In this document: in pieces, positions 1-46,835 of the stretch
Layout of the letters: each line of letters opens with the position of its first letter
How positions within the stretch are numbered: position 1 is the first letter of the stretch
From: a virus
DNA: 46,835 bases
Reading direction: 5' to 3' (one strand)
Virus record (IMG/VR): IMGVR_UViG_3300032284_000545
Coordinates: 1-46,835 of that record
Program-made: the position numbers and the translations under genes
The notes under the pieces: generated by a model
Databases searched by the model: none
What the model saw: only the letters and a program-made list of their open reading frames with translations
What the model was told of the DNA's origin: nothing

Positions 1-2
1 AC

Positions 3-794
3 CAATTGGTAGAACAACTATTAGATGAACATTTAGACCCAGACAAAGATCAAAAAGATGGGTCAGGTGATGATGACCAAGATGGCGAAGGTAAAAAAGG
101 CAACGGTCCAAGCAGGCTCAGTGAAGAAGAAAAGAAAGCCTTAAAAGATGAAATCCGTGAAGCAGTATTACAAGCTGCCGAAGCTGCAGGTGCTGGTAAC
201 TTGCCCAGCGGTGTTAAACGCCTGATTAAAACATTAACCAATCCACAATTAAACTGGCGCGATATCATACGCCAACAGATACAAAGTTTGGTTAAGAATG
301 ACTACACTTGGATGCGCCCTAGCCGTAGAGCATGGCACATGGATGCTGTATTTCCAGGCACAGACTTTGCAGAAACCATTGATGTCAGCGTGGCCATTGA
401 CGCATCAGGTAGTATGAGTGATGAAATGTTAAAAGATATCCTAAGCGAAATCAAAGGTATCATGCAGGCATTTGATGACTTTAAATTGGCTATTTGGTCG
501 TTTGACACAGAAGTTTATGGTTATAAATTATTCACACCAGACAACATCGACGAGATCGATGCATATGAAGTAGAGGGTGGTGGTGGTACCATGTTTGAAT
601 GTAACTGGGAATACATGAAAGACAACGACATAGCACCAAAACTATTCGTCATGTTCACAGATGGTTACCCAGGTGATGGCTGGGGTGATGAGAACTATGC
701 AGACACGCTGTTTGTTATCCACGGTAGTAAAACCATCACTGCACCGTTTGGTATAACCACCTATTACGATCTAGAAAAAGGCAGCAATAGGTAA
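3..794 (+). CDS. VWA-domain (DUF2201-like) putative metallopeptidase C-terminal part, 5' truncated
   Basis: The reading frame is open to the left edge, so the N-terminus lies outside the window; the first possible start inside is a TTG at 6. The visible part begins with a highly acidic linker rich in D, G and K (about residues 10-45), followed by a folded domain with a MIDAS-type metal site, DASGS at about 132-136, and a later FTDG segment near 217. This resembles the VWA-like C-terminal half of DUF2201 proteins, which carry an N-terminal metallopeptidase-like region and often accompany MoxR AAA ATPases. Such proteins occur in T4-like phages, but their role is unknown. The stop overlaps the next start by one base (TAATG). 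Confidence 0.75.
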   Translation, partial: QLVEQLLDEHLDPDKDQKDGSGDDDQDGEGKKGNGPSRLSEEEKKALKDEIREAVLQAAEAAGAGNLPSGVKRLIKTLTNPQLNWRDIIRQQIQSLVKNDYTWMRPSRRAWHMDAVFPGTDFAETIDVSVAIDASGSMSDEMLKDILSEIKGIMQAFDDFKLAIWSFDTEVYGYKLFTPDNIDEIDAYEVEGGGGTMFECNWEYMKDNDIAPKLFVMFTDGYPGDGWGDENYADTLFVIHGSKTITAPFGITTYYDLEKGSNR

Positions 795-1075
795 TGCTCA
801 AGCACGGTGAAGTTAACCCCTTAAATGTACATCAGCTAAGGCAATTGACACACTGCCCACCTCATTTTGAGCAGGTGGTTTTTGAATCCTCTGCTGATAT
901 AAAATCTATCAGTGATTGGTTATATGAAAATCTCGAAGGACGATTTTACATCGGTCCGATAGATGTAGCACGCACCCCCGGTGGTAAAGTCATCGATCGC
1001 AACATGCTGGTAGCATTTGAACTGGGCAGCGAAGCCAGCTATTTTAGCCTTTATCTACCTCAAATAAACTCTTAG
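794..1075 (+). CDS. Conserved phage protein of unknown function, 93 aa
   Basis: Small soluble protein without signal peptide or membrane segment. It is translationally coupled to the VWA protein through a TAATG overlap. The segment around VNPLNVHQLRQLTHCP and the downstream pattern with FE...I..WLYEN..GRFYIG resemble a family of short hypothetical proteins I associate with marine T4-like phages. No catalytic motif is visible. I cannot assign a function. Confidence 0.65.
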   Translation: MLKHGEVNPLNVHQLRQLTHCPPHFEQVVFESSADIKSISDWLYENLEGRFYIGPIDVARTPGGKVIDRNMLVAFELGSEASYFSLYLPQINS

Positions 1076-1167
1076 AAAAAAATTCCTCTGGCCTGATCTT
1101 AAAATAAGTAATTATACGAGATTAGCGCATCAGCATGTAAAGAAATTTAACCATCGGCTGAATCGCA

Positions 1168-1175
1168 GTTAAATA
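1168..1175 (+). promoter_or_regulatory. Possible late-type promoter octamer (GTTAAATA)
   Basis: The octamer GTTAAATA differs from T4 late consensus TATAAATA at the first two positions only. It lies 26 bases before the ATG at 1202 in the largest gene-free gap of the window (1076-1201). The leader it would produce contains the ribosome binding site AGGAGAG at 1188-1194. Nothing else recognisable was found in this gap. On its own the match is weak; it is listed because the same core recurs at other operon heads. Confidence 0.35.
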
Positions 1176-1201
1176 AAATTGTCCCACAGGAGAGATATTA
1201 A

Positions 1202-1462
1202 ATGGCTAAGAAAGATCAACAAGCGCAGGTCGAACAACCAGCAGCAGAACAAACACCAGCACCAGCACCAAGCCTTTCATTACAAGACTTAGTATTGACT
1301 GCACAAATCATCCAACTCACTACTCAACGCGGTGCTTTCCGTGCTGAAGAACTAGCTGATGTTGGTGGTTTATACAACAAATTAATCGCATTCTTGCAAG
1401 CCAGCGGTGCATTGACACCAGCACCAGCAGCAGATGCAGCAGCACCAACCGGAGATCAATAA
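1202..1462 (+). CDS. Conserved small phage protein with Ala/Pro/Gln-rich ends, 86 aa
   Basis: A strong ribosome binding site (AGGAGAG, 1188-1194) fixes the ATG. The central part (about residues 28-65) is a compact, mostly helical domain with SLQDLVLTAQIIQLTTQRGA and a GGLYNKL segment. Both ends are low-complexity Q/A/P sequence. Similar short proteins are conserved in marine T4-like phages; no enzymatic motif is present. The stop at 1462 is one base before the next ATG. Confidence 0.65.
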   Translation: MAKKDQQAQVEQPAAEQTPAPAPSLSLQDLVLTAQIIQLTTQRGAFRAEELADVGGLYNKLIAFLQASGALTPAPAADAAAPTGDQ

Positions 1463-1463
1463 C

Positions 1464-2123
1464 ATGATTAAGCATGTAGGTAAGCATAACCAACGTAGAG
1501 TTGCGATTGTGTATAGAAAAGTTCCAGACGAAAGCCATATGGCATTAGTGGTTTATACTGACTCATTACCAAGTATGGTACATGATGAAGCTATGAAATG
1601 TTTAGAAAGCGAAGTAGGTCAGAATGCTAAAGAACTAGCAGATGCACTGTTCCGTACTACCATGGCAGATGGTACTAACTGTCTAACAAGTTTACACAAA
1701 GGTGGTTGGTTGAAGAAGGTTCCTACTAATCAAGTTATCGTAACTCCAACTGCAAAAAGCACATGTCGTTTAGATGAATTGAATGATATCTTGGACAAGC
1801 TCGAAGCAGGTGGTGAAGCAGCAAAAACATTAGCCGACATGGATGCTAATCGTGGCATCAGAGGATCTAAAGTAACAGAAGGTCGTGAAGTTGGTACTCC
1901 AGCATCATTAGCAACTACATCAGCTGACATGTCAGGTGACGTAGCATCGACTGGTGTGTTAAGTGATTCAGATCTAGCTAGCATGAACTTAACTCAAGCA
2001 GAGCAAATGGAAGCACAGGCTAAGACATTATTAGCAGAAGCTAAACGCTTAAAAGACGAAGCTAAATCATTAACTCCAGCAAAGGCTAAGAATGTCAGAG
2101 CAACCAAAAAAGCCACAGCGTAA
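1464..2123 (+). CDS. Conserved phage protein of unknown function, 219 aa
   Basis: An in-frame ATG exists at 1434, but the ATG at 1464 is chosen because GGAG at 1451-1454 is well placed and it begins just after the previous stop. The N-terminal half (about 1-120) looks like a folded alpha/beta domain and contains RRVAIVYRKVP and a SHMALVVYTDSLP segment. The C-terminal half is Ala/Lys-rich and probably coiled coil (MNLTQAEQMEAQAKTLLAEA). It resembles a conserved hypothetical of T4-like marine phages that follows the preceding small protein in the same order. Function unknown; a structural or scaffolding role would be a guess. Confidence 0.65.
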   Translation: MIKHVGKHNQRRVAIVYRKVPDESHMALVVYTDSLPSMVHDEAMKCLESEVGQNAKELADALFRTTMADGTNCLTSLHKGGWLKKVPTNQVIVTPTAKSTCRLDELNDILDKLEAGGEAAKTLADMDANRGIRGSKVTEGREVGTPASLATTSADMSGDVASTGVLSDSDLASMNLTQAEQMEAQAKTLLAEAKRLKDEAKSLTPAKAKNVRATKKATA

Positions 2124-2433
2124 TAAGAGTAAGAAGATCAATCTAAACGTTAACAAACGTTGGCAAGACATAGTACAAGACGTAGATAAGAAACAGGTCC
2201 CTATCAATATCTTACAACAGATCATCGTTAAGTTAGTTGATGGGACCAACATCAGTATAGACGTCAAAAAACTTCTCAAAGAAGGAATGGATCCAGATGA
2301 AATAGAAACCATGTTGGATCATAAATTCAATGAGCTTGACGACTATATTGAAAACGTGGATTTTCTAATCGATATCGAAAAAGTGGTAGACACCGTCCAA
2401 CCAGAAACAGACAAGGTACTAAAGAATCTATGA
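2092..2433 (+). CDS. Conserved phage protein of unknown function, 113 aa
   Basis: Starts inside the end of the previous gene (32-base overlap) with AAAGG at 2081-2085 as ribosome binding site. The N-terminus is lysine-rich; the rest is acidic and probably helical (MDPDEIETMLDHKFNELDDY). No known domain is recognised. It ends in an ATGA overlap with the DHFR gene, so it is part of the same translation unit. Confidence 0.6.
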   Translation: MSEQPKKPQRNKSKKINLNVNKRWQDIVQDVDKKQVPINILQQIIVKLVDGTNISIDVKKLLKEGMDPDEIETMLDHKFNELDDYIENVDFLIDIEKVVDTVQPETDKVLKNL

Positions 2434-2918
2434 TCTGCAGCATATTAGCCGCAACCAACCTAGGTGGAATAGGTAACAGAGGTACCTTGCCCTGGCCCAA
2501 ACATCGTCAGGACATGGCATGGTTCAAGGAATGGACTGTGAACAATGTGGTAGTCATGGGACGCCGTACTTGGGATGATCCACTCATGCCCAAACCATTA
2601 CCAGAACGTATCAACTGTGTGTTTTCAAACACTCTATTAGAATCAGCAGATGCTCGTCGATTGACCGGTGATACCCAAGAGCAAGTAAAACAACTCCAGG
2701 CGCAATTTCCCAGCCGAAATGTGTTCATTTGTGGTGGAAAAGAGCTATATGAAGTCACAGAACCATTGGTAGAACGTGTATATCTTACACGCATGAAAGG
2801 TGCTTGGTTCACAGACACTCGCATCGAGTTAGAACGCTATCTCAGCTGTTTCCGCATTAAAACTGTACGCCCAGGTACCAACTGTACCTATGAAATATGG
2901 GATCGTGTGCTGTTTTAG
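2430..2918 (+). CDS. frd: Dihydrofolate reductase
   Basis: Reduces 7,8-dihydrofolate to tetrahydrofolate with NADPH, recycling the folate that thymidylate synthase oxidises. At 162 aa it matches single-domain bacterial and phage DHFR. Visible family features are LPW at 20-22, the substrate-binding acid Asp28 in RQDMAWF (equivalent to E. coli Asp27), the NADPH-binding GRRTW at 44-48 and CGGKELYE at 101-108. Start overlaps the previous stop (ATGA). Directly followed by thyA, the same functional pairing as T4 frd and td. The only unusual point is a somewhat short C-terminal region. Confidence 0.93.
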   Translation: MICSILAATNLGGIGNRGTLPWPKHRQDMAWFKEWTVNNVVVMGRRTWDDPLMPKPLPERINCVFSNTLLESADARRLTGDTQEQVKQLQAQFPSRNVFICGGKELYEVTEPLVERVYLTRMKGAWFTDTRIELERYLSCFRIKTVRPGTNCTYEIWDRVLF

Positions 2919-2920
2919 AT

Positions 2921-2949
2921 TTGACTTATTCCCTATAAGATAGTATAAT
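2921..2949 (+). promoter_or_regulatory. Near-consensus promoter before thyA (TTGACT-N17-TATAAT)
   Basis: TTGACT at 2921-2926 and TATAAT at 2944-2949 are separated by exactly 17 bases, almost a perfect bacterial sigma-70 promoter. The thyA ATG at 2956 is only six bases after the -10 box, so the predicted transcript start falls at or next to the start codon, and no ribosome binding site lies between. This predicts leaderless thyA mRNA from this promoter; readthrough from frd would also express it. Confidence 0.65.
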
Positions 2950-2955
2950 AACAGT

Positions 2956-3789
2956 ATGAAAACTTATCTCGACGCACTAAAATTTGTTTTGGACAATGGT
3001 GAAGAACGCAAGGATCGTACCGGAGTGGGTACCATTGGCGTTTTTGGCATGCAACAACGCTATGATCTGACCCAAGGTTTTCCTGCTGTCACAACCAAAA
3101 AGCTAGCATTCAACGCCTGCCTTGGCGAACTGCTTTGGTTCCTAGAAGGATCCAATGATGAACGCAGACTAGCAGAAATCACATATGGCACACGCAATGC
3201 AAGTAAAAAAACTATTTGGACTGACAATGCCATGAGCAAATATTGGTTACCAAAGACTCAGTTCATTGGTGATCTAGGTCGTATCTATGGGGTGCAATGG
3301 CGAGACTTTTTGGGCAAAGATCAGATCAATGATTTAATCATCAGCATCAAAACTGATCCCTATGGACGCAGACATATATTATCTGCTTGGAATCCAGCAG
3401 AGTTAGATCAGATGGCGCTGCCACCATGCCATTGTTTTGCACAGTTTTACGTTAGTGTTGATAATAAGTTGTCATGTCAGATGTATCAGCGCAGTTGCGA
3501 TATGTTCTTGGGAGTGCCATTTAATATCGCAAGCTACTCACTACTAACACACATAGTAGCCCAAGTGTGTGGCCTTGGGGTAGGCGAGTTTATTCACGTA
3601 CTAGGCGACGCTCACATATATCTAAATCATGTTGATCAGGTAAAAGAACAACTGAAACGTGAACCATTACCTGCTCCCAAACTTTGGATCAATCCTGACG
3701 TAAATTTAATTGAACGTTTTACCATGGAGGATTTTAGATTAGATGGTTATGACTCGCACGCAAGCATTAAAGCACCAATGGCAGTCTAA
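2956..3789 (+). CDS. thyA: Thymidylate synthase (ThyA type)
   Basis: Makes dTMP from dUMP with methylenetetrahydrofolate, supplying thymidine for phage DNA replication. The 277-aa length fits ThyA. The catalytic cysteine is Cys158 in ALPPCHCF, the dUMP phosphate-binding Arg is in RKDRTGVGT near the N-terminus, and the conserved QRSCDMFLGVPFNIASY segment follows at about 178-194. The C-terminus keeps the canonical closing ...APMAV. It has its own promoter at 2921-2949 and pairs with frd. The 3' end overlaps the next gene by 47 bases. Confidence 0.96.
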   Translation: MKTYLDALKFVLDNGEERKDRTGVGTIGVFGMQQRYDLTQGFPAVTTKKLAFNACLGELLWFLEGSNDERRLAEITYGTRNASKKTIWTDNAMSKYWLPKTQFIGDLGRIYGVQWRDFLGKDQINDLIISIKTDPYGRRHILSAWNPAELDQMALPPCHCFAQFYVSVDNKLSCQMYQRSCDMFLGVPFNIASYSLLTHIVAQVCGLGVGEFIHVLGDAHIYLNHVDQVKEQLKREPLPAPKLWINPDVNLIERFTMEDFRLDGYDSHASIKAPMAV

Positions 3790-4069
3790 AGACAAAAATA
3801 CTCATAGAGTGCGTTTCTTCTTTGAAGCCATGCACTATGATGACGTTTCAAAGAAACACCCACATGAAATATTTTGGATGGTTGCTGACAAGTTTAAAAC
3901 GACAGCACAGGCTCAGTGGGTAGAAGAAAACGGTGTAGAATTAAAATGGATGGAAGATGATAACATAACCAGCTGGCACAAAGTAGGCATCATCTACGGT
4001 GATTTAACCGAATCGCAGTATGTAGATTATAGTCTTAGGTTCTTTAGACATAGAGAGGAATGGAAATGA
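3743..4069 (+). CDS. Hypothetical protein, 108 aa
   Basis: Begins in a different frame within the last 47 bases of thyA. GGAGG at 3726-3730 lies 12 bases before the ATG at 3743; a second ATG at 3749 is possible. The protein is charged, without signal peptide or membrane segment, and has a Trp/His-rich middle (HPHEIFWMVADKFKTTAQAQ). No family is recognised. It is linked to the next gene by an ATGA overlap, which supports its being translated. Confidence 0.55.
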   Translation: MVMTRTQALKHQWQSKDKNTHRVRFFFEAMHYDDVSKKHPHEIFWMVADKFKTTAQAQWVEENGVELKWMEDDNITSWHKVGIIYGDLTESQYVDYSLRFFRHREEWK

Positions 4070-4242
4070 TTGAATACGAACAACAAGATCTCGACAAGGC
4101 CAGAGAAATCGTCAATTTGGGATTTTTAATGGACATCAACAAACGAACATTAAGTACAGAAGAAGACGCTGTTGACGTGGCTAAAAAATATTATCAACTG
4201 AGATTGTGGACATTTGATCCTAAGACAGGAACACACCTATGA
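4066..4242 (+). CDS. Small hypothetical protein, 58 aa
   Basis: The ATG at 4066 is preferred over 4060: it forms an ATGA overlap with the previous stop and is seven bases from GAGAGG at 4053-4058. Acidic, mainly helical small protein (MIEYEQQDLDKAREIVNLGF). It joins the next gene by another ATGA overlap at 4239-4242. No function can be assigned. Confidence 0.55.
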   Translation: MIEYEQQDLDKAREIVNLGFLMDINKRTLSTEEDAVDVAKKYYQLRLWTFDPKTGTHL

Positions 4243-4898
4243 AAGTTTATATCAGCAAGTACAGAGATCATTGGCTAAGCCCTTATAAGATCTGTGAAAA
4301 GATCTGTTGGTGGCGTGAGATTGACTATGATGAACCTTGGGTTAAGCGTGTGAATGCTGTATTAGAACCTGTCATGTATCTATGGCAATCGTTCCTAGAC
4401 ACAGTCCATCCACCTATCAACTATGTTAAGATTGACAATTACGACACATGGAGCATGGACTCAACTCTAACTCCTATCATCTTGCCCATGTTGAAGCAAC
4501 TTAAAGAAACCAAGCACGGTGCGCCATTCACAGAAGATGCGGATGTACCAGAACGCTTACGTAGCACTACTCCTGCAGCACAACGGGCTAAAAAAGAATC
4601 ATGGGACACAGATGGTAATCATTTCAAGCGTTGGGATTGGATCCTAGACGAAATGATCTGGGCTTTTGAACAGCTGGCTGATGATGAGTGGGAGGCACAG
4701 TTCCACACAGGCACTAGTGATATCGTATGGGTGCCTAGCAAAGAACTTGATGCTAAGGGTAAACCTGTAACCTATGAAATGAAAAAAGGTCCTAAAGATA
4801 CACGCAAGTGGGATAAGAAAGGTTATATGAAACACAGTGCTCGCATTGACAACGGCACACGATTGTTTGGTAAATATTTCCGAGCACTCTGGGACTAA
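4239..4898 (+). CDS. Conserved phage protein of unknown function, 219 aa
   Basis: A soluble, Trp-rich protein. It contains a highly characteristic segment, IDNYDTWSMDSTLTPIILPM (about residues 66-85), then LKQLKETKHGAP, a C-terminal half with WDWILDEMIWAFEQL, and a closing RIDNGTRLFGKYFRALWD. I recognise this pattern as a widespread conserved hypothetical of T4-like and other large phages, but know no assigned role. It is ATGA-coupled to the previous gene. Confidence 0.7.
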   Translation: MKVYISKYRDHWLSPYKICEKICWWREIDYDEPWVKRVNAVLEPVMYLWQSFLDTVHPPINYVKIDNYDTWSMDSTLTPIILPMLKQLKETKHGAPFTEDADVPERLRSTTPAAQRAKKESWDTDGNHFKRWDWILDEMIWAFEQLADDEWEAQFHTGTSDIVWVPSKELDAKGKPVTYEMKKGPKDTRKWDKKGYMKHSARIDNGTRLFGKYFRALWD

Positions 4899-4899
4899 C

Positions 4900-5082
4900 A
4901 TGGAAGTCGCAGAAGCTGAACGATTAATAGTTGAATCATGTGATCATCATATTGCTGCGCATGACGAACTACTAGGTATCATGTCTGGTATGAAAGGTAA
5001 TGCTAAATTTGATCTTGTTAAAAAGAACATAAAGGCACAACGCAAGCATTTTATCGCGATGAAGAAAATATTTGAAGAATGA
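4900..5082 (+). CDS. Small hypothetical protein, 60 aa
   Basis: The ATG at 4900 follows the previous stop by one base and is chosen over an upstream in-frame ATG at 4837 that would lie deep in the preceding gene. The product is helical and rich in His and Lys (SCDHHIAAHDELLGIMSGMK). It ends in an ATGA overlap with the next gene. Function unknown. Confidence 0.55.
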   Translation: MEVAEAERLIVESCDHHIAAHDELLGIMSGMKGNAKFDLVKKNIKAQRKHFIAMKKIFEE

Positions 5083-5333
5083 GAGTGCTAGTTCACAGTA
5101 TTGAAATGGGTGATGTAGAGGATCCTGAGGTCTATGCCGCGGACCCTATTATCAAGTTCGAGAAAACTGAACAAGGGCTATGGCTAAAAGAACATAGTTA
5201 TGAACAGATGGAATTTATCATCAGGCCAAATTCAGGCACATATGGATTTATAATATATTTGTTTGCTTGGTTGAGAGATAAAGATTTAACTTACTATACA
5301 TTAAAATGGGGGGAAGTAGAAGATGAGTTATGA
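5079..5333 (+). CDS. Hypothetical protein, 84 aa
   Basis: ATGA-coupled to the previous gene. Mixed alpha/beta composition with acidic N-terminal half (MGDVEDPEVYAADP). A short hydrophobic stretch (YGFIIYLFAWL, about 60-70) is too short and isolated to call a membrane segment. No family recognised. Its 3' end carries the ribosome binding site and start of the next small gene. Confidence 0.55.
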   Translation: MRVLVHSIEMGDVEDPEVYAADPIIKFEKTEQGLWLKEHSYEQMEFIIRPNSGTYGFIIYLFAWLRDKDLTYYTLKWGEVEDEL

Positions 5334-5478
5334 TATATTAAAAGCCGCATTAGAAAAAAAGAAAGCTGCAAATGCACCAGTTAAGAAAGGTAGCAAGGTT
5401 GATAATAAAAGCCCTGGTGTACATTCACAAGTGACCTCAAACAAACCTGCTAAAAAGTCAGCTGGTAGAGGTAGATAA
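5323..5478 (+). CDS. Small basic protein, 51 aa
   Basis: A short gene read as ATG at 5323 through TAA at 5476-5478. A G-run (GGGGGG, 5308-5313) acts as a strong ribosome binding site, the start overlaps the previous stop region, and the stop forms a TAATG overlap with the kinase gene. The product starts MSYDILKAALEKKKA and then becomes Lys/Ala/Ser/Gly-rich and probably disordered, ending SAGRGR. Composition suggests a nucleic-acid or protein-binding tail but no function can be given. Confidence 0.6.
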   Translation: MSYDILKAALEKKKAANAPVKKGSKVDNKSPGVHSQVTSNKPAKKSAGRGR

Positions 5479-5918
5479 TGAAAGTATTAGTGATGGGATT
5501 ATCTGGTGCTGGTAAAAGTGCCTTTGCTGAACGACTGTTTCTCGAAGTGGTTAAGAATAATCTGGCTGAGTGGTTGAATGCCGATGAAGTGCGCACCGAA
5601 ACCAACGACTGGGACTTCACTGAAGAAGGACGACTACGACAGGCTAAACGCATGACTGTGCTGGCTAATCGACATGTTGAAGAAGACTACATAGCGATCT
5701 GTGATTTCATCTGTCCTAAACGCGAATACAGAGAAATCCTCAATGCTGACATCACAGTGTGGTTAGATACAGTTGAGTCTAGTGACTATGCTGATACAGA
5801 TAAACTATTCGAAGCACCCACAGAAGGTGAATACACTTTCCGCATTACCAGCAAAGATGATATCGAAAAAACTGTCGCTACGGTAGCAGATTTGGTTGAG
5901 ATCCTAGCTGAGGCGTAG
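5478..5918 (+). CDS. Adenylylsulfate (APS) kinase-like P-loop kinase
   Basis: P-loop GLSGAGKS at residues 7-14 has the variant typical of APS kinase (CysC), which phosphorylates APS to PAPS, the universal sulfate donor. A following LNADEVRTE segment (about 33-41) matches the position of the DGDNVR motif, and AICDFICPKREYREIL (about 72-87) matches the FISP-type segment. At 146 aa it is shorter than CysC (about 200 aa), mainly after that point. The next two genes are sulfotransferases that use PAPS, which supports the assignment. A broader adenylate-kinase-like role cannot be excluded. TAATG overlap with the previous gene. Confidence 0.7.
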   Translation: MKVLVMGLSGAGKSAFAERLFLEVVKNNLAEWLNADEVRTETNDWDFTEEGRLRQAKRMTVLANRHVEEDYIAICDFICPKREYREILNADITVWLDTVESSDYADTDKLFEAPTEGEYTFRITSKDDIEKTVATVADLVEILAEA

Positions 5919-5919
5919 A

Positions 5920-6525
5920 ATGGCAACACACGTATTTGGACAATACAATATAACCTACATTCATATCTCTAAATGTAGTGGCACTAGTATCAGGGCGTGG
6001 TTAGAGTCTGCCATGGGTCATAGCCAGATATTATTTTTAGAAGCCGATCAGACTATCGAGTCAATGAGAGCCAGCTTTGATGTCAAATGGGCTTTCGCTG
6101 TAGTTCGCAATCCATGGGATCGATTAGTTAGTATGTATACATACATGATGGGTATATATCAACGAGGAGAGTCCGATCACACTGTGGAAGATTTTCGTAA
6201 TTTATTAATCAGAGCTGATGGATCTTATAACAGTTTTTTGGAATTTTTACAAGTGTTTAGTAACATGCCATATTCTCCATCAATTATTACTGCACGTAGC
6301 CCAATGAGCGATTATCTTAGAGGTGGAGTTGATCTTGTGATAAGATACGAAAATCTAAATGCAGAATTTGCACCATTGCAAAAAATGTTTAACTGTTATA
6401 CTCCGCTTCCTAGATTAAGAAGCAGTGTGCATAACAACTACTCATCATATTATGATACCCAAACTAAAGATCTGGTAGCAAAACTATTTACTGAAGACAT
6501 AGATACTTGGGAATATACATTCTAA
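5920..6525 (+). CDS. Sulfotransferase (carbohydrate type), copy 1
   Basis: 201-aa member of the PAPS-dependent sulfotransferase superfamily. The 5'-phosphosulfate loop is HISKCSGTSI (15-24) and the 3'-phosphate-binding motif is VVRNPWDRLVSMYTY (61-75). The C-terminus has the usual segment ending in Y...F. No signal peptide or membrane anchor is present, so it would act in the host cytoplasm on a soluble or membrane-peripheral acceptor. It follows the APS-kinase-like gene by one base and is a tandem paralogue of the next gene, with blocks of identical DNA shared between them. Confidence 0.82.
   Translation: MATHVFGQYNITYIHISKCSGTSIRAWLESAMGHSQILFLEADQTIESMRASFDVKWAFAVVRNPWDRLVSMYTYMMGIYQRGESDHTVEDFRNLLIRADGSYNSFLEFLQVFSNMPYSPSIITARSPMSDYLRGGVDLVIRYENLNAEFAPLQKMFNCYTPLPRLRSSVHNNYSSYYDTQTKDLVAKLFTEDIDTWEYTF
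6302..6335 (+). repeat. 34-bp exact repeat, sulfotransferase copy 1 member
   Basis: This 34-base block occurs again without mismatch at 6928-6961. It encodes the segment MSDYLRGGVDL in both sulfotransferases. A second exact block of 22 bases is shared at 6100-6121 and 6705-6726 (3'-phosphate-binding motif). Surrounding DNA is far more diverged, which points to gene duplication with conversion or strong constraint in these blocks. Confidence 0.85.
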
Positions 6526-7151
6526 TGGCTTTACATATTGTCGGTCAACATAACGTAACATTTATACATATACAAAAGACCGCAGGGTTTAGTATTAAAA
6601 CTTGGCTGATAGCTGCAATGGGTAACAGTCAAGCAATAGAAGAAACAGGGTCGCCTACCATTACATATATGAAGGAAAATTACAACGTACAGTGGTCTTT
6701 TGCAGTAGTTCGCAATCCATGGGATCTTTGGGTTAGTGCATATTTTCATACTAAAAAGCAACTTGAAACAAATAAATCAGATGATATATTATACTCAGAA
6801 GGTTTAGACGAATGTTTTCTATCCATGCGAAATTCTCAACAACAAATGATTAGTTTCGAAGAATTTCTGATGATTGTTGATGCTGATTCAAAAAAAGAAA
6901 TAATGGTCGATGCTCGCATATCTAATTCAATGAGCGATTATCTTAGAGGTGGAGTTGATCTAGTATTGAGATTTGAGAATCTCAATAAAGAGTTTAGTGC
7001 TGTTCAAGAAAAGTTCAACTCAAACATACCGTTACCGTATCTTAACTCATCAATACACGCTAACTATCAGTCTTATTATACACCAACTACTAAAAATCTA
7101 ATCTATAAGCTATTTAAAGAAGACATAGATAGATGGGGGTATACATTTTGA
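6525..7151 (+). CDS. Sulfotransferase (carbohydrate type), copy 2
   Basis: The ATG at 6525 overlaps the previous stop (TAATG) and aligns the N-terminus with copy 1; an upstream in-frame ATG at 6507 adds six residues that merely read through the end of copy 1. Motifs: HIQKTAGFSI (15-24) and VVRNPWDLWVSAY (61-73), which depart from copy 1 around the acceptor-facing region. A 15-25-residue insertion in the middle relative to copy 1 suggests a different acceptor. No signal peptide. 208 aa. Confidence 0.82.
   Translation: MALHIVGQHNVTFIHIQKTAGFSIKTWLIAAMGNSQAIEETGSPTITYMKENYNVQWSFAVVRNPWDLWVSAYFHTKKQLETNKSDDILYSEGLDECFLSMRNSQQQMISFEEFLMIVDADSKKEIMVDARISNSMSDYLRGGVDLVLRFENLNKEFSAVQEKFNSNIPLPYLNSSIHANYQSYYTPTTKNLIYKLFKEDIDRWGYTF
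6928..6961 (+). repeat. 34-bp exact repeat, sulfotransferase copy 2 member
   Basis: Second copy of the block at 6302-6335, in the same reading frame and the same position of the paralogous protein. Confidence 0.85.
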
Positions 7152-7573
7152 CCAAAATAGTATTATGTACAGGTGGATTTGATCCACTCCATGTTGGGCA
7201 TATTGATTATTTTAATGCTGCCAAATTACTTGGTGATATCCTAATAGTAGGAGTCAACAGTGATGCTTGGTTGATTCGTAAAAAAGGATATGCGTTTATG
7301 CCCAGTACAGATCGAATCACTATTATACAAAGTCTGTGTATGGTTGATAATTGTTTGTTATTTAACGATGATGATGATACTGCTATAGAAGCAATTAGGA
7401 ATGTTCAAATGCTGTATCCAACTAGTCAAATTATATTTGCCAACGGTGGAGATCGTACTGCTGCCAACATACCAGAAATGAATATAAAAGGTGTAGTGTT
7501 TAAGTTTGGTGTAGGTGGCACCAACAAACGAAACTCAAGTAGTAAATTATTGTCTGTTTGGGCCAATCATTGA
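7148..7573 (+). CDS. Cytidylyltransferase-like nucleotidyltransferase (RfaE2/TagD type)
   Basis: Transfers a nucleotidyl group from NTP to a sugar or polyol phosphate. CTGGFDPLHVGHIDYF (7-22) contains the HxGH motif at 15-18, and the ANGGDR segment near residue 98 resembles the RfaE C-terminal domain family, followed by a Ser/Thr-rich SSS loop near the end. The start is uncertain: TTG at 7148 gives the usual compact N-terminus, overlaps the previous stop as TTGA and has GGGGG at 7135-7139 eight bases before; ATG at 7133 lacks such a site. About 141 aa. Probably activates a precursor for glycan synthesis. The 3' end overlaps the opposing gene by 7 bases. Confidence 0.8.
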   Translation: MTKIVLCTGGFDPLHVGHIDYFNAAKLLGDILIVGVNSDAWLIRKKGYAFMPSTDRITIIQSLCMVDNCLLFNDDDDTAIEAIRNVQMLYPTSQIIFANGGDRTAANIPEMNIKGVVFKFGVGGTNKRNSSSKLLSVWANH

Positions 7574-8067
7574 TTTACTGATAAAATTATTTGTACCCAG
7601 ACCTTATCAGATCTGTTATATCCCGAATGGGGTTTAACCCCATCAATTACATACATATTCAATGATTTAATTACTTTATTATCATTTATTATAGAAACAT
7701 TATCTTCTGGTACAAAGATACCTAATAATATTCTATAAATTCTACCACGTAATAAATCTTCTGGATGTGTATGTTCTGGGATAACAGAGTTTGGCCCATT
7801 AACTATCATCACAACATCTAATACATTACGCATAGTATTGATATAATCTACGATAGGTTGAAACTTGGCTTTTAATATAGGATCAGTAACAGCATCATGC
7901 TCAGGATATAGATTTACATAATATAAATCAACATCTTCGGCATCACGTAGATTGCATAGATTGTTTTTAATCTCTAACCAATTATCAATTTGATTATTAA
8001 AACAACTCCTCGCAGTATCTTGTAGACCAGATAACAAACTATAATCAATGTATGATTCTAACTGCAT
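7567..8067 (-). CDS. Putative AspH-like (Asp/Asn beta-hydroxylase-fold) protein, atypical metal site
   Basis: The ATG at 8067 is one base after the upstream stop. The region about 92-165 has the layout of aspartyl/asparaginyl beta-hydroxylases: a first histidine in IPEHTHPED (His99), an Arg-containing strand, then PHSGYNRSDKVWVQIIL with His147 and a nearby Arg. The usual HxD is HTH here, so the carboxylate ligand is absent or is supplied by a later Asp. Some AspH enzymes work with two histidines only. It is 166 aa and cytosolic, downstream of the fusion oxygenase gene in the same operon. Alternative: a cupin-like protein without catalysis. Confidence 0.5.
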   Translation of the reverse strand: MQLESYIDYSLLSGLQDTARSCFNNQIDNWLEIKNNLCNLRDAEDVDLYYVNLYPEHDAVTDPILKAKFQPIVDYINTMRNVLDVVMIVNGPNSVIPEHTHPEDLLRGRIYRILLGIFVPEDNVSIINDNKVIKSLNMYVIDGVKPHSGYNRSDKVWVQIILSVNQ

Positions 8068-8068
8068 G

Positions 8069-9193
8069 TTATTCCCAAACGTATGGATCTTTCTTAGGAA
8101 CAGCAAAGTTTAGATAAGTTTGTATTTTCTCAAGATCATCTGCTGATTTAACAGCACATAGTTCGTTGGCGAAATGTAGTTCTACTCCTAGCTTAACTGC
8201 TAGTTCTAATAGTTCAGTTCTTCTATCTGGATCATCAGGCAATGAGTACATACTACACAACACGATACCATCTGGTTTCTCTTTGATATAGAATTCTAGT
8301 CCAGGACACCAATCCATGTGTTCGTTTTCAAACTCATAAGAGTTATAGCTGATCTTATTTTTTTGGCAGTATGGGTCAATGATAGCACGTTGCATCGGTA
8401 ATGGGATATTTTTACTGTATATAGTGTTCCATCCAGCATAGGTAATAAATGATTTGCCTGTATAATCCATAGTCTTAGAAACTTCATAGTCACCTGGTAA
8501 TCGCATAAACCCTCCTGGTAATCGTCGACCCCACTCTTCACCTTCGATTAGAATACGCATGTCCATACTTACACGAGTGTATCCTTCGTCATTGTTAACA
8601 TTACCGTGGATGTGTTCTTGGAAGAACAAATGACTCTGCCCAGGACTTAACGTAACTGGCCAAGCGTGTTTTAGACTTTCATCCTCGAATTTTTGTAAAT
8701 CCCATTTCTCTGCTAGTACACGACGAGTAAGTTCTTGACTGATATCTAGATCTAACATCCACATTGTATTAGTACCCTTAGCTTCGGTGAATGGAGTCCA
8801 TAAAGTTCTACATCCGCGCCCATTACCGACAAAGATTCCTTGATGGAAAGCTAGCCTACGACCGACTTTAGCTTGATTAGGAATAACAACTCTTAGTGTT
8901 CCTTGACGTTGTATTAGATATCGTTTATTTTCTATTCGTTGCGGAACAATATCAGCAGCAAATTCATCAAATCTTTCCATGAAGTCTACTCTACTACATG
9001 CATTTTGAACATGCTGGCTTACCTTAACAATTTCGCTAGGGGTTAATACTTCGTGCATTGTTTCAAGTTCTTTAACCTGCGGTACTACTTCTTGAATAAC
9101 GCTTAATGCCCATGCCGGCCAATTATATTTTTCTAGGTCGTAGTTTACAACCTTATTGTCCCAGTGTTCTTGTAATGGAGTTAAATTCGCCAC
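8069..9193 (-). CDS. Fused 2OG-Fe(II) oxygenase-like domain and LIC12192-like 'sporadic carbohydrate cluster' domain
   Basis: Starts with GTG at 9193, set by AGAGGA shortly upstream. Residues 1-220 look like the 2OG-Fe(II) oxygenase of sporadic carbohydrate clusters, with FHQGIFVGNG (His117), TLWTPFTE and FFQEHIHGNVNNDEGYTRVS (His196 and Arg). The expected HxD is HQG, so the metal-binding Asp is missing. Residues about 250-365 resemble the small LIC12192 family: GWNTIYSKNIPLPMQ, then YC, CSMYSLPDDPDRR and ELHFANELCAV. In bacteria I know these as separate neighbouring genes; here they are one 374-aa protein. Cytosolic; likely acts on a sugar or glycan intermediate. Family names are from memory. 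Confidence 0.65.
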   Translation of the reverse strand: MANLTPLQEHWDNKVVNYDLEKYNWPAWALSVIQEVVPQVKELETMHEVLTPSEIVKVSQHVQNACSRVDFMERFDEFAADIVPQRIENKRYLIQRQGTLRVVIPNQAKVGRRLAFHQGIFVGNGRGCRTLWTPFTEAKGTNTMWMLDLDISQELTRRVLAEKWDLQKFEDESLKHAWPVTLSPGQSHLFFQEHIHGNVNNDEGYTRVSMDMRILIEGEEWGRRLPGGFMRLPGDYEVSKTMDYTGKSFITYAGWNTIYSKNIPLPMQRAIIDPYCQKNKISYNSYEFENEHMDWCPGLEFYIKEKPDGIVLCSMYSLPDDPDRRTELLELAVKLGVELHFANELCAVKSADDLEKIQTYLNFAVPKKDPYVWE

Positions 9194-9212
9194 ATGTATC
9201 CTCTTAAAATAT

Positions 9213-9228
9213 TATTTACGTATTTACG
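9213..9228 (-). promoter_or_regulatory. Tandem late-promoter-like octamers (CGTAAATA twice)
   Basis: Read on the minus strand, two directly adjacent copies of CGTAAATA occupy 9228-9213, 19 bases before the GTG at 9193. The core TAAATA matches the T4 late-promoter core. The resulting leader contains the ribosome binding site AGAGGA. The duplication of the element is unusual. Confidence 0.4.
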
Positions 9229-9242
9229 TTTAGTTAGTGAGC

Positions 9243-10790
9243 TCATTGAGCATTCTTGATTTGCAAAAAGAAACGTGGCCAATAATACATTTCAGTAAAA
9301 TCATATATCATGTCTTTGAAATTTCTATATGGATTAGGTACTGCTTCTATAAACATCTTAAGTTTAAGCCCTGTTGACTTGCGTGGAATATATGGCTCAA
9401 TTAGTTCATTTAGTTCTATAGCTAGATTATTAGCCTGTATAAAATTCGTTATATCACCATCGTCGTCCTTCTCCCAATATACAGGATATTCTTCATTCCA
9501 ATCATTGTATACTGTGTACCCGTATTTGCTAAAGTCTTTTTCTATACCAGATAACCATTGGTAAGGGGTGGTGTTATCATTTGGTTTCAATACAAGAGGA
9601 GAATAAGAAAAGTCATTAATATATCTATGTCCTTCTTTGACGTACCACTCAGCACTTTCACGAGCACTTCTTTTCATATCGTATGGTAGTCCAATAATAA
9701 CACTAGATGCTATGGTAATATCTTCACCCCATTTTTCGTCCTTTAACCAGCGTAAAATATTAAGTTTCTTTGTGATTTTGCCACCCTTACCAATCAATGC
9801 AGCAGTCTTATCATTCCAAGCATCAATGCCCCAATAACTATCTTTGATACCAATATCCTTTAGTATGTCTGCCTGCTCCGGAAAACGCCCTATTAAATCA
9901 ATTCTTAAAAAAGCCCAAAAGTTTGGCTTAAATGGCAGACTCTGTATAACTTCTCTGATAGCTAACAGCTTATCTGTGGAATCGTTAAAGGTTTCGTCAA
10001 TGATACTATAACTAGTAATACCCCATTTTTCATAGTTGGTCATTAATTCTTTGTATATAGTTTCTTGGGTCTTTAAATGATTCTTAGTCTGTTGACCGAG
10101 TATAGGATAACTGCAAAATGCACAATTAAAAATACAACCGCGGCCGAACTCGAACAATAAAAATTCATCTTTGTGTATGTTATCTGTTTCTACATATTCT
10201 GTAACTGAAGTCTTAAAGTCAAATTCTCCATCTCGAGCAGTACGATCATAGTCAACTACCTTATTAAAAATTCTTTTTGGACCTCGTTTAGATATGCTGT
10301 TCATATATTCAACTAACTTGTTCTCGCTAAATCCAATAAACACATTATCGACATATGGATCATCTATGTAATCGTAGGCAGTGAAACCTCCAACTAAAAA
10401 CTTAATCTTTGGATTCTTTTGTTTGACATAGTTTACATATGGTTCAGTAGAATTTCTACTAAAATTATAACTCAGGCTTTCAAAGTACCACGGATGCTTT
10501 GTATGATCATATCCCATTGTGTGATCATATTCTTCTCCTGCCTGTTTCAATATTGTATGCTTTCTAGCTAGCATAGCATTAGTAGAAACTCCCACGGCAT
10601 AGGTATCTTCACCTATAGCAATATCCAAAATCTCTGTATATCTTTGCCAATTTATTGTTGCAGAATAAGAAACAACTAAAACTGTGTATCCTTGTTTACG
10701 AAGTTCGCTGGCCATACGATAAGGACCGAAAGATCTTGAACGTGCTGCAAATGAAGGATTATCACAAAATAATATAAAATTATAAGTCAT
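9243..10790 (-). CDS. Radical SAM protein with N-terminal cobalamin-binding-like domain
   Basis: 515 aa. The radical SAM cluster motif is GCIFNCAFC (Cys219, Cys223, Cys226), binding [4Fe-4S] and S-adenosylmethionine for radical chemistry. The N-terminal 200 residues have the Rossmann-like layout of B12-binding radical SAM proteins (strand FILFCDNP, VGVST, FLVGGFTAYD, VFIGFSENKLVEY), but no clear DxHxxG cobalamin motif is seen, so B12 use is doubtful. The family includes methyltransferases and ring-forming enzymes on sugars, lipids and peptides. Its start overlaps the end of the upstream oxygenase gene by 11 bases, so the two are probably made together. Confidence 0.82.
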   Translation of the reverse strand: MTYNFILFCDNPSFAARSRSFGPYRMASELRKQGYTVLVVSYSATINWQRYTEILDIAIGEDTYAVGVSTNAMLARKHTILKQAGEEYDHTMGYDHTKHPWYFESLSYNFSRNSTEPYVNYVKQKNPKIKFLVGGFTAYDYIDDPYVDNVFIGFSENKLVEYMNSISKRGPKRIFNKVVDYDRTARDGEFDFKTSVTEYVETDNIHKDEFLLFEFGRGCIFNCAFCSYPILGQQTKNHLKTQETIYKELMTNYEKWGITSYSIIDETFNDSTDKLLAIREVIQSLPFKPNFWAFLRIDLIGRFPEQADILKDIGIKDSYWGIDAWNDKTAALIGKGGKITKKLNILRWLKDEKWGEDITIASSVIIGLPYDMKRSARESAEWYVKEGHRYINDFSYSPLVLKPNDNTTPYQWLSGIEKDFSKYGYTVYNDWNEEYPVYWEKDDDGDITNFIQANNLAIELNELIEPYIPRKSTGLKLKMFIEAVPNPYRNFKDMIYDFTEMYYWPRFFLQIKNAQ

Positions 10791-11274
10791 TAATTACTCC
10801 GCTAACTTGACAAGAAACAAAATTAGACGTACTACCGTTAGCTGCCCAATGAAATTCTTCACTGTTAAAACACCAAGTATCACCCGCTTTCCACTTAGTA
10901 AGGATCTCAGTTCCTATCTGCACTAATTGTCCTAACTCCCAATCTCTAAGCATTATTAGATACCTAACACACTTTGATACCTCTACATCATACGTTTGAC
11001 GTAGTGTATAAAAATTATCTTGATGTACAGGTATTACTTGATTTGGCTCAAGTGATAACCAAGATATTGCTCCATGATCTATATTAAAAATTTTGTAAAA
11101 CTTATTACAACTTGCAGGTAGATCATTATTAAAAGTCTGTAGTAACTCTGCATTTTCGTTGCTAAAGTTTTTATGAAAATATTCTCGCTGATTTGTTTTT
11201 ACTTTATTGTTGAAAGTAAAGTTTTCTAAATCATCAGCCCAGAAGTTTTCTAGGCGACTGTGATATCTTATCAT
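10780..11274 (-). CDS. HxD...H iron oxygenase of the AspH-like type
   Basis: 164 aa. IPVHQDNFY (His84, Asp86), a following Arg-rich VRYLIMLRDWELGQ, WKAGDTWCF and FHWAANGS (His142) give the 2-His-1-carboxylate arrangement of small 2-oxoglutarate/Fe(II) oxygenases, here in an aspartyl-hydroxylase-like order. Closely similar in layout to the gene at 18411-18905. No signal peptide. ATGA overlap with the amidinotransferase gene upstream and 11-base overlap with the radical SAM gene downstream suggest a joint pathway step. Substrate unknown. Confidence 0.7.
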   Translation of the reverse strand: MIRYHSRLENFWADDLENFTFNNKVKTNQREYFHKNFSNENAELLQTFNNDLPASCNKFYKIFNIDHGAISWLSLEPNQVIPVHQDNFYTLRQTYDVEVSKCVRYLIMLRDWELGQLVQIGTEILTKWKAGDTWCFNSEEFHWAANGSTSNFVSCQVSGVINDL

Positions 11275-12332
11275 GAGAAGTAATCTTCCAAATGTCCTTT
11301 GCGGCGAAGATCTAATGTTGCACAGTGTAATCCACCACTTAGCGTACGAGCATGACGCATATTAATAGGTATTACATTAAATTTATATTGCTCTAATACC
11401 TTAATAAGATTAGTTTGCTCTACCCCTACTACTATAGTTTGAGGATCAACACTAAGGATGTTCATACCAATATAAGGACTGCATGGACTAACTGATCCAG
11501 GCCCTTCAGTAGGAACAGGAGTAAGGTTAACATCTTCAAACCAGATCTTATCCCATTTCTCAAATATCTTAGGACAGTTCTCAGGAGTAACACGTGTGCT
11601 GTTCAATAATACTAAACCTGCACGTAATGGAATAATTGTGCTGTCAAAGTGTCCGTAACTATAAATGTGTTCTGCTGGATGTATACGATAACCACGAGGT
11701 TCTAATACATTCTTAAGCCATTGTAATCCCCAATGATTGCCTGTATTGCTAATTTGAAATAGTATGTCCTTTCCTAATCGTACACAATTAGGTGCATCAA
11801 ATACAGGTTCTAAGTTAGTCAGACTAGGATTGCGATCAATGTTTTCAAACTGATAACTTTCATCAGGTAATATTGGTTTAGGTGCCGCTATCCACTCTAC
11901 TCCATCCTTAACAGCATCTAACATGATATCATGATATGCACGATTTTCAAAATATCTAGCACGACAGCTACTAGGAGTTTCAATCATTAGATTATCTAAC
12001 GGTAGTAATAGATCGCGTGGACACCAAGTATACCAGCCAGTGGTCTTCCACTCCGGCGTACTAAACTCTACACTATGATCAATAGGTTTAGGACGATGTA
12101 CTTTAATACCTAACCCACTTAGTGTATCTGCAAGCACTTGTAGATCTTCATTGGCTTCATCAATTAACCACTTAGGATATGGACCTTCTAATGGTTTAAT
12201 TAGTTCCATAGGATGATTAGTGTAGCTCATGCTCATAGTACTTCTATCTACTGTAGGAACTCTGGCATGATCTGCTATACCTACAATAATCTCTTCTAAT
12301 GGGTCCCAGTGATTATGCGTTGATATTTTCAT
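11271..12332 (-). CDS. Arginine:X amidinotransferase (glycine/inosamine amidinotransferase family)
   Basis: Moves the amidino group of arginine to a primary amine, forming a guanidino compound and ornithine. The catalytic triad of the family is visible: Asp179 in VFDAPNCVR, His228 in YGHFDSTI and nucleophile Cys337 in SGGLHCATLD. Length 353 aa fits StrB-type enzymes (about 345-350) and is shorter than animal AGAT. Lacking a targeting sequence, it would act in the cytoplasm. Neighbouring PLP enzyme and SDR sugar-nucleotide enzyme make an amino-sugar acceptor plausible, as with StrB in streptomycin synthesis. Alternatives: glycine or another small amine. Confidence 0.88.
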   Translation of the reverse strand: MKISTHNHWDPLEEIIVGIADHARVPTVDRSTMSMSYTNHPMELIKPLEGPYPKWLIDEANEDLQVLADTLSGLGIKVHRPKPIDHSVEFSTPEWKTTGWYTWCPRDLLLPLDNLMIETPSSCRARYFENRAYHDIMLDAVKDGVEWIAAPKPILPDESYQFENIDRNPSLTNLEPVFDAPNCVRLGKDILFQISNTGNHWGLQWLKNVLEPRGYRIHPAEHIYSYGHFDSTIIPLRAGLVLLNSTRVTPENCPKIFEKWDKIWFEDVNLTPVPTEGPGSVSPCSPYIGMNILSVDPQTIVVGVEQTNLIKVLEQYKFNVIPINMRHARTLSGGLHCATLDLRRKGHLEDYFS

Positions 12333-13440
12333 TACATTTCCTTATTATGTGGCTGAATCCTTTTTTATTAAACCATTTATTCATATCATTATCTGTTATG
12401 TTATACTTAGATTGAATTTCATTTAATTTAATTTGATTCTCTTTGCCTATTTTTAAAAACTGTTGATAATTATGTTCTATGTCTAATTTTATATTGTCTA
12501 CATTATCTTTATATGTTGATAAAAACTGTTTGGTATTTTCAACCACGCAGTTTAATCTAACATTCTCATCATCGATCATTAGATAATCTGGATGCAACAA
12601 GTATTCATTGAACAGTTTAAATCCTAAAGATCTAATATGATTAGCCATATCTGGATTTGCTGCTAAGATAAAAGGATGTCTTTGCACAAATACTCTTAAT
12701 GTCTTTTCAGTAACAAACCTTGAGTCTAGTTGATCGTCTGTAGGTTGTCCTTCTGAAACAACACTAAACAATGTGCGATCATATACACTAGGATCTATCC
12801 AAGCAGGATCACTAAACCAATCATTGTCATAGTCATACCCTTCTAGTCCATATCGTTTATTATTCTCATATAGATCATCTATGCCTCTTGCATGATCCAT
12901 TAACACCTCATATTCGCTATCAGAATATTCTTTTAGGTAATCCCTACACCAAACAGCATGCTCATCAATCCAAGGTTTAAAGAAACTATATACCGATTGC
13001 TTTAACATACCAGCACGATAATATTTTTCAAATAGTCCAATACGATTTGGACGATTAGGAACACCTCCTAAAAATAAAAACTTATCAGCTAATGTATTCC
13101 AAACACCTAATTGATTCAATCTATTAATATAACTATTATACGTGATATGTATGTTATAGTCAAATCCAGATATAACTTCAATAGATGTATCAGCAGTATC
13201 AACCATGCCTGGTAATAATATTAACTGTACACCCAATTCATTACATTTGCTTTGTATTTGATCTAACAGCAGTTTATCTCTATTTTTATAGTATAAGAAC
13301 CCATCTGCTAGTAGCAGTCCAATGATAGTATTTGCACCCTTTGAGATTGCTTGATATATATCTTTAAGAATTACCTGAAGTTTCTGATCATCAGGTACAA
13401 AGAATGTTTCAAAGTTAACGAGAGCTGTTTGGTAAATCAT
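12313..13440 (-). CDS. Glycosyltransferase-like protein
   Basis: 375 aa, soluble. The C-terminal third has FSVVSEG, then FVTEKTLRVFVQRHPFILA and SLGFKLFNEYL, the EKT...HPFI..G..L..LGFK pattern seen in FUT-like/GT-B phage glycosyltransferases; the same pattern recurs in the gene at 36038-37261 (ISEKTFKPIACMHPFII). The first 300 residues are not recognisable to me. Probable sugar transfer from a nucleotide donor; donor and acceptor unknown. It overlaps the amidinotransferase start by 20 bases and the PLP gene by 26 bases, so it is translated with them. Confidence 0.55.
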   Translation of the reverse strand: MIYQTALVNFETFFVPDDQKLQVILKDIYQAISKGANTIIGLLLADGFLYYKNRDKLLLDQIQSKCNELGVQLILLPGMVDTADTSIEVISGFDYNIHITYNSYINRLNQLGVWNTLADKFLFLGGVPNRPNRIGLFEKYYRAGMLKQSVYSFFKPWIDEHAVWCRDYLKEYSDSEYEVLMDHARGIDDLYENNKRYGLEGYDYDNDWFSDPAWIDPSVYDRTLFSVVSEGQPTDDQLDSRFVTEKTLRVFVQRHPFILAANPDMANHIRSLGFKLFNEYLLHPDYLMIDDENVRLNCVVENTKQFLSTYKDNVDNIKLDIEHNYQQFLKIGKENQIKLNEIQSKYNITDNDMNKWFNKKGFSHIIRKCNENINA

Positions 13441-14332
13441 GTTCTGTTAAATGTAGATACTTGTGAAAACTTAATCTATTAGTATCTGTTCCTCTGTTGT
13501 ATTCTATCCACTCTATGCCGCCAATACCAAATAAGACTGTATTACTGACTTGCACACCTAATATCTCGCAGTATTTTAATTGTTGTTGTTTATATTTGTT
13601 AACAGTATAATCTGGCCCAAACTCTGATATACAATGAAGTCCTAGAGCAGCACCAATTCTATTAACATATCCATTTTTATTACAGACAAATAAACTATCA
13701 TCATCATCGTCTTTGGTTAATCTCATGCCTATCCTAGCATGGGCCACTGGGAACTGTTTAGACAGACTAAATGTAATATCAGTAATGCAGGTATAACTAA
13801 AATTAAAATGAATGTTAGAGCATATACCAAAGTATGCACAGTCTACTAGCACAGGAATGTTTAGCTGTTCACAAGCAGACAATACTTGTTTCATTGAAGC
13901 ATGTTCATTACCTGTATCACTGAATGGCAAACTTATCACAACAGCATCATTGGCATCAAGCCCTGCATCTTCTAAAAACTTCCAATCAGGCCAACTGTTT
14001 CTCCAAGCTAGCTGATGATACATATATTCACCTTTGAAACACCGGAATCGTCTAGTATGATTCTTCATATAAAACTTATCAAATGCTTCAGTTGTACCAT
14101 TGCTGTAGCTGGCAACCCCAAACGCTTCTAAGTTTGTGAATGTATTGTTAGTTGAGGATTTAATCCAAGATAGATATGTCTGACAGAAAATACCAGCATC
14201 CTTAGATAACTTATCAGCAATCGTAAATGTGTTTAATAAGTTTAGGGTGTTGGGATCTTGACACGCGGCACTGTTACCAAATGGTAAATGTCTTTTGTCT
14301 AAGTTTGTTTGTGTTGTAATTTTTGTTTCCAC
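13415..14332 (-). CDS. PLP-dependent enzyme, fold type I (aminotransferase-like)
   Basis: 305 aa, shorter than a normal class I/II aminotransferase (about 380-400), lacking much of the small domain. PLP-site features: SYSNGTTEAF (about 76-85), the pyridine-nitrogen Asp164 in VLVDCAYFG, and the Schiff-base Lys192 in TFSLSKQFP, followed by ARIGMR with the phosphate-binding Arg. Between an SDR sugar-nucleotide enzyme and an amidinotransferase, it could install the amino group that is later amidinated. That order is inference. Overlaps the SDR gene by 34 bases. Confidence 0.75.
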   Translation of the reverse strand: METKITTQTNLDKRHLPFGNSAACQDPNTLNLLNTFTIADKLSKDAGIFCQTYLSWIKSSTNNTFTNLEAFGVASYSNGTTEAFDKFYMKNHTRRFRCFKGEYMYHQLAWRNSWPDWKFLEDAGLDANDAVVISLPFSDTGNEHASMKQVLSACEQLNIPVLVDCAYFGICSNIHFNFSYTCITDITFSLSKQFPVAHARIGMRLTKDDDDDSLFVCNKNGYVNRIGAALGLHCISEFGPDYTVNKYKQQQLKYCEILGVQVSNTVLFGIGGIEWIEYNRGTDTNRLSFHKYLHLTEHDLPNSSR

Positions 14333-15225
14333 ACTTCAATAGTCTTATCTAGTCCGTCATTTAAATTAACTTTAGGTTCCCAACCCAAAGTTTTAGTAAT
14401 TAAATCATTGGTGCTGTTTAACCAATATATCTCACCCTGACGTTTGGGTTTCTTATGCCAATTAATTGTGCCTGTCCACCCTAGTTTGTTAGCTATTAGA
14501 TTAGCATAATCTCTTATCTTTATAGGATCATTGGGACCGATGGTAAAAATCTTACCCTGTACCTTGTCTGGATTATTAATTACAGCTAACCATGCGTCTA
14601 TTAGATCATCAATATAGATAAAGTTGCGATAAGGTTCGGCATAGCCTAAGTTTACCTCATTAGGATCATTCAACATCTGCCAGATGATTTGTTCTGTAAC
14701 AAAGAACTCATTATCTTTACGACCATAGCAGTTAGTTTGCCTTAATGCACTGAAAGGAAAGTTACAGGTACGGTGCATGTATTCTAAATACTTTTCAACT
14801 CCGTATTTGGCAACAGAATACGGAGCATTAGGGTTAGGAGGGGTGTTCTCATCAAACGCTACAAAGTTAGATGGTATATTGTGTTTCTCTACTTCATCAC
14901 TGATAGGTTGCCAACCATATACTTCCATTGTGCTAGCAAATACAAAGTTTTTAAAGTTAGGAATTTTAGCTGCTGTTTCTATTAGATTAACACTACCGAC
15001 ATAGTTAATTTCACTAAATGTTAGTTGTTCATAAAAGCTCTTTTCAACTTCTGTACGTGCGGCCAAATGTACTATAATGTCAGGAGCATAGCCTAATACT
15101 TCTTTCTCCACAGCAGCATGATCAAGCAAGTCGCTGGCTAAATGATGTAGCTCATGGTCCTTTTCAAGTAATGGACTTAGATGCTGTCCAATAAACCCTG
15201 AACTTCCTGTCATTAAAATCTTCAT
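14299..15225 (-). CDS. NAD-dependent nucleotide-sugar epimerase/dehydratase (extended SDR)
   Basis: 308 aa. Rossmann glycine motif TGSSGFIG (6-13), VHLAAR (52-57), catalytic STMEVYG (98-104) and Tyr136-x3-Lys140 in YSVAK. The C-terminal part has the sugar-nucleotide segment YRNFIYIDDLIDAW. STMEVYG keeps the Glu found in 4,6-dehydratases but has Met where dTDP-glucose dehydratase has Asp, so dehydratase versus epimerase cannot be decided. First gene of a minus-strand operon that continues to about 7567. AAGGA precedes the ATG, with a promoter-like octamer at 15247-15254. Confidence 0.85.
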   Translation of the reverse strand: MKILMTGSSGFIGQHLSPLLEKDHELHHLASDLLDHAAVEKEVLGYAPDIIVHLAARTEVEKSFYEQLTFSEINYVGSVNLIETAAKIPNFKNFVFASTMEVYGWQPISDEVEKHNIPSNFVAFDENTPPNPNAPYSVAKYGVEKYLEYMHRTCNFPFSALRQTNCYGRKDNEFFVTEQIIWQMLNDPNEVNLGYAEPYRNFIYIDDLIDAWLAVINNPDKVQGKIFTIGPNDPIKIRDYANLIANKLGWTGTINWHKKPKRQGEIYWLNSTNDLITKTLGWEPKVNLNDGLDKTIEVWKQKLQHKQT

Positions 15226-15246
15226 ATTAATCCTTTTGTATACTAA

Positions 15247-15254
15247 TAATTATC
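15247..15254 (-). promoter_or_regulatory. Late-promoter-like octamer GATAATTA before the SDR operon
   Basis: On the minus strand GATAATTA lies 21 bases before the ATG at 15225, giving a short leader with the AAGGA ribosome binding site. A second copy on the plus strand at 15283-15290 faces the opposite gene, so the two make a divergent pair. An 11-bp direct repeat, ATAATTATCTA, at 15246-15256 and 15284-15294, covers both elements. Confidence 0.4.
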
Positions 15255-15282
15255 TAAACCTACTAGTCCTAGATAGTATTAT

Positions 15283-15290
15283 GATAATTA
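15283..15290 (+). promoter_or_regulatory. Late-promoter-like octamer GATAATTA five bases before an ATG
   Basis: GATAATTA ends exactly five bases before the ATG at 15296. If used as a late-type -10 element, transcription would begin at or very near that ATG, i.e. leaderless. No ribosome binding site is present. It also supports 15296 rather than 15281 as the start. Confidence 0.4.
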
Positions 15291-15295
15291 TCTAT

Positions 15296-16042
15296 ATGCT
15301 GCCTTTGGAATTTTACACAAAAAACAAGGATATCACTTGGGAGTTAGATCCCGTCCCAAGTGATCTAACCACTGACTTAGAAAAGGCCAGTTGGATCCTA
15401 AACACATCTAATTTTGGATGGTTAGAACTAGACATCGATATAGATGTTGATGCGTGGAAAAAGGAGGCAGTTGCGGCTATTCCTTATTATGTTCCACATA
15501 GAGAATATGATAATGCTGGGTGGAATAGTTGTTGCATACACGGAATATCTACAGATAAAACGGGTGCTTGGGTAAACTATGGTTATACCAACGAACCCGA
15601 TGTTCCGTATGCGTGGACTGAATTAGCAGAGCATACTCCTGCAATCAAAGACTTTTGGCAAAATACATTTCCTAGCGATATGTATCGTAGAATACGTTTT
15701 ATGGAACTACAAGCTAATAGCGCAATAACTCCGCACAGTGACATGCCCGGCAAACTTCCTGGTGAAGATAACTTTGATGCTTTAGAGTTTGGAGTACCAG
15801 TCAACATTGCCGTGATACATCCTAAAGATTGCCACATGATATTAGAAGGATATGGTGTTGTTCCTTTTGAAGAAGGCAAAGCATACATCATTAACATAAG
15901 ACATCAGCACAGTGTTATAAACTTCAGTGATCAAAATAGGATTCATGTGATTGGACACAGTTTTGGTTACGGTACGAAGAAAGAACAATTTGCAGAGTTA
16001 GTTGCGAGAAGTTATCATAAACAATATGCCAACAGAACTTAG
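15296..16042 (+). CDS. Aspartyl/asparaginyl beta-hydroxylase-like oxygenase
   Basis: 248 aa from the ATG at 15296; an ATG at 15281 is the alternative. ITPHSDMPG gives His147 and Asp149, and RHQHSVINFSDQNRIHVIGH gives the second metal histidine His205 and the 2-oxoglutarate-binding Arg215. This order fits Asp/Asn beta-hydroxylase family members (PF05118-like). The N-terminal 120 residues are a family-specific extension. Cytosolic. Substrate unknown: a protein side chain or a small molecule. Its end overlaps the next gene by 17 bases. Confidence 0.72.
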   Translation: MLPLEFYTKNKDITWELDPVPSDLTTDLEKASWILNTSNFGWLELDIDIDVDAWKKEAVAAIPYYVPHREYDNAGWNSCCIHGISTDKTGAWVNYGYTNEPDVPYAWTELAEHTPAIKDFWQNTFPSDMYRRIRFMELQANSAITPHSDMPGKLPGEDNFDALEFGVPVNIAVIHPKDCHMILEGYGVVPFEEGKAYIINIRHQHSVINFSDQNRIHVIGHSFGYGTKKEQFAELVARSYHKQYANRT

Positions 16043-17240
16043 AGTAACAGATTGTAAAATAGTATTTTGCTGTGTTGACGACACCGACACATATAATTCT
16101 ACATGGATTAAAGGTTTAATAAAGAATCAAGCAGACTATACTATCAGTAACATATATCAAAAAGGGTATAGTGTACTGCAAGGTAAAGACGAAGATAAAC
16201 TATTAATAGCCGCAGTGTCGCGAGGTTATAAACATGCTGTGGTATTCTCGCCTGGTACAGAGTTTGTTAATGGATTTGATTTTTTTAATGAAATTGAATT
16301 ACTAGCTACAAAAGACTACTTCCTTGCTGGTCATGTGTTAGATAGAAAGACAGGGTACTACGAACTACATCATCAATGCTATCTAATTAATCTAGAGTAT
16401 TATCAAAAATTAGATTGCCCTATGATAGGTAAACAGCAACTAGGGTTTAGACACACGCAACTAATTCCCAATCGTAGTGATGAAACCTGGCATGATGACT
16501 ACACACCAAAATTTGTATGGCAGGGTAAAGAGTCTGAAGAATATGAACATAGATGTCATGGCTGGAACATATTAAGTTTAGCATTTAGTTATGACTACAA
16601 GGTATTGGTGTTTGATGAGCTTATAAGAAATAGTAAGCGTCACTACTATCCAGAAAGTCATCAAGACTTCCTAAAACAAATACAGTGGGCATATCACAGA
16701 CAAACTTATTGTGTACAAGAGTTTATACATACGTCTAGTAATGAACGAGCAAACTTTATGCCTAGTATACCTTTTAGGCAAGTAGTAACACCTGCTAGTG
16801 GCATATGGTATGATGAGTACATTGACACTGTTAATCCAGTAACAGTTATATTCTATGACTATAATCAGAAAGCATTAGACTATTGGCAAGAACATGCACC
16901 TAAGCGTGACAATGTAACTTACAAATTTGTACAGTGTGACCTTTTATCTAGACAAGATTTTATACAGGCTATTGATACATCAGTTAGCAACACTCTAATT
17001 AATCTATCAAACATCTTTAATTATGAAGCAACAACATTCTTTTATAGTTTAGAATATAGAATACATTTAGAAAATCAACTGCTAGATAAAATTAGATCAG
17101 TGATGCCTAATGTGTGGATTAATTTCTCAGCTAGAGCTGCTACAGGATATATCAACAGCGAGTCTTACGGTAAAGCAATTGATATTACAAACACTCTCTT
17201 AGCAAAGATAAAGAAACTAAGCTGGCATACTACAGACTAG
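16026..17240 (+). CDS. Unknown two-domain protein, possibly glycosyltransferase-like plus methyltransferase-like
   Basis: The ATG at 16026 is chosen over an upstream TTG at 16002. About 404 aa. The first 190 residues have a GT-A-like flavour (HAVVFSPGTEFVNGFDFFNE, then ELHHQCYLINLEYYQKL, a pattern where an acidic residue ends a strand). The last 140 residues have Rossmann-type alternation (VTVIFYDYNQKALDYWQ, FVQCDLL, NTLINLSNIFNYEA), where D-Y-N after a strand recalls a SAM or nucleotide site. I do not recognise the family with confidence. Convergent with the radical SAM gene, overlapping it by 11 bases. Confidence 0.45.
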   Translation: MPTELRVTDCKIVFCCVDDTDTYNSTWIKGLIKNQADYTISNIYQKGYSVLQGKDEDKLLIAAVSRGYKHAVVFSPGTEFVNGFDFFNEIELLATKDYFLAGHVLDRKTGYYELHHQCYLINLEYYQKLDCPMIGKQQLGFRHTQLIPNRSDETWHDDYTPKFVWQGKESEEYEHRCHGWNILSLAFSYDYKVLVFDELIRNSKRHYYPESHQDFLKQIQWAYHRQTYCVQEFIHTSSNERANFMPSIPFRQVVTPASGIWYDEYIDTVNPVTVIFYDYNQKALDYWQEHAPKRDNVTYKFVQCDLLSRQDFIQAIDTSVSNTLINLSNIFNYEATTFFYSLEYRIHLENQLLDKIRSVMPNVWINFSARAATGYINSESYGKAIDITNTLLAKIKKLSWHTTD

Positions 17241-18414
17241 TTTCACCCTTCCATCCTGCAATAGTTTTTAAAAAGAATTCTTTACTAACTTCCGGACTAA
17301 CTTTATCTTTGTAGTTCAGAATGTATTCGTATAGTGTTGGATTTAATAACGCTAGGCTCTCGTTACGTATATCATCTAACCCTTGTGTAAAATTAATAAA
17401 ATGATGGAATAGGTTTTCACCAGGCGAATTCAAATATGCTAACATCTCAGGATCTTTGATCTTTGAGCAAACTAAATTTTTGTAATCATCAGGAGTATTT
17501 CTAACACTCATCCAGTTTGGTCCTTGAACCATTTGAAATGTTTTAATGAAAGAGGGAAAATTATGTGAAACAAAAGCGGTCAATTCATCAACATGATTGA
17601 TGGTATAGATACTAACGGCGCTATGTACTTGTATTTTTGTAGTGCCTGCTGGTCGCTGATCAGCTAATTGTTTATAAAATTCCATTTGCTGACTAATTGC
17701 TGTAAAGTTTGAACTTCCGCGTACATAATCATTTAATTTGCCGTAGGCATCAACACTAATAGATAGATCAAGATAGCGACAATCAGTCAATGCCTTCAAC
17801 AATGTATCTTTGGGTGGCACCATCCCGTTAGTATGCAGATTAATCTTTATCTTATCTAGTCTATTCTGCTGATCAACTTTCCTAAAAAACCTCTCAAGGT
17901 TACTACTAATAGTGGGTTCGCCACCTAACAGCTCAACATCATCAAGTTCACTCAGATCTAGATCCTTATAGATATGATTTTCAAGATACTTTGTAGGACT
18001 AAGTGTAATACCATATAGTTTTTGTTCATCATTCCATATTAAATGACTGTGTACACTACTACAACTACGACATTTAATGTTACACACATTATCCAAAAAT
18101 AGTTCTAATTTAGTCAATGATAGTCTGGTCTTATATCCGATAGTGGTCAACTGATGTTGACGCATAGATGTTATTCCGATATCTTCCTCTTCATAACATG
18201 TTTCACATCCATCAACACGATCACCCCTTAACATACGAGCTCGCATATCAGTCATGAATTCACCATTACGTGTTTCGTATATAGGAACATGGCGTTTAGT
18301 AAACGGTTTCATATTTTGAAATTGACAGCAAGGCAACGCAGTATCGAATGCCTGTAGGCTTGAACTCATAAAAGGTCTTGGACAATAAGTTTTACTAGGT
18401 TCTTTTGGTATCAT
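17230..18414 (-). CDS. Radical SAM protein with N-terminal twitch/SPASM-like domain
   Basis: 394 aa. An N-terminal auxiliary-cluster-like domain carries Cys11, Cys29-Cys30, Cys70 and Cys73 (ALPCCQF ... GCETCYEEE), then the radical SAM motif CNIKCRSC (Cys111, Cys115, Cys118) and LLGGEPT near 162. This order, auxiliary Cys domain before the SAM domain, is the 'twitch domain-containing radical SAM' architecture. Three other genes here share it (26115, 29227, 38138). Chemistry unknown; SPASM/twitch relatives modify peptides or sugars. ATGA overlap with the upstream oxygenase gene indicates coupled production. Confidence 0.85.
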   Translation of the reverse strand: MIPKEPSKTYCPRPFMSSSLQAFDTALPCCQFQNMKPFTKRHVPIYETRNGEFMTDMRARMLRGDRVDGCETCYEEEDIGITSMRQHQLTTIGYKTRLSLTKLELFLDNVCNIKCRSCSSVHSHLIWNDEQKLYGITLSPTKYLENHIYKDLDLSELDDVELLGGEPTISSNLERFFRKVDQQNRLDKIKINLHTNGMVPPKDTLLKALTDCRYLDLSISVDAYGKLNDYVRGSSNFTAISQQMEFYKQLADQRPAGTTKIQVHSAVSIYTINHVDELTAFVSHNFPSFIKTFQMVQGPNWMSVRNTPDDYKNLVCSKIKDPEMLAYLNSPGENLFHHFINFTQGLDDIRNESLALLNPTLYEYILNYKDKVSPEVSKEFFLKTIAGWKGETSL

Positions 18415-18905
18415 AGATATTCTGTAATTTGTAATACGATTCTTGCTTCATGGCCGATATTTGCCGCACCGTGCAAATCGTTGGCATTTTCATAACTATA
18501 TACATCACCTGCTTGATAATTTGTCATAACTTGGTCTTTATACATAAACACATGTCCCAGCATCCAATCTAACAACGGAATCCAATAACGTGTGCATGGT
18601 CTTTCAAATGTATGCGGATCGCTGTGCATAGGAGTAAACTGTCCTGGATACATTTTAGTAATCCACCAATGTATCTCTCCTGTAGTAAATGGAGGAACAA
18701 TATTAAATGTTAAATTACTCTTTTCGTATAACCAAAAATGCACATCATCTAATTTGTATCCTGCTGCGGATGCTTTGGCATATTCTTGTAGTTCGTGTTC
18801 ACTACTAGCAGGCCAATCTCTCGGGCGAGCATATCCAGGACTAGAAAGGATTTCTTCAATCCAACTAACCTGTATCCACGATTTAAAATTTCCATGATAA
18901 TTCAT
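18411..18905 (-). CDS. HxD...H iron oxygenase of the AspH-like type
   Basis: The ATG at 18905 sits just after the upstream stop; a TTG at 18914 would add three residues. 164 aa. TPMHSDPHTF gives His94 and Asp96, YWIPLLDWMLGHVF follows, YQAGDVYSY precedes NDLHGAANI (His145) and a later Arg. The layout is the same as in the 10780-11274 protein, so they are paralogues. ATGA-coupled to the radical SAM gene at 17230, repeating the oxygenase/radical SAM pairing seen there. Substrate unknown. Confidence 0.7.
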   Translation of the reverse strand: MNYHGNFKSWIQVSWIEEILSSPGYARPRDWPASSEHELQEYAKASAAGYKLDDVHFWLYEKSNLTFNIVPPFTTGEIHWWITKMYPGQFTPMHSDPHTFERPCTRYWIPLLDWMLGHVFMYKDQVMTNYQAGDVYSYENANDLHGAANIGHEARIVLQITEYL

Positions 18906-18906
18906 A

Positions 18907-19509
18907 TTATTCAATCCAGTGATCTAGTTGTGAATCATTTTCAAATCTAAAACATATTACTTGTCTTAATGTTGGATTTGGATTATGTATACAATGCGGT
19001 ACCTTGACACGCATAATGATTGGTTTGATTAAATGATACTGGGATATTTCTTTACATACCCTAGGGTCAGCACCGCTTTCGTTTCCGTAATACGGAACCC
19101 AAGGGTCCTTGCTAGTATCGACTATCTCAAAGAAATGTGTATAGGTATTACTACAGTCTTTCAACGGGAAGTTAATAGAATACTGCGGCTCAAATCCATT
19201 TAAATTAAAATCACCGACATTAATAAACTTATGATCTTGATGTATGCGAGGGCATCTAGGATCATTGACATCAGTAATCTTTATGTCATTCTGTGGAGTT
19301 CTTATTACAAACATTTCGTTTGGGATTATTCCCCATTGTTTCCACCATTTGAAGTGATCTTTAAACTCTGGTAAGAATTCAACCTCAGATCTATGCCAGC
19401 GTTGAAAGTCATCTTGATCTGCTATACGATTCTGATCGGTCCATTTTAATAAGAACTCTACTTGCTGTTCCCAACCAGGTAGATCTAAATACTTCCATAG
19501 CTCAGTCAT
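18907..19509 (-). CDS. Putative 2OG-Fe(II)-type oxygenase
   Basis: 200 aa. RIHQDHKF (His90, Asp92), then a beta-rich stretch (YSINFPLKDCSNTYTHFFEI), and VPHCIHNPNPTLRQVICFRF, where His172 or His175 would be the second metal ligand and the Arg near 182 the 2-oxoglutarate anchor. The distance between the histidines suits small 2OG oxygenases. Its start overlaps the SGNH gene end by eight bases. Sequence is distant from the AspH-like set. Cytosolic. Confidence 0.6.
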   Translation of the reverse strand: MTELWKYLDLPGWEQQVEFLLKWTDQNRIADQDDFQRWHRSEVEFLPEFKDHFKWWKQWGIIPNEMFVIRTPQNDIKITDVNDPRCPRIHQDHKFINVGDFNLNGFEPQYSINFPLKDCSNTYTHFFEIVDTSKDPWVPYYGNESGADPRVCKEISQYHLIKPIIMRVKVPHCIHNPNPTLRQVICFRFENDSQLDHWIE

Positions 19510-20179
19510 TTACCAGATTTCCCGAAACATAATCATCTATACAATGTTTAATTTTTTCAAATAGCTGAATGTTAATTTTGCTGTCTGGAATATGATTAGG
19601 ATATTCGTAGTAAAAATCATATCCAGGAAAATTCTCAACCATGGTTAATATTGATGGTCTGATTTCCATTCCCTGTGTAAATCTAATAGGATACCCATCA
19701 AAACCCCATAAGTGAATAAATTTGATGTTTGAAATACCTTTTAGAATCACTGTATCAAAATAATGTATAGATGATACATACTCTAGATAACTCTTCTCTT
19801 CATCAAATAGATATGCGTAATAAGATAATGCCGCGTCCCATACTTCATCATATCGTCCATATGAAAATTCAACTCTCTTTGATCTATCTTTAGTTTTATC
19901 AAACTCTAGTACATCGCTAGCTTTCAAATGCCTAACCTTTCTATGATATAATCTATGTGGTTGTGTCCAACAGAACACACAAACATTAGGTAGGTTGTCT
20001 TTTTGTGCTAAGAACTGATTAACAATTAGATCCCATTGGCTTCCACCACCATACCCTAGATTAACAACTTCAGCACCATAGTGATCTCGTAATAACTCAA
20101 TATATGTCTTATACTTGTTATCTACCTTAACTGAAGTTAAATCACTACAGAAACTATCGCCATAAAATCCTATACGCAT
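19502..20179 (-). CDS. SGNH/GDSL hydrolase-like protein
   Basis: 225 aa. Block I GDSFC with candidate nucleophile Ser9, then LGYGGGSQWD (41-50) at the block II position. The usual catalytic Asp/His near the C-terminus is less clear (NHIPDSKIN near 198-206). The family contains esterases, acetyl-xylan esterases and O-acetyl-transfer partners acting on glycans. No signal peptide, so intracellular. One-base overlap (TAATG) with the upstream oxygenase gene. One of three SGNH-type proteins here. Confidence 0.7.
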   Translation of the reverse strand: MRIGFYGDSFCSDLTSVKVDNKYKTYIELLRDHYGAEVVNLGYGGGSQWDLIVNQFLAQKDNLPNVCVFCWTQPHRLYHRKVRHLKASDVLEFDKTKDRSKRVEFSYGRYDEVWDAALSYYAYLFDEEKSYLEYVSSIHYFDTVILKGISNIKFIHLWGFDGYPIRFTQGMEIRPSILTMVENFPGYDFYYEYPNHIPDSKINIQLFEKIKHCIDDYVSGNLVND

Positions 20180-20988
20180 TAGTATGACTCCAAATGAGCT
20201 ATACCTAGTTTTTCTCTAAATTGTTCAGTAAACTTCCCATCAATACGTAAGCTGTAGCTTTGTTCTTTGATCTGATCACCGCCATGCCAGTCTTGATCAT
20301 TCCACCATGCGGCGTGTGTATTAATATAAACTTTATTTTTAGCAGACGGATCCCATATATAAAATCCCTTCTTAGTATTAGAACGTATGTGTATAAACTC
20401 GTTACGATGTGGGGTATATCCTGCGTCATCTAATATACCGTTTTTAGCATCTAAATCTCTATGTTCAAATGGCATACCGTCTGCTTCGCAATGAAAGAAT
20501 ATGACCCTTCCTATGTCTTTAAATATCGTATCAACCATGCTTTCGACCCACTTGACTACGTTAGGAAAATATTCTGCTTCAGGCGTTAGTTTACGTGCGG
20601 CAGTCCTGTCATCCCACGATCCTTCTTCCCATAAGTAATAATAAATGTACGGATCGTATGCGCCCATGGCCATTTTTAGATAGCGTGTAAATAGATTACG
20701 ACTAGAAAAATCTTTAGCGTTTAGCCACAAATCCCACCCACCTATCCTAATAGGATCATCTTCAGGTAATGCTTGGAATTCTTCTATAGCTTTATATATT
20801 GGTTTCCAATTCCATATATAACTTCCACATGTCTGATCAAATCCAGGTTTCATCCAAGTGCCTTCTTTAGCATACTCACGTGCTAACGCGAACCCACGTA
20901 AAATTTCTGGTTGCAGGTCCTGGAATTTATCCATATCGATATATGGTGTTAGATCAATATAAGGTTGTTTGTTGATGCCTTTAATCAT
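20179..20988 (-). CDS. Putative iron oxygenase with HxD...H motif, 269 aa
   Basis: The N-terminal 160 residues are Trp/Tyr-rich and unrecognised. The C-terminal part shows FEHRDLD (His176, Asp178), HIRSNTKKGFYIWD, and NDQDWHGGDQ (His235) followed by SYSLRIDG with an Arg, the order expected for a 2OG-Fe(II) oxygenase. Cytosolic. Head of a four-gene minus-strand operon ending in the radical SAM gene at 17230. No ribosome binding site is obvious; the palindromic octamer at 21015-21024 is the likely promoter. Confidence 0.55.
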   Translation of the reverse strand: MIKGINKQPYIDLTPYIDMDKFQDLQPEILRGFALAREYAKEGTWMKPGFDQTCGSYIWNWKPIYKAIEEFQALPEDDPIRIGGWDLWLNAKDFSSRNLFTRYLKMAMGAYDPYIYYYLWEEGSWDDRTAARKLTPEAEYFPNVVKWVESMVDTIFKDIGRVIFFHCEADGMPFEHRDLDAKNGILDDAGYTPHRNEFIHIRSNTKKGFYIWDPSAKNKVYINTHAAWWNDQDWHGGDQIKEQSYSLRIDGKFTEQFREKLGIAHLESY

Positions 20989-21014
20989 ATGTTTTACTAT
21001 GTCTTAAATTAGTG

Positions 21015-21024
21015 TATAATTATA
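21015..21024. promoter_or_regulatory. Palindromic divergent promoter element TATAATTATA
   Basis: The ten-base palindrome reads TATAATTA on both strands. On the plus strand the octamer (21015-21022) ends five bases before the ATG at 21028; on the minus strand it lies 28 bases before the ATG at 20988. A single symmetric element could therefore start both divergent units. The plus-strand transcript would be leaderless and has no ribosome binding site. Confidence 0.42.
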
Positions 21025-21027
21025 TAT

Positions 21028-21717
21028 ATGCAGTACGATTACTATTACAATAATGTACCTGGTGCGGGGTTATGCCGTAACAATCTTATTTACACCAGTT
21101 TGATAAGCCAAGATAAAAAAGTCTTTGTGCAGTGGTACCATAACGACACTGAATATCACCGTAGGCAGAATCAAATCATTGATCCGGACCTTATGGAAGA
21201 AAAATGGGCCAGAGAAGTACGTTATTTAACCCATATGAATCGATATGATCCAGACATGATCCCAGAAATTTTAGATATAGATACCGTAAATAAAAAGATA
21301 TATTTGTCTATAGATGGTGTTGATTTTTGGCAACGGAGCTTAGACGGAGCTTGCGAGTATGATCAAATAGTACCAGATTGGCAAGACCAGATGTTGGCCA
21401 TTATACAAAAACATAAAAGACTGGGACTTTACAAATACAGTATGCACCCTAGCAGTTATTTTATTGTGGGCGGAAAACTTAAAAGTATCAACTACTTTTT
21501 TACCTACAGTATCGACGAACCTGCTATCACTGTTAATAGTTTCTTAAGTCATGTCAGTGAAAACCGACGCATAGAATTAAAACGTTGTTCTGATCAGTTA
21601 GGTATTGATTGGGCTACCACTACATCACTATCAAAGATACAACAACTCTGCTGGGAAACATTTCGAAAAGATTATCCCAACACATTCATTGATCAGGCCT
21701 TGAAGATATATGTATAA
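21028..21717 (+). CDS. Unknown phage protein, paralogue of the 32034-32726 protein (possible remote kinase-like fold)
   Basis: 229 aa, Tyr- and Trp-rich. It shares an order of features with the protein at 32034-32726: a WAREVRYL/F-E-V-L segment, P..L.ID near 82-86, W...L near 100-104, then LGLYKYSMHPSSYFIVGGKL with a following I-N/D-Y/W. The last element weakly recalls the catalytic-loop region of diverged kinase-like folds (H-P-x-S/H-Y/F-I), but no lysine-glutamate pair or DFG is certain. Function unknown. Overlaps the next gene by eight bases. Confidence 0.5.
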   Translation: MQYDYYYNNVPGAGLCRNNLIYTSLISQDKKVFVQWYHNDTEYHRRQNQIIDPDLMEEKWAREVRYLTHMNRYDPDMIPEILDIDTVNKKIYLSIDGVDFWQRSLDGACEYDQIVPDWQDQMLAIIQKHKRLGLYKYSMHPSSYFIVGGKLKSINYFFTYSIDEPAITVNSFLSHVSENRRIELKRCSDQLGIDWATTTSLSKIQQLCWETFRKDYPNTFIDQALKIYV

Positions 21718-22264
21718 AGTTATCGAATGGCATCCTAATTTAGATCTAATAGAATTCTACTCAGAAGCTGGGCGTAGAGGATTTGTCAACAATCTCAGTC
21801 AGAAGACCATGGTTGATTGCTTTCGCAATGAACGTGAATTTAAAGTATGGATCTTATATGAAAACGATCGTGCTGTAGGTAGTGTTGCGGCACACACATT
21901 TGACGAAGTTGTTCCAAATAGCTATCGTGTATTAACTCGAGTTTGTACATTTGCTGAGGCTCGACCAAGTAAAGGATTAATTACAGCTAGTAGATTAATA
22001 GCAGAACATCAGAATCTCACAGATCAATTTTTATTACCTGCATGTATAGCATGGACAGGTACAGAAAACTTATATTCAACATCAACTGCAAACAGCGTAG
22101 CTAGTCAACGTCTTGTTCACAACATCTACTTTCCTACGCTAGCTAAGAAAGGTCTGGTGGAATGTGTAGGCGATATACATTATCGTTACACTGATCAGAC
22201 TCTTTGGAAGATCAACGGACAAGCGTTCTTAGATGATTTAGAACGTTATCCTAGATGGATCTAA
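21710..22264 (+). CDS. GNAT-like conserved phage protein
   Basis: 184 aa. FYSEAGRRGFVNNLSQKTM near the N-terminus, then a beta-hairpin (FKVWILYENDRAVGSVAAH) of the kind that opens GNAT acyltransferase folds, SYRVLTRVCTF, TSTANSVASQRLVHNIYF and a C-terminal YTDQTLWKINGQ. I recognise this as a conserved protein of several T4-like phages, sometimes near surface-modification genes. Acetyl-CoA binding loops cannot be confirmed by eye. Cytosolic. Converges with the SDR gene, overlapping by 27 bases. Confidence 0.55.
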   Translation: MYKVIEWHPNLDLIEFYSEAGRRGFVNNLSQKTMVDCFRNEREFKVWILYENDRAVGSVAAHTFDEVVPNSYRVLTRVCTFAEARPSKGLITASRLIAEHQNLTDQFLLPACIAWTGTENLYSTSTANSVASQRLVHNIYFPTLAKKGLVECVGDIHYRYTDQTLWKINGQAFLDDLERYPRWI

Positions 22265-22837
22265 ATTAGGATTGGATCTTTTAAGCTGTGCAAGTACATA
22301 TGGAGTCAACTTCCAAGTAAATTCAATTTGTCTAATTACTGGATGACTGGTCCAAAATATAATAGTATCAATTATATCATTATAGGATATGGTATAATCG
22401 CTAGTAAATGCCAAAGTGTCGTTAGGATCTACTGAGGTATTTTCAATAAAACTTAAATCTAAATGTAGTATCGGAATACTATTAGGATCAATACTAATCA
22501 ATCTACATGTTTCTGCTAGTTCTTGCTTGTCTTTAACATAATCAGTAGGGATAAGTTCTGGGTAAAATCTACTTACGCTACCCATAACAATCATCATATC
22601 AACTTTGTCTTTAAGAGCATTAACTAACTTAGTCTGCTGTTGGTTTCTATAGGCATTGTTAATAAACAATTCACATCCTGTAGCTTCTTCTATTATACGA
22701 TCAAAATCTTTGTCTATATCATAGCCATTGCTGCGACTCATACCAACTATTTCTCTACAACTTACTTCAGTAAACTTATCAAAAATAGCTCGACCAAGAC
22801 CTTGAGTATGTCCTGTTATGATTATTTTTTTATTCAT
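22238..22837 (-). CDS. Short-chain dehydrogenase/reductase-like protein, copy A
   Basis: 199 aa, shorter than classical SDRs (about 250). TGHTQGLG (8-15) is the dinucleotide-binding Gly motif, FINNAYRNQ matches the NNAG position, GSVSRFYP follows, and YVKDK (Tyr-x3-Lys) gives the catalytic pair. NAD(P)-dependent oxidoreduction of a keto sugar or similar is possible. The C-terminal substrate-binding segment is reduced. Tandem paralogue of the next upstream gene, with ATGA overlap. Confidence 0.7.
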   Translation of the reverse strand: MNKKIIITGHTQGLGRAIFDKFTEVSCREIVGMSRSNGYDIDKDFDRIIEEATGCELFINNAYRNQQQTKLVNALKDKVDMMIVMGSVSRFYPELIPTDYVKDKQELAETCRLISIDPNSIPILHLDLSFIENTSVDPNDTLAFTSDYTISYNDIIDTIIFWTSHPVIRQIEFTWKLTPYVLAQLKRSNPNLDPSRITF

Positions 22838-23292
22838 CTATTGGGTTCTCCGTTAGCATAAAATGATATTACACTAACTCTAGGATTTGATAGCCAGAAG
22901 TCTATGGTGCGTAATACTAGCTCAGTATCGTTATATGATTGCCCGGAAAGTTTTAATAGCAATATATTAGGTTGGTTAAGTTCTATTAGACGTTGTTCTA
23001 ATTGCTGTTTGTCTGCGGTATATTTAGGCAGGGCCACATCAGGGTAATCTGTTACGACTGATCCGCAGACGATCATTTTATCCACTCTATTATACAATTG
23101 ATTTAATAGCTCAATTTGTATACCATCGGCATAGGCATTATTGATAAACAGATCACAGCCTTGCGCTTGATCTACAATCTGACCTAGACCAATGGTTCTA
23201 TTAAATCCCACTACGGTCCAACCTAGGCCATTAAAGTGATTGTATATATGTTTACCTAGACCCGATGTATGGCCTGTGATTACACATTTCAT
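22834..23292 (-). CDS. Short-chain dehydrogenase/reductase-like protein, copy B
   Basis: 152 aa, still shorter than copy A. TGHTSGLG (6-13), FINNAYADG, a GSVVTDYP strand and YTADK (Tyr-x3-Lys) are all present, so the catalytic core is intact though very compact. Closest relative in the window is copy A. ATGA overlaps on both sides put it in one translation unit with its neighbours. A structural partner role for one copy is possible. Confidence 0.68.
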   Translation of the reverse strand: MKCVITGHTSGLGKHIYNHFNGLGWTVVGFNRTIGLGQIVDQAQGCDLFINNAYADGIQIELLNQLYNRVDKMIVCGSVVTDYPDVALPKYTADKQQLEQRLIELNQPNILLLKLSGQSYNDTELVLRTIDFWLSNPRVSVISFYANGEPNR

Positions 23293-23525
23293 TGTGAATC
23301 CTTACTGAGATTGTAGACTACTAAGCACTGCTCTAATAGACTATTAAGTGTTGGATTGGTTTTTGCCATATGGCGCATAAGTTTATATTTTTCTATATCT
23401 TGATTTAATTGTTCTTGTTCAATGATGGCCTGCGACTTGCTATGTAGTGTACGGGCTGTTTCACCAAACTTACGTACATAGATTGTTTCACCTGAGTCAG
23501 GGCTTTCAAATATTATTTGATCCAT
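23289..23525 (-). CDS. Small conserved phage protein, 78 aa
   Basis: Begins MDQIIFESPDSGETIYVRKF, a beta-rich start, then a helical, Gln/Glu-rich half (SKSQAIIEQEQLNQDIEKYK). This type of short protein is found in T4-like marine phages, without known role. It heads a minus-strand unit with the two SDR genes and has an AAGG site 13 bases before the ATG and a T4-late-type octamer further upstream. Confidence 0.55.
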   Translation of the reverse strand: MDQIIFESPDSGETIYVRKFGETARTLHSKSQAIIEQEQLNQDIEKYKLMRHMAKTNPTLNSLLEQCLVVYNLSKDSQ

Positions 23526-23574
23526 GTTATATTAGGTACCTTAAACAAACACTTAAATAGTTATATTAGTAGTT

Positions 23575-23582
23575 TATTTATA
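23575..23582 (-). promoter_or_regulatory. Exact T4-type late promoter octamer TATAAATA
   Basis: On the minus strand TATAAATA matches the T4 late consensus at all eight positions, 49 bases before the ATG at 23525, in a 73-base divergent gap. It would drive the small protein and both SDR genes. AT-rich DNA yields such octamers by chance, but the intergenic position and orientation are favourable. Confidence 0.5.
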
Positions 23583-23598
23583 GAGAGCTTTTAATAGA

Positions 23599-24705
23599 AT
23601 GTTTGCTTTTGAACAGCTTAAATCCATACACGTAGAAATTACCAATCTTTGTCAGGCAAGTTGCCCTATGTGCGCCCGTAACTACCATGGCGGTAAAGAT
23701 AATCCTCTCTTGATAAAAAGTTCCTGGACCTTAGATGAATTTAAAACTATATTCAATCAAGATGTACTTGATACGATCAATCACGTATACTTCTGTGGTA
23801 ATTTTGGTGATCCTATACTTAATAATGATCTAATACCAATGTGTCAATATCTCAATGATCAGAAGTCTACTCTTACCGTACACATACATACCAATGGTGG
23901 TGCTAGAAAAACCGATTGGTGGCAAAAACTAGCACAGGTATTGCCTAAGAATCATTGTGTGCTGTTTGGCATAGATGGGTTAGAAGATACGCATCATTTG
24001 TATCGTGTAGGAACTACATACAATAATGTTATTGCTAATGCCAAGGCATTCATTGACGCAGGCGGTATTGCTGAATGGGTATTTATTAAATTTAAACACA
24101 ATGAACATCAAGAACAGGAAGCTAGAAACAGAGCCGTTAAACTTGGATTTAAAACATTTATGTTAAAGAACAGCTCTAGATTTTTAGGTGAGCCAAAGTA
24201 TCGTGTATTAGACAAAGCCGGTGAAGTAACACATTATTTAGAACCGCCTAGCGATAATGTAATTAGGTTTATTAGCAAGGATATGATTAAAGATTATCGA
24301 AATACTATATTACCATTGACTGTTAAATGTCATGTATTAGATCTTAAAGAAATCTATATCGATGCACATAAAAATATATTTCCTTGCTGTTTCATCGCTA
24401 GCATGCCATATACTGAATATGATTCAGATAATATAACTTTAGATATTAGGTCTGAGATAAAGAATCAATCTGATAGTTTAATATCTGATCTAGGGGGCTT
24501 AGATAATTTAGATGCAGTAACTAAAGGAATTAAGAATGTTGTTAATTCTACGCAATGGCAAACTGTTTGGCAACCTTATTGGGATCAAAAAAAACTATTG
24601 ATATGTGCTAGGACCTGTGGAGTTAAAGACGATATGTCTAAACCTAAAGATCAATTTTTAAAACGCGACCAACTTAAGAATAATCAATTTGAAAATCATC
24701 TGTAG
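23599..24705 (+). CDS. Radical SAM protein with C-terminal SPASM-like cysteines
   Basis: 368 aa. EITNLCQASCPMCARN gives Cys18, Cys22 and Cys25 for the SAM cluster, GNFGDPILNNDL takes the place of the GGE motif, and HTNGG marks the fourth strand. Further cysteines in KCHVLDLKEIYID, FPCCF and CARTCG suggest an auxiliary cluster. SPASM-type relatives act on peptides or small molecules. GAGAG at 23583-23587 is the likely ribosome binding site. The gene overlaps the convergent oxygenase gene by 32 bases. Confidence 0.83.
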   Translation: MFAFEQLKSIHVEITNLCQASCPMCARNYHGGKDNPLLIKSSWTLDEFKTIFNQDVLDTINHVYFCGNFGDPILNNDLIPMCQYLNDQKSTLTVHIHTNGGARKTDWWQKLAQVLPKNHCVLFGIDGLEDTHHLYRVGTTYNNVIANAKAFIDAGGIAEWVFIKFKHNEHQEQEARNRAVKLGFKTFMLKNSSRFLGEPKYRVLDKAGEVTHYLEPPSDNVIRFISKDMIKDYRNTILPLTVKCHVLDLKEIYIDAHKNIFPCCFIASMPYTEYDSDNITLDIRSEIKNQSDSLISDLGGLDNLDAVTKGIKNVVNSTQWQTVWQPYWDQKKLLICARTCGVKDDMSKPKDQFLKRDQLKNNQFENHL

Positions 24706-25342
24706 TAATACGGTTAAGTTCTTCTACATATACCTCTGACAGATTAAAAGACACAGTTTCACCTATAAAATTAAACTTATCGAGTGCACCTTGTTTATTT
24801 TTTTGATTTAACCAAGGGCTGATGATATTGTCAAATTTAAATCTATAATCAGTCTGGAAATGCGACGGTGTGATAGTTATTGATATTCTATCGTCGACCC
24901 TACCGCGGACTAATAAATGACGCACAACCAATTGTAGTCGATCAATTGATCCAAGATTAATGGCTGAATGTATGATGCTAGCATCCATATCATACCACTG
25001 TCCGTCGGCTGTAACTGAATGCATGGTTCTAGAATTAACCTCAATCAAAAAAGAATTAGTACCTGAAAGATTTAAATGCCAACGGTCATCTATGTCTGCG
25101 TGAGCCAAATAAGTTTCACCTGGCGCTAATTTGATTATACGTGCTTCACCTTTGTTTTCTGGTAAGGATTCATATAATTCTTCCCATATGGTATTGCGGA
25201 ATTCTGACTTAAGGTGCCAAGTATCATAAAAGAAATCCCCACTAGACTCATTTAGACTATAGCGTGATTCGACAGCAGGTAGATTATCTAAGGCTTGCTG
25301 TATTTGTTGCAATGATACTGCATAATTGGTTTTAACTAACAT
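24674..25342 (-). CDS. Aspartyl/asparaginyl beta-hydroxylase-like oxygenase
   Basis: 222 aa. LAHADIDDRWHLNL gives His81, Asp83 and a conserved Arg, IIHSAINLGSIDRLQLVVR gives His125 and the 2-oxoglutarate-binding Arg135. This is the clearest AspH-type pattern in the window. A 75-residue extension follows the core. Cytosolic. The ATG is five bases after an exact late-promoter octamer, so a leaderless transcript is possible. It faces the radical SAM gene at 23599 tail to tail with 32 bases shared. Confidence 0.76.
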   Translation of the reverse strand: MLVKTNYAVSLQQIQQALDNLPAVESRYSLNESSGDFFYDTWHLKSEFRNTIWEELYESLPENKGEARIIKLAPGETYLAHADIDDRWHLNLSGTNSFLIEVNSRTMHSVTADGQWYDMDASIIHSAINLGSIDRLQLVVRHLLVRGRVDDRISITITPSHFQTDYRFKFDNIISPWLNQKNKQGALDKFNFIGETVSFNLSEVYVEELNRITTDDFQIDYS

Positions 25343-25347
25343 AGAAA

Positions 25348-25355
25348 TATTTATA
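25348..25355 (-). promoter_or_regulatory. Exact T4-type late promoter octamer TATAAATA five bases before an ATG
   Basis: On the minus strand TATAAATA ends five bases before the ATG at 25342, the same spacing as at 15296, 21028 and 35131. The predicted start site coincides with the start codon. The plus-strand side of this 42-base gap also has a TATAAT at 25376-25381 close to the ATG at 25385. Confidence 0.5.
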
Positions 25356-25384
25356 TGCTACTATTATTGTGTAAATATAATTAA

Positions 25385-26131
25385 ATGAACGACTATCACA
25401 CACTAATGCAAAATATCGACGGAGTAGATATTCCGTTTTCATCAGATTGGACCAAAATCTCTGTAAGTATCAGTGGCGGCGCCGATAGTGCTCTGCTGGC
25501 TTATTTGTTATGTCAACTCGTCACTCAAAAAGATTTTGAATTGCACGTAATTAGTCATACTCGCATGTGGAAAACACGCCCTTGGCAAGGCCATGACAGT
25601 TTGAATGTTTATCACTATTTGGTCAAGCATTTTCCTAATATCAAATTTAAACGCCACACTAACTTTATTGCCCCAGAACTTGAACACGGTAATATTGGTG
25701 CTAGCCTAACTGACGAATATGGTAAACAAGTCAGCGGCGATAATATAGAACAACGAGCATTTGCTGAATATATATGTCACCACTATGATATTGATGCTTA
25801 TTATAATGCAGTTACCCGTAATCCAAAAGATGTAGACTTTGCTGGTATGCCTAGTAGAGATATCGACCCGAATAAAGATAACGAGCATCTAGCGGTCATG
25901 GAACATATGAATAGACTCGCGTGCCACCCTTTGCGTTTTGTGATGAAAGACTGGGTGATAAAACAATATCGCAGATTAAACATTTTAGATCTACTTAAAC
26001 TTACTAGAAGTTGTGAAGGTGAGTTTTTACATATAACCTATAAAAATTATATTCCTGGGCAAAGTGTACCTCTTTGCAATGAATGTTTTTGGTGCAAAGA
26101 AAGGTCATGGGCTATTGAACATTCAAAGTAA
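25385..26131 (+). CDS. PP-loop ATP pyrophosphatase, QueC-like zinc motif
   Basis: 248 aa. SGGADS at 30-35 is the PP-loop that activates a substrate by adenylation. Near the end, Cys208 and the cluster CNECFWC (Cys229, Cys232, Cys235) resemble the zinc site of QueC (7-cyano-7-deazaguanine synthase), but the first spacing is longer than in QueC. Other PP-loop families (thiolation or amide synthesis) remain possible. No FolE or QueD is seen in the window, so deazaguanine synthesis from GTP is not supported here. It overlaps the radical SAM gene downstream by 17 bases. Confidence 0.72.
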   Translation: MNDYHTLMQNIDGVDIPFSSDWTKISVSISGGADSALLAYLLCQLVTQKDFELHVISHTRMWKTRPWQGHDSLNVYHYLVKHFPNIKFKRHTNFIAPELEHGNIGASLTDEYGKQVSGDNIEQRAFAEYICHHYDIDAYYNAVTRNPKDVDFAGMPSRDIDPNKDNEHLAVMEHMNRLACHPLRFVMKDWVIKQYRRLNILDLLKLTRSCEGEFLHITYKNYIPGQSVPLCNECFWCKERSWAIEHSK

Positions 26132-27392
26132 AACATTCTGCTTACATCCTTTTACAGGATTAGCCACTAGAGAAGACGGTGCTATCAAAGCCTGCTGTCG
26201 TAGCCATCCGATCGGCTTCATCGATAAAGATAATTTAGAAACTATCTGGAACAACGATGCTATTAAACGTATGCGTCAGCAAGTTTTAAATAATGAACGA
26301 CCACCAGAATGCGAACCTTGTTTTGCATTAGAGGATCAGGGTGTAGAAAGTCTGCGCCAACGACATATAGCTGGCAAGATTCCAGAAGCACGCATTAACT
26401 TATATCCTAATGCATTAGATAGTTTAGGTAAAGATTATTCAATGCCATTTGAAATAGCCACAATGGAATTAAAATTAAATAATCTATGTAATCTTAAATG
26501 TCGCATGTGTCATCCTGCCGACAGTACCAGTTGGAATGATTGGAATCAGATTGAAGAGTTTTATGCCAAAGAAGATAATATCATATACAAATTAGTGAAA
26601 GATTTAAATTTAAAAGAAATTCCATTCTTAGATAAATTCCAAGACAACCCAATTTGGTGGAATAGTTTAGAAAAGCTATTACCTTACTTCCGTCGTGTAG
26701 AATTTGCAGGTGGCGAACCACTCATGGATCCACAGCATTATCGTATATTAGACATGTTAAAACCCTACGGTAAGAATATAGAAATTAAGTATGCTACCAA
26801 TGGCACCACATTGGGAATAAAAGGAGGACGCACAGTCCATGACTATTGGCCACATTTTAAATCAGTTGCCGTTAACGTCTCTCTTGACGGCATTGGTGAT
26901 GTTTATGAGTACATACGCGGTAACAGTGAGTGGAACAAAGTTGTTGAAAATATTAAAGAAATCCAAACGATACCTAACGTCAGACGAGTAGTCGGAGCAG
27001 TCACAGTACAAGTTAGTAACATATTACAATTAGATAAGATTATTGAATATTTTTTAAATGATCTTGGCATCATATTTCATACACATCGAGTAAGTTATCC
27101 AAAATTACTTTCGGCACAGGTATTACCTAAAGAATTAAAAAGTTTGGCCATCAAAAGATTATTGAATGCTAAAGACCGTATAAAGAAATATAAGATGGTA
27201 CAGTTACACCCTGAATTGTTTGATTACACTATTGCACAGATTGATGACAATATCAATTATCTAATGTTTAAAGATCAAAGCGAGAAATGGGTTGACTGCG
27301 TAGAGTTTAATCATAGATTAGATGCCAGCAGAAAACAATCTAAATTTGAAGAAATAACTCCGGAGTTTGCGGCCTATGTACAAGGTAAGTAG
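26115..27392 (+). CDS. Radical SAM protein with N-terminal twitch/SPASM-like domain
   Basis: Start is uncertain: TTG at 26115 is preferred (AAAGG about ten bases before, compact N-terminus); ATG at 26079 and GTG at 26064 are alternatives. From 26115, 425 aa. Auxiliary-type cysteines are Cys9 (TFCLHPF), Cys27-Cys28 (KACCRSHP), Cys66 and Cys69 (CEPCFALED), followed by the radical SAM motif CNLKCRMC (Cys125, Cys129, Cys132) and FAGGEPLMD. Architecture matches the 29227 and 17230 proteins. Coupled to the PP-loop gene, suggesting consecutive steps. Substrate unknown. Confidence 0.83.
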   Translation: MNIQSKTFCLHPFTGLATREDGAIKACCRSHPIGFIDKDNLETIWNNDAIKRMRQQVLNNERPPECEPCFALEDQGVESLRQRHIAGKIPEARINLYPNALDSLGKDYSMPFEIATMELKLNNLCNLKCRMCHPADSTSWNDWNQIEEFYAKEDNIIYKLVKDLNLKEIPFLDKFQDNPIWWNSLEKLLPYFRRVEFAGGEPLMDPQHYRILDMLKPYGKNIEIKYATNGTTLGIKGGRTVHDYWPHFKSVAVNVSLDGIGDVYEYIRGNSEWNKVVENIKEIQTIPNVRRVVGAVTVQVSNILQLDKIIEYFLNDLGIIFHTHRVSYPKLLSAQVLPKELKSLAIKRLLNAKDRIKKYKMVQLHPELFDYTIAQIDDNINYLMFKDQSEKWVDCVEFNHRLDASRKQSKFEEITPEFAAYVQGK

Positions 27393-28272
27393 TCGCTGGT
27401 CGCACCAAGATTCTATTAAAATAGAATGGAACATTGGTAAACGTTGTAATTATGACTGTAGCTATTGCCCCAACAGCATACATGATAATTCTAGTCCACA
27501 CGCAGATATAGAATTACTCAAATCAACTGTAGATAAAATAATTGCGTTAAATAAACCCGTCAGATTAAGTTTTACCGGTGGCGAACCTTGTGTACATCCT
27601 AAGTTTAAAGAATTGATTGATTATTGTAAGCATGTTGGCATTAAATGGATCAATGTAACTACCAATGGTACACTACCAATTAAATTCTATACTAGCTTAT
27701 CCATTGATCACCTAATCTTTAGTCTACACTTTGAACATGATTATCTACGTGTTATGGACACCATTGAACACGTTAGTCAAGAAGCGGTATATCAGGTAAT
27801 GGTACACGTAATTGCACATCATGACTATATGTCTCCCGTCAAACAAGTGGTACAAGAGTTAATACAATATGATATCGCTCATGCAGTACGTAGAATAAGA
27901 TGGACTGAGAATGATCATAATATATTTGATGACCTTAGATACAACGGTGATGATCTTTCTTGGCTATTAAAATATAATGCTACTGTGCAGCCTAATTGTG
28001 TCATCGACGAAGATAGAGACCAAATATATCATTCTAACGACATTATTAAACTACACAAGAATCAATTTAAAGATTGGTCGTGCAATGCCGGAATAGAAAG
28101 TCTTATGATCAATTGGGACGGTGAAGTCCATCGTGCTACTTGTAGAGTAGGCGGTAGTTTAGGTAATATCTACACAGATACATTTAATCAACCAATGGAG
28201 CCTATTAAGTGTACACGAGACTGGTGTACTTGCAGTGCAGATATACCGTTAACTAAGATAAAGACTTTGTAA
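27376..28272 (+). CDS. Compact radical SAM protein with C-terminal cysteine motif
   Basis: ATG at 27376 with GGAG at 27362-27365. 298 aa. KRCNYDCSYCPNS supplies Cys24, Cys28 and Cys31; LSFTGGEPCVHP is the GGE motif; TTNGT marks the SAM-binding region. The C-terminus has DWSCNAGIESLMINWDGE, ATCR and CTRDWCTCSAD, probably binding an extra cluster. Shares this C-terminal pattern with 28253-29230 and 34124-35089. Overlaps the preceding gene by 17 bases and the convergent gene by 20 bases. Confidence 0.83.
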   Translation: MYKVSSRWSHQDSIKIEWNIGKRCNYDCSYCPNSIHDNSSPHADIELLKSTVDKIIALNKPVRLSFTGGEPCVHPKFKELIDYCKHVGIKWINVTTNGTLPIKFYTSLSIDHLIFSLHFEHDYLRVMDTIEHVSQEAVYQVMVHVIAHHDYMSPVKQVVQELIQYDIAHAVRRIRWTENDHNIFDDLRYNGDDLSWLLKYNATVQPNCVIDEDRDQIYHSNDIIKLHKNQFKDWSCNAGIESLMINWDGEVHRATCRVGGSLGNIYTDTFNQPMEPIKCTRDWCTCSADIPLTKIKTL

Positions 28273-29230
28273 CATGAGTGTCCGGACTACATGAACAAAG
28301 ATTTCTCGGGCAAGATAAAACTTTTAATTCTATATTATCAGGGAATGAATCCTGGAATATATTAAATAGTATATCAATTATTTCTTCGAGGCAGCTACCT
28401 TTAATACTACCATCAGATCCAATAACAATAGTATCAAATCCAACACGGCAGTTCCAACCTTTAAAGTTATTCCACTTATTAACTATGATACTTTGTGATT
28501 GTGCTAATTGTATACTAGAGTCATCAAACATCACTATACTGTCATACAACCTAAGAGTGTCTAATCGTTTTAACAACCAATCACTGCTAGGTAATCTTTT
28601 TATGGTGTCGCCCAGATAGACTAATTGCTCATTGGTGTAAGTATCCATTCCTATACCAGGAATATCAACTATTGGTTTTGCTTCAACGAACCAAGGCTGT
28701 GAACTAGTAAGCATGGTATTGATTAGATTTACACACTTATCCCATGCTCTGTTATCCATAACGCAGAACCCAGTGACTTTTACACCCAATTCAAATAGTC
28801 TATCTGCAACAGCATTATAATGATCGATATCTACAAACTCATGATGGCAACTTAATACAACATCATCAAAGTACTGACTATTTTCTTCCCACCAACGCAG
28901 AGTGCGTGATCCATTTGATACTAATATAATAGTAACATCGTGCGATTCTTTTAATTCTTTGCAGAACTGTTCTAAGTGTGGCCAAAGTGTTGGTTCACCC
29001 CCACCAGAGATAGTCAATTGAAATTTAGTTTTATTATACTTGTTAGTATAAAAATCAAACATCTTTCTGAAATTAACAACAACTGTATCAATATTCTTAG
29101 GATATCTAAACTTACCCTCATGCGACCCAGGGAAGCAATATGAGCAATCATAATTGCAGATGTCGGTGGGGAAGAATCTAACTTGTAGCAAGTCTGTAGA
29201 GTTTGTTGATATTATTTTAATTGGAATCAT
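28253..29230 (-). CDS. Compact radical SAM protein with C-terminal cysteine motif
   Basis: 325 aa. DICNYDCSYCFPG gives Cys25, Cys29 and Cys32, TISGGGEPTLWP is the SAM-binding GGE region and VSNGSRTL follows. The C-terminus repeats the pattern W-x-C-R-x-G (GWNCRVGFDTI) with GSCLEE and CPRNLCSCSPD, as in the adjacent 27376 gene on the other strand. The two therefore are inverted paralogues meeting tail to tail. ATGA overlap with the 29227 radical SAM gene makes two radical SAM proteins in one unit. Confidence 0.83.
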   Translation of the reverse strand: MIPIKIISTNSTDLLQVRFFPTDICNYDCSYCFPGSHEGKFRYPKNIDTVVVNFRKMFDFYTNKYNKTKFQLTISGGGEPTLWPHLEQFCKELKESHDVTIILVSNGSRTLRWWEENSQYFDDVVLSCHHEFVDIDHYNAVADRLFELGVKVTGFCVMDNRAWDKCVNLINTMLTSSQPWFVEAKPIVDIPGIGMDTYTNEQLVYLGDTIKRLPSSDWLLKRLDTLRLYDSIVMFDDSSIQLAQSQSIIVNKWNNFKGWNCRVGFDTIVIGSDGSIKGSCLEEIIDILFNIFQDSFPDNIELKVLSCPRNLCSCSPDTHVTKSLS

Positions 29231-30633
29231 AATTCTCTTAGCTCTGGAAAAGTTTCAACAAAACTATTGGATCTTATGCTATCTAAATTTTCTATATACT
29301 CTTTAAATGCTAGTAGCTCATCAGATTGATCTTTAGCATCCATAAAATCTAATATCGCCTGCCATCGAGGCCACCCGTATGGATTATTCTTCCAGAAATC
29401 TTCGTCTTGTCTATAATTTTCATGCAACCAATTAGAAAACTCAGCAAAAATTTTATGTACTTGAATCTTATCAGCAGCTGGCAAGCATCGAATACTTAAG
29501 AATGTTGGAATATATAAAAGATGCATGTTAAGTATGCCACCGCCTGCCTGTACTCCATCGGTGATATTACCAAAATTAATCTTTTTAAAGTTCTGAGTGA
29601 TCTTCCATTTAGCTAATTCTGGTAAATGTTTGATGTTAAGTATCTGGATAGCTGTAGCAATACTAACTTCTATATTGTCCGGAGTATTATCTAATTTGTG
29701 CAAATTAGTAACAATAGTATTCCAATCACTAGGATATCTGATATAATGATTGCGCTCATCTACGGCATCAATACTAAACCCCACTTTAACTTTCTTAAAC
29801 TGTTTCCATAATTCAATAGTTTCGTCGTCTATTAATAAGCCATTGGTATTGTATCTAATCAGTATCTTATCGGCATATCCTTGACGTATGATTTCTTCAA
29901 GAAACCATCGATGTTCACGTATCATCAATGGTTCACCGCCAGCAAAGTAAACTTGTTTTAAGTTAGGGATCTGAGCATACATTTCTTTCCAAAAATCCGG
30001 ATTCTCGTGCCACTTGTTATTAAACCCTTGCTTATCCCAAGTCAGTTGGCTTATCAGATTCTGATGAGTTAGCAGAGGAAATATCTTTTTATGATCACCA
30101 ATCCATTGGCTTGAATCATGGGGACTACACATCACACACTTTAAATTACATGTATGCCCTAATCTAAGATCTAAATAAATTAACTCTTCTGGAATAGTAC
30201 CGTCTTCTTGTGTTTGTTTAACTAATTCTTCTATATCAATACCATCTTCTACCCAGGTGCCTGTTTCCCATATGCGTTTACTAGAAATACCTTGACCTTC
30301 TTCATTAAAACATTTAGTACAGCTCACCGGAATGTTACCTTCTAACATAGTATTACGTACTGAACGCATATATTCATTATTCCAGGCACTCATTGGAGTT
30401 TCACGCCCAAAATTTGCTGGGCGACCCGATTCGTTTTTAACCAGGCCTATTTCGTGATCCGTCCCAGCACCACTACTGTTACTATTGCAACATAGTCGCA
30501 TGTCACCATTGGGGCGTGTAGCAAAATGTATCCAAGGAAGGACACAAAACGTATCAGAATTAGTCAATGATTTTATTTTATGTTGCCACTGACCAATTTT
30601 ATTGGTATCTGGTTGTATCCAATATTTTTTCAA
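29227..30633 (-). CDS. Radical SAM protein with N-terminal twitch/SPASM-like domain
   Basis: Start codon is TTG at 30633, overlapping the upstream small gene's stop as TTGA. 468 aa, the longest of the four similar proteins. Cys30 (TFCVLPW), Cys48-Cys49 (RLCCNSN), Cys105 and Cys108 (CTKCFNEEGQG) form the N-terminal auxiliary set; CNLKCVMC (Cys162, Cys166, Cys169) is the SAM cluster; YFAGGEPLM follows. Downstream of two AspH-like oxygenases and a 54-aa protein, and coupled to a second radical SAM gene. Confidence 0.85.
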   Translation of the reverse strand: MKKYWIQPDTNKIGQWQHKIKSLTNSDTFCVLPWIHFATRPNGDMRLCCNSNSSGAGTDHEIGLVKNESGRPANFGRETPMSAWNNEYMRSVRNTMLEGNIPVSCTKCFNEEGQGISSKRIWETGTWVEDGIDIEELVKQTQEDGTIPEELIYLDLRLGHTCNLKCVMCSPHDSSQWIGDHKKIFPLLTHQNLISQLTWDKQGFNNKWHENPDFWKEMYAQIPNLKQVYFAGGEPLMIREHRWFLEEIIRQGYADKILIRYNTNGLLIDDETIELWKQFKKVKVGFSIDAVDERNHYIRYPSDWNTIVTNLHKLDNTPDNIEVSIATAIQILNIKHLPELAKWKITQNFKKINFGNITDGVQAGGGILNMHLLYIPTFLSIRCLPAADKIQVHKIFAEFSNWLHENYRQDEDFWKNNPYGWPRWQAILDFMDAKDQSDELLAFKEYIENLDSIRSNSFVETFPELREL

Positions 30634-30794
30634 GCAGGACAGTCCTTAAGAATATCAAAGATATTGTTACCTAATTGTTGTTCAACTAGATGTCTAGTCT
30701 CAGGATTTTCATAAATTGATAATAATAATTTGTACAACACTATATTCTGTTGTTGTATAACCATAAACTTTTCAAGATAAAATTCGTCTACCAT
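30630..30794 (-). CDS. Small protein of unknown function, 54 aa, next to radical SAM gene
   Basis: Reads ATG at 30794 to TGA at 30630-30632. It fills the gap between an oxygenase gene (5 bases upstream) and the radical SAM gene, which it overlaps as TTGA. The product is helical and Gln/Leu/Ile-rich (YLEKFMVIQQQNIVLYKLLL near the N-terminus) and ends DILKDCPA with a single Cys. No ribosome binding site is obvious. It could be an accessory protein or a substrate for the flanking enzymes; neither is shown. Confidence 0.5.
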   Translation of the reverse strand: MVDEFYLEKFMVIQQQNIVLYKLLLSIYENPETRHLVEQQLGNNIFDILKDCPA

Positions 30795-30799
30795 TTTGT

Positions 30800-31351
30800 T
30801 TACCATAAGTTAAAAATATATTTTGGAACTAATCCACAATTAGTTCCTGCATGCCAAGCCTTTCTTGAGTCCCACTGATAACTAGACCCTTGTGTTTGAT
30901 TATAAAGACATTCATTGTCAACAATAAAAATATGTCCAAATTCTGGAGCACCTATGTGACAATGGAATCTAACATAGTCCGGTTCTGTTGCTAGTTGTTC
31001 TTCATTATCTTGTACGTCCCAATGCATCGGTGCAAAATGCCCAGGATGTATGCGACTTATCCATGCAGTGTGTACTTTAGGAATTAGCTCTTTAAGATTA
31101 AATTCATTGATGAATTGATCAACAATGTCCGCATCAAAATTCTGTCCAGGGTAGAACATGTCCCATCCTACAGTGCCTCCTTGTGCTACTGTTTTGTATT
31201 CAGCATTGTTCCAGAGATTAACTACTTCCTTTAATCCGGGAATTGGATCTCCCTCCTTATGCTTGGGTCCAATCTCAGCAGGTGCTTGTGATTCTAAATC
31301 TCTAATCACAGTTGTCCAATCAATTTTGCTGTTTCCTAGATATTTAATCAT
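30800..31351 (-). CDS. AspH-like iron oxygenase, tandem copy 1
   Basis: 183 aa. APMHWDVQD gives His110 and Asp112, PEFGHIFIVDNE is the core strand region and AWHAGTNCG gives His167. Conserved WDMFYPGQNFD (63-73) precedes the core, as YYPGQHFD does in the upstream paralogue. It lies between that paralogue (ATGA overlap) and the 54-aa gene. No Arg exactly at the AspH position is certain; a basic residue follows in KYIF. Substrate unknown. Confidence 0.7.
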   Translation of the reverse strand: MIKYLGNSKIDWTTVIRDLESQAPAEIGPKHKEGDPIPGLKEVVNLWNNAEYKTVAQGGTVGWDMFYPGQNFDADIVDQFINEFNLKELIPKVHTAWISRIHPGHFAPMHWDVQDNEEQLATEPDYVRFHCHIGAPEFGHIFIVDNECLYNQTQGSSYQWDSRKAWHAGTNCGLVPKYIFNLW

Positions 31352-31911
31352 TTACGTCGAGCACCTAAAAAATGAAATAGATAATATGGTCTTACTCCGC
31401 AATTAGTACCAGCATGATAATTTTTGTATGAACTCCACTTGTGTACTGTGTGTTGCTCTACATTGTAAAAACATTCTTGATCTAAAATAAGGACGTGTCC
31501 AAATTGTGGTCTATCTATAAAACAAACATAACGAATTAACTCGTCACCTACAGCTATCCATTCTTCTTCTTTGTCCTCTACGTCCCAATGATACGGAACA
31601 TTACATCCAGGAAATACTTCACTAACAAATACACGTCTAGGATCAGCATTAACCAGATCAGAAAATTGTTCTTGTACCTTAATGTCAAAATGTTGTCCTG
31701 GATAATAGTCCCACCATTCAATATTTTTTAGATCATAATCAGCATCATTCCAAGTTTTAATAACCTGTTGGTATGATTTTAATAACGGACTGTCATCTAT
31801 TGCTGATGACCTATCTACAACCGATGTTACCGTGTTATGATCTCCTGACTTAGGTACTATGGCAGACAGTATAGTATCCCATTCAATTAATCCTTTTGTT
31901 GTTAATGACAT
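31348..31911 (-). CDS. AspH-like iron oxygenase, tandem copy 2
   Basis: The ATG at 31911 is preferred because the small gene upstream ends at 31925 and AGGA lies before it; an in-frame ATG at 31947 is an alternative. 187 aa. VPYHWDVED gives His108 and Asp110, PQFGHVLILDQE follows, and NYHAGTNCG gives His166. High similarity to the downstream tandem copy in the core shows gene duplication. Coupled by ATGA overlap. Confidence 0.7.
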   Translation of the reverse strand: MSLTTKGLIEWDTILSAIVPKSGDHNTVTSVVDRSSAIDDSPLLKSYQQVIKTWNDADYDLKNIEWWDYYPGQHFDIKVQEQFSDLVNADPRRVFVSEVFPGCNVPYHWDVEDKEEEWIAVGDELIRYVCFIDRPQFGHVLILDQECFYNVEQHTVHKWSSYKNYHAGTNCGVRPYYLFHFLGARRK

Positions 31912-31924
31912 TATTTTTTGTATC

Positions 31925-32041
31925 CTAAAAATTAGGATGACCTCCATCTACTAATATTTTGTCTATTATAGCAAACCAATTGATATCTGATGCAGTATTG
32001 CAGACGTATATGCTATCAACATCAGTTATAACATTAGTCAT
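31925..32041 (-). CDS. Very small putative protein, 38 aa
   Basis: ATG at 32041 to TAG at 31925-31927, overlapping the end of the upstream gene by eight bases and ending 13 bases before the next ATG. The reading MTNVITDVDSIYVCNTASDI and then NWFAIIDKILVDGG is of normal protein composition. It fills an otherwise empty gap and respects the overlap habit of this operon. There is no ribosome binding site stronger than in neighbours and no homology I can name. Confidence 0.4.
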   Translation of the reverse strand: MTNVITDVDSIYVCNTASDINWFAIIDKILVDGGHPNF

Positions 32042-32726
32042 TAAAAATCTCTTTATAAATATATTCCATAGACTCATCTCCCCACATTACATGATTCTTC
32101 AATGACCCTTTAAACATGAGTTCTAAGTTGTATCTATTATTTACAGGACCACCTGTTTCATCTAATCTGAACTGAGCTGTGCTGTGTATAATAGCATCCA
32201 TGTATTTTGCTTCTATAAATGGATCACTCACAGGGACACATCCATACCAATCAATCGCTCGCATTTGTCCGTATTCATCAATATAATGACAATGCGGATA
32301 TATTGTTAATTTGTATGTTTTCTCTTTGTATAGATCAATAATTATATTTTTAATTTGTTTACGCCAATCATCACAGTATGTATCTAACGCTCTACCTGAA
32401 TATATAACCTCATTACAACTTTCTTTATACCACTTGAAGTATAATCGTTTTAATTTATAGTCAATATCAATAATTTCTGATGCATATGGTTTATCTTTAA
32501 ATTTTAATATATTTTTAACTTCTTCATTAAAAAAGAAATCAGCGACCTCTTGGGTATATAACGGCCTGGCTTCGTTCATGCGTTGATATCTATTTTGCCA
32601 ATCAAAATTTGCACAAAATATTGTACCTTCTGGATTGATTAGTGGCTCATAAGTTTGCTGTGCCATACAGCGCATAACTCCATCATTATCAAACTTTAGA
32701 TAAGGTATCCAAAGATCTATATTCAT
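32034..32726 (-). CDS. Unknown phage protein, paralogue of the 21028-21717 protein (possible remote kinase-like fold)
   Basis: 230 aa. Shared with the 21028 protein: an E...I/L..P region, IIDIDYKLKRLYFKWY (near 87-102), LDTYCDDWRKQIK, then YKLTIYPHCHYIDEYGQM followed by RAIDWYGC, i.e. H-x-H-Y-I-D...IDW, faintly like a kinase-type catalytic loop and metal site. No proven active residues. ATGA overlap with the cold-shock/prolyl-hydroxylase gene upstream. Confidence 0.5.
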   Translation of the reverse strand: MNIDLWIPYLKFDNDGVMRCMAQQTYEPLINPEGTIFCANFDWQNRYQRMNEARPLYTQEVADFFFNEEVKNILKFKDKPYASEIIDIDYKLKRLYFKWYKESCNEVIYSGRALDTYCDDWRKQIKNIIIDLYKEKTYKLTIYPHCHYIDEYGQMRAIDWYGCVPVSDPFIEAKYMDAIIHSTAQFRLDETGGPVNNRYNLELMFKGSLKNHVMWGDESMEYIYKEIFND

Positions 32727-33544
32727 GATTTAACCTTGGGGCTATCCCCAAAGAAACAACTGCTAATCCATTTAGTACCTTGTGTAATCTTCTTACCTTC
32801 GTGTATGGTATCCCAATTGGTTGCTTCATCATAACATTGTTTAAAATAAAGTAGTCCCCCACGCTTAGGTGTAACGGTCACTCCTAATTTAGGAAAATAT
32901 GTTTCACCACCTTCGAAATCGTCATTGAACCAAAAGATTGCTGTGCCAACACGATCTCCTCCTAATTTATAATAATTGATTTTTTTAGGATCGTACGGAT
33001 AGTCGTGATGTAGATCTAAATATTGTCCAGTTTGATAATTATAAACATCGATGGCTTCTATATGACTGTAAGGAAGTTTAAGAGTATTATGTATCATATC
33101 GGCGATATAGTCTACATGACGAGGTAACATGCCTTTACTGATACCACGATTTTCTACTAGGCTAGTTACCTGTCCATATGCTTGTTCTGCGCTGACATAT
33201 CCTGCATTTGGATTCATGCGATCTTGGCTGTAATACTTAATTATCTCATCACAAAATGCTAAAGGTATTACATCTTCATAAACAACAACACGCGGTGTAT
33301 CGTGTAGTATATGTGTAGGAGTACTAGTATCAATATATTCATTGGTGCCATTTGCTGATGCAATTACTCTGATGTTAACAGCCTGTTCTTCAACACGGTC
33401 AAACTCAACTCGTTGAAACTCTATTAGATATCTGGCATCGATGATATCTATAGCTTTTGCTAAAATTGATTCCCCAGAATCAGTTAAAACAAACCCATAG
33501 CCTTTGCTATCATTGTACCATTTTACTATGCCATTTTCACTCAT
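32723..33544 (-). CDS. Cold-shock-like domain fused to prolyl 4-hydroxylase-type oxygenase
   Basis: 273 aa. Residues 5-62 read as a cold-shock (CSD/OB-fold) domain: GIVKWYNDSKGYGFV has the RNP1 motif, while the RNP2 region is degenerate. Residues 80-270 are a P4Hc-type 2OG-Fe(II) oxygenase: LHHDYPYD (His179, Asp181), FEGGETYFP, GGLLYFKQCYDE and TIHEGKKITQGTKW (His248, Lys258 for 2-oxoglutarate). A nucleic-acid-binding domain on a hydroxylase suggests targeting to RNA, DNA or ribosomes. Overlaps the methyltransferase-like gene by eight bases. Confidence 0.82.
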   Translation of the reverse strand: MSENGIVKWYNDSKGYGFVLTDSGESILAKAIDIIDARYLIEFQRVEFDRVEEQAVNIRVIASANGTNEYIDTSTPTHILHDTPRVVVYEDVIPLAFCDEIIKYYSQDRMNPNAGYVSAEQAYGQVTSLVENRGISKGMLPRHVDYIADMIHNTLKLPYSHIEAIDVYNYQTGQYLDLHHDYPYDPKKINYYKLGGDRVGTAIFWFNDDFEGGETYFPKLGVTVTPKRGGLLYFKQCYDEATNWDTIHEGKKITQGTKWISSCFFGDSPKVKS

Positions 33545-34133
33545 GCTTTTTTCCTATAATCATATATCTTGTATACAACGGTAAAGCCAATTCGCCTGCG
33601 CAAAAAACATCCAATTGGCTTTGTTCGACAAACTGATCTAAATCCCGTGCCAATCGGATGTGTTCATCGATGGCATAGTTATTACTCTGGGCTACGATTA
33701 TGCTGTTCTGGCTCTGTTTTGCCAACCAACGATCATATTGCTCCTGTGATATATGTTCGCAACTGGTGTTGATGATCACGTCATAATCACTAGCGATATC
33801 ACACATATTTGCTAGTAAAGCTGTGAATTTACCCTGAATTTCCTCACCTTTGTTCATCATATTTGCAGTATCCTGAACATGATGATCTATATCAATACTA
33901 CGAATTTTTATAACAGGTAATCCACTTTGGAACAGCATACTGGCCAACACACCGACCCACCCACCATGGATATCTATTGTAACATCTTTAGTAATATACG
34001 GACGTAGATTTTCTATCAACCATTCTTTGCTTTTGATCTGTCCTGCCCAAAATGCATCTAAAACTCGTTGTGGATCATCGCTGGTACGTATGGCCTGCAT
34101 CCAATAGTGTAGATGTTCGGTATCTATTTGCAT
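33537..34133 (-). CDS. SAM-dependent methyltransferase-like conserved phage protein
   Basis: 198 aa. Rossmann-type SAM site: TIDIHGGWVGVLASMLF (about 52-68), IRSIDIDHHV (strand 2 acid), ANMCDIASDYDVIINTSCEH (motif IV-like) and SNNYAI. I recognise this family as a recurrent methyltransferase-like protein of T4-like phages with unknown acceptor. Cytosolic. Coupled to a radical SAM gene upstream (10-base overlap) and to the CSD-oxygenase downstream. Confidence 0.65.
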   Translation of the reverse strand: MQIDTEHLHYWMQAIRTSDDPQRVLDAFWAGQIKSKEWLIENLRPYITKDVTIDIHGGWVGVLASMLFQSGLPVIKIRSIDIDHHVQDTANMMNKGEEIQGKFTALLANMCDIASDYDVIINTSCEHISQEQYDRWLAKQSQNSIIVAQSNNYAIDEHIRLARDLDQFVEQSQLDVFCAGELALPLYTRYMIIGKKHE

Positions 34134-35089
34134 TTTGGTATTTTACTATCTGCTGAACTAACGCATGTAGGTGTTGTACATACCTGTGATTCTTTAAACA
34201 ATTCAAATCCTTCTGTTAGTGTGCCTAGTGGAACATCATGACAACTATAGCCACGTTTAACTTCGTTACCTCTTATTATAACACTTTGATACCCACTATT
34301 GCAAGTCCAATCTTTGAACTTATTAAATCCGAAACTATTAAAACGTTCTGCTTGATCTATGTGATAATCGTTAGTCCCATCATTGAGTTTTATTTGTAAT
34401 ACCTCTTCTCCATTGGCATGTTGGGGGAATCCTTGTTGCATCTTATCTATCATGTCAGCATCATATCCGATCACTATGTAGCTAGCAGTCGGGTCACTTT
34501 GTGGTTTGAGTGTTACATTGATGCCTCGATCAGCAAAACGTAAGCATCGTTCATAGGTTTCCCAGAATACGTCAGGAACCATGACTTGATTAATAGTTAC
34601 AAACACCCCTCGATCCATAAGCATCAATATCTTATCGCCGAATTCTTGCTCATCAGCAAACTCTGCATGATAACTTGCTGTAAGACTTTTACGCTGTATA
34701 TAAGTCGTAATTGCTAACCATTTATTCCACCACTCAACTCCTGGACTTAAATTAGTAGTCATATGCAGGCTTTGATACTTACTATAACCAAGATTAAGGC
34801 AAGATGTTAACTCTGATAGATGTTTATAAGCCGTCGGCTCACCCCCACTAAAACTCCAGTGGAATCGTTCAAATCCGTTGTCTGATGCCTGCTTTTTAAT
34901 TTTAAAAATAGCGTCTTTATAGACTGTTAGATCTTGATAATCAAGCTGATCCGTGCGGGCGTAAGGCCAACAATAACTGCATTTATAGTTACAAAATCGG
35001 CCAAGTATCCAGCTGACGTTAAAGAGATCAGACTCTAACATCGATCGCTGACCAAAACGGATTATATTATTCCATGGTATATCTGACAT
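34124..35089 (-). CDS. Compact radical SAM protein with C-terminal cysteine motif
   Basis: 321 aa. GRFCNYKCSYCWPYA gives Cys33, Cys37 and Cys40, WSFSGGEPTAYKH is the GGE region, TTNLSPG follows. The C-terminus has DWTCNSGYQSVIIRGNEV, YSCHDV and CTTPTCVSSAD, the same pattern as in 27376 and 28253, with one fewer cysteine in the last cluster. Head of the minus-strand block down to 28253. An ATTAAATA octamer lies six bases before the ATG (35096-35103). Confidence 0.83.
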   Translation of the reverse strand: MSDIPWNNIIRFGQRSMLESDLFNVSWILGRFCNYKCSYCWPYARTDQLDYQDLTVYKDAIFKIKKQASDNGFERFHWSFSGGEPTAYKHLSELTSCLNLGYSKYQSLHMTTNLSPGVEWWNKWLAITTYIQRKSLTASYHAEFADEQEFGDKILMLMDRGVFVTINQVMVPDVFWETYERCLRFADRGINVTLKPQSDPTASYIVIGYDADMIDKMQQGFPQHANGEEVLQIKLNDGTNDYHIDQAERFNSFGFNKFKDWTCNSGYQSVIIRGNEVKRGYSCHDVPLGTLTEGFELFKESQVCTTPTCVSSADSKIPKCK

Positions 35090-35095
35090 ATATGT

Positions 35096-35103
35096 TATTT
35101 AAT
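35096..35103 (-). promoter_or_regulatory. Late-promoter-like octamer ATTAAATA
   Basis: On the minus strand ATTAAATA ends six bases before the ATG at 35089 and would give an almost leaderless transcript for the large minus-strand block. It differs from TATAAATA at the first two positions. The facing plus-strand element is at 35118-35125. Confidence 0.33.
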
Positions 35104-35117
35104 TAACAGCGAGACTT

Positions 35118-35125
35118 GATAAATA
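35118..35125 (+). promoter_or_regulatory. Late-promoter-like octamer GATAAATA five bases before an ATG
   Basis: GATAAATA differs from the T4 late consensus only at the first base. It ends five bases before the ATG at 35131, the same spacing as at 15296, 21028 and 25342. It also selects 35131 over an upstream TTG at 35116. No ribosome binding site lies in between. Confidence 0.48.
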
Positions 35126-35130
35126 TTAGT

Positions 35131-35871
35131 ATGAGTAAAGAAAACCTAATAGAAAAAATAAACTCTTGGACTCTCGAGTCTGCGCAAAATGCATTGAAAT
35201 ATATGCCATTTGATTCATTCCGATCACATTTCATTGATATATTTAAATATGCCGACGGCGGCGTGTATGTTTACCATAGTTATATTGCTAAATTTTTTAC
35301 AGATACCGGAACGATCGAAACAGCATTAGCACAAGTTCCGCAGTATCAAGATATATATAATCCAATAGTACCTCGAACTATAGACAATGATTTTACGTTA
35401 TTGAATCAATTATATACTCGTGCCCAATCAAGCGACAATGTACGACTAGCATTAGTAAACGAAATATCATTGGTAGATGGATATGAATACCGATCATACA
35501 CAGCACCCGACAATCAATTGGGAGTTCCGTTGTTAGTTGAAGAATTATCTGCTGGTAATCTATTAACTGATGACTATATAAAAGCATATATCGATGATAT
35601 CGCTTGGTTTTTACAACAAATAAACAGTATTAATCCATCAGATAAATTTCCAGATACTATCACATTAGACAATCGATTAAAAAACGACTTTGGGTATTAT
35701 TATTATGATATAGGTGGATTTGCAAATACCTACCATGTTTTTTATAATAATCAAATTTCATATCTAAGAACTAAAATATTAGGAAATTTATCCGGATCTC
35801 AATTGCTAAATGTTCATGTAAATAATCCACAAGAAATTATTGAATATGCGGAGGGTCTATGGACACTATAG
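35131..35871 (+). CDS. Hypothetical protein, 246 aa
   Basis: Tyr/Asp/Asn-rich soluble protein without signal peptide or membrane segment. It starts MSKENLIEKINSWTLESAQN (helical), has a SGDNVRLALVNE-like middle region and ends in mixed helices (NPQEIIEYAEGLWTL). No enzyme motif is recognised. GGAGGG near its 3' end serves the next gene, which it overlaps by 13 bases. Its isolated plus-strand position with its own promoter-like element suggests independent acquisition. Confidence 0.6.
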   Translation: MSKENLIEKINSWTLESAQNALKYMPFDSFRSHFIDIFKYADGGVYVYHSYIAKFFTDTGTIETALAQVPQYQDIYNPIVPRTIDNDFTLLNQLYTRAQSSDNVRLALVNEISLVDGYEYRSYTAPDNQLGVPLLVEELSAGNLLTDDYIKAYIDDIAWFLQQINSINPSDKFPDTITLDNRLKNDFGYYYYDIGGFANTYHVFYNNQISYLRTKILGNLSGSQLLNVHVNNPQEIIEYAEGLWTL

Positions 35872-36053
35872 AATCGTTAAAAGGTACTGTGACACTTTGG
35901 AAAGATGATTACAAAATGTTAAGATATGACATAAACATGTTAGGTGATGTTTCTGGATTCATCGGTGAATTTTTATTAAAGGATTTCAATTACTACACAA
36001 AAGCAACATTAGAATGGAACGGACAAACATATACCGTTCAAAAACCTGCATAG
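35859..36053 (+). CDS. Small hypothetical protein, 64 aa
   Basis: GGAGGG just before the ATG at 35859 is one of the strongest ribosome binding sites in the window. The product is a single small mixed alpha/beta domain (GTVTLWKDDYKMLRYDINML), possibly a two-sheet fold. The name of the family is unknown to me. Its end overlaps the convergent glycosyltransferase-like gene by 16 bases. Confidence 0.6.
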   Translation: MDTIESLKGTVTLWKDDYKMLRYDINMLGDVSGFIGEFLLKDFNYYTKATLEWNGQTYTVQKPA

Positions 36054-37261
36054 TACTGTTCAATTTTATTCACAGCAGAATTCTTAGTTTTTGTATTACG
36101 TATCAATTGTTGTTGATTGTGTTCTAATATATCTCTCATTGATTCAAACCAAGATAGTTTATCCTCGATCGCAGAAATTTTTCTAATAGAAGAAATTATA
36201 GCATCCATCCTTTCAAATGTTGGTAACGTATCATATGTTTCGTCGATAAACCCATCAAATGTTTTATAGCCCATATCTCGCAACTTAACTAAACTACCGC
36301 GATTGCCTAATATAATAAAAGGGTGCATACAAGCGATAGGTTTAAATGTCTTTTCACTAATGAATATCGATCCATCGTTGTCCCCGAATGACGCTTCTGA
36401 TACCACCGAGAACCAACTGTCTAGACACACATCATCTCTGATCCTATTAATATAATATCCATCAGGTTCTTCGTTGTTATTCTTGCCATAGATCAATGCT
36501 GGTAAAGATTTATTGGCTTTTTGTACTAAAGATTCATCTAATACCCTAGTATCTAAAAATGTATCTCGCTGTGTAAATTTATTCATGCTGATTAATGTAC
36601 TATCATTGAGATTATTGTCTACCAATTGAGTGTAAAACCAAGCTCGATGAGATCGCAGTCTTTTATTAAGACAGCTAAAAAGTTTAATATTAGATAAATT
36701 AGTTTTCTTGAATGAGAGATTTTTGTCAAAGTTTGTATTTAATTTCATTGAGCTGGCGATTATTTCTACATCTTTTTCAAAATGTGCATATGGTATCACA
36801 CAGATTCTATCTGTTATATTGTTAGCACTAGCCCAATTTTGATACTGTTCTTCAGCTAACAAATTGCCAGTAACATATATCAATGCGCGAGGATTAATGT
36901 CATATTTTAGACATTCTTTATGAAAGTATTCCCAAAGCCATAGCGTTTGATATCCTTCGTGACTTTGATCTAACAATAGCATAGCCTGCCTACACCTAAG
37001 ATCTTTAAGATATCTAGAATTCAAATAACTAAAAATATCTCTTTTACTACCATCATAATTAGTCCAATTGATCGGATGATGTGCTACACCCGATGATATG
37101 ATATATTTCTTAGGTAAGAACCAACGACGGAATTTAATCTTGCGCATAGAAATTCTAGTAGCAATCGGAGATGGTGTAAATCTCCTAATACCTGATCGAT
37201 TTAAATCAGCACAAGTAATTAGGTTTCTATTTTCAAAAAAATTTTCAAATACAAATTTCAC
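36038..37261 (-). CDS. Glycosyltransferase-like protein (FUT/GT-B-like C-terminus)
   Basis: 407 aa, soluble. The last third carries FSVVSEASFGDNDGSIFISE, then EKTFKPIACMHPFIILGN and GSLVKLRDMGYKTFDGFID, the same arrangement as in the 12313 protein and in FUT-like GT-B enzymes where it lies at the donor site. Basic N-terminus (KIKFRRWFLPKKY). Probable sugar transferase in glycan assembly. Donor unknown. ATGA overlap with the SGNH hydrolase gene upstream. Confidence 0.55.
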   Translation of the reverse strand: MKFVFENFFENRNLITCADLNRSGIRRFTPSPIATRISMRKIKFRRWFLPKKYIISSGVAHHPINWTNYDGSKRDIFSYLNSRYLKDLRCRQAMLLLDQSHEGYQTLWLWEYFHKECLKYDINPRALIYVTGNLLAEEQYQNWASANNITDRICVIPYAHFEKDVEIIASSMKLNTNFDKNLSFKKTNLSNIKLFSCLNKRLRSHRAWFYTQLVDNNLNDSTLISMNKFTQRDTFLDTRVLDESLVQKANKSLPALIYGKNNNEEPDGYYINRIRDDVCLDSWFSVVSEASFGDNDGSIFISEKTFKPIACMHPFIILGNRGSLVKLRDMGYKTFDGFIDETYDTLPTFERMDAIISSIRKISAIEDKLSWFESMRDILEHNQQQLIRNTKTKNSAVNKIEQYYAGF

Positions 37262-38145
37262 AGATATCCTCGTTGAACAATAGATTTAAATAATTCTTCT
37301 GCTATTACTGCATGACCTTTACGAGTAGGGTGGGCACAATTTGTAATATACGTCCCAGGTATAGGCAACGAAGTATAGTAAGGGAACCATCTGCCTTTGG
37401 CTATCTCACGATCTTGCCCTTCTAATACGCTCAGCATCTCTATAACTGTTGTATATCCTTGTGGGTATAACATTAATTCCCAATCAAACTGTTCTATTAC
37501 GCGATCATGATAGGTTTTAATAAATGGTAGAATACGTGGGTACACTTTAGACATCCATTCCTTGGTCACTCGCATGTCAAATGCACTGGTCACTATCAGT
37601 TTATAATTATTTGCACGGCAATAAGTCTGTATATCTAATAAATTAATCAGCAATTCCGTAGCGATAAACTGTTCCGAATATATCTGATTAGCATAACATT
37701 CCCATAACTTCTTATTGGTACTATTCGGATCTTGCGGATTCGGCCACATACTGTAGAAATGATGTTCTTGACTTTGTTCTTTAATTGCAAAATCAAATCT
37801 CTCTAAACCACTGAGCATGTATATTACAATAACTTCACTGGCTAAATCTAATCTTATCTGTGGATTTAGATACAGTTCTTTTATAGCACTTCTATTGCCT
37901 GTGCCAGCATGCCCTAGATTAACAGGCACCCACCCAGGCATATGGTTATCACAAAGTTGTTTAACCCAGCTACCTTGGTATTGTTCTTTTATTAGTTTGA
38001 GATCTTGAGTATGTACATCTATTTTCCCATTATGCTTGGTCCAGGTTTCGTCAGAATACGCACCAACGCCTTGGGCAAAGCTATCACCTAACCCTACTAT
38101 CAATTTATCACCTTTAAGAATCTTAGGTTTAGCAAACTTATACAT
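37258..38145 (-). CDS. SGNH/GDSL hydrolase-like protein
   Basis: 295 aa. VGLGDSFAQG holds the block I nucleophile Ser22, LGHAGTGNRSAI is block II (Gly) and CAHPTRKGH near 275 is block V with the catalytic His. Together these give a complete SGNH set, better preserved than in the 19502 protein. Such enzymes remove or transfer acyl groups on sugars. No signal peptide. ATGA overlap downstream and eight-base overlap upstream with the radical SAM gene. Confidence 0.8.
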   Translation of the reverse strand: MYKFAKPKILKGDKLIVGLGDSFAQGVGAYSDETWTKHNGKIDVHTQDLKLIKEQYQGSWVKQLCDNHMPGWVPVNLGHAGTGNRSAIKELYLNPQIRLDLASEVIVIYMLSGLERFDFAIKEQSQEHHFYSMWPNPQDPNSTNKKLWECYANQIYSEQFIATELLINLLDIQTYCRANNYKLIVTSAFDMRVTKEWMSKVYPRILPFIKTYHDRVIEQFDWELMLYPQGYTTVIEMLSVLEGQDREIAKGRWFPYYTSLPIPGTYITNCAHPTRKGHAVIAEELFKSIVQRGYL

Positions 38146-39490
38146 CTTTACAATCCTTGTAAAATTCTGCTAATGCTGGGAATGTTGATGCGAAATCTAC
38201 ATCTCGTCTACGATCATATTCTGTAAACCAATTATAAAAATCTCGTCGGCCTTCGACTAACTTATCATCAGAATAAAATGTAGTTTCCATATATTTGACT
38301 ATGCTGTCAAATTTAGAGATTTCTAATTTAGAAAAACTCGTCCTATAGAATAGACAGTGATTATCTTGCATATAGCTTAATGCATCATAAACATAAGGTA
38401 AAAAGAATTCCTTAGGTAGTATATTAATATCATATTGTAATGGATATATCAGATAAGCAACATCAAATCTAACACGTTGCCATTCGGTTTGTCTGATGCC
38501 ATTGTATTTTGCTCGCCATTCGAGTATTTTTACTAATAGATTTTTAAATGTAGGCACAGCTAAGATGTTATATGTAACCATGATGTCAATGGCTGTTTTT
38601 GTTTTAGTCATATAGGTATCTAAATTTTTCTCCCACACTGTGAGATCTAATCCGGTACGTATATATTCTGCTGGTGCTCTCCAAGTATCCATACTTGTAA
38701 ACAATTTGAACTGTTTAATTTTACCTTCTTTAAGTAATCGATTTACATGATCACAAAGTCTATCTATTAATATGGGCTTGACTCCTAGGTTAGTATTGAT
38801 GTTAAGTTCGAGATTGGGTTTAGGATTAACATGTAGGTCTTCTAACAGGCGCCATGTTGATTTCTGTAGTAATGGCTCACCACCTGTGATACGTAATACA
38901 TTTAGTGTCTTACTTACCTCTGGCCACCACTGCCACCATGCGGCAACGTAGGGATTAGTTTCTTCTTCATAGATAGTAAAACTAAGTTCGTTACGATGAT
39001 TCTTTACTGTAGTATATGGACCGTGATCTACTATTTCTTTATAATATGCTGTGCTATATTTAGGATGACAATATCCGCATTTAAAATTACACTCATTTCC
39101 AAATGATATCTCAATATATTCAGGATTAACATTAGCCATCGGGTCCGTGCTAATTTCTTCTAATCTATCTTTTTTATATAGTCTGGCATTACGTTCCATA
39201 CGTTCACTGGCATGTCCAACATCTTCTATATTCCAACAATATTGACAACCATTGGGTCTTTGCCCATCAATCATTGCTTGTCGTTCTTGTTTCTTTTGTG
39301 GAGTATTGTGTAACGTACTAGGAACTGTTAGCCTGTCAACAGGTATTGTATGTGGTGCAGGATGATAGCAACTATGCGTCTGACCTAGTTGTAGATATAT
39401 GTTTGTCTGATGCCATTTTGCCATACAGAATGTAGGACTGACGGCATCAGTGATTGGAATAATCTTTTTTATTTTAGAATCTGTTAGCAT
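38138..39490 (-). CDS. Radical SAM protein with N-terminal twitch/SPASM-like domain (divergent)
   Basis: ATG at 39490 is used; ATG at 39517 would add nine residues. 450 aa. N-terminal cysteines Cys22 (TFCMAKW), Cys41 (HSCYHP), Cys82 and Cys85 (GCQYCWNIED) precede the SAM motif NECNFKCGYC (Cys134, Cys138, Cys141) and RITGGEPLLQ. Compared with its three relatives the CC pair is reduced to one Cys. Sits between a glycosyltransferase pair and an SGNH gene. Substrate unknown. Confidence 0.82.
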   Translation of the reverse strand: MLTDSKIKKIIPITDAVSPTFCMAKWHQTNIYLQLGQTHSCYHPAPHTIPVDRLTVPSTLHNTPQKKQERQAMIDGQRPNGCQYCWNIEDVGHASERMERNARLYKKDRLEEISTDPMANVNPEYIEISFGNECNFKCGYCHPKYSTAYYKEIVDHGPYTTVKNHRNELSFTIYEEETNPYVAAWWQWWPEVSKTLNVLRITGGEPLLQKSTWRLLEDLHVNPKPNLELNINTNLGVKPILIDRLCDHVNRLLKEGKIKQFKLFTSMDTWRAPAEYIRTGLDLTVWEKNLDTYMTKTKTAIDIMVTYNILAVPTFKNLLVKILEWRAKYNGIRQTEWQRVRFDVAYLIYPLQYDINILPKEFFLPYVYDALSYMQDNHCLFYRTSFSKLEISKFDSIVKYMETTFYSDDKLVEGRRDFYNWFTEYDRRRDVDFASTFPALAEFYKDCKDV

Positions 39491-40145
39491 AAGTTTCTTT
39501 GAGCCACTCAAAATCATTAATTAGTTTTAAATTGTCTGTTTCTTTCGCCCAAGCAGTTCCTTGGATCGCTCCTGCAATCGCATATTCTCCATAGGGTTTA
39601 TCTTCGCCCACTGTACACCATATGTTTAATCGTTCCTCAGTTTCTTTACTAACCTGATTGCGTATTACTTGACTACTAAGTTTAGCGCATTCACGAAATG
39701 CCGACTTCCATGTATTAAAAGGATCTGTATTAAAATTTGTCGTGCTAGCTATTTGTTCAACAGCAGTAAAGTAATTGCCTATACTAGTAGTCATATCTAC
39801 GGTGCTGGTATCCATACTAATAGTCTTATCTCGCGGTAATAGTTTTATACCACCGTAGCCATAGGTTAATCCATTGATGGGATTTTGTGATTGGTATACA
39901 TAGACTGATTCTTCAGGTTTCCATAATCCCATTGGATCTGCAAATGTGAACGAATCTAGTACTGTGCTGTCACCATCCACGACCCAAAACATTTTAGTCA
40001 TAACTCTGTGAGCCGCAGCAATATGCGCCTGATGTATTCCTTTAACTCCGTGTACTCTACGGGCGATAGGAAAACGTTCCTTTAACTTAGTCCAATTGGC
40101 ATCAGCATTGGGTTCATTATAACTCAGGAATATGATATCAAACAT
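39474..40145 (-). CDS. GT-A-like glycosyltransferase, copy A
   Basis: 223 aa. Begins MFDIIFLSYNEPNADANW, the strand-loop for nucleotide-sugar binding in GT2-like enzymes, and has WVVDGDS (DGD at 57-59) as DxD metal motif. The later VYQSQNPINGLTYGYGGIKL is shared with the neighbour (NAVNGLRYGNGSLKVWRR). Cytosolic. Eight-base overlap with its paralogue upstream. Acceptor unknown. The C-terminal half is not like known GT2 enzymes. Confidence 0.65.
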   Translation of the reverse strand: MFDIIFLSYNEPNADANWTKLKERFPIARRVHGVKGIHQAHIAAAHRVMTKMFWVVDGDSTVLDSFTFADPMGLWKPEESVYVYQSQNPINGLTYGYGGIKLLPRDKTISMDTSTVDMTTSIGNYFTAVEQIASTTNFNTDPFNTWKSAFRECAKLSSQVIRNQVSKETEERLNIWCTVGEDKPYGEYAIAGAIQGTAWAKETDNLKLINDFEWLKETYANRF

Positions 40146-41025
40146 TGTTTCTCTTCATCACCCAAGTTACTTGTTCTACCGCTTGCCGATATTGATCAGC
40201 AAAGGTATCTACAACAAATTGACTGGCTACAGGATCTAATATCGGTACAATCAAATTTTTCTTAGATCCAATTTGATCACTATATAACTGTATAGTATCC
40301 AATGGATCTACAGTTTGTACTTCTTTCCATATCTGTTCAAGACAATCAAAGTCACGTACTTCTGTATAATCCCATTCAGTACAATTCGTTTTATAATATC
40401 CATGTCTGGCTCCAAGTATTGACCATAGACCGTTGTCTGCATGTTGACCTACACTCATCCATATTTTTAATCTATATAGGTTATGCCAATGCATCTGATC
40501 AGCAACTAATCGTCCGTTAAACAAACTCATCTTGACGCCTTCGCGGAATCCAGCACGCCAGGCCTGATATGGGCTAGTATTAGGATACGATGTACTGTAT
40601 GTTTCGTACATTGGTCGATATCCTTGTTCCCAACAAAAGTCAACTTGAGCTTGTTCGCCGTCTGCATCTTCATGTGTTCGCATAGACAGTACAAAATCTC
40701 TGCGCCAGACTTTTAGACTACCGTTTCCATAACGTAAGCCATTAACAGCGTTTACTCCGGGCCAACTAACAGCATTGGTATCCTCAGGTATTTCAATTGA
40801 TAAGTTAAAGAATCCAGGATCTACTATGTTGTCAGCATCTACAGTAATAAACCATTCAGTATCGCTAAGTTTTGCGGCTGCTTTATGACAAGCATCGCTA
40901 CCCTTGACTCCATGACTGCGTTTAGCCCACATGCACTTATCTAATAAGTCTACCCAATTTTTTTCAGCATTAGGTTCATCGTAACTGATAAAAATGCAGT
41001 CAAGCTCTGCTATGTTTAATTTCAT
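40138..41025 (-). CDS. GT-A-like glycosyltransferase, copy B
   Basis: 295 aa. DCIFISYDEPNAEKNW parallels copy A, and FITVDADNIVDP gives a DxD motif (DAD at 63-65). The rest follows copy A up to the INGL/VNGLRYG segment and then carries a unique C-terminal tail of about 70 residues. ATGA overlap with the carbamoyltransferase gene upstream, linking sugar transfer with carbamoylation. Confidence 0.65.
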   Translation of the reverse strand: MKLNIAELDCIFISYDEPNAEKNWVDLLDKCMWAKRSHGVKGSDACHKAAAKLSDTEWFITVDADNIVDPGFFNLSIEIPEDTNAVSWPGVNAVNGLRYGNGSLKVWRRDFVLSMRTHEDADGEQAQVDFCWEQGYRPMYETYSTSYPNTSPYQAWRAGFREGVKMSLFNGRLVADQMHWHNLYRLKIWMSVGQHADNGLWSILGARHGYYKTNCTEWDYTEVRDFDCLEQIWKEVQTVDPLDTIQLYSDQIGSKKNLIVPILDPVASQFVVDTFADQYRQAVEQVTWVMKRNNV

Positions 41026-42494
41026 GATAATACTCTAACACCATATAATTGTTCAAAACGATCAGCATCATTACGATCATTGACCATGGGCTCACCACGT
41101 ATGTTTAGGCTAGTATTTAATAGCATAGGACAGCCTGTCCAAATAAACCACTGTTCTAATAGTTGTCTGATCCCTGACTTACAGTCCTTGCCCACAGTCT
41201 GCACCCGGCTAGTTCTGTCAGCATGAACGATAGCTGGATACTGGTCTGGATATCGACAATAAGCCACGGCCTGCATATATGGGCTGATTTTAAATCCTTT
41301 AGGCATATCAAAATATTCATCTACGCATTCTTCTAATATCACAGGAGCAAATGGACGGAATTCTTGGCGGCGTTTAATTTGATTAACTTTGTCTTTAATA
41401 TCAGCATCACGTGGGTCTGCTAATAAACTTCGATTGCCTAAAGCACGTGGACCAAACTCTGCACGACCATTGGCGACCCCAACTATCTTGTTAGTCATCA
41501 ATTCACTTAACAGATCCTTAACAGGATATCTACCTGATATATTTGTACCTAAGTAAGGACCTTGCCAATCTAATCGACGGCCGTATGCCAGAGCTGCTGC
41601 TCCTAGACTACTACCACAATCACCAGGGTTAGGCATGATCCATATCTTGTCAAAGTATGGACCTAATAGGTCGTTGGCTTTACAATTAAGTGCAACACCG
41701 CCCATGTAAACTAAATTACGACTTTGCCCAATCTTTTCAGCACGCAACATGATATGATGCAGGCATTGCTCTAGGGTATATTGTGCGCTAGCGGCTATTT
41801 CAAAATCGGTCATGTCGGGACGATATTCGTCGCAGCCAAGATGCAAGTTCTGTCGGAAATTTATATCATGTGCATCATGTAAAAAGTCACCGTACATATT
41901 AGCATCATACATGGCATAGGCAGCCATGCCCATCAAGATGTATTCTTCATCTGAGGGTTTAAGTCCAGCACGTTTAGTCATAGCACTATAAAATAATCCT
42001 ACGCTGTGTGGGTATTTTTGGCTCCATAGTTTTTTATACTGGGCTTGCCCATCGATATATTCAGCGTCCCATATACTAACAGTATCCCATTCACCTATGG
42101 CATCAATAACCACTACGGTGGCATGTTCAAAAGGACTTGTTTGGAATCCCGCAGCTGCGTGTGACATATGGTGTCCGTAGTATTCAATTTTTGGCACAGG
42201 ACCCCAGGGCCAAATAGACTTTAATTCATCTAATACTGTCCATTTATTAAACACTTCATTATATTGTCCAGCATATAGTTGACGAGTTTTCTTTAACCAA
42301 GGACGTTCATAATAAGCAACACAATCCGGCAATCCGCCAACACGAACTGCTTCAGTGATTATTTCTTTATTTAAATGTCCGTCGTTTTTTATTTTACTAT
42401 AACGTTCAGCATGAGCGGCAAACACAATCTTGTCATCATTGATAAGAGTTATGCCTGCATCATGTGATCCTGTGCTTATGCCAAGTATTTTCAT
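41022..42494 (-). CDS. Carbamoyltransferase (NodU/CmcH/TobZ family)
   Basis: 490 aa. Transfers a carbamoyl group from carbamoyl phosphate via carbamoyl-AMP to a hydroxyl, usually on a sugar. The N-terminal Kae1-like domain starts ILGISTGSHDAGITL and has the metal motif HHMSHAA (His108 and His112), then VVIDAIGEWDT and GGVALNCKAN (about 284). The YrdC-like C-terminal domain carries EFGPRALGNRSLLADP and later LNTSLNIRGEP. Both catalytic halves look intact; the length is a little short of NodU (about 570). Overlaps the upstream 36-aa gene as ATGA. Confidence 0.93.
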   Translation of the reverse strand: MKILGISTGSHDAGITLINDDKIVFAAHAERYSKIKNDGHLNKEIITEAVRVGGLPDCVAYYERPWLKKTRQLYAGQYNEVFNKWTVLDELKSIWPWGPVPKIEYYGHHMSHAAAGFQTSPFEHATVVVIDAIGEWDTVSIWDAEYIDGQAQYKKLWSQKYPHSVGLFYSAMTKRAGLKPSDEEYILMGMAAYAMYDANMYGDFLHDAHDINFRQNLHLGCDEYRPDMTDFEIAASAQYTLEQCLHHIMLRAEKIGQSRNLVYMGGVALNCKANDLLGPYFDKIWIMPNPGDCGSSLGAAALAYGRRLDWQGPYLGTNISGRYPVKDLLSELMTNKIVGVANGRAEFGPRALGNRSLLADPRDADIKDKVNQIKRRQEFRPFAPVILEECVDEYFDMPKGFKISPYMQAVAYCRYPDQYPAIVHADRTSRVQTVGKDCKSGIRQLLEQWFIWTGCPMLLNTSLNIRGEPMVNDRNDADRFEQLYGVRVLS

Positions 42495-42601
42495 TTATAG
42501 ATAAATGGATCTCGTTGTTGAAGTTTTTTTAATCTACGTTTCATTTTATAATTGCGCCATGGCCAACTTAAAAAATTAATGATCTTTGATATATATTTCA
42601 T
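42491..42601 (-). CDS. 36-aa basic small protein between carbamoyltransferase and SGNH genes
   Basis: ATG at 42601 to TGA at 42491-42493. It overlaps both neighbours as ATGA: the SGNH stop upstream and the carbamoyltransferase start downstream. The product reads MKYISKIINFLSWPWRNYKM followed by a Lys/Arg-rich end (KRRLKKLQQR) and DPFIYK. An amphipathic, strongly basic peptide, possibly a membrane or partner anchor. The exact coupling on both sides argues that it is real despite its size. Confidence 0.55.
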   Translation of the reverse strand: MKYISKIINFLSWPWRNYKMKRRLKKLQQRDPFIYK

Positions 42602-43254
42602 AATATTCCTTTATGTGTTTGATCTATTTCTTTAATTAAATAATCAGCTATCAGTTGATGACCTTGTTCTAAAGGATGTCCTCCGGGCGCCATTTCACAC
42701 CCTTTGTATATATTTCTTAAATTGGTTGGTATGATGTATTGTTTATCTAATAATGTTTCCATATGATAATAACTGTTAGGTAATTTAGGAACAGAAGCAA
42801 AAGATTCAATGAATAGATAAGGAATTAGCAACTGTTTTAAAAAACTCTGCATACTTAATTTTATTATTACTGTACGTAATGCATCATCATCGTCTACAGA
42901 ATATTTTGTAAAATATAATGTATCAAATTCATCAGCGATTAGATTAAATTTTCCACCTGGAAAATTTATGTTTCTGTACATATTTTTCTTTATGTCAAAT
43001 ATCTCTCGTCGATGTGGTTGGGTCCATGGTATAATTACCATTGGAGTTAATCCTTGTTGTAATAGTTTAGGCAATTCTATAAAAGTTTTTCTTTGTATTC
43101 TATCATTGCTGCCTGCAGGCTTAGAAAAATTATACACAGGAATGTTATAGTGTTTACCTAACAATCCAGCAAAGTTTTTTTGTTGGCGGATAGATTCGTT
43201 GAGTTCTTCACCATAGGTAAAACTACAGCCACAGAAAAATAAACAATCTATCAT
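42598..43254 (-). CDS. SGNH hydrolase-like protein
   Basis: ATG at 43254 is used (ATGA overlap with the upstream stop) rather than a GTG at 43266. 218 aa. FCGCSFTYG carries the candidate nucleophile Ser11, YNFSKPAGSNDRIQ has the block II Gly/Asn, and PGGHPLEQGHQLIADYL near 200 has the catalytic His. The GCSFTYG variant is typical of phage and bacterial SGNH proteins encoded beside carbamoyltransferases. Probably acts on the same glycan. ATGA overlap with the 36-aa gene. Confidence 0.75.
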   Translation of the reverse strand: MIDCLFFCGCSFTYGEELNESIRQQKNFAGLLGKHYNIPVYNFSKPAGSNDRIQRKTFIELPKLLQQGLTPMVIIPWTQPHRREIFDIKKNMYRNINFPGGKFNLIADEFDTLYFTKYSVDDDDALRTVIIKLSMQSFLKQLLIPYLFIESFASVPKLPNSYYHMETLLDKQYIIPTNLRNIYKGCEMAPGGHPLEQGHQLIADYLIKEIDQTHKGIL

Positions 43255-43799
43255 CTTGTAGCCCACACACTGATTCTTTTGTTTGTTATCAAAGGCAACG
43301 TTAAAGATTTATCGTTGCTTAATTTTAATAAATCAAATTGAAATTTAGTTATTAGTGCAATATCACGATATTCTGTTATTACTAGGAAAAAATTGTTATT
43401 TTCAGACTGTACAGAACTATAAAATTTTTGTTGGTTTTCCGGAAGTAAACTATCAATATCAAAGGTTAATATTAATTGATTATTTTTATGAGTGTATTGG
43501 ATATTTAAAAGATCAATTAATATAGTACGATAGCTTAAATCTTGTACTACATTGTCAGGTAGTGCGACTCTATGACTGACTATCTCTGTCAATCGATATT
43601 TTAATTCTGCATGTTCTTTATCTGTGATATGCACAAAGTAATCCTGCATATGGCCAGTCCCTGTCATAACATGTGCTCCATGTCTTTCATTTATCTGTGC
43701 CGATGCATATCCGTCGGGAATATCAATAAAAGGTGTACCACTGATACTTTTAGGTATCAAAGTTATTTTATCATATAATGCGTAATAGTCTTGACTCAC
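43251..43799 (-). CDS. Hypothetical protein, 182 aa
   Basis: Begins MSQDYYALYDKITLIPKSIS and contains a Tyr/His-rich stretch (ERHGAHVMTGTGHMQDYFVH) followed by a beta-rich half. I recognise no domain. No signal peptide or membrane segment. Both ends overlap neighbours as ATGA (43251-43254 and 43796-43799), so it belongs to the glycan block of genes. Confidence 0.6.
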   Translation of the reverse strand: MSQDYYALYDKITLIPKSISGTPFIDIPDGYASAQINERHGAHVMTGTGHMQDYFVHITDKEHAELKYRLTEIVSHRVALPDNVVQDLSYRTILIDLLNIQYTHKNNQLILTFDIDSLLPENQQKFYSSVQSENNNFFLVITEYRDIALITKFQFDLLKLSNDKSLTLPLITNKRISVWATR

Positions 43800-44614
43800 A
43801 ATGCAGCCTCTAATATTTTAATTACATCATTGGTAATTAATTCTTTCTTAACGTAGTGTAATAAATCTGTCTGTTGCCAAACACCTAATTTAATTTGTCC
43901 GTGTACATTTAATAAGAATCTTAATTTGTCATTCCAGTCAGTAACATAAACGTCTTTAAATTGTTGTACTGCTGGTTTCATATGGGTGATACGTGGCCAA
44001 TCCCACTGTGGGAATACTGCTTGATCTTCTATATCTAATATAGCCAAAGACATAGCAAACGCTTCATCTGTTGGAATAGTTGCTAGCCCACTGGTAGGTA
44101 TCAATCGATCAATAAATTCTTCAGGATAGTCTGTAATCATTTTAACTTGATCAAAAAACTCTTGTGCCATTTTAGATTTTTTAAAATAGGTCCAAGCACT
44201 ATATACATCAGGCCATTGGTTATCGGCAAATATTTTTCTATAATGTCCGTAATGGAATCTTTGTCTGCGATAATTTTGCGAGCAACTAGCAATAAACAAG
44301 TCTAGATCTGATACTAAATCCCAATAATAATCCATTGGTTGTAAGAATAACATATCGCTATCTAACAGCACAGTTTCATCATAAGGACTGAGATCATACG
44401 CTCGCGATCTTGCATCCATTCCAGATAACATTCCACTTGGAATTATGTTATCAAATATGTCTGTATTAAAATACCCACGATTATTAGTTATAACGCTAAC
44501 ATTATTGTAACCGTGGGGTTGTGTGATTTTGATAGTCAATGCACAAGCATAGGCTAAACGACAATAGCTGACTTGTTCTGTTTCTAACGCAAATAATAAA
44601 TAACCCTTAGTCAT
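43796..44614 (-). CDS. GT-A-type glycosyltransferase with DSD motif, copy 1
   Basis: 272 aa. Starts MTKGYLLFALETEQVSYCRL, then VLLDSDMLFL with the DxD motif (DSD, 85-87) as in GT8-like enzymes, and PTDEAFAMSLA near the acceptor side. Cytosolic, no membrane segment. Its paralogue is directly upstream with eight bases of overlap. Donor unknown. Confidence 0.72.
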   Translation of the reverse strand: MTKGYLLFALETEQVSYCRLAYACALTIKITQPHGYNNVSVITNNRGYFNTDIFDNIIPSGMLSGMDARSRAYDLSPYDETVLLDSDMLFLQPMDYYWDLVSDLDLFIASCSQNYRRQRFHYGHYRKIFADNQWPDVYSAWTYFKKSKMAQEFFDQVKMITDYPEEFIDRLIPTSGLATIPTDEAFAMSLAILDIEDQAVFPQWDWPRITHMKPAVQQFKDVYVTDWNDKLRFLLNVHGQIKLGVWQQTDLLHYVKKELITNDVIKILEAAL

Positions 44615-45458
44615 TGGATAACTCCAGCAGACTATCTAAATTTGCTAACAAATCTCTTTTGTTTAACACGTGCAAATCCTGGCCGTGGCATTTAATCAAT
44701 TGATATGCTTCGCTGTGATTACGATTCTTTGTTAAGAAAACTATATCCCCAATTGGTTTAATATCTACTATCTTCTCAGCATCGCTAAAGAATAATGGTG
44801 CGCTTAATGTCCCATGCCATGGATCTACTCCATGTGCTCCTATTATATGTAATGCTATGCTAAACGCAAAATCATTACGGTATTGTTTAGGGTCAAATTC
44901 GTACAATTCTGCAAAATATCCATATTCCTCTTTGATATATTTTACCAGATCAAATAATATCTTAGTGTTGGAATTTTTAGTAAACATAATATTGGTGGCC
45001 CACAATAGATCAATTGTATAGTCACCCACTTTCTGTTCTTTTAACTCTGACTGTAGATCAATCATGCGAGGGCAAATAAGGAAGTCATGGGGATCGTTCC
45101 AATATTGATTTAATGTTTCGCTGAATATTAAAAAATCACTGTCGATGATTAGCGTACGATCATATGGGGTTACTTCCCAGGCTAGTTCTCTGCCACCATT
45201 GAAGAAATCAACCAGCTCTCGTGACGCATAATCTTGCGCCGCAATATATCGTTTGTTGTTTTGTGGTTTATTGATTTTGATTATCTTGTCAAAAGGCAAT
45301 TTATTAAATTTTTTTTGAATATTAGCGATAGTTGTATCATCACTAACAATACTAACAGGCACTTTAAGATATTTTTTAACTAGTCTTGCAGCCAGTACCG
45401 CCTGAGACCCATATTCAATTTCACTATCATGAGCAAATACTAAACACCCCCGAGTCAT
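44607..45458 (-). CDS. GT-A-type glycosyltransferase with DSD motif, copy 2
   Basis: 283 aa. MTRGCLVFAHDSEIEYGSQA at the start and LIIDSDFLIF (DSD, 106-108), mirroring copy 1 including the Y-D-R/E-T segment before the DxD. LLWATNIMFTKNSNT matches the middle. ATGA overlap with the conserved phage gene upstream shows that the glycan island is fused to the phage core operon at this point. Confidence 0.72.
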   Translation of the reverse strand: MTRGCLVFAHDSEIEYGSQAVLAARLVKKYLKVPVSIVSDDTTIANIQKKFNKLPFDKIIKINKPQNNKRYIAAQDYASRELVDFFNGGRELAWEVTPYDRTLIIDSDFLIFSETLNQYWNDPHDFLICPRMIDLQSELKEQKVGDYTIDLLWATNIMFTKNSNTKILFDLVKYIKEEYGYFAELYEFDPKQYRNDFAFSIALHIIGAHGVDPWHGTLSAPLFFSDAEKIVDIKPIGDIVFLTKNRNHSEAYQLIKCHGQDLHVLNKRDLLANLDSLLELSND

Positions 45459-45802
45459 AATCCTACCACAGTCTTGACTGATCTTTTCTTTCTAAGATCT
45501 TCAAAATCTACACGATATTGATTAACAGCTCGGAAATATGTATTGCGGACTTCTTTTTGGAATGATGTTGGATTTTGTATCACTATTGGTGTAAAATTAT
45601 CATCCAGTATAGTTACACTACCGTCATCATCTGGGTTGAGCAGTTCCAAAAAAACTACAAAATTTCGATCAATGGTAAATCGTCCGCCGCCATAAATTAA
45701 TTCAAGATCGCGACGAAGTCTTGCTTGTATACGTTTTTTTTCTAAATATAAAGTGTGTTGTAGATTACCAAAATCTAATGCTCGTTCTAATCTTTCGTCC
45801 AT
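45455..45802 (-). CDS. Conserved T4-like phage protein of unknown function, 115 aa
   Basis: Begins MDERLERALDFGNLQHTLYL, continues with a helical basic region (KRIQARLRRDLELIYGGGRF) and a beta-rich middle with DDDGSVTILDDNFTPI. I recognise this as a conserved small protein of marine T4-like phages without known role. Its ATG is immediately preceded by a T-run belonging to a terminator-like hairpin. ATGA overlap with the downstream glycosyltransferase gene. Confidence 0.7.
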   Translation of the reverse strand: MDERLERALDFGNLQHTLYLEKKRIQARLRRDLELIYGGGRFTIDRNFVVFLELLNPDDDGSVTILDDNFTPIVIQNPTSFQKEVRNTYFRAVNQYRVDFEDLRKKRSVKTVVGL

Positions 45803-45848
45803 AAAAATCCCCAGCGTATCATGTAATTATACAGGAAAATACTGGGGA
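45801..45848 (-). terminator. Rho-independent terminator-like hairpin after the structural gene
   Basis: Read on the minus strand, CTGGGGA pairs with its inverted partner: arms at 45842-45848 and 45808-45814 form seven base pairs (extended by ATA/TAT across a two-base bulge), followed by TTTTTAT at 45807-45801. It lies 21 bases after the stop of the structural gene. The loop, about 19 bases, contains the octamer TATAATTA, and the T-run includes the start of the next gene's ATG. Confidence 0.6.
45824..45831 (-). promoter_or_regulatory. Late-promoter-like octamer TATAATTA inside the terminator loop
   Basis: On the minus strand TATAATTA lies 21 bases before the ATG at 45802. A -35-like TTGCAT is at 45854-45849. 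It could restart transcription right after the terminator for the downstream gene and the glycan island. No strong ribosome binding site is visible in the resulting leader except GGGGA. Confidence 0.4.
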
Positions 45849-45869
45849 ATGCAAGGTCTTGATAGTATA

Positions 45870-46835
45870 TTATGGTGCAAATGTAGTAGTTGCAGCCCAC
45901 GCCGATGTTGTAGTAGCAGTTGGATTGGTTCCAGAAAATGCACCACTAGCCGCAGATGCGTAAACATAGTGACCAACCGTTGGACTAACTGTTTGAGTAA
46001 TACCTCTCGGTACAGATCCATCATAGTATACTACCTGATAGTATATTTTAGCCTGATCATATCTAACATTAGCATCAATCCTTACATAATTTTGACTGTA
46101 TGTCGGTGATCCAGTACCACCAGTCTGATTTTCTAAGTGGAAAACTCTGGTAGCTGTATTAGCTGAGGTATTATTAAGTGGTAAGGTCGGACTAACTTGT
46201 CCAGGAACCAAACTTGCTAGAGATGTTGCATTGAAAACATATCCAGTCGCGTCCAACATAGCATTCCATTGGACATCTTGTGCTAATGCAGTTAATCCAG
46301 ATTTGATACCTTGTATGTTTACATTACCACCTTGATTGAAATAATATTGCATGGCTGCCGCAGATGTGAATGTTAATACTCCGCTGGTAATAATACCAGC
46401 ATTGGCACTGCCCCAGGCAGAAGCATAGGTGTTAGTTATTAAAGTTGATTTGGTAAACTGTCCTGCTGCCACTGAAGTCCTATTAGTAATATAGGTATTC
46501 ATAAACGTATCTAAGGTGTTTAGATCTGCGGCTGTTATGGTTTTACCAATGGTTTCATAACTCGCACTATATCCAGAAAAGCTAGCATTGGTTTGGTGTA
46601 TGGCGATTTTATTTACATCATCAGCTAGTAACTGCCATTGGCTAGCGGTGATTACCGCTGATGCTGAGACTGCCGATGATGTAACTGTTTGGTTGTACCC
46701 ATAGCTGTTGGCGTTCAGACCTGCATTCCATGTTACCCCAGTACCAGGACCAAAAGGACTACCACTACCAAGAACTTCAACTACTTTGGTCTGGACTGCA
46801 TTATAGTCTGCACCATAAATTATACCGCCTGTTGC
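45870..46835 (-). CDS. Virion-type structural protein, 5' truncated by the window edge
   Basis: The frame is open to the right edge, so 321 C-terminal residues are visible. The first visible part has IYGADYNAVQTKVVEVLG, then YNQTVTSSAVSASAVITASQ and a VNKIAIHQTN segment. This pattern, D-Y-N...V...LG followed by T-S-S-A-V...I.A.W, is one I know from conserved structural proteins of marine T4-like phages. The remainder is Thr/Ser/Ala/Asn-rich beta structure, as in tail or neck fibres. An internal ATG at 46502 is not the true start. A terminator-like hairpin follows the stop. Confidence 0.72.
   Translation of the reverse strand, partial: ATGGIIYGADYNAVQTKVVEVLGSGSPFGPGTGVTWNAGLNANSYGYNQTVTSSAVSASAVITASQWQLLADDVNKIAIHQTNASFSGYSASYETIGKTITAADLNTLDTFMNTYITNRTSVAAGQFTKSTLITNTYASAWGSANAGIITSGVLTFTSAAAMQYYFNQGGNVNIQGIKSGLTALAQDVQWNAMLDATGYVFNATSLASLVPGQVSPTLPLNNTSANTATRVFHLENQTGGTGSPTYSQNYVRIDANVRYDQAKIYYQVVYYDGSVPRGITQTVSPTVGHYVYASAASGAFSGTNPTATTTSAWAATTTFAP

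Follow-up and report, generated by a model that had tools for sequence, protein, structure and literature searches.

APS kinase produces PAPS, the universal sulfate donor. In the canonical enzyme the lid is formed by the KGLYKKAR...KGFTGID region. Genes annotated as cysC are widespread and transcribed in viruses, and have been taken as evidence of virus-driven sulfate assimilation. They were placed in assimilatory sulfate reduction, and the encoded proteins are small (109-135 residues modelled) and branch apart from prokaryotic CysC (PMC9529941, PMC10914622). Sulfotransferases have also been reported in phages, with unclear function (PMC10580990). No description of a kinase-sulfotransferase pair in phages was found in the openly accessible literature.

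We analysed a 46,835 bp record of an uncultured virus, hereafter the window. It contains a candidate four-gene unit in which, probably, a small kinase converts APS to PAPS and two sulfotransferases, ST1 and ST2, sulfate an acceptor made during infection. The kinase very probably belongs to the same family as the published viral cysC auxiliary metabolic genes (PMC9529941, PMC10914622). The difference lies in the genomic partners, which here are sulfotransferases and not CysH.

Layout of the cassette

The three genes that had been predicted between positions 5478 and 7151, one APS-kinase-like and two sulfotransferase genes, are all present on the plus strand, with the motifs as described. The kinase gene (5478..5918) encodes a P-loop protein of 146 aa with the sequence GLSGAGKS. 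It is followed after 1 nt (TAG-A-ATG) by ST1 (5920..6525, 201 aa, motifs HISKCSGTS and RNPWDRLVS). The stop codon of ST1 overlaps the start of ST2 (TAATG; 6525..7151, 208 aa, motifs HIQKTAGFS and RNPWDLWVS). The likeliest start of ST2 is this ATG at 6525, while the mechanically called frame begins at TTG 6507. The spacing between the three genes is 0-1 nt, and such tight joints are the layout of one translated unit.

The 3' end of ST2 is overlapped by a gene of the HldE/RfaE nucleotidyltransferase type with an HxGH motif (7133..7573, plus strand), which probably belongs to the unit as its fourth member. It matches phrog_7878 (4e-24) and TIGR02199 (E 1.4e-20, yet under the cut-off of that model), and its role is probably the activation of sugar-1-phosphates. 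A related sulfotransferase in another viral locus (L131) also adjoins a gene of this type. On the other side, a small basic open reading frame of 51 aa read from the sequence (MSYDILKAALEKKKAANAP..., 5323..5478, plus strand) has a stop codon overlapping the start of the kinase gene (TAATG); its membership in the cassette is uncertain. Promoter and terminator scans of the cassette produced nothing exceeding shuffled sequences.

At the DNA level, sequenced phages yielded no close match to the cassette as a whole. Two loci whose thymidylate synthase places them close to the window (L170 and L178) have neither the kinase nor the sulfotransferases at the corresponding place. Therefore the cassette is a variable insertion.

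In the proposed pathway the kinase would phosphorylate adenosine 5'-phosphosulfate (APS) at the 3' position, yielding PAPS, and ST1 and ST2 would then move sulfate from PAPS to the acceptor. No APS-forming enzyme was found in the window; APS would have to be supplied by the host or by a gene that lies beyond this fragment. The acceptor would most likely be a surface, tail or cell-envelope glycan. A glycan is proposed because the unit includes the HldE-type gene, and epimerase, aminotransferase-like and carbamoyltransferase genes occur further along.

Some other genes of the window deserve mention. The NodU-like carbamoyltransferase (41022-42494) has both Pfam domains (E 1e-49 and 3e-37), and its co-occurrence with sulfotransferases recalls the decoration of Nod factors. 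Unusually many radical-SAM-like proteins are encoded among 2OG-oxygenase-like and GDSL-like ones (9243-10790, 17230-18414, 23599-24705, 26064-29230, 29227-30633, 34124-35089, 38138-39517); the genes of these regions compared with Pfam were those at 9243-10790, 28253-29230 and 38138-39517 only, and the last of them falls just under the cut-off. The product of the gene at 11271-12332 has a weak, below cut-off match to arginine deiminase (PF02274) and a strong match to phrog_25854, a phrog with no assigned function.

The kinase and the two sulfotransferases

The kinase scores above the cut-off of the Pfam APS_kinase family (PF01583; E 2.5e-11, 44.3 bits against 21.1), with the alignment covering residues 3-90 only, and below that of the NCBIfam equivalog model apsK (40.8 against 138.7 bits). 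Its AlphaFold (AF2) model, built from an alignment of 50 sequences, has a pLDDT of 96.6. A fold outside the APS kinases, which the original prediction had named as evidence against itself, was not seen: each of the 50 best PDB matches of the model is an APS kinase or contains an APS kinase domain. The top match is the ternary complex with ADP and APS (1m7g, TM 0.82 by query length). Assignment to generic dNMP kinases, polynucleotide kinases or selenocysteine kinases was ruled out by profile and fold scores.

Alignment to the Penicillium enzyme (1d6j) maps residues D63, R66, F75, R80 and N83 (P. chrysogenum numbering), which we take to be those contacting APS, to D36, R39, F47, R52 and Q55 of the window kinase. 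The first four positions are invariant in all 188 distinct viral and bacterial relatives, and the N83 position is glutamine in all 188. The family shares with CysC (PF01583, TIGR00455) the fold, the P-loop and the D-x-x-R, F-x-x-x-x-R and F-I-x-P blocks. It differs in its size (about 130-155 aa when unfused), in the replacement of N83, in the apsK score and in the lid, which is about 20 residues shorter and has the motif DTD/DTN..F..P in its place. The signatures N/D-D-W-D-F and D-T-[ND] also set it apart from CysC. Judged by these sequence features, the window kinase is a distinct mini-APS-kinase subfamily. By every structural sign in the model, it looks like a working APS kinase.

Both sulfotransferases exceed the cut-off of PF03567 (29.1 bits for ST1 and 33.3 bits for ST2, against 22) and match phrog_3347 (2.6e-17 and 1.1e-19, respectively). 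They are paralogues with 48% identity. Positions K22, G25 and S27 of the 5'-PSB motif and R67...S75 of the 3'-PB motif are kept in 37-40 of 40 viral relatives, and both PAPS motifs are retained in ST1 and ST2. The AF2 model of ST2 has a pLDDT of 88. Sulfotransferases make up nearly the whole of its top 50 PDB matches, and several of these structures contain PAP, but the scores are low (best E 2e-3, TM 0.38). Thus a fold without a PAPS pocket, the other outcome that had been named as adverse, was not observed. A scan of viral contigs with the single ST2 protein yielded no relatives, whereas the profile scan did recover them.

The window proteins resemble the PF03567 carbohydrate sulfotransferases (heparan sulfate 6-O-sulfotransferase type; phrog_3347) in that they pass the family cut-off, have the PAPS motifs and share the fold class. 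Unlike most of their viral relatives, they lack a near-invariant histidine, which is present in 36 of 40 of these relatives and is replaced by aspartate in ST1 and by serine in ST2. This position is presumably the site of the catalytic base in PF03567 enzymes. Thus one or both of the window enzymes may be slow, altered or inactive. The loss of the histidine could even mean that ST1 and ST2 are divergent copies in a decayed or repurposed cassette which no longer sulfates anything. We consider this quite improbable, as both genes have uninterrupted frames, run in the same direction and lie close together, every PAPS-contact residue is retained in both proteins, and some other sulfotransferase families use glutamate as the base.

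Kinase loci in phages

The viral collection was scanned with the kinase and sulfotransferase profiles, with the thymidylate synthase of the window as the control anchor. Of 80 viral loci with a sulfotransferase of the same family as ST1 and ST2, 22 contain the kinase, in every case no more than 616 bp away. Conversely, 85 loci have the kinase, counting the window, and 29 of these include a recognisable sulfotransferase, in 17 cases within 100 bp. Among 80 control loci anchored by thymidylate synthase, 32 contain the kinase and three contain a sulfotransferase, each beside a kinase; no sulfotransferase was observed in the 48 kinase-free control loci. Dereplication of the sulfotransferase loci at 60% identity leaves 24 clusters; the kinase is a neighbour of the sulfotransferase in 6 of them, more often than any other gene, and the runners-up in two. 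The pairing of the kinase with sulfotransferases is not due to chance, and related pairs turn up again in numerous viruses that are not akin to one another.

The order of genes varies: kinase-sulfotransferase, sulfotransferase-kinase and opposed strands were all seen. The sulfotransferases adjoining the kinase belong to three Pfam families, PF03567, PF13469 and PF00685, and the repeated linkage to all three argues for a shared donor. The majority of kinase-bearing phage records have no Pfam-detectable sulfotransferase; many of these records are fragments, and some proteins adjoining the kinase have sulfotransferase-like motifs and escape Pfam. Fold, motifs and recurrent linkage together give good support to the core of the original prediction, that one cassette combines a PAPS-forming kinase with two PAPS-using sulfotransferases. 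Its further idea, that the phage enlarges the PAPS pool of the host, is more conjectural.

The kinase has a second frequent partner. In 43 of the 85 kinase loci it adjoins, or is fused to, a NadM-like nucleotidyltransferase, which by sequence resembles NMN adenylyltransferase (PRK01153, 4.5e-6) and not ATP sulfurylase. Fusions with a C-terminal HxGH nucleotidyltransferase occur in phage DLP_6 (L006:7001-7732), in Clavibacter phage 33 (L007:5992-6729) and in loci L153-L165; in L153-L159 and L165 the fused gene overlaps a sulfotransferase gene by 4 nt, whereas the kinase and sulfotransferase genes of DLP_6, a Stenotrophomonas phage, lie at a large distance from each other. This arrangement may be compared with the bifunctional PAPS synthases of the PAPSS type, which combine ATP sulfurylase with APS kinase: in the relatives considered here, the fusion partner of the kinase is an HxGH-superfamily nucleotidyltransferase, a sulfotransferase gene comes next, and the partner is similar to NMN adenylyltransferases of the NadM type. 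It is missing from the window, where a search with the partner profile found nothing. The fourth gene of the window unit was considered for this role and rejected, as it is of the HldE type and is not matched by the partner profile. In locus L054 (966-1184), as well as in L055 and L066, a small membrane protein with the DUF2061 domain (PF09834, 1.3e-13 in L054) is encoded between the kinase and the nucleotidyltransferase.

The NadM-like enzyme might make APS, which is a guess from the genomic context. Its presence also allows for other substrates. The window protein could be a kinase related to APS kinases that phosphorylates a different nucleotide conjugate at the 3' position, one made in many relatives by the adjoining NadM-like enzyme and used as the donor by the sulfotransferase-like proteins. 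There is a precedent, as the cytidine diphosphoramidate kinase of Campylobacter is a homologue of APS kinase; the short lid, the family-wide replacement of N83, the low apsK score and the frequent linkage to the HxGH nucleotidyltransferase are all consistent with this possibility. It is nevertheless unlikely, given that the best fold matches are APS kinases without exception, that the four other APS-contact residues are invariant, and that the partner sulfotransferases come from three PAPS-dependent families, with both PAPS motifs kept in the family studied.

The similarity of the partner to NMN adenylyltransferase models might further suggest NAD salvage, the two proteins forming a NadR-like pair of ribosylnicotinamide kinase and NMN adenylyltransferase to which the sulfotransferase linkage is secondary. 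This seems extremely improbable: the kinase matches the apsK and APS_kinase models and not ribosylnicotinamide kinase, and has the APS kinase fold; the window has no NadM-like gene; and the linkage to sulfotransferases would be left unexplained. PAPS formation thus remains our preferred function of the kinase.

Marine bacteria and the role of viral cysC

In one scan of cellular genomes (loci L250-L329), chromosomal copies of the same kinase type came to light in marine bacteria, SAR11 and SAR86 among them. There the kinase is usually followed by the NadM-like nucleotidyltransferase, and in several lineages it lies beside a sulfotransferase. Sulfotransferases of the PF13469 family score above the cut-off in 38 of 46 kinase-bearing genomes, as opposed to 2 of 14 control genomes. 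Among the same 46 genomes, Sat was found in two and convincing matches of the CysD/CysH type in about two. SAR11 and SAR86 also gave weak PF01507 matches, most of them in reading frames about 320-540 aa long, and these were set aside as putative cross-matches to other PP-loop enzymes such as GuaA. The complete SAR86 chromosome CP097973.1 (G089; L316) encodes the kinase, the nucleotidyltransferase and two sulfotransferases, and neither PF01747 nor PF01507 has a match on it. Across 116 genomes from the SAR86 order, the kinase and a sulfotransferase are both present in 67 and both absent in 39, with 4 and 6 discordant cases (Fisher p 6e-20, uncorrected for shared ancestry). SAR11 needs reduced sulfur, according to Tripp 2008 as cited in PMC3160333.

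These observations raise the question of how the sulfate donor for the sulfotransferases is made in genomes that have no known ATP sulfurylases. They also bear on the suggestion that the phage depends on its host for ATP sulfurylase. As a rule this is doubtful, since most SAR11 and SAR86 genomes with the kinase have no recognisable ATP sulfurylase, and in half of the viral kinase loci APS might conceivably be provided by the accompanying nucleotidyltransferase. Tentatively, and with more doubt than confidence, one may propose a non-canonical, compact PAPS pathway common to the streamlined bacteria SAR11 and SAR86 and many phages. In such a pathway the NadM-like enzyme would replace ATP sulfurylase and produce APS, the mini kinase would form PAPS and the sulfotransferases would use it, in cells mostly without known sulfate reduction genes; the window would then represent a phage variant in which the kinase and two sulfotransferases are retained and APS is borrowed.

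The partners of the kinase also bear on the choice between sulfation and assimilation. None of 50 kinase-bearing phage records, a set that does not include the window, encodes a PAPS reductase (CysH) above the cut-off, and in the same 50 records no ATP sulfurylase of the Sat type (PF01747) was found. As the recurrent neighbour of the kinase is a sulfotransferase, and neither of these enzymes accompanies it in the 50 records, sulfation is the best explanation. The other reading, in which the kinase is a viral CysC driving host sulfate to sulfite and cysteine and the two sulfotransferases are accidental neighbours, agrees with the routine filing of viral cysC under assimilatory sulfate reduction and with the equally small size of the viral proteins modelled in those studies (PMC9529941, PMC10914622). 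It is very unlikely in view of the missing reductase and the recurrent sulfotransferase neighbour, and most SAR11 and SAR86 genomes with the same kinase type likewise have sulfotransferases and neither Sat nor a convincing CysH or CysD.

Sulfation of an acceptor made during infection thus remains our preferred role for the window cassette. More generally, the data suggest that viral cysC genes often serve the decoration of molecules with sulfate, not sulfur nutrition. If viral cysC mostly feeds sulfotransferases, its ecological reading changes: phages would sulfate surfaces, and this would perhaps alter adsorption, superinfection or defence.
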